This document shows, in pieces, positions 1-38,871 of a DNA stretch of 38,871 nucleotides; positions within the stretch are counted from its first letter, which is position 1, and every line of letters starts with the position of its first letter. This DNA is from an uncultured Megamonas sp. (GTDB taxonomy: Bacteria > Bacillota > Negativicutes > Selenomonadales > Selenomonadaceae). The stretch is from NCBI GenBank assembly GCA_900554895.1, contig USIX01000003.1, forward strand, positions 1-38,871. The letters are read 5' to 3'. The translations under genes were made by a program, and so were the position numbers. The notes beneath the pieces are model-generated. The model had not been told where the DNA came from, searched no databases, and was given only the letters and a program-made list of their open reading frames with translations.

Positions 1-140
1 TGACGACCAGTGAAGAATGGATGACATTTGGAGCAAACGTCTACACGTAATTCACTTTTTACAGAGCCAGTTTTAAAAGTATTGCCGCAACCACAGATAA
101 CTGTAGCTTCTTTATAATCAGGATGGATTCCTTGTTTCAT
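1..140 (-). CDS. rpmE: 50S ribosomal protein L31 (3'-truncated by window edge)
   Basis: The reverse strand from 140 reads [19 protein letters not shown] and continues to the window edge, so 46 codons are present and the C-terminus is missing. This is the classic L31 start. C16, C18, C36 and C39 form the zinc-binding set of the Cys-containing (C+) L31 type, which is a structural protein of the large ribosomal subunit. An AGAGGTG ribosome-binding site lies 6-7 bases before the ATG. It is divergent from the clpX-type gene at 368. The family call is certain; the end of the gene is outside the window. Confidence 0.95.
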
Positions 141-207
141 TCTATCGCACCTCTTTCTCTGACATTTACTGATTGATTATATCACACAGACACTAAACTT
201 GCAAGAG

Positions 208-237
208 ATTATATATTCATTTTTCTTTTGAGAACAA
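208..237 (-). promoter_or_regulatory. possible rpmE promoter
   Basis: On the minus strand a perfect TATAAT (213-208) lies 18 bases after TTGTTC (237-232). The -35 is weak, matching 3 of 6 consensus positions, so this is tentative. It overlaps the right arm of the inverted repeat at 216-249. Confidence 0.35.
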
Positions 238-249
238 AAGAAAAATGAA
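216..249. repeat. 14-bp perfect inverted repeat in the rpmE/clpX divergent region
   Basis: TTCATTTTTCTTTT (216-229) and its exact complement AAAAGAAAAATGAA (236-249) flank a 6-base spacer. It sits between the two divergent promoters and overlaps the putative rpmE -35. There is no T-run after it, so it looks more like an operator than a terminator. It does not resemble the usual Firmicute Zur box, although L31 genes are sometimes zinc-regulated. Confidence 0.6.
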
Positions 250-265
250 CCCTCTTACTTTTTTA

Positions 266-294
266 TTGATAATATTCAAGGAAAAATCTATAAT
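266..294 (+). promoter_or_regulatory. sigma70-type promoter of the clpX-type gene
   Basis: TTGATA (266-271), a 17-base spacer and a perfect TATAAT (289-294). Transcription should start near 301, leaving a leader of about 67 bases before the ATG at 368. Confidence 0.75.
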
Positions 295-367
295 ATACAT
301 ATTGTGCAATTAAATTTCAATTATATGTCTTGAAATTTCAACTTTGCTATTGAAGGGATAGGATTAA

Positions 368-1687
368 ATGAAAAAAAATTCGCAGGAAGTAAAGCATAAT
401 TGCAGTTTCTGTAATCGGACAATAACAATACATTCACAATACGATATGCCGATTTACGACCCGCAGACCGGTTTTGCCATCTGTAAAAACTGCATTAAAG
501 ATATTTATAATTTTATATCCGAACACGACAAACGCGAGGAAAAAGCGGTTAACCGTAAATTCATTCAGGGTTTGGATGATATTCTCGCCAAAAACAAACC
601 GCATGTTATTAAAGAATATCTTGACCAGTATATTATCAATCAGGACCGTGCAAAAAAAATTCTTGCCGTTGCCGTTTACAATCATTACAAACGCATGAAA
701 TATGGTTACAGCCACGACCCGAAAGACATGAATATCGAAAAATCAAATGTCATCATGCTCGGTCCGTCCGGCTGCGGTAAAACCGCCATGCTCCAGCATC
801 TGGCAAAACTTCTGGATATTCCTATGGCTGTAACGGATGCTTCCAGCCTCACGGAAGCCGGTTTTGTCGGCTCTGATGTGGAAGTTGCTGTAAGAAATCT
901 TTATTATGCCGCTGATAAAAATATTGAACGCACACAGCACGGCATCATCTATCTTGATGAATTCGATAAAATAGCCCGCAAATCCGGTGCTAACAATTCC
1001 ATCACAGCCGACCCGGGTCATGAAGGCGTTCAGCAGGGTCTACTTAAAATGATTGAAGGCGGTGTTGTCGAATTCACGGCCCAAGGTCAGCGCAAACATC
1101 CGGAAGCTCCTACCATCAAAGTGGATACAACCAATATTTTATTCATCGTCGGCGGAGCCTTTGTCGGCATTGAAAATATCATTGCAAAACGCTTAAAAAC
1201 GGATGCTTCTTCCATTGGTTTCGGTGCCGCAGTACAAAATAAAAACGATAAACCGAAATACAATGAATTAATTCACAAAGTCCGTCCGGAGGATTTAATC
1301 AAATTCGGTATCATTCCGGAAATCATCGGCCGTTTGCCTGTAATCTGTACACTGGAAGAACTCAGCGAAGATGATTTACTAAAAATCCTGACCGAACCGA
1401 AAAATGCTCCGGTAAAACAGTATCAGGAACTTTTAGCTATGGATAAAGTGAAACTCGAATTTGAAAAAGAAGCACTGTATGCTGTAGCCAGAAAAGCCAT
1501 TGAACGTAAAACGGGAGCAAGAAGCCTGCGCGGCATCCTGGAGGATGTAATGCTCGATATCATGTATGAAATACCACAGTCTGATGAACCTCGTCGCGTT
1601 ATCATCACAAAAGACTGTATTGAAAAACATACACAGCCAGAAATTTTCCCTATAGAACCGGTGACAGAAACAAACAACAATGATTAA
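368..1687 (+). CDS. clpX: ClpX-type AAA+ unfoldase, probably a divergent paralogue
   Basis: The 439-residue protein has the ClpX layout. An N-terminal zinc-binding domain (C12, C15, C39, C42) is followed by an AAA+ module with Walker A GPSGCGKT (132-139), Walker B LDEFDK (D197, E198), the RKH loop (242-244), an IGF loop for ClpP docking (283-285), the GRLPV arginine finger (R322) and sensor 2 GAR (383-385). ClpX unfolds tagged substrates and feeds them to ClpP. Three things are odd. The zinc knuckle spacing is C-x23-C, where E. coli-type ClpX has about 18. The GYVG pore loop reads GFVG (165-168). Walker B reads DEFDK instead of DEIDK. The gene stands alone with its own promoter and no clpP or tig next to it, so I infer a second ClpX rather than the main copy. 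The AAA+ family call is certain; the paralogue status is inference. Confidence 0.88.
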   Translation: MKKNSQEVKHNCSFCNRTITIHSQYDMPIYDPQTGFAICKNCIKDIYNFISEHDKREEKAVNRKFIQGLDDILAKNKPHVIKEYLDQYIINQDRAKKILAVAVYNHYKRMKYGYSHDPKDMNIEKSNVIMLGPSGCGKTAMLQHLAKLLDIPMAVTDASSLTEAGFVGSDVEVAVRNLYYAADKNIERTQHGIIYLDEFDKIARKSGANNSITADPGHEGVQQGLLKMIEGGVVEFTAQGQRKHPEAPTIKVDTTNILFIVGGAFVGIENIIAKRLKTDASSIGFGAAVQNKNDKPKYNELIHKVRPEDLIKFGIIPEIIGRLPVICTLEELSEDDLLKILTEPKNAPVKQYQELLAMDKVKLEFEKEALYAVARKAIERKTGARSLRGILEDVMLDIMYEIPQSDEPRRVIITKDCIEKHTQPEIFPIEPVTETNNND

Positions 1688-1691
1688 AAAT

Positions 1692-1722
1692 AAAACCAAG
1701 TACAATTGTACTTGGTTTTTTT
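1692..1722. terminator. bidirectional intrinsic terminator
   Basis: A perfect 28-base palindrome (1692-1719, half-site AAAACCAAGTACAA) ends in a T-run on the plus strand and has an A-run on its other side. It separates the convergent clpX-type gene (+) and the EAL gene (-) and can serve both. Confidence 0.9.
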
Positions 1723-1726
1723 ATTT

Positions 1727-3976
1727 TTATACATTTTTTTCCAAATAAGTTTCATATTCTTTTGCTGGTATCGGTCGGGCAAAATAATAACCCTGAATTA
1801 TATCACAATCATTATCCCGCAGAAATTCATATTGTTCTTTCGTTTCCACGCCTTCAGCTACAGTTTTCATATCAACCGTTTTTGCAATCTTAATGACATG
1901 CTGCACCATAGCTTTGCCTTTTATACTCATATCATCAATGAAACTTTTATCAATCTTCATTTCAGTAGCATTAATATCTCTAATCATACTTATTGAAGAA
2001 TATCCTGTGCCGAAATCATCAATCAAAACATCAAAACCGGCCTTTCGTATATTATCTACTATCTGTTCGCCGATTTTCCGTTTTGAAACAAGATTGCCTT
2101 CCGTTATCTCAAATTGTATATTTTCTGTAGCTAAATCATATTTATTTAATATCCTAACATATTCTTCAATAAAATTCGGTCTGTACAATCTATTGCGAGA
2201 AACATTTACCGACACCGGCAAAATCTTTAATCCCCTTTTTTTCCATTCACTTTGATGTCTGCATACCATTTCAAAAATATATTTATCAATGTCTATAATA
2301 CTGCCTACCTCTTCGGCTATAGGTATGAATTTGGCTGGCGATATGAATATTTTTCCGTTTTTTATCCATCTGATTAAAGCTTCGCTGCCTACCATCCGCT
2401 GCGTTTTGGCATCGTATTTAGGCTGATAATACACTTGAAATTCTTTTAAAGCCAACGCTTGCAGAATATCATCCATTATTTTTTTCTTCTCTATGAGAGC
2501 ATCTTTCATGCCATTGTAGTAAAAACTGTAAAAAGTATCATATTTATCTTTCACTATGCGTCTTGCCATCATTGCACAATTCTGCATATAATCAATAGAT
2601 TTTTCATCATCTTCAATAATGTATATCCCCATAGAAGCAATTATCCTGAATTTATCAATTTTTATAGTGGTTATTTTTTTTATATCTCTTACAATATTCT
2701 CCATCAGCATTACTAAATCTTTCTTTTCTTTAAATTCTACCACCATTAAAAAATTATCAGCATATGGTCTTGTTATAATACCATTTTTCACATTTTTCTG
2801 CAGTACCTTCCAAATGTCAGCAAGAATAATATTGCCTATTTCATAACCGAATATATCATTAATTAGTTTGAAATTATCTATATCAAATGAAATAAACGCT
2901 TTTTTAGTTGACGATATCTTCAACCAAGTCTCAACATCCAGGCAAAACTTTTCAAAAGAATATCCGCCTGTTACTTTATCTTTATATAAAATATTTTCTA
3001 ATTGACGTTTCTTCTTTCTTTCATCCAGAACGATATTTATAACGATTACCACAACCAGCATCAACAAAACAGCAGATAAAATATACGTATTGCGCATAAG
3101 CATATCATATCTCGTATCAATAACAGCTCTAGGAATAATAGTCAGCAGCGACATATCATTTATGCCTAAAGGTTGATAATATAAATACATCGGTTCATAA
3201 GCAGTAATTTTAACCAAGCCTGAGTTTCCTGCCAGCAAATCATTTTTAACCTCATCCAATACAGGTTTATTATCTGCATTAATTTCATCCAAATTAATAA
3301 ATACATTTTTACTGTCATTTTTTATTTCTATGGCATTTAAACCGGCAACAATTCTTTGTCCGTCTTTGTCAATTACTACAGAATATCCTGTTCCGTCAAA
3401 AAGAGTCAATGTCAATAATCTTTGCAGGATTTTAATATCATACGAAGCAAATAATACTCCTTTTATCTCATTATTGTCATTATATAACGGCCGACTGAAA
3501 ATCAAACTGTCTTTTCCGTCAATACCATCTTTATAAATTCGGACTATCGCCGTTTTTCCCTGCATTGCCTCATCAAAATAAGCCTTTATATTTTCCACGC
3601 TGACTGCCTGTTTACCTAGATTATCCATAATATAAATTTCTTTATTTGGATATACAATACCAATTCTCTTAAAATAATTATTTTTACATATTGACTTAAA
3701 GTGTTCCATTATTTTGGCAGAAGACATATCCTGCTCATCTTCAACAAAATGAGATATTTGAAACAAAGTCTCTTGTTTTTCTCTTAATTCCCGACTTATT
3801 GTCGTCTTATTAACCTGAGCTACTTCCGTCAGACGATTTAAAGACTCTTCCTTTAAATAATTTCCTAAAATATCCGAATATATCCAAAAGGCTGCCACCG
3901 TTACAACTACAATCATTAACGAGGAAAATATTTTCTTCCACGAAATCGTACTACTATTAGACTTTTTATTACCCAT
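1727..3976 (-). CDS. membrane sensor GGDEF-EAL protein, probable c-di-GMP phosphodiesterase
   Basis: About 749 residues. A transmembrane helix lies near the N-terminus, then an extracytoplasmic Cache-like sensor of about 250 residues, a second helix (about 295-320), a GGDEF domain and a C-terminal EAL domain. The GGDEF signature is degenerate (RPYADNF), so it should not make c-di-GMP. The EAL domain keeps its catalytic set: SEAL, SVNVS, EITEG, DDFGTGYSS, KIDKSF, AEGVE and the QGYYFARP tail. Hydrolysis of c-di-GMP to pGpG is therefore the expected activity. I chose the ATG at 3976 because CGAGGG lies about 8 bases before it. The in-frame ATG at 3994 is only 3 bases after the previous stop and has only a weak site. 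It follows a GGDEF cyclase gene by 21 bases, so synthesis and breakdown of the messenger are encoded as a pair at the end of the exopolysaccharide cluster. Confidence 0.9.
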   Translation of the reverse strand: MGNKKSNSSTISWKKIFSSLMIVVVTVAAFWIYSDILGNYLKEESLNRLTEVAQVNKTTISRELREKQETLFQISHFVEDEQDMSSAKIMEHFKSICKNNYFKRIGIVYPNKEIYIMDNLGKQAVSVENIKAYFDEAMQGKTAIVRIYKDGIDGKDSLIFSRPLYNDNNEIKGVLFASYDIKILQRLLTLTLFDGTGYSVVIDKDGQRIVAGLNAIEIKNDSKNVFINLDEINADNKPVLDEVKNDLLAGNSGLVKITAYEPMYLYYQPLGINDMSLLTIIPRAVIDTRYDMLMRNTYILSAVLLMLVVVIVINIVLDERKKKRQLENILYKDKVTGGYSFEKFCLDVETWLKISSTKKAFISFDIDNFKLINDIFGYEIGNIILADIWKVLQKNVKNGIITRPYADNFLMVVEFKEKKDLVMLMENIVRDIKKITTIKIDKFRIIASMGIYIIEDDEKSIDYMQNCAMMARRIVKDKYDTFYSFYYNGMKDALIEKKKIMDDILQALALKEFQVYYQPKYDAKTQRMVGSEALIRWIKNGKIFISPAKFIPIAEEVGSIIDIDKYIFEMVCRHQSEWKKRGLKILPVSVNVSRNRLYRPNFIEEYVRILNKYDLATENIQFEITEGNLVSKRKIGEQIVDNIRKAGFDVLIDDFGTGYSSISMIRDINATEMKIDKSFIDDMSIKGKAMVQHVIKIAKTVDMKTVAEGVETKEQYEFLRDNDCDIIQGYYFARPIPAKEYETYLEKNV

Positions 3977-3997
3977 AATTTTCCCTCGTTTCATTTA

Positions 3998-5035
3998 TTA
4001 TATCTCAAATTCAATCCTATTCCTGCCTCTGTGTTTAGCTCTGTACAACGCTGTATCCGCTTTTTGTATACCTTCATATATAATATTTTTATTGTCTGCA
4101 TCTGCTTTCTTTTTCAAATATGCTGTTCCCATGCTGCAGGTTATCTGTACAACTTTCCCCTGCTCCACTGGAATTTGCGAATTCTCAATCGTTTTTCTTA
4201 AATTCTCCAGTATCCTTTCTACTTCTTCAAAAACATATTGATACATCAACACAATAAATTCCTCCCCTCCATAACGGAAAACATATATTCCTTCATGCCT
4301 CTTTTCTAAATCTTTCAACACATCTCCTATAAATTTCAAAACTTTGTCACCACTTAAATGACCCAGATTATCATTTATTTTTTTGAAAAAATCTAAATCC
4401 ATCATTGTCAGCCATAAATTATCAGCAGACCGCCTCATTCTGTTCTGCATGATATTATTTATTTTATCAAAAAAACCTCTGCGATTTACTATACCTGTTA
4501 ATTCATCAACATATGCCAACTCCTTATAATATTCTTTCAAATAATTAATATTTTCCAGCCGCTTTGTCGATAATATTTCATTTTTTCTCTTTATGCAATC
4601 TCTCAATTCTAAAATGTTCGTATAATCTTGGTGATATCCGCAAATTTTATAAACGCCGTCGTTCTTTTCAACCACCTTGCCTCCGCAACGTACATTCCGT
4701 TTTCCCTTTCCGTCATGATGCCATATATAACATACCTCATCTGTTATACTTTTTATCGGTCTGTAATCAAACATAGCAATCATATTATTTATTGTTTTCT
4801 GTATATCTTTCAGATTATTTAAATCTATCCTTTTAAACCAATAATCATAAAACTGTTCCGGCGACAGGTTCCTACTCTGTTCAGATGTCAAACCTAATAT
4901 TCTTATCAATGTTTTATTACCGTAAAAACAATGAATGCCTTTTGTTTCACTATATTCCATTATCCAAATTCCTACATCCATTGAATCTAAAATTTCATAA
5001 ATATTTATATCGCTATTCTTTAAAAGCTTCTCCAT
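3998..5035 (-). CDS. PAS-GGDEF diguanylate cyclase
   Basis: 345 residues with no transmembrane segment. A PAS-like sensory region occupies about residues 10-145, then a short linker and a GGDEF domain (about 175-345) with the active signature RYGGEEF and the upstream metal and substrate residues DLDFFKKINDNLGH. It should condense two GTP into c-di-GMP. No RxxD inhibitory site is visible at the usual distance before GGEEF (the sequence there is RHEGIYVF), so product inhibition through an I-site is not expected. AAAGGAT lies about 11 bases before the ATG. The PilZ-containing synthase about 3 kb upstream in the same direction is a natural target for the messenger, but this link is inferred from position only. 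Confidence 0.9.
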   Translation of the reverse strand: MEKLLKNSDINIYEILDSMDVGIWIMEYSETKGIHCFYGNKTLIRILGLTSEQSRNLSPEQFYDYWFKRIDLNNLKDIQKTINNMIAMFDYRPIKSITDEVCYIWHHDGKGKRNVRCGGKVVEKNDGVYKICGYHQDYTNILELRDCIKRKNEILSTKRLENINYLKEYYKELAYVDELTGIVNRRGFFDKINNIMQNRMRRSADNLWLTMMDLDFFKKINDNLGHLSGDKVLKFIGDVLKDLEKRHEGIYVFRYGGEEFIVLMYQYVFEEVERILENLRKTIENSQIPVEQGKVVQITCSMGTAYLKKKADADNKNIIYEGIQKADTALYRAKHRGRNRIEFEI

Positions 5036-5061
5036 AACGTTTATATCCTTTCAGCCAAAAT

Positions 5062-5109
5062 AAAAGGACTATTTAAGATAGATTAAATCTAAACTAAAAC
5101 AGTCCTTTT
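5062..5109 (-). terminator. terminator-like hairpin between the GH18 and cyclase genes
   Basis: AAAAGGACT (5062-5070) pairs with AGTCCTTTT (5101-5109), with a smaller AGAT/ATCT stem inside. On the minus strand it follows the GH18 stop at 5139 by about 30 bases and is followed by TTTTATTTT. It should end or attenuate transcription of the polysaccharide genes before the cyclase/phosphodiesterase pair. Confidence 0.6.
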
Positions 5110-5138
5110 CCACTTGCATCATTCTTTCTTAATAAAAA

Positions 5139-6122
5139 TCAAAAATCATATACAGCTTCATTATCGCCTAACCGCCAGATAATAACATTTTCTATACCCA
5201 GCTCTTCTGCTTTATTTATCCAAGCAGACATTGTTTTTTTATCCGCATACCAGACCTTATGAGCTATTCCTTTTGCATCTTCATAACTAAAAAACATAGC
5301 GTCGCTGTCTGTTTTTCTCTCTGGTATTTTTTTATACTGTTTTGCTAAAGCGATTGCCTGTGTGGCAGAAATAAACTTCGGATTAGCTGAATCGCTCCAG
5401 ATACAACCGCCCGTGGAAAAAGCCACGCCTTTCTTCGGTGGCAGATACTGCATATTGTCTACAACTTTCTCAATAAAAGCAAAATCTGCCTTAGGACCGT
5501 CATTTTTGCTGTGCGTACCGTACAAATTGTACAGCATGACTATATAAATCGGTCCATGAGGAAAATTATACGCTTTAAAATCGACACTCGGTTCTAAAAT
5601 AATTCTGAGCTGTAAATTTTCTGCTTTAGCTTTATCATATAAAATTTTCACGAAATCCAAATATAAATCGGTTACTTCTTTATCACGGAAAACTTTTTCA
5701 TAATCCAAATCAATCCCCTTACAGCCTGCTTTTCTCGTCAAGGTGATTATTTCCTCAGCATGTTTTTCACGTTTCCGTTTGGAATTCAGCACATCCTTCA
5801 ATATTTCAGTATCTTTAAATATGACTTTATCTTTCTTTTTTATATCATTCACTACTGTAAAATATCTCTGTCTGGTAGGCTGCCTTTTTATTGCTTCCAA
5901 GAAATCATCCGCAATGAACAATTTCTTATCTTCGTCAAAATACGCAGCGAAAAAAGAAATATTATCATATCCGTACTGTGTTTTTTTCCATTCTTCAATA
6001 CCGTCATTTGCATCCCAATATACAATCCAGCCACCTACATTTATTTTACTTTTTTCCGCATTACTTACACTGAAAAGACTGCATATTAATATTAAAGCAA
6101 CTACTGATATTATTTTCTTCAT
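5139..6122 (-). CDS. secreted GH18-like glycoside hydrolase
   Basis: A 327-residue protein with a Sec signal peptide (about 1-22, cleavage after SNA). The rest looks like a single GH18-type TIM barrel. GIDLDYE contains the family's DxDxE core with the acid glutamate, and VIIWRLGDNE near the C-terminus resembles the last strand of YaaH/chitinase-like GH18 proteins. The first D of the usual DxxDxDxE motif is replaced by K. GH18 enzymes cleave beta-linked N-acetylhexosamine chains, so a role in trimming or releasing the polymer made by this cluster is likely. The substrate is unknown. Two ATGs are adjacent; the second (6122) has the better distance to AGAGGA. It is the last gene of the run before the hairpin at 5062. 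Confidence 0.8.
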   Translation of the reverse strand: MKKIISVVALILICSLFSVSNAEKSKINVGGWIVYWDANDGIEEWKKTQYGYDNISFFAAYFDEDKKLFIADDFLEAIKRQPTRQRYFTVVNDIKKKDKVIFKDTEILKDVLNSKRKREKHAEEIITLTRKAGCKGIDLDYEKVFRDKEVTDLYLDFVKILYDKAKAENLQLRIILEPSVDFKAYNFPHGPIYIVMLYNLYGTHSKNDGPKADFAFIEKVVDNMQYLPPKKGVAFSTGGCIWSDSANPKFISATQAIALAKQYKKIPERKTDSDAMFFSYEDAKGIAHKVWYADKKTMSAWINKAEELGIENVIIWRLGDNEAVYDF

Positions 6123-6141
6123 CATATTCCTCTTTCAAATA

Positions 6142-8004
6142 TCACAAGTGATGTACAAACCAATCAATAATGATATTTCCATATTCATTCACATTATATT
6201 TAATTTCTTCCCAACCGCTGTATTTAGACGTGAACAACTCCACATCAGAACCAAGTTCTTTAATAATCAAATCCTTGTAAACTGCATCATATACATCATC
6301 ATCCAAGTTGCGCTGTTCCCAACCGACACCGGTCCATGCGGAAGATAAGCAGATATCACCCCGTTCATTATTCTTTACTTCAACTTCAGCAATCTTTTTA
6401 TCCTCACAGAATAATCGCAGAATATTATCTTCCAGTTCTATAGATAATTTATAATCACCTTTTTCATTATTGCGGATTGTTGGTACATAAACCTCTGCTC
6501 CTTCAGCAATAGTTTTAGGTTCATCTTTTGTTTTTTCCTTCAAACGGTTTATATATACCTGACCTGTTCCTGTAGACGGTGCATATCGCGTAAAGGCTTC
6601 CAGCGCCGTTAATTCCGCATTATGCTTATCTTCGTCCACAGATATCGGCGCCTTACCATATACCTCATCTATGGAGATTTTAGCCAGCTCCGTTTTTTGT
6701 CCGCCGCTTATCTCATTTATAAAGAAATATGCTCCGCTGGCTTCTACGGCAATATAATTGCTCATATTTTTATCAGCACGCAGATAAATACTCTGTGTTC
6801 CCGCCTTATTTCCCATCAATTCTGTACTAATCTGCAAATTACGATAGCGTGAACTGTTTTTTAATCGTATTATCCCCTGATTTTTCGGCAAAGAAGTTAA
6901 AAATACTTTTTCTTCCTTAAATTCTGCAGCTCCTTTTTCCAATTCCCAAAAATTAAAGCGTTCTGCTTCTCCCGTATTGAATACAACATCTTTTTTTGTA
7001 TCATATTTTATTCTCATCAATAAATGATTTACCGGCCACCATGCCTGTGGCTGCATTCTAGTTAAATCGTAAATACTGCTATTTTGTACATTTAAACAAT
7101 AACCTTCACGATTAAAATTCATTTCAAACAGCTTTTTCAGCCAGTATTCATTGACTGCACTGACCTGTGCATTATTGCCGAAGCCGCTTGTATTGGCGTG
7201 CATCAGTACACTTACTTTAGGAGCATAACCCAAATCAGATTTATATACTTCATCTAATTTTTTATAATCGTAACTTATACGATTTCTCATACGGTCATAA
7301 CTTTCCTTTGGCACAAAATCCTTATCACGGATATAATCCATCAAATAATGATTATATTTTCTGCCTAAGTAAGGGGAAACCGTATTAAACATCAGCGGGT
7401 CCATTTCCCCTAAATAGTTATCGTAACGGTCAAACACATTAATATAAAACAACCTATAACCATTCGTACCGATTTCCCAATAATTATTTTTAACTAAATC
7501 CTTTAAGTCATCCGGCAAAAGAAACTTTGTATCTCCTCTGTCGAATTTTTCCGGATAAGTAAACATTGTCGCATGATAATTAAGATCTTTTATTATCGGC
7601 GTCGAAAAAATAGCCGTATCCCGCCGTCCATCTTCAAACATCAGATATAAAGCTCTTTCTGGAAGCTGTTTACCGTTATGATAAAACTCATAAATATCAT
7701 CTGTCGTTATTGTCTCATATCCTTGGTCCTTCAATGCCTGTAAATGCGCTTTCAGATTTTTTTCACTGATTAAACTCTGGCTTCCTTCCGTTTTCTGAAC
7801 GCCGAAATATGATATTGCAATAAAACCATTCTCTATCGGTGCTTGTTCTGTATACGGCATGTATGATTTTTCTAAAAGATAGGAAATCACAATAACAGCT
7901 ACAGCAACTAACAGTAAAGTAAATTGCAATATAGCACGTATCCTTTTTTTTCGATTTCGCTTTTTTGAATAATTCTCATCAAATAACACGTTAGGAGATT
8001 GCAT
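6142..8004 (-). CDS. membrane-anchored polysaccharide deacetylase-like protein with degenerate metal site
   Basis: 620 residues. A single N-terminal transmembrane helix (about 25-46) is followed by an extracytoplasmic NodB-like region (about 55-340) and a C-terminal domain (about 345-620) whose alternating strands suggest a beta-sandwich, possibly carbohydrate-binding. The NodB fold is recognised from the opening ISYFGV, the MFEDGRRDT segment in the place of TFDDG, and ATMFTYP after it. The second motif, normally H-S/T-x-x-H, reads EIGTNGYRL with no histidine, so metal-dependent deacetylation is unlikely. A binding or scaffolding role is my inference. Its ATG overlaps the synthase stop codon by one base (TAATG), which indicates translational coupling to the PilZ-GT2 synthase. 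Confidence 0.7.
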   Translation of the reverse strand: MQSPNVLFDENYSKKRNRKKRIRAILQFTLLLVAVAVIVISYLLEKSYMPYTEQAPIENGFIAISYFGVQKTEGSQSLISEKNLKAHLQALKDQGYETITTDDIYEFYHNGKQLPERALYLMFEDGRRDTAIFSTPIIKDLNYHATMFTYPEKFDRGDTKFLLPDDLKDLVKNNYWEIGTNGYRLFYINVFDRYDNYLGEMDPLMFNTVSPYLGRKYNHYLMDYIRDKDFVPKESYDRMRNRISYDYKKLDEVYKSDLGYAPKVSVLMHANTSGFGNNAQVSAVNEYWLKKLFEMNFNREGYCLNVQNSSIYDLTRMQPQAWWPVNHLLMRIKYDTKKDVVFNTGEAERFNFWELEKGAAEFKEEKVFLTSLPKNQGIIRLKNSSRYRNLQISTELMGNKAGTQSIYLRADKNMSNYIAVEASGAYFFINEISGGQKTELAKISIDEVYGKAPISVDEDKHNAELTALEAFTRYAPSTGTGQVYINRLKEKTKDEPKTIAEGAEVYVPTIRNNEKGDYKLSIELEDNILRLFCEDKKIAEVEVKNNERGDICLSSAWTGVGWEQRNLDDDVYDAVYKDLIIKELGSDVELFTSKYSGWEEIKYNVNEYGNIIIDWFVHHL

Positions 8005-10067
8005 TAGACATTCCCCTCTTTCTTTGCCACTTTCTTGTTGCCTTTCAGCAATTCAGCCAAATCGGCAGTTGTCATACGCGTCCCCCATGTAGACTTCCAG
8101 AAAGTGACCCATGCCACCGGCATCTGCCACAAAAGCACCGCTTCATAATACAAACAGAACCATACACCATACAGCCAGGTTGAGCTGCGCCGCAAAAATA
8201 ATTGCGCAAAACTCATCATAAGTGCCATCATCATTATCCCAATGAGAAAAGTGAGCGGAAATACACGATGCGTAAGCGGTATATAAATCAGATTATATAT
8301 CACGATAACAGGTGCAATAATAGGTACTAAAAGTCCCATATAAAAAGACAGTGCCATAAATGGTTCTTTCTTCCACATAAAAGTTGCTGCAATAAATGAT
8401 TCTCTAAGCCACGAACGTTTCCAACGCATCTGCTGTCTTAAAAAAACTTTATACGTATTCGGTACAATAGTGGAACAAACAGCGGTATCCTGATAATCAG
8501 TGCGATGATGGCGCAGAATAAAATTTGTCATTGCTCTATCATCGCCGAAAGTTGCCTTCTGTCCCAAAAACCTCTGATTAAGCCACGCTTCGCTGTATTT
8601 AAGTACCAAATCCTTACGATAGCAGGCAAGCGGACCGGACAGACATGTTACAGCATTGAACAATCCTTCTGCCGCTTTCAATACACGAAATGCAATATAA
8701 TATCTGACTGACTGCATTTTCGTCAAATTATTTGTAAACGTGTTGGCAACATCAGTTCTGCCAGATACGCCGCCGACTTTTTTATCCTGAAAAGGTTGAA
8801 CAAGATTTCTAATGGCAAACGGGTCTAAAAAACTGTCAGAGTCTACAAATACTAAAAGTTCATGTTTTGCCAACTTGGCTCCCGCCGCTAAAGCTTCACG
8901 CTTGCCGGCATTTTTCGGTTGCACATGAAAATGCACCCGATTTCTGGCATCATATCCTTCTTCCTTTTCCAATGTCAGCAAAAGCTCTTCTATTTTTTCT
9001 CTTGAACGGTCATTAGAACAATCATCAATGACTAATACCTCTAATTTATCCAATGGATAGTCCTGGTTTAAACAGCTTACTATTGTCCGCTTTATCCATT
9101 TTTCTTCATTAAAACATGGTATTATGATGCTTACACCCGGCGTATAATTCGGATTAATAGGTGTTGGACGGTAAAATGCACCAAATAAATATCTTGACAA
9201 CAAAAAAGTAGCCGCCAAAATACTGTAGAAATACAATATTTTATTAAACTCAAAATACAATACACTTTCAGCTCGCAACAAAATAATAAATAGCGATACA
9301 AAAAACAAAAATATTGCTGCCACTGAAAGCATATACACCTGTCGCTTACGATAAACATACTGCGACAACAATTCATCAAACTGGAAACCACAGTTTATAC
9401 TGCCGTCTTTATCCATTAAAGAACGAACCCATCTGGCTCTGATTTTTTTCACTTTCATTTCATAGCCTTCCGGCATTGTTCCTGGTTTTATTTCAAAACT
9501 CAACTCTATTAAAGAAGCATTTTCCAATAGATTTCTATATTCACTTGGTACTTTGCATAACATTCCTGAACTGGATAAATTCTGACTTGTTCCTTTTATC
9601 GTAAAGCGTCTTTTTTTCTCGTCTATTACCCGTATTGTTACAGGATAATTTACGATGTAGCGTTTTCCGGTTTCCTCCTTCTCTTTACTCTTATCATAAT
9701 TATTTACGATATTATCTTTGTAAATAATACCTCTACGGTCTATATTGGTTCTTGTATGATTTTTATCTGGAACATTAGGTAGTATTCGTCTGTCTCCAAC
9801 CGGTTCTAACAAAATATCTTCTTCTGTTTTTATTACTTTGGCAATAGATTTTTGTACTTCTTCACTTTCTACCACAGTTTGAATGCCGTTTACATCCATC
9901 TTTTTAATATTTTTATAATCAATTTCTTTATTTACTACATTTTCTTCTGGATATTCTACTACTTCTTTTTTATTTATATCTTGTGCGGTATCTATACTTT
10001 TTTGGATATTCTGTTTCTGCAGCATTGACCTAATATTGCCAGAATCTAATTTTATTTTATTACTCAT
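8004..10067 (-). CDS. PilZ-GT2 fusion: c-di-GMP-responsive processive polysaccharide synthase
   Basis: 687 residues. The first 130 or so are charged and probably disordered, with two DRR clusters (92-94, 110-112). A PilZ-like domain follows (about 133-240), with KRYIVNYPV at the start and NLSSSG (163-168) in place of DxSxxG. The RxxxR spacing is not canonical. Two transmembrane helices (about 246-295) precede a processive GT2 domain. This has IDDCSND (348-354), the DSD metal site (409-411), FGDD (507-510) as the base region and QxxRW (545-549). More helices follow. The family polymerises sugar nucleotides and threads the chain through the inner membrane. BcsA has PilZ at the C-terminus and Alg44 keeps it on a separate protein, so an N-terminal fusion is a distinct arrangement. 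GAGAGGA precedes the ATG. The polymer is not known. Confidence 0.88.
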   Translation of the reverse strand: MSNKIKLDSGNIRSMLQKQNIQKSIDTAQDINKKEVVEYPEENVVNKEIDYKNIKKMDVNGIQTVVESEEVQKSIAKVIKTEEDILLEPVGDRRILPNVPDKNHTRTNIDRRGIIYKDNIVNNYDKSKEKEETGKRYIVNYPVTIRVIDEKKRRFTIKGTSQNLSSSGMLCKVPSEYRNLLENASLIELSFEIKPGTMPEGYEMKVKKIRARWVRSLMDKDGSINCGFQFDELLSQYVYRKRQVYMLSVAAIFLFFVSLFIILLRAESVLYFEFNKILYFYSILAATFLLSRYLFGAFYRPTPINPNYTPGVSIIIPCFNEEKWIKRTIVSCLNQDYPLDKLEVLVIDDCSNDRSREKIEELLLTLEKEEGYDARNRVHFHVQPKNAGKREALAAGAKLAKHELLVFVDSDSFLDPFAIRNLVQPFQDKKVGGVSGRTDVANTFTNNLTKMQSVRYYIAFRVLKAAEGLFNAVTCLSGPLACYRKDLVLKYSEAWLNQRFLGQKATFGDDRAMTNFILRHHRTDYQDTAVCSTIVPNTYKVFLRQQMRWKRSWLRESFIAATFMWKKEPFMALSFYMGLLVPIIAPVIVIYNLIYIPLTHRVFPLTFLIGIMMMALMMSFAQLFLRRSSTWLYGVWFCLYYEAVLLWQMPVAWVTFWKSTWGTRMTTADLAELLKGNKKVAKKEGNV

Positions 10068-10081
10068 TTAGATTTCCTCTC

Positions 10082-12775
10082 TCAATATCCATATCCAGTA
10101 TTATGATATAAACTGTTCTCATTTCCTATCGAATGTCTTGTCTGCTCTCCCCTAAATTCAGCATTACCGTCTTTTCTACTGTAATTTGACTGATCATAAT
10201 TATTTTTCAGATATGCCGACAGCGGTAAAGCAATAAATTTGGCAGGGTCAGTATCCGCTCTCTGCTCATTTATCGTCAGCAGTAAATCCAGTGCTATCGG
10301 TGTAAAAAACGATTCATCACTCATATGCATTACAAGCACTGCACCGTTGATAACTTTTCCATTTCTATCGTAAATGCCTTCTTTAATGGCATTTACCATG
10401 CTATCTAAATCCGGCTGTTCATAATCATGCGTACTGTATGAACCGGAAACAATATATTCATAACCTGTATCATATAAAGCTCTAAATCCTGCTTTACTTA
10501 TCGCTAAAGTCGGCGGTCTGTAATACGGCTTAAATGCTGATGTTCCGTCCGCATGTCTGATATCACCGATTGTATACGACAACTTATTATATGCCGTTCC
10601 GTAATCTACTAAATACGATTGGTATGCTTCATCCGAATTATATTCCACCGTGTCCATCGCTCTGTGAAATTCACTATGGGACGATATATCATGACCTTCC
10701 AATGCAACTGCCCGAAGTAGATTGGGATTTCGCATAACATTGTGCGTCAATATAAAAAATGTAGCCTTTACATTATGTTTACGCAGTACATATAAAAGAT
10801 GATTAATTGCTGCATCCGTCCCCCAATCATCAAAAGTAAAAAATATTACCGGCTTATCCGTATGAATTCGCCCGTCTGTATCAAGATAGGAAGCTTCCTC
10901 TACTTTAAAACCGTGTGCTTCTGCCATTGTAACATCATAATTTCCGATATAACGTTGCTTTAAATAATCTACAAAGCTTAAACCTCTATATTCCAAACTG
11001 TTACTTAAATTAGGCGAACTGAAATCCAATTCTGTATTTATATGATACAATGCGCTTTTATTTGCCAAAACTTCGCCAATCGGTTTAACTGCATAAGCAG
11101 AATTATTATTCGGATTTATCTTGGCATCATCATAGAAAGAATTATATGCTATATTATCCACTTTATGCCGTTTTACCAAATCCATTACATCAATAACAAG
11201 ATTATCGTCATTATAAAAATCCAAGCGAAAGTAAATTATCCAGCCCCTACCTACGGAATATACAGCCTTTCCGAACTGTTCCGTCATTACCGCCTGTGCA
11301 GACGTATAATTCTGATGCCTTGAACTTACCATATTATAAGTCGGTGACACCATTTGACAATTCATAGACGAAACTGCCTCCCGCGTTTCATCTGATATCT
11401 GTCCCCACGGCTGCATTACTAAATTAGTCTGTACTCCCATCGTAGCCAGCTGCGTCTGCATATAGTCAATCTGTTTGCAAACGGTGAAAAAATTGCTGTC
11501 TTTCAAAGAACGCAGTCCTATTGCTACTTCATTACCACTGTTTATAATATCCTGTATCATTTGAGGATTAGCTCTCAATTCATTTTCCATAACGAAAAAT
11601 GTACCCTTTATGTTGTTTTTTCCCAAATAATCTAAAGTTTTATAAACGACATTCGGCTTGGTAAGACCGGCAAAAGCATAGCAAACAGCCTGCTCTGTTG
11701 TATAAATCATTCTGGGATTATCCGCCAATCGGTGATTATTTTGTACCCGCAATTGACCATAATCCGCAGAAGCTGCTAAAGCTTTATTAAATAAAATATT
11801 GTCTGCTTTATCTGCTAAATAATCAAAAAGCATAGCAACTTTTCCACTGGAATTTGCCGGCGGTGATGACGGTTTTAAAATATCAATACGTTCAATTTCC
11901 CGCAAATCCTTTATTTCTACCGTTTGAATACCTTTTTGCTGTATCGCTCTAAATAAACGTTCAACTACAGCAACAACATCCTGATGAATGATAATATCTT
12001 TCTGGTCTTCTTTCAATGCCAAATTAGGCTGTTTATCCTCAGCCGGTTTATCGTCTATCTTCCCTTCCTGATACGTAATAACATTTGTCGGCGTACCAAT
12101 TCTTAAAGATACAATGGAACCCAGCGGTATTGAATTAATAAAATTAACAGCATCCGTATCATTTTTAATAGCATCCTTATTTATAAATACATCCGTTTTT
12201 ACAGCACTTTTTAAATTGGCAGCAGCTGCTATTTTTAACAGTGGTACAACAAAAGAAGTATCAGGTGCTTTAAACAGTTCCGGCTCTGTACCCGTTAAAA
12301 CGGTTAAAGCTTTCTGAGTACGCAAAAGCTGCTCTAAAGCTGCATCCTGCGGCAATTTGTCTAAAAACTGCACGCCTGTGTAAGTATAATTTCCTATTGT
12401 TATGTTTTTTTCATATAATTTTAAAACACTTTCCTTTTCACCAGCTGCATTACTGCCTTCTACAAAAAATGTTACTTTTATATTGTATCTTTCAATTAAA
12501 TCAAGCAATTTATCTGTTGTAGTAGGATCAGGTAATCCATCAAAAGTCAACGCAATAACATTTTTACTTGGATCTCTTGTATACACGGTAGCCGGTTCAA
12601 TGTCAGAATTTAATTTCGTCTGTGCCTGTATCAATTCCGTATCTACGTTATATTCATTGGACAAATCAGGAATATCTTCATAAGCGGCTATTTTATAATC
12701 CAAATACCAGAACTTATACAATGCCAATGTTATTGCCACTATTATTATTAAAAATATCCATTTCGTCTTTGGCAT
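10082..12775 (-). CDS. triple NodB-domain polysaccharide deacetylase (one intact, two degenerate domains)
   Basis: 897 residues with an N-terminal membrane anchor (about 5-25). Three NodB-type units follow in tandem. Unit 1 (about 70-295) has TFDGLP (77-82) for TFDDGP and no HxxxH. Unit 2 (about 355-545) has CYAFAGL at the same place, then GTFFVMENE, and no metal histidines. Unit 3 (about 640-840) is complete, with TFDDWGTD (647-654), HSEFH (700-704), the catalytic-groove YRPP (752-755) and LVMHMS (H817). Only the third should remove N- or O-acyl groups from a polysaccharide. The first two may bind the polymer or hold a complex together (inference). Gaps of 14-16 bases on both sides place it in an operon with the SLH barrel and the synthase. 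Confidence 0.88.
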   Translation of the reverse strand: MPKTKWIFLIIIVAITLALYKFWYLDYKIAAYEDIPDLSNEYNVDTELIQAQTKLNSDIEPATVYTRDPSKNVIALTFDGLPDPTTTDKLLDLIERYNIKVTFFVEGSNAAGEKESVLKLYEKNITIGNYTYTGVQFLDKLPQDAALEQLLRTQKALTVLTGTEPELFKAPDTSFVVPLLKIAAAANLKSAVKTDVFINKDAIKNDTDAVNFINSIPLGSIVSLRIGTPTNVITYQEGKIDDKPAEDKQPNLALKEDQKDIIIHQDVVAVVERLFRAIQQKGIQTVEIKDLREIERIDILKPSSPPANSSGKVAMLFDYLADKADNILFNKALAASADYGQLRVQNNHRLADNPRMIYTTEQAVCYAFAGLTKPNVVYKTLDYLGKNNIKGTFFVMENELRANPQMIQDIINSGNEVAIGLRSLKDSNFFTVCKQIDYMQTQLATMGVQTNLVMQPWGQISDETREAVSSMNCQMVSPTYNMVSSRHQNYTSAQAVMTEQFGKAVYSVGRGWIIYFRLDFYNDDNLVIDVMDLVKRHKVDNIAYNSFYDDAKINPNNNSAYAVKPIGEVLANKSALYHINTELDFSSPNLSNSLEYRGLSFVDYLKQRYIGNYDVTMAEAHGFKVEEASYLDTDGRIHTDKPVIFFTFDDWGTDAAINHLLYVLRKHNVKATFFILTHNVMRNPNLLRAVALEGHDISSHSEFHRAMDTVEYNSDEAYQSYLVDYGTAYNKLSYTIGDIRHADGTSAFKPYYRPPTLAISKAGFRALYDTGYEYIVSGSYSTHDYEQPDLDSMVNAIKEGIYDRNGKVINGAVLVMHMSDESFFTPIALDLLLTINEQRADTDPAKFIALPLSAYLKNNYDQSNYSRKDGNAEFRGEQTRHSIGNENSLYHNTGYGY

Positions 12776-12791
12776 TTATTCACACTCCCGT

Positions 12792-15164
12792 CTAATCAAA
12801 AAACCAACTCAACTGGGCCCAAGCCGTCTTACCTTTTTCTCCTGTTGTCTTATCCTTTAAATCGTAATATTCAAGACTCAATACTAAATCTTCAGCTAAA
12901 GTATAATTAAACATGGCTCCCCAGCCAGAAAAGCCGTCCATATAACTGCCAACACCATTCATCGTATGATTTATATACGTGTTTCCAGCCATATTATAAT
13001 ATTTCAAAATAAAATCATAACTATTTGGCACCCATGCAAAATGTTGCTTATATCTTGCAGTCAGCACATAGCCGTCTTTGGCTCCGCTACCGTCGGCAAC
13101 ACTAGAATTTAAATACATTCCGCCCAAAGTCCAGTCATCTACATAATAATTCATACCTAACGCGGTAATAGTTACAGGATCATTATAATTATCCCAATGA
13201 TAAATACCAGCCAAATAATTATAATTTTTGTTTTGCGTCAGAGCTTCTAAATAATATGCCGTTTCTGTATCATTTACTTTGCCGTAACCTACTGTATAAT
13301 TAATATTAGAATTAGGATCAGCTGACACTTTTATTCCCTCAAAATCGCCGTCCAGTACATTACCATCACCTAAATAAGCATACGTTTTTCCTAAATCTAT
13401 AGTGAAAGGAATATCCCACCATGTCTTTTTCCCTTGAAGATAAATTCTGCTTAATTCTATATCACCGTTATAATCTTCTTTTAATGAATTATCATTATCC
13501 AAAAAATTATATTCACTTTCCAATAAAGCATTGATTGTCCAATCATCAGCTATGGCTTTTTGTCCAAAAATACGTGCATAAACTCTGCTGTCACTCCAAT
13601 CATACCGAGGAGAACCGCCATTTTTAGAAGCGCTATAACGTATTTCGCCTTCATATTTCCAATCCCATTCAGTTCGGTAATTAACACTGGTATCTGTAAC
13701 TTCGGATATGATATTATATCCCAACGACCTTACTTCAGTCGCAAACTCTTTCATTAAAACATTAATATCATCCGATACAAATCTGAACCTATTATTATCT
13801 GATGCACTGCCGTCCACAGCCATATGTCTGGCTCTGATTTTATATAAATTATAACTTCTAGCTGTTAAAATAGCTGCTTCCCTGCGAGTCAAACTGTTAA
13901 GATTAAAATCTTCATCCGGATACAATAGTCCTTCAGATGACAGCTTATCAAAATATTCATATGTCCATATTGGTGCAGGACTGTTAAATCTTCCTAATAT
14001 CGTTAATTTATTTAAATCCAATACTTTATCTTCGTTATTATTCATTACCGCTTCATTTCGTTCGATTTTTATTCCATTATTCTGATTAACTCTAGATATA
14101 TTCCTGTTTCTATTAATATATTCAGATGATATATATTTTTTCTGATCCTGTTGTAAACCATAATTTAAATTATTTTTTTCTCCATTCATGAATGAATTTT
14201 GTCTTTCATCAGCAATGTTCTCAATCCTGTTTTCTATCTCATCCGTTACTAAAATTTTTTCGTTGGATGTTAAAACAGCATCTCCGCGCTTACTGTCCAT
14301 ATTTATATTTCTATTTTCATTAATATTGCTATTTGCAGGTACCGTCCTATTATCTGTGCTAAACAATTCCGCCCCATCTTTTTTATTAGTAACATTTAGC
14401 GTATTATTTTCTGATGAAGCCATATTCTGTACATCATTTATTTGTACTGTTTTACTGGTATTAAGATTTTTGCTTTCTGCTGTTGAATAACTTGATACCC
14501 GCCCTGTCTTAAAACCATTTTCATCATAATTGAACAATACATTTTTCCGCTCATTATTTATTTCTGTATCTCTATTTTCAGCAATATATCTCTCTTTTGG
14601 TTTCGAAACGCTTTGTTCTATTTTCTCTTTATTATCCGGTAAATTATTTTGTATTAATTCTTTTTGGTGTATCTGTCTTGATGTTATCTGTATTGGTTCA
14701 CTCTTTTTTTCTCCTGCAATATCAGAATTATCCTGGATACTATTATTCGGTTTAACTGTTTCAGCATCCGACACCGTATTAAAATCATTTGCAAATTCCT
14801 GAGTATTTTCCGAAAATATCCGGCTCTGTTTTTCAAGTTGTCTGTTTTCATTAAAACTTTCTATATTATCTATATCAATTTGCGGATTATCATCTATTTG
14901 TGCAGTATTCAGCTGTTCATTATATCTGTTCAGTTCTTCCGTCAATTGACTTAATCTTGCATTTATGTCGGCAATTTCCTGCGATATCTGTCTAATTCTC
15001 TCCATTTGCCGCTGTTGAGTATTATCACTTACAACAACATTCTGTTTTTCAGAGTAATCATTTTGATTTTCACTGGCGTAAGCAGTGGTACTAATGCCTA
15101 AATTGATAATTACGCCTGTTCCCAAGGCGCATAAGATATTTCTGGCTAACAACTTCCCGTCCAA
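12792..15164 (-). CDS. SLH-domain outer-membrane beta-barrel protein, putative polymer export channel
   Basis: About 790 residues. The order is a signal peptide ending in TAYA, a short coiled coil of about 35 residues, an Asn/Lys/Glu-rich low-complexity linker of about 280 residues, an SLH-like domain (WTYEYFDKLSSEGLL then LTRREAAILTAR), and a C-terminal barrel of about 280 residues ending in the aromatic SWFFD. SLH domains in Negativicutes outer-membrane proteins bind the peptidoglycan-linked polymer, which would tie this barrel to the wall. Export of the cluster's polysaccharide is inferred from its place before the deacetylase and synthase genes. The start is uncertain. TTG at 15164 follows a G7 tract by 7 bases and leaves a normal signal peptide. 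TTG at 15203 would overlap the dehydrogenase gene and has a poorly placed site. No in-frame ATG occurs before codon 50. Confidence 0.78.
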   Translation of the reverse strand: MDGKLLARNILCALGTGVIINLGISTTAYASENQNDYSEKQNVVVSDNTQQRQMERIRQISQEIADINARLSQLTEELNRYNEQLNTAQIDDNPQIDIDNIESFNENRQLEKQSRIFSENTQEFANDFNTVSDAETVKPNNSIQDNSDIAGEKKSEPIQITSRQIHQKELIQNNLPDNKEKIEQSVSKPKERYIAENRDTEINNERKNVLFNYDENGFKTGRVSSYSTAESKNLNTSKTVQINDVQNMASSENNTLNVTNKKDGAELFSTDNRTVPANSNINENRNINMDSKRGDAVLTSNEKILVTDEIENRIENIADERQNSFMNGEKNNLNYGLQQDQKKYISSEYINRNRNISRVNQNNGIKIERNEAVMNNNEDKVLDLNKLTILGRFNSPAPIWTYEYFDKLSSEGLLYPDEDFNLNSLTRREAAILTARSYNLYKIRARHMAVDGSASDNNRFRFVSDDINVLMKEFATEVRSLGYNIISEVTDTSVNYRTEWDWKYEGEIRYSASKNGGSPRYDWSDSRVYARIFGQKAIADDWTINALLESEYNFLDNDNSLKEDYNGDIELSRIYLQGKKTWWDIPFTIDLGKTYAYLGDGNVLDGDFEGIKVSADPNSNINYTVGYGKVNDTETAYYLEALTQNKNYNYLAGIYHWDNYNDPVTITALGMNYYVDDWTLGGMYLNSSVADGSGAKDGYVLTARYKQHFAWVPNSYDFILKYYNMAGNTYINHTMNGVGSYMDGFSGWGAMFNYTLAEDLVLSLEYYDLKDKTTGEKGKTAWAQLSWFFD

Positions 15165-15183
15165 TTTCCAACCCCCCCTATAT

Positions 15184-16503
15184 TTATAATCCCCAATATG
15201 CAAAATCCTTGCTTTCTATATCTTCCTGTTTAAATATATTTTTTATATCAATAACTACTGATTTATTTTGTTTGAATGAATTAGCTGTGAATTTTTCTAT
15301 ATCTTCTATTGTGAGTTGTGTAAATTCATCATGTGCCACGGCAAAAACAAGACAATCAGCATCATTTATTTCCTTATAATCTATTAAATCTATGTCAAAT
15401 AATTTTTTTACTAGCTTCTTATCTGCATAAGGATCTGCCACTTTCAAATTGATACCGTATTCTCTTAATCTGGCTATGATATCTATTACGCGGGAATTTC
15501 TTATATCTGGACAGTTTTCTTTAAAAGTAACGCCCAAAATATAAATATTGTCGTTTTTTATACTGTGTTTTTCCTGAATTAATTTCTGCAAAACAGCATC
15601 GACTATAAAATTACTCATACTATTATTAATCTTGCGGGCAAGTGATACCATCTCACTACTGCTGTTGCTGATTGAAGCCTTGTATATCAGATAATACGGG
15701 TCTACACCAATGCAGTGCCCGCCTACGAGTCCTGGTCTGAACCCTAAAGCATTCCACTTTGTATTCATCGCATTTATGACCTGCATAGTGGACAATCCCA
15801 TTTTTGTAAAAATCATTGCCACTTCATTCATAAAAGCTATATTTATATCACGCTGCGTATTTTCCAATAATTTTGCCGCTTCCGCCACTCTTATTGACTC
15901 GGCCAAATATATATTATCAACCACTAAGCTGTACATCTTGCTAATTTCTGCTCTCACTTCATTATTCATACCTGAAATGATTTTGCAGATATTTTTCAAA
16001 GTATGCACCTTATCACCGGGATTTACCCTTTCTGGCGAATAACCTATATAAAATTGTTCACCACATTTTACGCCAGAATATTTTTCAATTTCCTTTAAAC
16101 ATATTTCTTCCGTTACTCCCGGATATACAGTGGACTCATATACTATAATTGCCTGTTTAGATAGATTTCTTCCTATGGTCTGACTGGCGGATATTACCGG
16201 CTGTAAATCCGGCGTATGGTCTTTTTTTATTGGTGTCGGTACAGCCACAATAATAAAAGAAGCTTTCTGTAAATAAGTTTCATCATTCGTAAATAAAATT
16301 TCTGCGTCTTTTAAACCTTCATTACCTACTTCCATTGTTGGGTCTATACCTTGCTTTAAGAGATTTATTTTTTTCTCACTGATATCAAAACCTATTAAAT
16401 TTACATGCTTAGATAAAGCGACTGCCAGAGGCAATCCTACGTAACCTAGACCAACAACGGCGGCACAGCCATTTCTATTTATCAATTTGTTTACTGTATT
16501 CAC
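15184..16503 (-). CDS. UDP-N-acetylhexosamine 6-dehydrogenase (TviB/WbpO-like)
   Basis: About 439 residues. The Rossmann start VVGLGYVGLPLA, the segments YESTVYPGVTEE, YSPERVNPGDK and ENTQRDINIAFMNE, the catalytic-cysteine loop GGHCIGVDPYY and the C-terminal GVTFKENCPDIRNS are all typical of the UDP-GalNAc/GlcNAc 6-dehydrogenases of the Vi-antigen TviB and WbpO type rather than UDP-glucose dehydrogenases. The enzyme oxidises C6 of the sugar nucleotide with two NAD+ to give a UDP-amino-uronic acid. It is the first gene of the second polysaccharide operon, so it probably supplies the precursor of that polymer. I chose GTG at 16503, 7 bases after GGTGGG. GTG at 16515 lies inside that site. The exact sugar cannot be decided from sequence. 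Confidence 0.88.
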   Translation of the reverse strand: MNTVNKLINRNGCAAVVGLGYVGLPLAVALSKHVNLIGFDISEKKINLLKQGIDPTMEVGNEGLKDAEILFTNDETYLQKASFIIVAVPTPIKKDHTPDLQPVISASQTIGRNLSKQAIIVYESTVYPGVTEEICLKEIEKYSGVKCGEQFYIGYSPERVNPGDKVHTLKNICKIISGMNNEVRAEISKMYSLVVDNIYLAESIRVAEAAKLLENTQRDINIAFMNEVAMIFTKMGLSTMQVINAMNTKWNALGFRPGLVGGHCIGVDPYYLIYKASISNSSSEMVSLARKINNSMSNFIVDAVLQKLIQEKHSIKNDNIYILGVTFKENCPDIRNSRVIDIIARLREYGINLKVADPYADKKLVKKLFDIDLIDYKEINDADCLVFAVAHDEFTQLTIEDIEKFTANSFKQNKSVVIDIKNIFKQEDIESKDFAYWGL

Positions 16504-16530
16504 TATTTTACCCACCCCTTTATATGTACA

Positions 16531-16577
16531 AAAAGTCCTCTACCCCCCCCAAAAAAAATGAGAGATAGAGGACTTTT
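16531..16577 (-). promoter_or_regulatory. leader hairpin (attenuator-like) before the dehydrogenase gene
   Basis: AAAAGTCCTCTA (16531-16542) pairs perfectly with TAGAGGACTTTT (16566-16577). In the transcript the hairpin ends in TTTTT about 27 bases before the start codon, so it resembles an intrinsic terminator inside the leader. The loop holds T8 followed by G8. The same arms occur before pgaA at 23260-23309. The transcript from the promoter at 16671-16699 must pass through it. Confidence 0.75.
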
Positions 16578-16644
16578 ATTATAACATCCGTAATTAAATT
16601 TTTTAAAACAGATTATATACATTATGACAACTTACTCATTCAGC

Positions 16645-16661
16645 TTAAACTAATAGTTTAA
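16645..16661. promoter_or_regulatory. candidate operator (17-bp palindrome)
   Basis: TTAAACTA, one base, TAGTTTAA: a perfect inverted repeat just downstream of the predicted transcription start of the second polysaccharide operon. The position fits a repressor site. The regulator is not identified and none lies next to it. Confidence 0.5.
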
Positions 16662-16670
16662 ACTATTTAC

Positions 16671-16699
16671 ATTTTAACACAAAATTTTTATCCTGTTAA
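16671..16699 (-). promoter_or_regulatory. promoter of the second polysaccharide operon
   Basis: On the minus strand TTAACA (16699-16694), a 17-base spacer and TAAAAT (16676-16671), each one base from consensus. The predicted start near 16664 gives a leader of about 160 bases containing the palindrome at 16645 and the hairpin at 16531. Confidence 0.65.
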
Positions 16700-16726
16700 T
16701 AACCACATTACAAAATAACATTAATT

Positions 16727-17260
16727 TCAGCTTTTCAAAGTGCTGCCGTTTCCTATTCTGCAATCATAAAATCCCTCTTTATCAATTTTATTAGGCATTA
16801 TGCCAGATACTTCCCGTATCTTATTTTTTTCATTAAAAGCGATTTGCAGTATATCGCATTTCTGTAACAGTTCATACTGTTTATCATTTATAGTATATAA
16901 TTCCTTCACTTGTTGTTTTGTCCATTCTGGAAAAGATTTTCTTCTATCCTTTCCGCCGAACACAAGTTTATTATAACCAATCCAAACAGTAATGATTATA
17001 AAGACAGCTATCCCGTACAGCAATAAACTGCTTAAAATATTCAAGGGAAAATATTCTCTTATATCATAATCCTGAGACAACAAATATATATGCCAGAACA
17101 CATCTCGAAAGCAGTACAGCACCAACAGCCAGACTACTATAGTTGCCACCACTTGTAAGATCAAATATTTATGCGGATAATTCCTTTTTACCAAATAGCT
17201 CTGGCGATAATTCTTTTTTGTCTCATTATACGTTCCATAATCAAACTTCCTATTATCCAT
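16727..17260 (-). CDS. pgaD: PgaD-like accessory subunit of the poly-GlcNAc synthase
   Basis: 177 residues with two transmembrane helices (about 31-52 and 76-97) followed by YNKLVFGGKDRR, which matches the conserved YN...F...RR segment of PgaD, and a cytoplasmic tail of about 75 residues. In E. coli PgaD pairs with PgaC, and c-di-GMP binding stabilises the complex and turns on poly-beta-1,6-GlcNAc synthesis. The tail here is longer than in short PgaD proteins. GGTGGA precedes the ATG, and the gene begins 15 bases after pgaC. Sequence conservation in this family is low, so the call leans on gene order and topology as well as the motif. Confidence 0.85.
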   Translation of the reverse strand: MDNRKFDYGTYNETKKNYRQSYLVKRNYPHKYLILQVVATIVVWLLVLYCFRDVFWHIYLLSQDYDIREYFPLNILSSLLLYGIAVFIIITVWIGYNKLVFGGKDRRKSFPEWTKQQVKELYTINDKQYELLQKCDILQIAFNEKNKIREVSGIMPNKIDKEGFYDCRIGNGSTLKS

Positions 17261-17275
17261 TTTTATCCACCATTT

Positions 17276-18526
17276 TCATTTACGCTTCGGACTGCTCCAA
17301 ACCGCCACGCGATTCGCTTCCTTTTTGCGAAACAATACCTTAGGAAATGCCACACACATCGTAAGCGTTATCAACAACCAATACATGACAGCATACCATA
17401 CAATAAATATCAAATATTTCATTAAACCTTTTTCGTACAAAGAATCCATAAAAAATGCTAAAGCAAACTGTATAAGACACATTATTGTAAGCAAAAAGCC
17501 CAGCCAGCCGACCATCCATTGCAAATCTATCCCTAAATCCGTGATGAATACCGATATTATCGCCAGGCACAGGCTGAATACGAAAGCATATGCCCAAAAA
17601 CCAGAAATAAAATATTCCAGATATACAGGCCAAAAACGCCTGTTTCTGATATCTTTCCATACATTCATATGCTTAAGCAGAACTTCACAACCGCCTTGTG
17701 CCCAACGAAGCCTTTGTTTCCAGAGATTTTTTAGAGAATGCGGTACCATTGTCCAGCATAATGCCTGCGTTTCATAACGAATATCCCAAAATCTTTTTTC
17801 CAATTTCCATGTAATATTAATATCATCTGTTATCATATCAGCGTCCCACAAGCCTACATCGAATACGGCGCTTTTTCTAAAAGCTGATACAGCTCCTGAT
17901 ACAGTAAAAACCTTTCCTAAAATACGCTGCGCCCGTTTAATAAGACCTATTATAGATGAATACTCTGCTGTCTGGATTTTCTCCAAAAGAGTTATTCTAT
18001 TTCTGACTCTTGGATTACCAGTTACGGCGCCTACACGCGGACCATATTTAAAATGCCTAACCATATACGCTATGGCATCCGGCTCCAAAATGCAGTCGGC
18101 ATCTATGACCAACAGTATTTCATATTTTGCTGCTACAGCTCCCATACTTAGACCAACGGCTTTTCCTTTATTTTGTTTCAAATGAATAGTTCGCACCTGT
18201 TTGTATTTCCTCACAAGATCCGATACTTTTTCAAAAGTATCATCAGTGCTGGCATCATCTATAACAATTATTTCATATTTGGGATATTTCGTCTTTAAAA
18301 CACTCATTACGGTTTCTTCTATATGCTTCGTTTCATTATGAGCGGGAATTATTACCGACACACCTAAATTCAAATCACCTTCATAGGGATTTATTTTCAC
18401 CGAAGCCCGCTCTCTTCTAAAATAAAAATATATCGCGCCAATACACCATAAAATGCTCATACAAATCGGATAAATAAAGACAAAGGTTCCTATTAAATCA
18501 TACAATTCTCTTATATTACCAATCAA
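17276..18526 (-). CDS. pgaC: poly-beta-1,6-N-acetylglucosamine synthase (GT2)
   Basis: About 416 residues. One or two N-terminal membrane helices are followed by a processive GT2 domain with VIDDASTDD, the DAD metal site (VIDADCIL), MITDDINITWKL as the base segment and QRLRWAQGG (the QxxRW motif), then C-terminal membrane helices. It polymerises UDP-GlcNAc and pushes the chain into the periplasm together with PgaD. The E. coli base motif TED reads TDD here. The start is uncertain. TTG at 18526 follows AAGGGTGAG at a good distance. TTG at 18544 would overlap the pgaB stop by four bases but lacks a ribosome-binding site. It lies between pgaB and pgaD in the canonical order. Confidence 0.92.
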   Translation of the reverse strand: MIGNIRELYDLIGTFVFIYPICMSILWCIGAIYFYFRRERASVKINPYEGDLNLGVSVIIPAHNETKHIEETVMSVLKTKYPKYEIIVIDDASTDDTFEKVSDLVRKYKQVRTIHLKQNKGKAVGLSMGAVAAKYEILLVIDADCILEPDAIAYMVRHFKYGPRVGAVTGNPRVRNRITLLEKIQTAEYSSIIGLIKRAQRILGKVFTVSGAVSAFRKSAVFDVGLWDADMITDDINITWKLEKRFWDIRYETQALCWTMVPHSLKNLWKQRLRWAQGGCEVLLKHMNVWKDIRNRRFWPVYLEYFISGFWAYAFVFSLCLAIISVFITDLGIDLQWMVGWLGFLLTIMCLIQFALAFFMDSLYEKGLMKYLIFIVWYAVMYWLLITLTMCVAFPKVLFRKKEANRVAVWSSPKRK

Positions 18527-18540
18527 GGCACTCACCCTTA

Positions 18541-20448
18541 TCAATTGTCAAAAACATTTACTGGATATTGGGCAATATTTAATCCTTTGGCATTTTTTAT
18601 GATATTAACGCGTTTGTGCTGTTCTATATCACTTATCCATACATCATTTTTCCAATCGAAACCTTGCAGTTTAAATACGGCCTTTTCCTGTGCTTTCGGA
18701 TTTTTCAGGGATATTACCACCAAATTTCTTAACCATTCCTCATTCGTAGTATCCTTTATTCCTTCTTCTTCTCTTTCCATTTCTGGATAAGCCATAATTA
18801 CTACATAATCATATAAATCAAGATAATCGTTGTAATTTTGGGCAAACCATTCTTCAGACTGCGGCTCAGTTATTACTACTGGATATATATTCCTTGCCGT
18901 TTTTAGTTCTGGACGATAATATTTTGCCACATTTATCAAATCCAATGTGAGCACATTTATCGTATCCGTTTTCAACTTTGTCCATTTTTGCATAAGCTTT
19001 TCATCATTTTCCAGATTTTCTCTTGTCAAATCCTTGCCAAATTCTTTCTTAAACGCCTGTTTGGCATACGGTGAAAAATCTTCAAAATCATTCATATACA
19101 AATCATCTTGAAATAAAATACCATCAATCGGCGCATACAGAGCCAAATCTTTAACCAATCCTCTAGCATATTCACGCACCTGCGGACTAAACGGAGTAGC
19201 TCTCGTATACCAACCGAGATTATCCGGCTCTGAAGCTACTATAGCATTATCCTGGTTTTCACTCATCCACGGATAGCATAATACCGGCATCCACGCATAA
19301 ACCTGAAAACCAGCTTCTTTTAACTTTATGGTTACGTGATTAAATACATCCGCTTTTACCTTCATTTTATCCGTATGAAAATAAACTTCATCTACGTTGC
19401 CGTCGCCATCTTCATCGGCGAATGTCTGTAAAAAAACCGTGTTAGCATTCATTCTATTCAATTTTTCAATAGCCTCGCTTATATTGCGTTCAAACTGTTC
19501 CGGCAAAGCATCGTATATCATATCAATGTCAATCTGTCCTGCAATCATATTTTTCTTCTTATAAGTATGGTTTAACATATTAAGCATTTCCTCATTGGAC
19601 GGATTGCCGTAAATTATATATCTACTCAAACAGTTTTTATCGGCTAATTTCACATCGTCATTAAGCATCAGCTGGTATTCATAACCCGATTTTTTGGCAC
19701 TATCTACAGAATACTGTGTATATACGCCGAAAGGCCATACTAAAATATTAGAAGAATATCCCATATTTTTGTCAAAAAGGCTTTTACCTGTCAGCATATC
19801 TCCCGTTATTCTAGCATTAAAATCATTCTCTGTTTCATATTTATTGTCATCTTGCCACCAGATAGTGGCAACGTTCTGATATCTATCTCCATAGTGATTA
19901 GCAACTACAAAATTATGCATATTATACGTATGCGAAGCAACTTCTACCAACCCAGAAGCCTGCATCTCACGCAACTGTTCCCATGTTACCATTTTCTCTA
20001 TATCTGCTGGTGGTATTGTCGTATCCATATATGATAATATTATAGCAAACACAGCAGGATAATTATATTTTTTTAATATCGGATAAATCCTTGTATACAT
20101 ACTTTCCCTGCCATCATCAAAACTTAATAAAACGGGTTTTTCTGGCAAAATACCTTTTCTCTCTACATAGTTTTCATACTGCTTTAAGGATATCGGTGTA
20201 AATCCTTCCTTTTTTAACAGCTCGAAATGTTCCTCCAATCGTTTTTCCGTAATAGCGTACGGATCTTTTTCCAATGCCTTCGCATTATCGTTCGCCACTA
20301 CGTCATGATAACAGAACACCGGTATCTTCTGTATACTATCTAAATTAACAGTATTTTCTTTAGCCGTTACATTATTAAAACTAAATATCATTCCAGAAAG
20401 AAATACCATTATGCTTAAACACACATTTTTTAAAAATTTACTCACCAT
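18541..20448 (-). CDS. pgaB: poly-GlcNAc de-N-acetylase with glycoside hydrolase domain
   Basis: 635 residues. An N-terminal signal peptide (about 1-29, ending VTA; no lipobox, unlike the E. coli lipoprotein) is followed by a NodB domain (about 40-300) with SFDDG, SHTYNMH and WPFG. The C-terminal domain (about 305-635) has the PgaB hydrolase signature GILFQDD followed by NDFEDFSPYAKQAF. The NodB half removes a fraction of N-acetyl groups in the periplasm so the polymer can leave the cell. The second half (GH153) cleaves partly deacetylated PNAG. Both sets of catalytic residues look intact. AAAGGAGAG sits just before the ATG, 12 bases after the pgaA stop. Confidence 0.93.
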   Translation of the reverse strand: MVSKFLKNVCLSIMVFLSGMIFSFNNVTAKENTVNLDSIQKIPVFCYHDVVANDNAKALEKDPYAITEKRLEEHFELLKKEGFTPISLKQYENYVERKGILPEKPVLLSFDDGRESMYTRIYPILKKYNYPAVFAIILSYMDTTIPPADIEKMVTWEQLREMQASGLVEVASHTYNMHNFVVANHYGDRYQNVATIWWQDDNKYETENDFNARITGDMLTGKSLFDKNMGYSSNILVWPFGVYTQYSVDSAKKSGYEYQLMLNDDVKLADKNCLSRYIIYGNPSNEEMLNMLNHTYKKKNMIAGQIDIDMIYDALPEQFERNISEAIEKLNRMNANTVFLQTFADEDGDGNVDEVYFHTDKMKVKADVFNHVTIKLKEAGFQVYAWMPVLCYPWMSENQDNAIVASEPDNLGWYTRATPFSPQVREYARGLVKDLALYAPIDGILFQDDLYMNDFEDFSPYAKQAFKKEFGKDLTRENLENDEKLMQKWTKLKTDTINVLTLDLINVAKYYRPELKTARNIYPVVITEPQSEEWFAQNYNDYLDLYDYVVIMAYPEMEREEEGIKDTTNEEWLRNLVVISLKNPKAQEKAVFKLQGFDWKNDVWISDIEQHKRVNIIKNAKGLNIAQYPVNVFDN

Positions 20449-20460
20449 AATCTCTCCTTT

Positions 20461-23235
20461 TTACCATGTTATGTTATATGAAAAAGTTATCTGTTTATTA
20501 TCATAATCCCAATCGCCTTCGCCGAGCCAGCTCTGCGTCCGCCAGCCATAACTTGCGCTTATGCTGTAAAAATTATAATTACCAATATATTTATTGTATT
20601 CAATACCAATATATGGAGAAAACGCCAATTCATCAGGATAATCACGTTTCCAGTTAGTTCCCAAAACATAATACAAAGTATCATCATTACCTAAATCAAG
20701 ACCCCATTTCCACTCTGCGCCAATATTTTCACTGAGTTTCGGGCTTGTATATGGTACCTCCTGATTACTGTATCTGTCCCTGCTCCAGAAAATACTGCGA
20801 TCCAAAGTTCGCCCCTTTTTCTCTTTCTCATTATAGATATTGTACTGTTGACCAATCTCCCAACCATATTTTTTATTATCGTCAGAATAATCACTTTTTC
20901 TCAATTCCAAATAATATGATTCCCGTGTATTCAAATCATATATATATCGCAGAACATAATTATCTCCAAAAATAGAACCGTCTTTGTAATCCAACGCATC
21001 AACATCATAAACAGGTGCATGATTATATATAAAATTAACAGACTGTCTGTCTGTCGGTCTGAATAACGTATCAAAATATAAGCCGTTTCTATCGTCGCTG
21101 TCTATACCGAACATATCCCATGCCAGCAGAGTATCCCACTTGCGCGCCGTATATCTAATACCTATACGCTTTGTATTCAATACAGTAGTATCATTATCTT
21201 CCACGTCTTTTATATATGATTTGCCAACTGAACCTTCAATCCAGAAACCGCCCTCTATATACTGTTTAACAAAAACATTTACATCCGTTTCATTACTGTC
21301 GTCATAATCACTGTAATTAAATACATTAAAATCAACTTCACCCAATTGCTTATTAATAAAACTGCCTTTAGCTTTGTCATAGGAAATATTCTTGAATTTG
21401 TTATTCAACTGCTTCAATCTTTCTTCCGCCGTTTTATAGTCTTTAAGCAATACAGATGTCTGTACTATTCCCTCTACACCACTCTTTTTCAAATCTTCAT
21501 CTTTTGTCATGGCGTAATATTCATGCAATGCACTTTGATACTGGCGCTCTTTCACCAAATCACCAGCATAAATATTGTGAAACCTTTTATCATAGTTGAT
21601 TAATTCATAATAAACTTCTTTTGCTGTATTATAATAACCTTTTCGCAAAAAATCTTGCGCTTGACTAAGTATTCTTGCTGTATATTTCGAAGCCTCCTTC
21701 TGAGACAGAATATCCCTATAACTTTGCATCCCTTTATATTTATCGACACCAGATAAACACGCATAATAAGCAAGATTAAATCTATCATCAATATCCACAT
21801 CCGCTGATGATACCAAATACTCATAAACATCAACCGCTTTTCGGTATTCTTTCGTTTTTATATAGCTATTTGCCAATTCTCTTGTAACAAATGCAGAAAC
21901 TTTATCATACGATTGAAAAAAATCATAGTATATTTTTTCCACCTGTCTGCCAGAATCAGTATTGTTCAATGTTGTTATGTAATTACCGACCATACTAGCG
22001 GAAGCAGTTTTATTTTCAACATACGGCTTTAGTATATGTGCGGCTTCCTTAAATCTTTTTATACGTATGTAGGATGCCGACAAATTATCCAATATCTGCT
22101 GCTTTGTTATTTTTTCATTATCAGGATTTTTTTCATATAAATTCAACACATCCGTCCAGTCTCTGACAGCCCGTGACCAATTTGCCACTGATATAGATGT
22201 TTGTGCCCTGTTCAAATAAATATCCATATCATTGGGATATTTTATAATCAGCTCATTATAAATATCGTCCGCTTTTTTTATCCTGTTGAGTTTTAAATAT
22301 GTCTGCGCCAGCAGTAAAGAAGCTTCCTTATTATCATCTTTTACCAACGGAAGTATTATTTCTTCCACTTTATTAAGCAAATCTAGTCTGTAATATGCTC
22401 CAGCAACATTCATTTTCACATAATCTGGAGCTTTACTATAATGACCGTCTTCATATATTTTTATCGTCTGTTCATATTTTCCTGCCCAATTTAAAACAGT
22501 CATATAATCATATGCCGTAGCCATATCCCTCTTGTCAGAGTCATATAATTGTGCTAAAACAAGCAGAGCTTTATCATACATACCGCTTCTAGCATCAGCT
22601 ACGGCTTGTTCACGCTGTTTGCTTCTTTCCTCATTGCTTAAAGCAAAAAACTTTTTTAATTTTTCCATTGGAATAATATTATTTTTTCCAATTTCTAATT
22701 CATTTTTTTCTTCTATTTTTTTTAATTTACTGTCCAATTTTACTATGTCTCTATTTTTATCTACTTCAACCTTAATATTTTCATAAATGATTTTATCTAC
22801 TTCCTTGTTTTGTTCTTTTTTAATAAATCCATCCACATTTTGTTGCACTTCATCATTATTATCAGAAAAATCCTCTATATTTTTTACTTCATTGTCTTTC
22901 GATAACTGAATATCTTCTGCTTTCAATATAGTATTCGAATTAAAAGTTCTTTTCTCTTCTAAATCTATTAAAACTTCGTCTTTATCAATAGCAATTATAT
23001 CTTTATTATCGGAATTAATAATATACTCCAATCTTTTGTCAATATCAGCTATATCTTTAGCAATATTCTCCATTTTTGCCATATCACTATCAGAAATATC
23101 TGTTGTAAAATTTATTTTTTCATCTGCTATTTTATCAGCAAAAGCTGTATCTGCCGTTCCGATGTTGATAATAACTCCTGCTCCAAGTGCACATAATATA
23201 TTTCTTACTAATAATTCTTCTGTCAATTTCTTCAC
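20461..23235 (-). CDS. pgaA: PgaA-like outer-membrane exporter with TPR repeats
   Basis: 924 residues. The signal peptide ends near TAFA, followed by a charged coiled-coil-rich segment (about 40-190), a long run of TPR-like helical pairs (about 195-620; NYPNDMDIYLNRAQ and similar units) and a C-terminal beta-barrel (about 640-924) ending in the aromatic FSYNITW. In E. coli PgaA the periplasmic TPRs bind PgaB and guide the deacetylated polymer to the barrel pore. The charged N-terminal segment is extra compared with E. coli PgaA (about 800 residues). Translation starts at GTG (23235), 7 bases after AAGGAGGTG. The first 33 residues closely resemble those of the SLH barrel in the neighbouring operon. 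Confidence 0.88.
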   Translation of the reverse strand: MKKLTEELLVRNILCALGAGVIINIGTADTAFADKIADEKINFTTDISDSDMAKMENIAKDIADIDKRLEYIINSDNKDIIAIDKDEVLIDLEEKRTFNSNTILKAEDIQLSKDNEVKNIEDFSDNNDEVQQNVDGFIKKEQNKEVDKIIYENIKVEVDKNRDIVKLDSKLKKIEEKNELEIGKNNIIPMEKLKKFFALSNEERSKQREQAVADARSGMYDKALLVLAQLYDSDKRDMATAYDYMTVLNWAGKYEQTIKIYEDGHYSKAPDYVKMNVAGAYYRLDLLNKVEEIILPLVKDDNKEASLLLAQTYLKLNRIKKADDIYNELIIKYPNDMDIYLNRAQTSISVANWSRAVRDWTDVLNLYEKNPDNEKITKQQILDNLSASYIRIKRFKEAAHILKPYVENKTASASMVGNYITTLNNTDSGRQVEKIYYDFFQSYDKVSAFVTRELANSYIKTKEYRKAVDVYEYLVSSADVDIDDRFNLAYYACLSGVDKYKGMQSYRDILSQKEASKYTARILSQAQDFLRKGYYNTAKEVYYELINYDKRFHNIYAGDLVKERQYQSALHEYYAMTKDEDLKKSGVEGIVQTSVLLKDYKTAEERLKQLNNKFKNISYDKAKGSFINKQLGEVDFNVFNYSDYDDSNETDVNVFVKQYIEGGFWIEGSVGKSYIKDVEDNDTTVLNTKRIGIRYTARKWDTLLAWDMFGIDSDDRNGLYFDTLFRPTDRQSVNFIYNHAPVYDVDALDYKDGSIFGDNYVLRYIYDLNTRESYYLELRKSDYSDDNKKYGWEIGQQYNIYNEKEKKGRTLDRSIFWSRDRYSNQEVPYTSPKLSENIGAEWKWGLDLGNDDTLYYVLGTNWKRDYPDELAFSPYIGIEYNKYIGNYNFYSISASYGWRTQSWLGEGDWDYDNKQITFSYNITW

Positions 23236-23259
23236 ACACCAACACCTCCTTAAAATACC

Positions 23260-23309
23260 AAAAGTCCTCTATCCTCTCTACAATAATTTACAAAAAATAG
23301 AGGACTTTT
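23260..23309 (-). promoter_or_regulatory. leader hairpin (attenuator-like) before pgaA
   Basis: AAAAGTCCTCTAT (23260-23272) pairs with ATAGAGGACTTTT (23297-23309). It fills most of the 98-base gap between the zinc-ribbon gene and pgaA and ends about 24 bases before the pgaA GTG, leaving no room for a promoter after it. Transcripts reaching pgaA must pass this terminator-like structure. The arms match those at 16531-16577. Confidence 0.75.
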
Positions 23310-23333
23310 AATCCATAATAATTAATGAACGGA

Positions 23334-24749
23334 TTAAGCATATTCTATTGTTAAATATTTATTCACTGCATTTACGTTAAATTTCGTTTCCTCTGGCAAC
23401 AGACTGAATTCTACTTTTTCAATATCATAATCACAGTCTACCTTTTGGACATCTCCTTTTATATTCAAGCAGCATAATAACAATTCATGTTTCTTTTTAT
23501 CGTCGTTTTTTACTAAAATCTTGGCAATCATTTCCGTTTTATTTGCTTCAATAAATCCATCTACAATCCTGATAAAATTCATTTTCAGCAGTTGCGGAGT
23601 ACACGCTTTTAGTATCCTGCAAGCAATAATATCGCCATCTTTGACAGCCTCTTTATTTTCTTCTACTTGTTTCGGTACCGGCTGCAAAACCGTATTCATA
23701 ATTGGACTTGCTGTAAGATTTACAGTACGATTTTTATTTGCTGTAAGATTTATATTGTTTAATATTGTATTTCCTGCAGATACAGCAAAAAAGCTTTGCT
23801 TTGTTTCTGGTACTAGCATTTTATTGAGATTGGAACACACATCTTTTAAACTTTCACTTTCGCCTATATGATTATTTAAATCAGAAGACTGCGGCTTTTG
23901 TTTAAATAAATCATTCGCATTACCCACCCCTAAAACTTTATCAGTATTCACCTCTTTATTATTACTTACATAATTAGGTTCAACAGCTTTCGTTTTTTCC
24001 AAATTGTTTATATCGGATTTTTCTGCAAAAGATGTATTTTTAACTTCATTATTTGTTAAAGATGACTCAGCTGCCATTATTTCAGCTTTTGCCGCTTCAG
24101 ATTGTGCTACTGTTTTCGACAGTTCACTGCCTGTTTCTTTTTTATCTTCAGATGTATTGAAAATTTTCGGCTCTGTTTTTACCGTCTGCATGGATATCGC
24201 AGAGGCTTTTTCGGACATGAACGTATTAATCTTCTGGACATTTTTTTCCTGTTTTATCTGCTGTTTCGGCACATCGCTAAAAAAAGAATGTCTTGTATCA
24301 TTCACCACACTGCCTGCATAATCAAAAACCTTATCATTAAATGAAATCCGAACTACTGCATTCGGCACATTCGGCATATCTACAGGCAATTCTCTGCCGC
24401 AATGACTGCATACGTCAGCTTCCTTTTTAATAATCTCCTCACAGTAAGGGCACCTTTTATATGGTAAATCCTTACCGCAATATTTACAAACAAGTGCTTC
24501 TTTTTTGATAATTTCTGCACAAAACGGGCATTTTTTATAATTTGATGTATCTTCCAGCTTTTTTGCATCTGTCGGCTTTATAAGCATTGAATGAATAAAT
24601 GCTACAAAAAATAAAACAAAGCCATAAATCCACCATGTACTGAAGCTCCTGCCTTTATTTGATGCTATTTTTGCCGGAATAAGCCCCAATAATACTGAAA
24701 TTATCAGGTAGCCGGCACATAGACTAATTAAAAAATAATTGTCTACCAT
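23334..24749 (-). CDS. double zinc-ribbon membrane protein of unknown function, first gene of the pga operon
   Basis: 471 residues. Two transmembrane helices (about 5-25 and 37-56) are followed by two four-cysteine zinc ribbons (C74/C77/C88/C91 and C100/C103/C114/C117; CPFC-CKYC and CPYC-CSHC), a Ser/Asn/Lys-rich linker (about 130-360) and a C-terminal domain of about 95 residues. The C-terminal domain begins near GDIIACRILKAC and ends CDYDIEKVEFSL... with no motif I know. Zinc ribbons of this kind often mediate protein or nucleic acid contacts. No enzymatic role is visible. AGGTGA precedes the ATG. It lies on the pga side, directly upstream and co-oriented, so a role in assembling or regulating poly-GlcNAc export is possible but unproven. 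Confidence 0.75.
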   Translation of the reverse strand: MVDNYFLISLCAGYLIISVLLGLIPAKIASNKGRSFSTWWIYGFVLFFVAFIHSMLIKPTDAKKLEDTSNYKKCPFCAEIIKKEALVCKYCGKDLPYKRCPYCEEIIKKEADVCSHCGRELPVDMPNVPNAVVRISFNDKVFDYAGSVVNDTRHSFFSDVPKQQIKQEKNVQKINTFMSEKASAISMQTVKTEPKIFNTSEDKKETGSELSKTVAQSEAAKAEIMAAESSLTNNEVKNTSFAEKSDINNLEKTKAVEPNYVSNNKEVNTDKVLGVGNANDLFKQKPQSSDLNNHIGESESLKDVCSNLNKMLVPETKQSFFAVSAGNTILNNINLTANKNRTVNLTASPIMNTVLQPVPKQVEENKEAVKDGDIIACRILKACTPQLLKMNFIRIVDGFIEANKTEMIAKILVKNDDKKKHELLLCCLNIKGDVQKVDCDYDIEKVEFSLLPEETKFNVNAVNKYLTIEYA

Positions 24750-24780
24750 ACTTATTCACCTGCAATATTTTTTTATTTTT

Positions 24781-24809
24781 ACTGTAGCAAATTTTATTTT
24801 AATTGTCAA
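24781..24809 (-). promoter_or_regulatory. promoter of the zinc-ribbon gene and pga operon
   Basis: On the minus strand a perfect TTGACA (24809-24804), a 17-base spacer and TACAGT (24786-24781, 4 of 6). It is the only good promoter seen before pgaA. Confidence 0.6.
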
Positions 24810-24814
24810 TTTGA

Positions 24815-24856
24815 AAAAATACACTCTGTCAGTAAAATCCTTCAGAGTGTATTTTT
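24815..24856 (-). terminator. lysA terminator
   Basis: AAAAATACACTCTG (24815-24828) pairs with CAGAGTGTATTTTT (24843-24856) across a 14-base loop. On the minus strand it follows the lysA stop by 10 bases and ends in T-rich sequence. Confidence 0.85.
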
Positions 24857-24866
24857 CAGTTTCTAT

Positions 24867-26129
24867 TTATTTTTTCAGTACGGAACCGTCATAATACAAT
24901 GTAGCAAAATAATCTTCAATCGTTTCTGCTCTGCGAATTAATTCAACTGAGCCGTCTTCATGCAGTAAAAGTTCTGCACTGCGCAGTTTACCGTTATAAT
25001 TAAAGCCCATAGCATGACCGTGAGCACCCGTATCGAACATAACGATACGGTCACCGATATCAATTTTCGGCATTTTGCGGTCAATAGCAAATTTATCATT
25101 GTTTTCACAAAGGGAGCCGGTAATATCATAAACATGGTCGCACGGTTCATTTTCTTTACCGACGATTATCATATGATGATAAGAACCGTACAGCGCCGGA
25201 CGCATCAGATTCGCCATACAGGAATCAAGACCGATATAATCTTTATATGTTTTCTTTTCATGCAGTACAGTCGATACGAGATAACCGTAAGGACCCGTGA
25301 TAGCACGGCCGGATTCATAGGCAATAGCCGTATCAGTAAGTCCCGCCGGAACAAGAATTTCATCATATAATTTGTGAACGCCTTCACCTAATGCTTCAAG
25401 GTCAACAGCTGTATCCTCCGGACGATACGGAATACCGATACCGCCGCCCAGATTGATAAATTCAAATTTAATACCGAGTTCCTGTGCAATTTCCGCCGCT
25501 AATGTAAATACGATTTGGGCATTCAAAAGCAGACCTTCCAGTCTTGTTTCATTGGAAATTACCATGGTATGCAGACCGAAACGTTTAACGCCTTTGTCCA
25601 TAGCGATTTTATACGCTTCAAACATCTGCTCTTTCGTAAGACCGTATTTAGCTTCTTCCGGTTTACCGATGATATCGTTGCCTTCAATTAAATTGCCCGG
25701 ATTATATCTAAAGGACAGCACTTCCGGAAAACCTGCATTTTTTTCCAGATATTCAATATGACTGATATCGTCAAGATTGATGATTGCACCGAGTTCAATC
25801 GCTTTTTGGAATTCATCCGCCGGTGTATCATTTGATGTAAGCATGATTTTTTCGCCTTTAATACCGGACGCATCCGCGAGCAAAAGTTCCGCCAGGGAAG
25901 AACAGTCTGCGCCTGCGCCTTCTTCGCGCATAATCTGCAAAATACGCGGATTAGGCAGCGCTTTTACTGCAAAATACTCTCTAAATTCAGGTGCCCAGTC
26001 AAATGCTTTTTTAAAGTGGCGCAAATTAGCTCTGATTGCTTTTTCATCATAAATATGAAAAGGTGTCGGATATTTTTTAATAATTTCTTCTAATCGTTCT
26101 TGAGATATGGGAAAAACTTTTTCTGCCAT
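24867..26129 (-). CDS. lysA: diaminopimelate decarboxylase (fold type III PLP enzyme)
   Basis: 420 residues. EYFAVKALPNP (K56) holds the PLP lysine of the alanine racemase-like barrel, and INLGGGIGIPY is the phosphate-binding glycine loop. GSLCENND corresponds to the CES/CEN motif of DAP decarboxylases rather than the C-D motif of ornithine decarboxylases. The enzyme converts meso-diaminopimelate to L-lysine in the cytoplasm. The segment AHGHAMGFNYNG is a variant of the usual AYGFSMSSNYN, so a related amino-acid decarboxylase is possible. AGGAGG lies 10 bases before the ATG. It has its own strong promoter and terminator, so it is monocistronic, and it diverges from the aminotransferase at 26413. 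Confidence 0.85.
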   Translation of the reverse strand: MAEKVFPISQERLEEIIKKYPTPFHIYDEKAIRANLRHFKKAFDWAPEFREYFAVKALPNPRILQIMREEGAGADCSSLAELLLADASGIKGEKIMLTSNDTPADEFQKAIELGAIINLDDISHIEYLEKNAGFPEVLSFRYNPGNLIEGNDIIGKPEEAKYGLTKEQMFEAYKIAMDKGVKRFGLHTMVISNETRLEGLLLNAQIVFTLAAEIAQELGIKFEFINLGGGIGIPYRPEDTAVDLEALGEGVHKLYDEILVPAGLTDTAIAYESGRAITGPYGYLVSTVLHEKKTYKDYIGLDSCMANLMRPALYGSYHHMIIVGKENEPCDHVYDITGSLCENNDKFAIDRKMPKIDIGDRIVMFDTGAHGHAMGFNYNGKLRSAELLLHEDGSVELIRRAETIEDYFATLYYDGSVLKK

Positions 26130-26201
26130 TCACTAAAAGCCTCCTATTTGCAAAACCTAATCTATAATAAAAACTGTACAACTTGACAGTACAATGAATA
26201 G

Positions 26202-26231
26202 ATTATACCATTTGTTGAGAAGCACTGTCAA
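26202..26231 (-). promoter_or_regulatory. lysA promoter
   Basis: On the minus strand perfect TTGACA (26231-26226) and perfect TATAAT (26207-26202) with an 18-base spacer. The leader to the ATG is about 65 bases. Confidence 0.8.
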
Positions 26232-26291
26232 TTCATACTTGCCCATAATTTAAGGATTTTACGTTAATTTGTCACTTCACAAAAAATATAC

Positions 26292-26312
26292 ATGTATACA
26301 TAGCGTATACAT
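26292..26312. promoter_or_regulatory. candidate regulator site before the aminotransferase gene
   Basis: ATGTATAC, 5 bases, GTATACAT: perfect 8-bp arms. A TATAAT at 26337-26342 is the likely -10 for the plus-strand gene, with no good -35. The repeat is centred about 47 bases before the predicted start, a position that suits an activator. The regulator is unknown. Confidence 0.45.
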
Positions 26313-26412
26313 ATAAAAAAAATTAACATTTTGTAGTATAATTTAGTAGTTCGCTATTTTTGATGTTATCCATTTCTTGAAATGTGTTTTTTATATTAGG
26401 AGGAATTTAATT

Positions 26413-27663
26413 ATGACTAACAGTATGGCTGCTACTCATAGCCAAGGTAAAATTTTAAAAGATGTTATTTTCGGTGCCAGCGCAGCTGCAAATGCCGCCG
26501 CTCAGAAATACGGTGCAGATAAAGTAACCAACGGTACTATCGGCGCCATCATGGATGATAACGGCAAACTGTTATGTATCCCTACAGTAGAAAAAGTTAT
26601 GCGCAGTCTGCCGATGAACGAAATTGCGGCTTATGCGCCGATTGCCGGTCTTCCTGCTTATCTGGAAGCTGTTAAAAACCTTACATTCGCTGATAATAAA
26701 CCGGAAGGTTATCTTGAAGCCGTAGCAACTGCCGGCGGTACAGGTGCCATCCACAACACTATCTGGAACTATTCCGAAATCGGCGACAGTGTTCTTACTT
26801 CCGACTGGTACTGGGGCACTTACAATGTTTTGTGCAACGAAGCCGGCCGCAAACTGGAAACATACGAACTGTTCGATGAAAATATGAATTACAATATCGA
26901 AAGCTTCACAGATAAAGTAAATTCCCTGCTTGCCGACCAGGATTCCCTGCTTATCATCATCAATACTCCAGCACATAATCCGACAGGTTACAGCTTATCG
27001 GAAGATGACTGGGATAAAGTCCTTGATGTCTGCAAAGAACATGTCAAGGGCGGCAATAAAAAAATCACTCTGCTTGTAGACATTGCCTATATCGATTATG
27101 CCGGTGAAAAAAATGAAGCACGCAAATTTATGCGCAAATTCTCTAATCTGCCGGACAATATCTTTACTGTATTCGCCTTCAGCATGTCAAAAGGCTACAC
27201 GCTTTACGGCCAACGTACCGGTGCTATGGTCGGCTTATCTTCCAATAAGGAAATTACTACCGAATTTTTAAATGTCTGCAAATACACGAGCCGTGCAACA
27301 TGGTCCAATATCAACCGCGGTGCCATGGCTACGCTTGCCGCAATCGACAGCGATAAAACACTGCTTGCCCAATTTGAAGCGGAACGCGATGCAATCTATC
27401 AGACAATCAAACAGCGCGGTGCTATCTTCATGGATGAAGCTGCACAGTGCGGTCTTAAAGCTCTGCCGTACAAAGCAGGTTTCTTCCTCTCCATTCCGTC
27501 AAATGACCCTGCCGCTGTATGCGAAAAACTACATGATGATTTAATCTTCGCCGTACCGTTAAAACGCGGCGTAAGAATTGCCGTATGTTCCATCTCTGCC
27601 GAAAAAATGCACGGCATTGCTCAAAAAACACTGAATGCTTTAAACTTCGTTGAAGGAAAATAA
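26413..27663 (+). CDS. class I/II aminotransferase (aspartate/aromatic-like)
   Basis: 416 residues. Fold type I PLP enzyme: TAGGTGAIHN near the cofactor phosphate, TPAHNPTG with the pyridine-stacking Asn (N189), VDIAYIDYAG (D223, Y226) and FSMSKGYTLYGQRTG with the Schiff-base lysine K260. GVRIAVCS holds the substrate carboxylate arginine. The GQR context is that of the aspartate/aromatic subgroup. It transfers the amino group between an amino acid and 2-oxoglutarate; the substrate cannot be fixed from sequence. Start chosen at 26413, with AGGAGG 9 bases before the ATG. The in-frame start at 26377 has no such site. It has its own terminator and diverges from lysA. Confidence 0.88.
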   Translation: MTNSMAATHSQGKILKDVIFGASAAANAAAQKYGADKVTNGTIGAIMDDNGKLLCIPTVEKVMRSLPMNEIAAYAPIAGLPAYLEAVKNLTFADNKPEGYLEAVATAGGTGAIHNTIWNYSEIGDSVLTSDWYWGTYNVLCNEAGRKLETYELFDENMNYNIESFTDKVNSLLADQDSLLIIINTPAHNPTGYSLSEDDWDKVLDVCKEHVKGGNKKITLLVDIAYIDYAGEKNEARKFMRKFSNLPDNIFTVFAFSMSKGYTLYGQRTGAMVGLSSNKEITTEFLNVCKYTSRATWSNINRGAMATLAAIDSDKTLLAQFEAERDAIYQTIKQRGAIFMDEAAQCGLKALPYKAGFFLSIPSNDPAAVCEKLHDDLIFAVPLKRGVRIAVCSISAEKMHGIAQKTLNALNFVEGK

Positions 27664-27677
27664 TATATTATAAAATC

Positions 27678-27721
27678 AAAAGGAACTGTCGCCTCAAAAA
27701 TAAGTGACAGTTCCTTTTTTT
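27678..27721 (+). terminator. aminotransferase terminator
   Basis: AAAAGGAACTGTC (27678-27690) pairs with GACAGTTCCTTTT (27706-27718) and is followed by a T-run, 14 bases after the stop codon. Confidence 0.9.
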
Positions 27722-28031
27722 ATTCTATCAAAATTCTATTGATTGATTTCTTTGCTTGTCAAAGAAATTGAATTAAAGAAAGTGCCTTTCGGCACAATAT
27801 AAGATACAGAGAATTAATTTCTTAATTTATCTTCATATTGCCAAAAAAAACCTTTGGTTCGTGCACTGCTAAGAGATTTTTACTTTAAGAAAATATTTTT
27901 ATCTCTAACGTTTAAAAACTCGCTTCGCTCAAACATTTAAACTAAAAACAGAGCTAAAAATATTTTCTTAATAGCTAAAGCTACCGTAAAAATATCCAAC
28001 GCAGACAAAATTCTAACATAATAATAGAAAT
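27722..28031. repeat. palindrome-rich non-coding stretch, possible MITE-like element
   Basis: There is no gene in these 310 bases. They hold ATTTCTTTG/CAAAGAAAT (27746-27768), a GTGCC/GGCAC hairpin (27782-27795), and a long imperfect palindrome (27876-27993). The core arms of the long palindrome are a perfect 17-bp pair (27885-27901 and 27955-27971), flanked by ATTTTTAC/GTAAAAAT and enclosing CTCT/AGAG and GTTTAAA/TTTAAAC. The centre contains CTCGCTTCGCTC. The nested symmetry suggests a small palindromic mobile repeat or a folded RNA. No transposase is present. Confidence 0.5.
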
Positions 28032-28649
28032 TTATTTATACAGCAGTTTATATTTTCGTTCATACTTTAAAACTTTCTGTACATATTCCCGCGTCTCCGG
28101 AAACGGTATCTGTTTATAATCGCTGAAATTTTCATCCCAGCCGTATTTTTCCATCCATTCATGCACATTGCCGCGGCCGGCATTGTACGCCGCCAGCACC
28201 AAAACTTTATTGCCGAAAAATTCTTCATTCAATGAGGCAAGATACCAAGTACCATATTTTATATTTTTTTCCGGCTCGTACATTTCGTCCGCCGAAAAAT
28301 TATCATCTTCTATCTGATACGCTATCCATGCCGCCGTTTCCGGCATAATCTGCATAATTCCCTGAGCTCCGTGCACCGACTGCGCCGTCGGCTCGAACTT
28401 GCTTTCTGCCAGAGCTACACCTGCAACCAGACATTCATCCATCTGATATCGGTCAGCATAGTATTCGATAAACTGCCTGTACGGATACGGATAAATATAT
28501 TTCCGCTGAAAATCCTCATCATGCCAAATGCCGTATCCTATTCCCGCTAATATTACTATACATATACAAATTTTCTTCCAAAAGCCCATCTTTGTCTTCT
28601 GCCTTATCCCTGATTGGCAATCGGCCTTCTGTTCAATCCAGTATGCCAT
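28032..28649 (-). CDS. membrane-anchored lytic transglycosylase (SLT family)
   Basis: 205 residues with an N-terminal membrane segment (about 25-42) and a compact SLT domain. ALAESKFEP carries the catalytic glutamate E82. HGAQGIMQIMP and LAAYNAGRGNV are the other family motifs. It cuts the MurNAc-GlcNAc bond of peptidoglycan with formation of the 1,6-anhydro product, outside the cytoplasmic membrane. GAGGA lies 6 bases before the ATG, 9 bases after the coaE stop, so it is the last gene of the ldt-polA-mutM-coaE run. The 20-residue cytoplasmic leader before M21 may be real or the start may be later. Confidence 0.9.
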   Translation of the reverse strand: MAYWIEQKADCQSGIRQKTKMGFWKKICICIVILAGIGYGIWHDEDFQRKYIYPYPYRQFIEYYADRYQMDECLVAGVALAESKFEPTAQSVHGAQGIMQIMPETAAWIAYQIEDDNFSADEMYEPEKNIKYGTWYLASLNEEFFGNKVLVLAAYNAGRGNVHEWMEKYGWDENFSDYKQIPFPETREYVQKVLKYERKYKLLYK

Positions 28650-28658
28650 TTTTATCCT

Positions 28659-29258
28659 CTATAAATCCAGATTTCTTTCCTCACAAATTCGTGCCACTTT
28701 AGCAAGTGTAATCTCCGGCGTACCGCTGCTGTCAATCACAACATCCGCTTTCTCCGCTTTTTTCTCTAAAGACATCTGGGCATCTATTCTGCTTTCGGCT
28801 TCCTGCCTCGTCAGCTTATCACGGTTTTGAATTCGTTCAATCTGGAGCTGTCTAGTAATTTTTACTACCCAGACCTCATCGGCAAATTTATCCCAGCCGG
28901 CTTCATACAGTAAAGGTATATCCAAAACCACTACTTTAACTCTATTTTGCCGGCATTTTTCAATTTCATTCATGATGGCTTCTTTTATCAGCGGATGCAT
29001 AGTGGCATTCATCCAGTTTTTTTCCTGTTCGTCGGTAAATACAATCCGGCCGATAAGACGTCGGTTCAGGCTGTTATCATCATTTAAAACTTTCATACCG
29101 AAATGATTTACATACGCCTGCCAGATTGCCTTATGCGGTTTTGAAAGTTCCCGCGCGATTTCATCACCGTCAATAATCACAGCACCGCGCTGCTTCAAAT
29201 ACGCGCTGACTGTACTTTTACCGCAGGCAATCCCGCCTGTTAAACCGATTATTCTCAT
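28659..29258 (-). CDS. coaE: dephospho-CoA kinase
   Basis: 199 residues of usual family length. LTGGIACGKSTV is the P-loop, DGDEIAREL binds the substrate region, and VVLDIPLLYEAGW and RIQNRDKLTRQEAESRI (LID) are family signatures. It phosphorylates the 3'-hydroxyl of dephospho-CoA, the last step of coenzyme A synthesis. The ATG overlaps the mutM stop by four bases (ATGA), so translation is probably coupled. The polA-mutM-coaE order is common in Firmicutes. Confidence 0.96.
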   Translation of the reverse strand: MRIIGLTGGIACGKSTVSAYLKQRGAVIIDGDEIARELSKPHKAIWQAYVNHFGMKVLNDDNSLNRRLIGRIVFTDEQEKNWMNATMHPLIKEAIMNEIEKCRQNRVKVVVLDIPLLYEAGWDKFADEVWVVKITRQLQIERIQNRDKLTRQEAESRIDAQMSLEKKAEKADVVIDSSGTPEITLAKVARICEERNLDL

Positions 29259-30103
29259 CTTTTTCCCTCCTCACTATTTAACTGCTGGCAGTAAGGACAA
29301 TAATACGTTCCTCTGCCGCCCACCACCGTTTTTTCAATCGGTGTACCGCATCTTCTACACAGCTCGCCCTTGCGGCTGTAAACATATAAATGTTCCTGAT
29401 GCGCTCCTTTGCCGCCTAATCCGTTGCGATAATCACGAAAAGTCGTGCCGCCGTCTTCTATGCCGGCACTGATAACCTGATTTACCGCTTTATGCAAAAT
29501 TTTTATTTCTTCTTCATTCAATGAACCTGCTGTTCTCACAGGATTTATCTTACTCAAAAACAGTGCTTCATCTACATAAATATTACCAAGTCCTGCAATA
29601 TTCTTCTGATTGAGCAGAAACGATTTTATCTTGGCTTTACTATCATGCACTACTCTTTGCAGATAACCGACTGTAAAATCAGCCGATAAAGGCTCTGCCC
29701 CCAGGCAGTACAGTCCTTTCAGGCGCGGCAGTTCCTGTTTCGTTACAGCATCCAGCGTACCGAGTCTTCGTACATCGGCATAAACCAGTTTATTTCCGTC
29801 TTCCAGCCTGAATATCACACAGGCATACTTGTCAATCGCCTGATTTTGCAGTGTATATAAAAGTTTTCCCGTCATGCGCAAATGAATAACCGCACATATA
29901 TTATTTTCCAATTCCAGAATAATATATTTGCCGCGCCTTTTTACGGCTTTAATGCGATTATCCTTTATTCTTTTTATATACTGCCCTGCTGATGGATATT
30001 TAATTACATCATCTTTAATAATTTCTATATCCGTAATTTTTTTCGTTTCTATAAACGGTCTAATTCCCTGAACGATATTTTCCACTTCCGGCATTTCCGG
30101 CAT
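29255..30103 (-). CDS. mutM: formamidopyrimidine-DNA glycosylase
   Basis: 282 residues. The N-terminus MPEMPEVENIV gives the catalytic Pro and Glu after Met removal. LLNQKNIAGLGNIYVDEAL is the helix-two-turn-helix region. The C-terminal zinc finger is CRRCGTPIEK to YCPYC. It excises 8-oxoguanine and formamidopyrimidines and nicks the abasic site. It lies 14 bases after polA and overlaps coaE, forming a DNA-repair and coenzyme operon. Nothing unusual. Confidence 0.96.
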   Translation of the reverse strand: MPEMPEVENIVQGIRPFIETKKITDIEIIKDDVIKYPSAGQYIKRIKDNRIKAVKRRGKYIILELENNICAVIHLRMTGKLLYTLQNQAIDKYACVIFRLEDGNKLVYADVRRLGTLDAVTKQELPRLKGLYCLGAEPLSADFTVGYLQRVVHDSKAKIKSFLLNQKNIAGLGNIYVDEALFLSKINPVRTAGSLNEEEIKILHKAVNQVISAGIEDGGTTFRDYRNGLGGKGAHQEHLYVYSRKGELCRRCGTPIEKTVVGGRGTYYCPYCQQLNSEEGKR

Positions 30104-30117
30104 ACAATCACCAGCCT

Positions 30118-32733
30118 TTATTTCGCCTCAGCCCAATTTTTGCCATAATTTATATCAATAGTAAGCGGTACTTTCAATTCTATTGTATTCTGCATAGCAG
30201 AACGCAAAATTTCAGAAACCTGCTTTATTTCTTCATTGACGACTTCCAAAACCAGCTCATCATGCACCTGAAGCAGAATTCTGCTCTTCAGTTTTGCCGC
30301 TTTGATTGCTTCACTTGCCCTGTTCATGGCGATTTTTATGATATCCGCCGCTGTCCCCTGAATAGGCGTATTCATCGCCATACGTTCCGCCAAAGAACGC
30401 TGGGTAAAATTGCGGCTTTTTATCGCCGGCAGATAGCGGCGGCGACCGAACAGAGTCGTTACATAACCTTTTTCGTGCGCGTCTTTAACTATTTTTTCCA
30501 TAAAATTCTTCACGCCGCTGCATTCGGTCAGATAATTATCTATATATTCGCCTGCTTCTTTCGGTGAAATATGCAGATTTTTCGCCAGACCGAACGGACT
30601 GATACCATATATTATGCCGAAGTTGACGGCTTTTGCACGGCTGCGCATCTGCGGCGTAACTTTTTCAATCGGTACATGAAACACCTGTGCCGCCGTTGCC
30701 TGATGAATATCCTGGTTTTGACGAAACGCTTCCAGAAAATGCCTGTCTTCTGACATATGTGCCATAATTCGAAGTTCAATCTGCGAATAATCGGCAGACA
30801 AAATCTGGTCAAATCCTTCTCCCGGTTCAAACAAGCTGCGGATTTTTTTCCCTTCCGCCGTGCGTACCGGAATGTTTTGCAAATTCGGTTCGGAGCTGCT
30901 GAGCCTGCCGGTTTCCGTTACAGTCTGATTAAAACTTGTATGAATACGCATCGTTTTCGGATTTATAAGTGCTTTCAATCCGTCAAGATACGTCGTCTTT
31001 AATTTATTGAGAAGTCGGTAGTCCAGTATCTTCGCAATTATCGGATGCGCATATATCAGATTTTCCAATACTTCCGCATTGGTGGAAAAGCCCGTTTTCG
31101 TCTTTTTCAATGCAGGCAGACCAAGTTTTACGAATAAAATCTCGCCCAGCTGTTTCGGCGAATTTATATTGAAAATCTCGCCGGCAAGTTCATAAATATT
31201 CTGTTCCAGTACATGCAGTTCATCATTCATCTGCACATTCATTGCATCAAGTTTCGCTTCATTAATATAGATACCATCATTTTCCATATCGGCAAGCATT
31301 TTTGCCAGCGGAAATTCAATCTCCCGATACAGTCTGTCCATCTGCATGTCTTTCAGCCCGTTTTGTAACTTAGCACTTACTTCATTTAAATTCTGCACAT
31401 CATAGATAAATTTATCTTCGCCCTTCAGCTGCTCGTAATCCGCTGTTTCCTCCACAGAAGCAATCTGACGTATTACATTCATTTCGTAACTGCGTTTTGC
31501 CGGTTCCAAAAGATATGCCATCAATAATATGTCATTTACTTTTCCGCACAAATTCAGACCTGCATGATAACATGATTTTACATCATAAACATTTTTTACT
31601 ATATTCTCATCCGCCGTTATATCATCAAGCAGGGAAAAATCTTCTTTTATTAGACCGATTTTTTCGCCGGTACATACAGCCATTAATTTTATACCGACAT
31701 CCGGCACCCGTCCTTCCGTCTGCATTAAAAGCGATAATTCTTTTTCCTTTAAAACAGTCTGTTTAAATTCCGCTATATTCTCTGCGTTTAAAATCTGGTA
31801 ATCCGGCAGTGCTTTTGACTCAAAATCAAGCGTAATCTCCTGCTGTAAATCCGATTTAAACTCGGTCGCCAGAATTTTCCTCATACGGCCAAATACAGTT
31901 TTTAATTCATATTTATCGCAAAATGACTGCAGTTTCATTATATCCGGTGAAAGTCTGTATTCATCCGGTATGAAATCAACATCCACCTCGCAGCAAATCG
32001 TAGCCAGTTTGTATGACAGACGCGCCAAATCCTGATTTTGTTCCAGTTTTTCTTTTAACTTCTTACCGGAAACATTTTCAATATTGCCGAGCAGATTTTC
32101 CAAGTCGCCAAACTGAGTCAAAAGTTTCAGTGCCGTCTTTTCGCCAATCCCCGGTACACCCGGAATATTATCGGAGCTGTCTCCCATCAAAGCCTTTATA
32201 TCTATCAGTTTCTGCGGCTTAAGCCCTGCATATTTTTCCTCGAATGCTGCTTCGTCAAAAACCTGCATATCTATAATGCCGCGCTTTGTAAGCATTACTT
32301 TTATCTGCGGAGCGATAAGCTGCAGCGCGTCCTTATCACCCGTAACGATAAGCGCTTCATATCCTTTAGCTGCCGACTTTTTCGCCAGCGTTCCGATTAT
32401 GTCGTCAGCTTCATAATTGTCCTTTTCAATGAATGCAATTCCCAGCGCTTCCAGAAATTCCTGCAAGAGCGGTATCTGCGATTTTAATTCATCCGGTGTT
32501 TTTTCTCTTTGTCCTTTATACTCCTCATACATATCTGTACGGAAAGTCTTCCTGCTCTTGTCAAAAGCAACAGCAATACAGTCCGGCTTGTAATCGGTCA
32601 GAATTTTTCCGAGCATGTTGGAAAAACCCATGATGGCATTCGTATAAATTCCTTCCGATGAAGTCAGCGGCGGCAGAGCGAAAAAAGCTCTGTACATTAA
32701 GCTGCTACCGTCAATGATAATAAATTTTTCCAT
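30118..32733 (-). CDS. polA: DNA polymerase I, probably without proofreading
   Basis: 871 residues. The N-terminal 5'-3' exonuclease (about 1-290) has DGSSLMYRAFFAL, NYEADDIIG and GDKDALQL. The polymerase part (about 490-871) has motif A ADYSQIELR, the O-helix RSRAKAVNFGIIYG and motif C QVHDELVLEV. The middle domain (about 310-480) is present, but the first acidic motif DxE is missing (the place reads SLLMQTEG), so 3'-5' proofreading should be inactive, as in many Firmicute Pol I proteins. It fills gaps and removes RNA primers. AAAGGAGG lies 6 bases before the ATG, 11 bases after the ldt stop. Confidence 0.95.
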   Translation of the reverse strand: MEKFIIIDGSSLMYRAFFALPPLTSSEGIYTNAIMGFSNMLGKILTDYKPDCIAVAFDKSRKTFRTDMYEEYKGQREKTPDELKSQIPLLQEFLEALGIAFIEKDNYEADDIIGTLAKKSAAKGYEALIVTGDKDALQLIAPQIKVMLTKRGIIDMQVFDEAAFEEKYAGLKPQKLIDIKALMGDSSDNIPGVPGIGEKTALKLLTQFGDLENLLGNIENVSGKKLKEKLEQNQDLARLSYKLATICCEVDVDFIPDEYRLSPDIMKLQSFCDKYELKTVFGRMRKILATEFKSDLQQEITLDFESKALPDYQILNAENIAEFKQTVLKEKELSLLMQTEGRVPDVGIKLMAVCTGEKIGLIKEDFSLLDDITADENIVKNVYDVKSCYHAGLNLCGKVNDILLMAYLLEPAKRSYEMNVIRQIASVEETADYEQLKGEDKFIYDVQNLNEVSAKLQNGLKDMQMDRLYREIEFPLAKMLADMENDGIYINEAKLDAMNVQMNDELHVLEQNIYELAGEIFNINSPKQLGEILFVKLGLPALKKTKTGFSTNAEVLENLIYAHPIIAKILDYRLLNKLKTTYLDGLKALINPKTMRIHTSFNQTVTETGRLSSSEPNLQNIPVRTAEGKKIRSLFEPGEGFDQILSADYSQIELRIMAHMSEDRHFLEAFRQNQDIHQATAAQVFHVPIEKVTPQMRSRAKAVNFGIIYGISPFGLAKNLHISPKEAGEYIDNYLTECSGVKNFMEKIVKDAHEKGYVTTLFGRRRYLPAIKSRNFTQRSLAERMAMNTPIQGTAADIIKIAMNRASEAIKAAKLKSRILLQVHDELVLEVVNEEIKQVSEILRSAMQNTIELKVPLTIDINYGKNWAEAK

Positions 32734-32744
32734 AAAAACCTCCT

Positions 32745-33956
32745 TTATTCCATAATCGTTATTCCCATTTCAGATGTCTGTACATCATTTACTTTCGTAT
32801 TTTCAAATTCAGCAGCCGACTCTTCCTGTTTTATCTTTTTATCAACCGATTTGTACAATTCCTTCTGAGCATTTATACTGTTTTCACGTTGCGGTATACC
32901 TGTATCAATTTGTTTGTCCGTTTTTGGATTTGCCGCAGTGCTTTCCGTAATTTTTATGTCCTTACTGCCCGTACTTTCAACAGGTTTTGCCAATTCACCC
33001 GTCAATGGTGTCAATGTTGCCACTGTATAATTTTTATTCAAACTATAAGTAATATCGAAGATACTGCTTACATCGGTAAGATGAATATACGGTTTTTGGC
33101 TGAATAAGTCTACCGCTACAGCATTTTTTGCCGTAACAGCACTGCCGTTTTCGATTTTTACCGGAACATTCAACGTTTTTGCCAAATCCTGTACCGATAC
33201 ATAAATCTGATTTTTATAATTTACTGCCTTGAAAGAAAGTTTACTGCCTTTGTACATTATATTTACCGGTGCCGCAACGAAATTAGGCAGACCGTTGGAT
33301 TCCTTAATGGACTTAGCAATATATTCTTCACTTATGAAATCAGCTATACCGTATCCCGCCAATCCCTGTTTAACAAAATCAACTGTTAAGTCCTGCATTT
33401 CATAACCGTCCGGATAAATATAATAAGCTACACGTCCGTCGTATGTTTTATCAATAACGAGGCGATTGTACATAATCTGCACCTGCGTACCCACTTCAAC
33501 TTTATCGAACAGTTTTTCCACATCAGCTTCCACCATGCGCACACAGCCGTTAGAAACATAATGTCCTACAGAACTTGGATTATTCGTACCGTGAATGCCA
33601 TAATTTCCGCCGATACCAAGCCAACGGAACCCGAGAGGATTATCAGGACCTGAAGCGATAACAACACTCGTATCACCCGGGTCAACCCATGTAGGATTTA
33701 CGACTTTTTCCACGATTTTATAAAAACCCGCCGGTGTCTTGCTGCCGATTTTGCCTACACCAACAGGATACATCGCTACACATTTGTCATCTTCATACAG
33801 ACGCAGTGAACGCGCCGGTATATTTATCAATATCCAGCGTTTAACTGTACTGCCCGTCGTATTTGTTGTGTTTACTGCAGTATTTTCCGCTGCAAAAACA
33901 GCTCCCTGCAATATCAGCATACAAAAAAATAAAAATAAAGCCATAAATTTTTTCAT
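32745..33956 (-). CDS. L,D-transpeptidase (YkuD) with copper-amine-oxidase-N-like domain
   Basis: 403 residues. A signal peptide (about 1-22, AVFA) precedes the YkuD domain (about 38-165) with the active-site set HGTNNPSSVGHYVSNGCVRM (H122, C138, R140). After it, a domain of about 90 residues (about 240-330; KGSKLSFKAVNYKNQIYVSVQDLAK) resembles the stalk-like copper amine oxidase N-terminal domain found in secreted Firmicute proteins. The last 70 residues are polar and low-complexity. It makes 3-3 peptidoglycan crosslinks or attaches proteins to the wall. The start at 33956 is set by the signal peptide and AAGGA; an open frame extends 85 codons upstream but is not plausible coding. First gene of the polA operon. 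Confidence 0.9.
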   Translation of the reverse strand: MKKFMALFLFFCMLILQGAVFAAENTAVNTTNTTGSTVKRWILINIPARSLRLYEDDKCVAMYPVGVGKIGSKTPAGFYKIVEKVVNPTWVDPGDTSVVIASGPDNPLGFRWLGIGGNYGIHGTNNPSSVGHYVSNGCVRMVEADVEKLFDKVEVGTQVQIMYNRLVIDKTYDGRVAYYIYPDGYEMQDLTVDFVKQGLAGYGIADFISEEYIAKSIKESNGLPNFVAAPVNIMYKGSKLSFKAVNYKNQIYVSVQDLAKTLNVPVKIENGSAVTAKNAVAVDLFSQKPYIHLTDVSSIFDITYSLNKNYTVATLTPLTGELAKPVESTGSKDIKITESTAANPKTDKQIDTGIPQRENSINAQKELYKSVDKKIKQEESAAEFENTKVNDVQTSEMGITIME

Positions 33957-34037
33957 AAAAATCACTTTTCCTTCCCAAATTTTTCCCGTTATTTTATAAT
34001 AACACATCATACACTTTTTACAATAGCAAAACACCGC

Positions 34038-34066
34038 TGGACAAGATAAATCCGCAGGATTATAAT
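34038..34066 (+). promoter_or_regulatory. promoter of the riboswitch-folT unit
   Basis: TGGACA (34038-34043, 5 of 6), a 17-base spacer and a perfect TATAAT (34061-34066). The start near 34073 is just before the riboswitch. Confidence 0.75.
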
Positions 34067-34077
34067 AATACTTGCTA

Positions 34078-34228
34078 ACAAGCAGAGTAAATATCCGTGC
34101 GTTAAGTGTCCGGCAGACGGGGAGTTGCTGCCTGAACGAAAAGATTTTCTTGCGGTACGGATATTGCATCCCGCTGCTGCATACAGGGAACAGCTTCCTA
34201 CTATGTGGCAACGCCAGTTTTAGGAGGT
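34078..34228 (+). ncRNA. tetrahydrofolate (THF) riboswitch with ribosome-binding-site sequestering platform
   Basis: The aptamer (about 34078-34179) carries the class signatures GAGTA, GCGTTAAGTG, AACGAA and ATTGCATCCCGCT. P1 is AGCAG (34081-34085) with CTGCT (34174-34178), and ATATCCGT pairs with ACGGATAT. In the platform, CTTCCTA (34194-34200) pairs with TAGGAGG (34221-34227), the folT ribosome-binding site, over 7 bp with one wobble. GGAA (34187-34190) can instead take TTCC (34195-34198). The aptamer match is from sequence; translational control is inferred from these competing pairs. Confidence 0.9.
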
Positions 34229-34234
34229 ATGTTT

Positions 34235-34726
34235 ATGTATATTGTTTCCAGTGGCCTCTTTATAGCTTTAACAATTTTATTCACTTACGTTTTTGCTATT
34301 CAAACCACTTTTATCCGTATTGATTTTGCATTTATTCCCATCGCGATTTACGCATCCGTGTGGGGTGCAAAAAAAGCCGCTGTCATGGCGGTACTTGCCG
34401 ATATCATCGGCAGCAATCTGTTCATGCCGGGGCTTTACTTTCCCGGATTTACACTGAGTGCAGCCGTATCCGCTTTTATTTACGGCAGTTTTCTTTATAA
34501 ACGGGAAATCACCTTTAAAAGACTGTTTATAATGAACAGCTTCGTTTTTATCCTTGTCGACTGCATTTTAAATAATATCTGGCTGACTTTAATGTATCAT
34601 GATGCCGCCGCAGCTTTCTACGCTGTCCGTCTGTTGAAATCGGGGATATTGACATTTTTGAAAGCCGCTGTATTGTACAATCTGTTCAAACCATTAAAAA
34701 TTTTCATCTTAAAATACAATAAATAA
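34235..34726 (+). CDS. folT: folate-specific ECF transporter substrate-binding subunit
   Basis: 163 residues, almost all in five to six membrane helices. The region AIYASVWGAKKAAVMAVLAD followed by LYFPGFTLSAAVSAFIYG is typical of the FolT S components of energy-coupling-factor transporters, which capture folate and hand it to a shared EcfAAT module. The THF riboswitch directly upstream supports the folate call. The start at 34235 is 7 bases after AGGAGG. An in-frame ATG at 34229 is only one base from that site, and 34205 is farther upstream. No ECF ATPase genes are in the window. Confidence 0.93.
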   Translation: MYIVSSGLFIALTILFTYVFAIQTTFIRIDFAFIPIAIYASVWGAKKAAVMAVLADIIGSNLFMPGLYFPGFTLSAAVSAFIYGSFLYKREITFKRLFIMNSFVFILVDCILNNIWLTLMYHDAAAAFYAVRLLKSGILTFLKAAVLYNLFKPLKIFILKYNK

Positions 34727-34745
34727 TTACAAAGGAAGATTTATT

Positions 34746-34838
34746 ATGGAATTCGGCGATATATTTTTATTCTTTCTTTTAGTTGTCGTCTTCATCTACA
34801 CTTTCTGGGATGATGTATTTACCGACACGCAGTTTTAA
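34746..34838 (+). CDS. 30-residue membrane microprotein downstream of folT
   Basis: The frame MEFGDIFLFFLLVVVFIYTF then WDDVFTDTQF is a single hydrophobic helix with an acidic, aromatic tail. AAGGAAG lies 7 bases before its ATG, and it starts 19 bases after the folT stop and ends just before the terminator. These are the marks of a real small gene in the folT transcript. I do not recognise a family. It might stabilise FolT or another membrane protein. Confidence 0.6.
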   Translation: MEFGDIFLFFLLVVVFIYTFWDDVFTDTQF

Positions 34839-34841
34839 TGT

Positions 34842-34892
34842 AAAAACGACCTTCGATAGTTATACTGAAACTATTAAAGGTCGTTTTATTTT
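34842..34892. terminator. bidirectional terminator between folT and azlD
   Basis: AAAACGACCTT (34843-34853) pairs with AAGGTCGTTTT (34877-34887), with an inner ATAGT/ACTAT stem and T-rich sequence after it. It serves the plus-strand folT unit and can also end the convergent azlCD transcript. Confidence 0.85.
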
Positions 34893-34893
34893 T

Positions 34894-35220
34894 CTAAAAT
34901 ACATATTGAACAAGTATCATATAACAGATTGTCCCGCCTGCTATGGAAATTAACATCTGCCTTTTCCATAAATGCAGTACAATAACGAAAACAATAGCAA
35001 TAAATTCGGGAATACCGTGGCTGCCAGTAAATATACTCACATCTTTCAGACAGTAAATGACTAAAAGACCAAATACGGCAGACGGAAGAAAATTTCCCAA
35101 ATATTTTATATATTTAGGTGTGGATTTTTCCGTCGGAAATAAAATAAACGGTACAAAACGGGTCAGCATCGTTCCAAGCACCACCATAGAAACAGTTATT
35201 ATTTGTTCCGTAAAACTCAT
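34894..35220 (-). CDS. azlD: AzlD family branched-chain amino acid exporter subunit
   Basis: 108 residues with about four membrane helices. [15 protein letters not shown] near the N-terminus and [21 protein letters not shown] are the AzlD-type signatures. AzlD works with AzlC to export branched-chain amino acids or analogues. Its ATG overlaps the azlC stop (ATGA), so the two are translationally coupled. Confidence 0.9.
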
Positions 35221-35930
35221 TTTGTTACCACCTCTTTATTTAACGGCTTACGCAACATAGTCAATACAGCAAGAATTGCCAGCATGGACGGAATAATAAA
35301 ATTTTCCGAACCGAAAACAATAAGACAACTTACAGAAATAACTATACCTAAAACAGCGGACAGATGATTTTTTTCATGCAGCCACTGTTCAAGAAAAATA
35401 ACGACAAACATGGCTGTCGTCACAAAGTATAAACCCTCTGTATTGAAATGAATTAATGAACCGAAAATTCCTCCAAGCGTTGCTCCCGTAACCCAATATA
35501 TCTGGTTAAAAAAAGTAACAGCGAACATAAACCAGCCGCGGTCAATCCCCTTTGGAATTCTGGCAGTATAATTAATCGAAAAACTTTCATCACACATGCC
35601 GAATATTAGATAAATCTTTTTCCAGCCTGTATAACGATATTTATCAAGCATGGAAATACCGTAAAACAAATGTCTTGCATTAATCATCAATGTCATTAAC
35701 AGTGCCTGCACCGGATTAAATGCTCCTAAAAGCAGATTGACAGCAACAAATTCCACCGAGCCCGCAAAAACCGTCAAGCTCATCAGCATTGGATACCAGA
35801 AACTGAAACCGGATACATTCATGTAAATTCCATATGCCAGTCCTAAAAACCAAAACCCGGCAAAAATAGGTATAGTATGCGGAAATGCCGCTATAAATGC
35901 TTTTTTCACTACGACTAACTTACTCTCCAC
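35217..35930 (-). CDS. azlC: AzlC family branched-chain amino acid exporter
   Basis: 237 residues with about six membrane helices. [22 protein letters not shown] and the [12 protein letters not shown] segment are typical of AzlC. The start is GTG at 35930, 5 bases after GAGGAGG. A longer open frame to 36023 runs through the promoter region and is rejected. It diverges from the MocR-type regulator at 36066 with a shared palindromic region, so that regulator probably controls azlCD. Confidence 0.9.
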
Positions 35931-36000
35931 AATATCCTCCTCTACGTAAAAATCATTCAATATTAATCTGCACGCCAACAGATATATTATAATATTATCA

Positions 36001-36029
36001 TTGCAATTCCATACAATCAACAATATAAT
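36001..36029 (+). promoter_or_regulatory. promoter of the MocR-type regulator
   Basis: TTGCAA (36001-36006), a 17-base spacer and a perfect TATAAT (36024-36029). A minus-strand TATAAT at 35991-35986 is the likely azlC -10, so the two promoters are nearly back to back. Confidence 0.65.
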
Positions 36030-36035
36030 TGTATG
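36010..36035. promoter_or_regulatory. candidate operator in the azlC/MocR divergent region
   Basis: CATACAAT (36010-36017), 10 bases, ATTGTATG (36028-36035): perfect 8-bp arms overlapping the regulator promoter and upstream of azlC. ATTGCAAT (36000-36007) and ATTACAAT (36037-36044) are related half-sites. The layout suits a MocR/GntR dimer controlling both genes. Confidence 0.5.
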
Positions 36036-36065
36036 TATTACAATAAAATCGGAGGAATAGTTATT

Positions 36066-37463
36066 ATGCCGTTTAATTCGTTTCTAAATTATCCGCTCTC
36101 TTGGAAACCGGACCGCCAAAAACTCACAAGACCGATTTATCTCTCACTGGCAAAACAACTGGAACGGGATATTTCCCAGGGATTTCTCATTGCCGGCACG
36201 AAATTGCCGCCGCAAAGAGAACTAGCCGATTTTCTGGATATAAATTTTACGACCGTAACTCGTGCTTATAAATTATGTGAACTTAAAGGACTGATTTACG
36301 CCGTTGCCGGAAGCGGTACATTCGTAGCAGCCACTGCCAGCCAATCGGTAACAATATCCAGTGATAAACTGCCATGCGGCAATATCGACTTAGGATTTAT
36401 CAGTTCATTTGAACAGTGCAACTTCATGATTACGCCTGTTATAAAAAAAGTATTATCCAAACGGCAGGTAGCAGAACTTGTCGACTACAATTATCCTACG
36501 GGCATGCCGCATCACAAATCAGCCGGCATAAACTGGATGAAAAATCTCGGTCTGAATGTGGACGAAGAACATCTCGCCATCACTTCTGGCGCACTGAACG
36601 GACTTACATTGATTTTACTTGCCTTATTTGAACCGGGAAATCGCATTGCTGTCGATACATATACTTTTTCCAATTTTATTGAACTTGCCAAAATGTTTCA
36701 TCTCCAATTAATACCTGTTGAAAACGATGACGAAGGAATGATACCGGATATCTTAGAAAATAAATGCAAACTTAATAAAATACACGGTATATTTCTCATG
36801 CCCTCCTGTGCCAACCCCACAACTATAATGATGTCCTATCGTCGTAAAAAGGAGTTGGCGGACGTCATAAAAAAACACAATCTCATTTTACTGGAAGATG
36901 ATGTCTATGCTTTTATTTCTGCCGGTATCATAGCTGATTATACTGAACCTCTGTTCAATCTTGTACCGCAAAATTCCATTTATATTTGCAGTACTTCAAA
37001 ATCCATCTGTTCTGGTCTGCGCGTCGCTTATATTGTTTTCAGCAGCAGATTTCGCGACAGTATTTTAAAATCTCTTTACAACGTCAATGTAAAAACATCT
37101 TCCATCGATGCTGAAATCGTAACGGAAGCAATTTTATCGGGTACTGCCAATAATATCGTAAAAAAGAAAATTATTCTGGCAGAAAAAACAAATGCGATTT
37201 TTAATAAATATTTTAAACAAAACAATAAAAATATCCATCCTCTGAGTTTCTACCGCTGGCTGCCGATTGGCAATCACCAAGACGGTTTCCAGATAGAAAA
37301 AATCTTTCAGTCAAAAGGATTACGCGTTTACCATTCCGACAGATTTCTTTGCGGTTCTTTTGAAAATACACATTATCTGCGCATTGCTCTGTCTACCGTT
37401 CTTTCTCTGGATGAACTGCATAAAGGATTGAGCCTATTATACGATTTAATTAACAATCACTAA
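36066..37463 (+). CDS. MocR-type transcription regulator (GntR wHTH plus aminotransferase-like domain)
   Basis: 465 residues. An N-terminal GntR winged helix (about 20-88; PIYLSLAKQLERDI then LPPQRELADFLDINFTTVTRAY) is joined to a fold type I aminotransferase domain (about 110-465) with ANPTTIM, LEDDVYAF and the PLP lysine in STSKSI. Such regulators sense PLP-bound amino compounds and often control the adjacent transporter. ATCGGAGGA lies about 10 bases before ATG 36066, which I prefer to the in-frame 36033. Its proposed target is azlCD, on the other side of the shared operator. The effector is unknown. Confidence 0.9.
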   Translation: MPFNSFLNYPLSWKPDRQKLTRPIYLSLAKQLERDISQGFLIAGTKLPPQRELADFLDINFTTVTRAYKLCELKGLIYAVAGSGTFVAATASQSVTISSDKLPCGNIDLGFISSFEQCNFMITPVIKKVLSKRQVAELVDYNYPTGMPHHKSAGINWMKNLGLNVDEEHLAITSGALNGLTLILLALFEPGNRIAVDTYTFSNFIELAKMFHLQLIPVENDDEGMIPDILENKCKLNKIHGIFLMPSCANPTTIMMSYRRKKELADVIKKHNLILLEDDVYAFISAGIIADYTEPLFNLVPQNSIYICSTSKSICSGLRVAYIVFSSRFRDSILKSLYNVNVKTSSIDAEIVTEAILSGTANNIVKKKIILAEKTNAIFNKYFKQNNKNIHPLSFYRWLPIGNHQDGFQIEKIFQSKGLRVYHSDRFLCGSFENTHYLRIALSTVLSLDELHKGLSLLYDLINNH

Positions 37464-37506
37464 AAATGGATACGGCATAAAATAATATTTACACCCTATC
37501 CTTTTT
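37462..37506 (+). terminator. possible terminator of the MocR gene
   Basis: GGATA (37468-37472) pairs with TATCC (37497-37501) and is extended by A-run/T-run pairing with one bulge. TTTTTAT follows. The stem is weak. Confidence 0.4.
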
Positions 37507-37646
37507 ATATTGTTAAATCCTACTATGTTTATAAAATTCAAGAAATTATCTTCCGTACAATATAAAAAGAAGTATTTCTTCTTATATTCATCAAGCAACT
37601 TTTCTTTGAATACACAGAAAAATAAACACCTAGCCTACAGGTATTA

Positions 37647-38411
37647 TTACAGGAAAAATTCATTATTTTTTCTGCTACTGCAAAGCGGCGTCAAATGTTC
37701 CTTTAATTTGTTCAATAATTCCTGCGGCACATAGCGGCAGTTCATCGGACATACTTTTATACAGCGCAGACAGGATATACATTTTTCCTTTTCACATTCA
37801 AGGGAGTTTTTATCGATGGCACCAGTTGGACAGCCAGATGCACATATCTTGCATGAAATGCACTTGTCCTTATCCAGAAGCGGCGCCATGGAGGCAGCCA
37901 TCGCCTTCTTATACGGTCTGTTCCCACTAACACTCACATCATCATTATTTCCGCTTTGCACTTTCACTTTTATCTTTTCAGCAAAATCCGTAAGTTCTTT
38001 CTTATCCGCATCGTCCGGCCGGCCTGCGCCGAATTCAGGCACTATTGAATGCTGAGTTACCACGGCCGCTGCAGCTATTACTTTAAACCCTTTTTCTTCT
38101 GCCATATCTTTTAATTCCAGCAAAGTATCTTCATAAGCACGATTGCCGAAAGTAACAATAAGAACTGCTAAACTTCCATTGCCGGAAATATTTTTACAAA
38201 AACGCTGCACAAAAGTCTGCGGTACTCTGCCTGCATAAGATGGTACGCCGATTAATACCATATCATCTTTGGTAAAAGCCATTTTTAAATCTTTGTTTTG
38301 ATACGCTGTCAAATCCACGTCTTCCGCTGGCATTTGCATTTTTACAGATAAAAAATCAAGGACATTCCGTGTACTGTCCGTCGGACTGAAAAACAGATTG
38401 TACAAATTCAT
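37647..38411 (-). CDS. EFR1-type flavodoxin-like/ferredoxin fusion protein
   Basis: 254 residues. The N-terminal part (about 1-150) is flavodoxin-like, with FFSPTDSTRNVLDF as the phosphate loop and GVPSYAGRVPQ. The C-terminal part carries two [4Fe-4S] clusters, CISCKICASGCPTGA and CISCLRCIKVCPMNC. The domain order is that of EFR1-family ferrodoxins, thought to move electrons in anaerobes; the partners are not known. ATG 38411 is used because GGAGGA lies 7 bases before it; the open frame continues to 38441 without a site. It is separated from the biotin carrier gene by a terminator. Confidence 0.85.
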   Translation of the reverse strand: MNLYNLFFSPTDSTRNVLDFLSVKMQMPAEDVDLTAYQNKDLKMAFTKDDMVLIGVPSYAGRVPQTFVQRFCKNISGNGSLAVLIVTFGNRAYEDTLLELKDMAEEKGFKVIAAAAVVTQHSIVPEFGAGRPDDADKKELTDFAEKIKVKVQSGNNDDVSVSGNRPYKKAMAASMAPLLDKDKCISCKICASGCPTGAIDKNSLECEKEKCISCLRCIKVCPMNCRYVPQELLNKLKEHLTPLCSSRKNNEFFL

Positions 38412-38445
38412 TTCATTCTCCTCCGATTTTCCCAATTTCATTCAT

Positions 38446-38480
38446 AAAAAAATCCATCAGCCAAACGACTGATGGATTTT
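38446..38480 (-). terminator. terminator of the biotin carrier gene
   Basis: AAAATCCATCAG (38449-38460) pairs with CTGATGGATTTT (38469-38480) across an 8-base loop. On the minus strand it ends in a T7 run, 17 bases after the stop codon. Confidence 0.9.
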
Positions 38481-38497
38481 CATGCAAAAATTAATTA

Positions 38498-38871
38498 TTA
38501 GCCAATAACAACCATTGCTTGACCAGGTTTTACGCTATCGCCAGCATTAACTGCGAAAGATTTAACTGTACCAGCTTTAGGTGCGGAAATTTCGTTCTGC
38601 ATTTTCATAGCTTCAAGAATTAATAAAGTGTCGCCAGCATTAACAGCCTGACCAACAGAAGCTACGATTTTAACGATTTTACCAGGCATTGGAGCTGTAA
38701 CAGTTTCATCACCAGCGGATGCAGCAGGTGCAGCAGCAGGTGCTGGAGCTGCTTTCGGTGCAGGTGCAGCAGCAGGAGCCGGAGCTGCTTTTGGAGCCGG
38801 AGCTGCAGCAGCTTTCACTTCTTCAATTTCAACTTCATAAGCGTTACCATTTACAGTGATGTTAAATTTTT
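38498..38871 (-). CDS. biotin carrier subunit of a Na+-pumping decarboxylase (5' end just outside window)
   Basis: 124 codons remain. The frame runs to the window edge as [18 protein letters not shown]. By similarity only a Met-Lys or so is missing. An Ala/Pro-rich linker made of near-repeated units (about residues 18-50) leads to the biotinyl domain, with [18 protein letters not shown] (the biotinylated Lys in EAMKM) and the C-terminal GQAMVVIG. This is the layout of the methylmalonyl-CoA (MmdC), glutaconyl-CoA (GcdC) or oxaloacetate decarboxylase carrier. Which decarboxylase it serves depends on genes outside the window. The Ala/Pro repeats are normal for the family. Confidence 0.88.

Follow-up and report, generated by a model that had tools for sequence, protein, structure and literature searches.

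Four adjacent genes in the genome of an uncultured Megamonas sp. form a conserved system that is more than a chance neighbourhood, in the order NodB deacetylase, PilZ-GT2 synthase, PgaB-like pseudo-deacetylase and GH18 hydrolase. They lie in a stretch of 38,871 nucleotides (contig USIX01000003.1, here called the window), and their content and distribution support a distinct synthase-dependent polysaccharide locus. We consider it probable, although well short of certain, that the synthase, with its fused PilZ domain, is related to class I hyaluronan synthases (HAS) and that the genes make up a c-di-GMP-controlled exopolysaccharide operon of Bacillota working by the mechanism proposed below, with a hyaluronan-like chain as its apparent product. 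The gene set is apparently undescribed so far: among the matches listed in a search of the open-access literature, we found no account of such a system.

A preliminary description of this DNA had named the genes of a second exopolysaccharide system beside pga, and all of them could be located on the minus strand (Table 1). For the dehydrogenase, the gene family was correct; the extent had to be revised, since the open reading frame starts at 16515. The gap between pgaD and this gene contains promoter-like matches at 16699-16671 and 16607-16578. Over the whole region, such matches number 80 against 67.0 (sd 7.9) in shuffled sequences, hence the signal is weak.

Table 1. Features of the polysaccharide locus and its surroundings in the window
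Feature	Position	Strand	Evidence
UDP-sugar 6-dehydrogenase, UDP-HexNAc type (TviB/WecC-like)	15184..16515	-	TIGR03026 above cut-off
OmpM-like outer-membrane beta-barrel with SLH-like segment	12792..15203	-	family profile against 8bym/8bz2
Triple NodB protein, predicted de-N-acetylase	10082..12775	-	three PF01522 stretches
Membrane-bound PilZ-GT2 synthase carrying the HAS motifs DSD, SGPL, GDDR, QQMRW, WGTR	8004..10067	-	
Membrane-anchored PgaB-like pseudo-deacetylase, C-terminal CBM66-like beta-sandwich	6142..8004	-	PF01522 20.8 bits
GH18 hydrolase, YdhD/SleL-like, conserved D141 and E143	5139..6125	-	
GGDEF diguanylate cyclase, GGEEF motif, co-directional	3998..5035	-	
dCache sensor with GGDEF and EAL phosphodiesterase	1727..3994	-	
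Gap between pgaD and dehydrogenase gene, candidate operon promoter region	16516..16726	-	

We counted genes per locus by tblastn across 80 loci; loci "with room" are those with enough flanking sequence. The core order is kept in nearly all loci with room and was seen in Negativicutes, in Clostridia and on one Paenibacillus plasmid. The expectation that the genes co-occur elsewhere was thus borne out, both in other Negativicutes, where the order recurs, and beyond them. In a sample of 250 genomes from one class, the synthase and pseudo-deacetylase profiles match the same 56 genomes, and in 55 of these the two genes lie at most 1 kb apart on the same contig. In a second class, both profiles match the same 2 of 291 genomes.

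The family profile of the synthase finds XlHAS1 as its best PDB match (3.2e-43), followed by Chlorella virus HAS. In an alignment with XlHAS1 and CvHAS, all 81 synthase sequences carry the HAS signatures SGPL, GDDR..TN and WGTR and the channel Arg, and the GDDR, QxxRW and WGT gating-loop motifs are equally invariant; the roles of these residues are those given in the excerpted text of PMC11750622. Of the two XlHAS1 channel arginines close to GlcA, R287 and R296, the equivalent of R287 is Arg throughout (81/81). The equivalent of R296 (K464) is Lys, again in 81/81; NodC has Arg and PgaC has Lys at this position, and the residue does not speak for HAS. Three NodCs have Glu at the channel Arg (R455), CGPC for SGPL, GEDR..TI for GDDR..TN and WLSR for WGTR, and the PgaC encoded in the window also differs from the synthase at these four sites. 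The AlphaFold model of the whole synthase is poor (pLDDT 57), and we give little weight to the fold comparison based on it, which puts HAS first.

The PilZ domain of the synthase is recognized above cut-off (PF07238, 24.1 bits against 22.5), and its (D/N)xSxxG motif is present in 81/81 synthases. The RxxxR motif of PilZ domains has a canonical spacing; at this spacing it is not conserved in the family, as R136 is present in 81/81 sequences and position 132 is Arg in one (Lys in 35). The segment upstream of it (R93, R94, R106, R111 and R112) is kept in 80/81. The domain is predicted to bind c-di-GMP, and the missing first Arg counts against this. In 13 relatives, a c-di-GMP-I riboswitch (RF01051) was found at the head of the operon, with 40-193 nt separating it from the first gene. 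A model based on eight of these sequences recovers all 13 and hits no other site in 1.5 Mb; this model found no riboswitch in the remaining 67 of the 80 loci (Rfam itself covered 32 loci), and no c-di-GMP riboswitch was found in the window, including the intergenic stretch upstream of the dehydrogenase gene. Since the 3' end of the riboswitch overlaps the arm of a terminator-like hairpin in 13/13 cases (a scan without shuffled control), an ON switch is predicted.

The preliminary description had wired the system to c-di-GMP in part through the adjacent cyclase and phosphodiesterase genes. The wiring holds for the PilZ domain of the synthase, and for the 13 relatives also through the riboswitch, a link that this description had not noticed. 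It does not hold for the GGDEF/EAL genes as conserved members of the locus: in the flanking sequence retrieved, tblastn picks up GGDEF or EAL in 14/80 loci (GGDEF in 11, EAL in 4), 12 of them near the core. A count from the ORF tables also gives 14, partly a different set. We regard the two genes as incidental local accessories.

A triple NodB protein and a deacetylated polymer had been proposed. Three PF01522 stretches are indeed present, two of them degenerate. In the motif columns of 45 full-length rows, neither of the first two domains keeps the motif pair complete (locus L033 retains TFDD in domain 1), and only the third domain (about residues 639-833) has both TFDDWG and HxxxH intact. 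Deacetylation can be ascribed to this one NodB domain rather than to three. An intact motif pair lies near the synthase in 72/80 loci. Five of the other eight are without room or broken by a contig end; the three with room, L029 and two from Faecalibacterium, yielded no NodB motifs. The pseudo-deacetylase stays under the PF01522 cut-off of 23.1 and is likewise without the full motif pair; it is probably a polymer guide. In the GH18 protein, D141 and E143 are conserved in 72/72 aligned rows; residue 139 is mostly Glu (67 rows) and otherwise Asp (5), and the GH18 motif reads DGIEIDYE in most members. Its role is probably the trimming of the polymer.

The dehydrogenase exceeds the TIGR03026 cut-off (385.5 bits against 189.8). 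Its best equivalog is TviB (390.8 bits, below the cut-off of 592), and its first PDB matches are UDP-ManNAcA, Cap5O and NDP-GalNAcA dehydrogenases. Since the enzyme looks to be of the HexNAc type, an amino-uronate is favoured, and our best guess from sequence is a partly de-N-acetylated polymer of HexNAc and amino-uronate. A local homologue was found in 42/44 Negativicutes-group loci with room and in 12/22 others. The amino-uronic polymer of the preliminary description is thus favoured by the enzyme type, while the loci with room that have no local copy (2 of the Negativicutes group, 10 others) count against it. Taking such an absence as exclusion of uronate fails, as some NDP-sugar dehydrogenase occurs in 23/23 genomes tested, a weak test because 13/14 controls have one too.

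Alternatively, the synthase could make a β-1,4-GlcNAc homopolymer (chitin- or chitosan-like) in the style of NodC and NodB, with the dehydrogenase serving another pathway. Among the curated models, it is in fact NodC that the synthase matches best (TIGR04242, 182 bits, cut-off of 550 not reached), GH18 and NodB proteins suit GlcNAc chains, and the 10 loci without a local dehydrogenase would fit as well. However, the three NodCs differ from the synthase at all four HAS-type sites, and the dehydrogenase sits within nearly every Negativicutes-group cluster with room, so that we consider the homopolymer unlikely, if still a serious competitor of the mixed HexNAc/amino-uronate polymer.

In the Negativicutes group, an outer-membrane barrel precedes the core in 45/45 loci with room; it was not found in 19/19 other loci with room. 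Barrel presence tracks phylogeny, and the two counts come close to a single contrast. The barrel protein has no Pfam matches of its own, and the window protein alone gave no significant PDB match. Searched with its family profile, the PDB yields a structure of an SLH-barrel protein, 8bym, which we take to be OmpM1 of Veillonella; the match covers the SLH part as well as the barrel (E 5.7e-12), and 8bz2 is matched too. The earlier assignment as an SLH barrel therefore stands on this profile match, and not on Pfam, where SLH was not among the best 25 of 42 families listed (34 barrel members, E 0.1). In four Sporomusa homologues, TPRs are fused in front of the barrel. Exporters such as PgaA, BcsC and AlgK/AlgE usually have TPRs followed by a barrel, and this fusion favours an exit pore. 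We therefore predict that the barrel may be the way out of the polymer in two-membraned relatives, possibly with an additional contact to the wall. The profile match in both parts would suit an OmpM-type tether between wall and outer membrane that is not the exit. The TPRs of the Sporomusa proteins and the lack of the barrel in the 19 other loci speak against a mere tether, which we rate at about one chance in a handful or slightly better. The same observations make wall tethering of the polymer, inferred in the preliminary description, an optional property.

A wall or spore-cortex remodelling operon, with peptidoglycan as the substrate of the deacetylase and GH18 protein and a wall polymer as the product of the GT2, appears improbable. 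It would agree with the NodB domains scoring highest with PdaB/PgdA models (below cut-off) and with YdhD and spore cortex-lytic enzymes as the best PDB matches of the GH18 protein. However, the locus is found in Selenomonas, Pectinatus, Megasphaera and Faecalibacterium, which are not known to form spores, and it is tightly linked to a HAS-type synthase, in Negativicutes also to the barrel, and in 13 loci to a c-di-GMP riboswitch.

The pga genes upstream in the window are clearly recognized for PgaC (518.8 bits, cut-off 422.3), PgaB (525.2, cut-off 321.9) and PgaD (27.8, Pfam cut-off 27); the PgaA protein is TPR/PgaA-like only (57.2 bits against 366.65). The neighbourhood of pga and the second system is real in the window, but it is not a conserved trait, as only one of the 80 loci, L026, gives strong matches to pgaB (372 bits) and pgaC (396 bits). 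Other PgaC/PgaB matches reach at most 131 bits and mostly fall on the synthase and pseudo-deacetylase of the core; the remaining weak ones are a GT2 in L050 and, in L021 and L023, ORFs resembling PgaB. It is highly improbable that the locus is a second Pga (PNAG) system derived from a diverged pga duplicate. In favour of one, the N-terminal domain of the pseudo-deacetylase is PgaB-like, pga adjoins in the window, and the PgaA-like protein and the barrel share 33% over 135 aa at their N-termini. Against it, the synthase reaches only 118.5 bits where the PgaC cut-off is 422.3 and has HAS-type residues where PgaC differs, pga is a strong neighbour in L026 alone, and the cluster has neither a PgaD match nor a PgaB hydrolase domain.

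For the system as we read it, we propose the following mechanism. The HexNAc-type dehydrogenase would yield a UDP-amino-uronate donor, which the PilZ-GT2 synthase would polymerize together with UDP-HexNAc, extruding the product through a channel that the synthase itself forms in the membrane at high c-di-GMP. Outside the membrane, the anchored pseudo-deacetylase with its CBM66-like domain may steer the chain, the third NodB domain may strip some of the N-acetyl groups, and the GH18 protein may trim or clear it. In diderms, the OmpM-derived barrel, sometimes TPR-fused, would provide the outlet, and in Sporomusaceae-type genomes the c-di-GMP-I riboswitch would additionally turn the operon on. 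More tentatively, and with doubts that outweigh our confidence, all this may define a new class: a c-di-GMP-gated, PilZ-fused HAS relative making a zwitterionic HexNAc/amino-uronic polymer with a single active NodB domain, under riboswitch and PilZ control, with a core shared by one- and two-membrane cells and an OmpM-derived barrel (in some cases a TPR exporter) in the latter. The locus would add to the few known synthase-dependent systems a matrix polysaccharide that is widespread in Negativicutes and Clostridia, including gut, rumen and acetogenic species, and would place a HAS-type enzyme under c-di-GMP control. Since a nearly identical core occurs with and without the outer-membrane barrel, the loci offer a natural test of exporter gain or loss on a synthase, and the way the riboswitch is arranged allows c-di-GMP control to be probed directly in vitro.

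Judged by sequence, the locus is not Pga, as the window has a separate PgaC and the synthase carries HAS-type motifs. The claim that it matches no named system is upheld for Pga and also for Bcs (CelA model, 34.5 bits against a cut-off of 699.1); as to Pel and Alg, none of their families appears in the general Pfam and NCBIfam lists of the cluster proteins. With Pga/Ica, it shares a GT2, a PgaB-fold protein and, in some members, a TPR/barrel protein; here, however, the synthase is not PgaC, and the PgaB-like protein is catalytically degenerate, with a CBM66-like instead of a GH domain. The NodB/NodC pathway is alike in that a NodC-like GT2 adjoins a NodB-fold deacetylase, but NodC departs from the synthase at the four sites given above, and none of the cluster proteins corresponds to nodA or nodI, the neighbours of nodBC. 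To our knowledge, E. coli NfrBA comes without a NodB/GH18 core. According to PMC8669469, this N4 receptor system is a c-di-GMP-controlled GT2 with an outer-membrane partner and has an MshEN domain where our synthase has PilZ. The clostridial ccsZABHI genes also combine a PilZ-GT2 (CcsA) with a glycoside hydrolase, and a predicted ManNAc-rich C. difficile operon has a GT2/deacetylase/GH113/WecB set; in the excerpts of PMC7710045, CcsA is described as BcsA-like and is accompanied by the GH5 protein CcsZ and MBOAT/DHHW acetylation genes, and GH18, a triple NodB protein or a HAS-type synthase are not mentioned for either operon. The barrel resembles 8bym in its SLH-like segment and barrel, and differs by a long spacer or TPRs in front and by its linkage to a polysaccharide synthase. 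With the class I enzymes XlHAS1 and Chlorella virus HAS, the synthase has in common the GT2 core with DxD, the R/Y/F acceptor collar, Cys, SGPL/GGPL, GDDR..TN, QQxRWxxS and the gating-loop WGT(R/S). It adds an N-terminal PilZ domain and DRR segment and has Lys (K464) for the channel residue R296, and its locus differs by the deacetylases, the GH18 protein, the barrel and a dehydrogenase that looks to be of the HexNAc type rather than the UDP-glucose type.

The locus is probably a conserved, c-di-GMP-controlled exopolysaccharide operon, with a synthase that is a PilZ-fused relative of class I hyaluronan synthases (HAS). All genes listed in the preliminary description, which had proposed a c-di-GMP-wired exopolysaccharide system beside pgaABCD, could be located on the minus strand of the window (see table). 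From the dehydrogenase gene to the GH18 gene, neighbours overlap or lie less than 20 bases apart, and the GGDEF gene follows about 100 bases further on. This tight spacing makes a single transcript from the dehydrogenase gene through the GGDEF gene likely.

Features of the window and of related loci
Feature	Location	Position	Strand	Remark
THF riboswitch	window	34081-34178	+	RF01831, 93.5 bits; precedes + strand ORF 34205-34726
Ornithine/lysine-type decarboxylase	window	24867-26129	-	upstream of pga genes
PgaA-like TPR protein	window	20461-23235	-	first in transcription order
N-terminus of PgaA-like protein	window	22846-23235	-	resembles barrel N-terminus
PgaB	window	18541-20448	-	
PgaC	window	17276-18544	-	
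PgaD	window	16727-17260	-	
Gap	window	between PgaD and dehydrogenase genes		211 bases
UDP-sugar dehydrogenase	window	15184-16515	-	
Barrel protein	window	12792-15203	-	
N-terminus of barrel protein	window	14724-15203	-	resembles PgaA-like N-terminus
Triple NodB protein	window	10082-12775	-	
PilZ-GT2 synthase	window	8004-10067	-	
PgaB-like degenerate deacetylase	window	6142-8004	-	
GH18 protein	window	5139-6125	-	
GGDEF protein	window	3998-5035	-	
dCache-GGDEF-EAL protein	window	1727-3994	-	
Partial UDP-sugar dehydrogenase joined to NodB sequence	L078	about 7324-9948		fusion or frame error
Second barrel + NodB pair	L003 (Pectinatus frisingensis)	14777-17883		downstream of operon
Second barrel + NodB pair	L061 (Veillonellaceae MAG)	15553-19800		downstream of operon
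Divergent pgaC, pgaB, further ORF	L026 (Selenomonas ruminantium)	250-5390	-	adjoin operon
RAGATH-18 RNA	L023 (Sporomusa ovata)	352-412	+	upstream of operon region

Co-occurrence of these genes elsewhere, which had been named beforehand as the point to check, was found among 80 related loci, in whole genomes and on a Paenibacillus plasmid. Relatives came from a genome-collection scan with the synthase alignment, and conservation counts refer to the best 80 of 317 stretches; gene order was scored by tblastn, omitting from each gene's count the loci that ran short of contig. The order NodB, synthase, pseudo-deacetylase, GH18 is kept almost without exception: NodB occupies its core position in 47/47 Negativicutes-group loci and 30/32 others, the pseudo-deacetylase in 47/47 and 32/33, and GH18 in 45/45 and 31/31. 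Two loci depart from this order: on the short contig L075, NodB lies downstream of the synthase, and in L078 (Tissierella pigra) the NodB match runs together with sequence of the dehydrogenase. Many loci of the Selenomonadaceae and Veillonellaceae have NodB in two parts, the shorter upstream of the synthase and the longer downstream of GH18. Two Faecalibacterium loci (L073 and L076) have NodB proteins without catalytic motifs and keep the remaining operon. Pga genes beside the operon were seen in L026 as the sole case among the 80.

Profiles of the synthase (E 1e-100) and the pseudo-deacetylase (E 1e-30) matched the same 56 of 250 genomes from the class of a Pectinatus genome. The two matches lay less than 1 kb apart on one contig in 55 of these, and on separate contigs in one (G237); for the class containing a Clostridium genome, the two profiles likewise agreed, with the same 2 of 291 matched. 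On the Paenibacillus plasmid, a deacetylase gene is likewise followed by synthase (52% identity), pseudo-deacetylase (33.5%) and GH18 (31%), with 1.3 kb lacking any listed gene between deacetylase and synthase, and the system therefore extends to Bacilli.

The barrel protein is present in 45/45 Negativicutes-group loci with room for it (one, L048, is titled Acholeplasmataceae and was assigned to the group by hand) and in 0/19 others. In a profile comparison, the family aligns with 8bym, an SLH-barrel protein (OmpM1 of Veillonella), over the SLH part as well as the barrel. The window protein as lone query gave no such match, and Pfam SLH was absent among the families listed for 34 barrel members. 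In four Sporomusa homologues (1084-1134 residues), TPRs precede the barrel. The barrel N-terminus is 33% identical over 135 residues to that of the window's PgaA-like protein; perhaps this stretch would be a targeting or wall-contact module shared by two exporters. The SLH ligand in Selenomonas is cadaverine on peptidoglycan, so a link between the decarboxylase and the SLH-like barrel is possible.

The best equivalog for the dehydrogenase is TviB, below cut-off, and its first PDB matches are UDP-ManNAcA, Cap5O and NDP-GalNAcA dehydrogenases, with UDP-glucose dehydrogenases ranking behind. These likenesses suggest a UDP-amino-uronate as donor. An in-cluster gene is found in 42/44 Negativicutes-group loci with room and 12/22 others. 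Among 23 genomes tested (21 without a local gene in the first ORF table, two controls with one), all had a family member, yet so did 13/14 control genomes, which makes genome-wide presence weak evidence. In two Faecalibacterium genomes the member proved local.

The PilZ match of the synthase is modest (24.1 bits vs a cut-off of 22.5). Its (D/N)xSxxG motif is conserved in 81/81 synthases; in RxxxR the first Arg is not conserved, and a conserved Arg-rich stretch lies upstream. RNA provides evidence for c-di-GMP independent of this domain. A c-di-GMP-I riboswitch (RF01051; 59.2-84.1 bits, gathering score 35) lies 40-193 nt upstream of the first gene's ORF start in 13 loci (L004, L006, L007, L008, L010, L011, L012, L015, L018, L021, L022, L023, L024). 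A model built from eight of the loci recovered exactly the same 13 when 1.5 Mb (loci plus window) were searched with E up to 0.5 and default filters. All of them also have a terminator-like hairpin with a T run behind it, and the 3' end of the aptamer extends into the hairpin's 5' arm (13/13, raw count); from this arrangement, ligand binding should prevent termination and switch the operon on. No riboswitch was found in the similar locus L020 (model scan, Rfam) or in the window (RNA-family search, model scan), and the model matched none of the other loci, 32/80 being covered by Rfam itself.

Among solved structures, the synthase profile ranks Xenopus HAS1 (XlHAS1; 3.2e-43) and Chlorella virus HAS first, with cellulose synthase far behind; the best curated model is NodC (182 bits, under the cut-off of 550). 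The window synthase's nearest tree rows are three Pectinatus loci (best identity 72%). Excerpts of PMC11750622 report HAS residues contacting the HA chain or the nucleotide, and those residues were transferred through the alignment of the synthase profile with HAS. Invariant in 81/81 synthases are DxD (D409, D411), R455 (XlHAS1 R287), Y456, F460 and C475, as well as the G-P-L of SGPL, GDDR, QQxRWxxS and WGTR; all 81 have K464 in place of XlHAS1 R296. Three NodCs and the window PgaC, in contrast, carry Glu at the R455 position and diverge at SGPL, GDDR..TN and WGTR. The K464 position does not discriminate, since NodC has Arg there and PgaC Lys.

There is a real chance that the polymer would be a new hyaluronan-like amino-uronate. 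A new class of c-di-GMP-gated machine making a predicted zwitterionic HexNAc/amino-uronate polymer is a tentative reading, and the non-diagnostic K464 slightly lowers our confidence both in it and in the conserved operon with a HAS-related synthase. Within the searchable material, no characterised polysaccharide system matched gene for gene, as the preliminary description had held, and no description of this one was found in the open-access paper library searched. By motif, the synthase groups with HAS, not with NodC or PgaC, a likeness that does not establish the product, and we regard the system as an apparently undescribed form of synthase-dependent exopolysaccharide systems.
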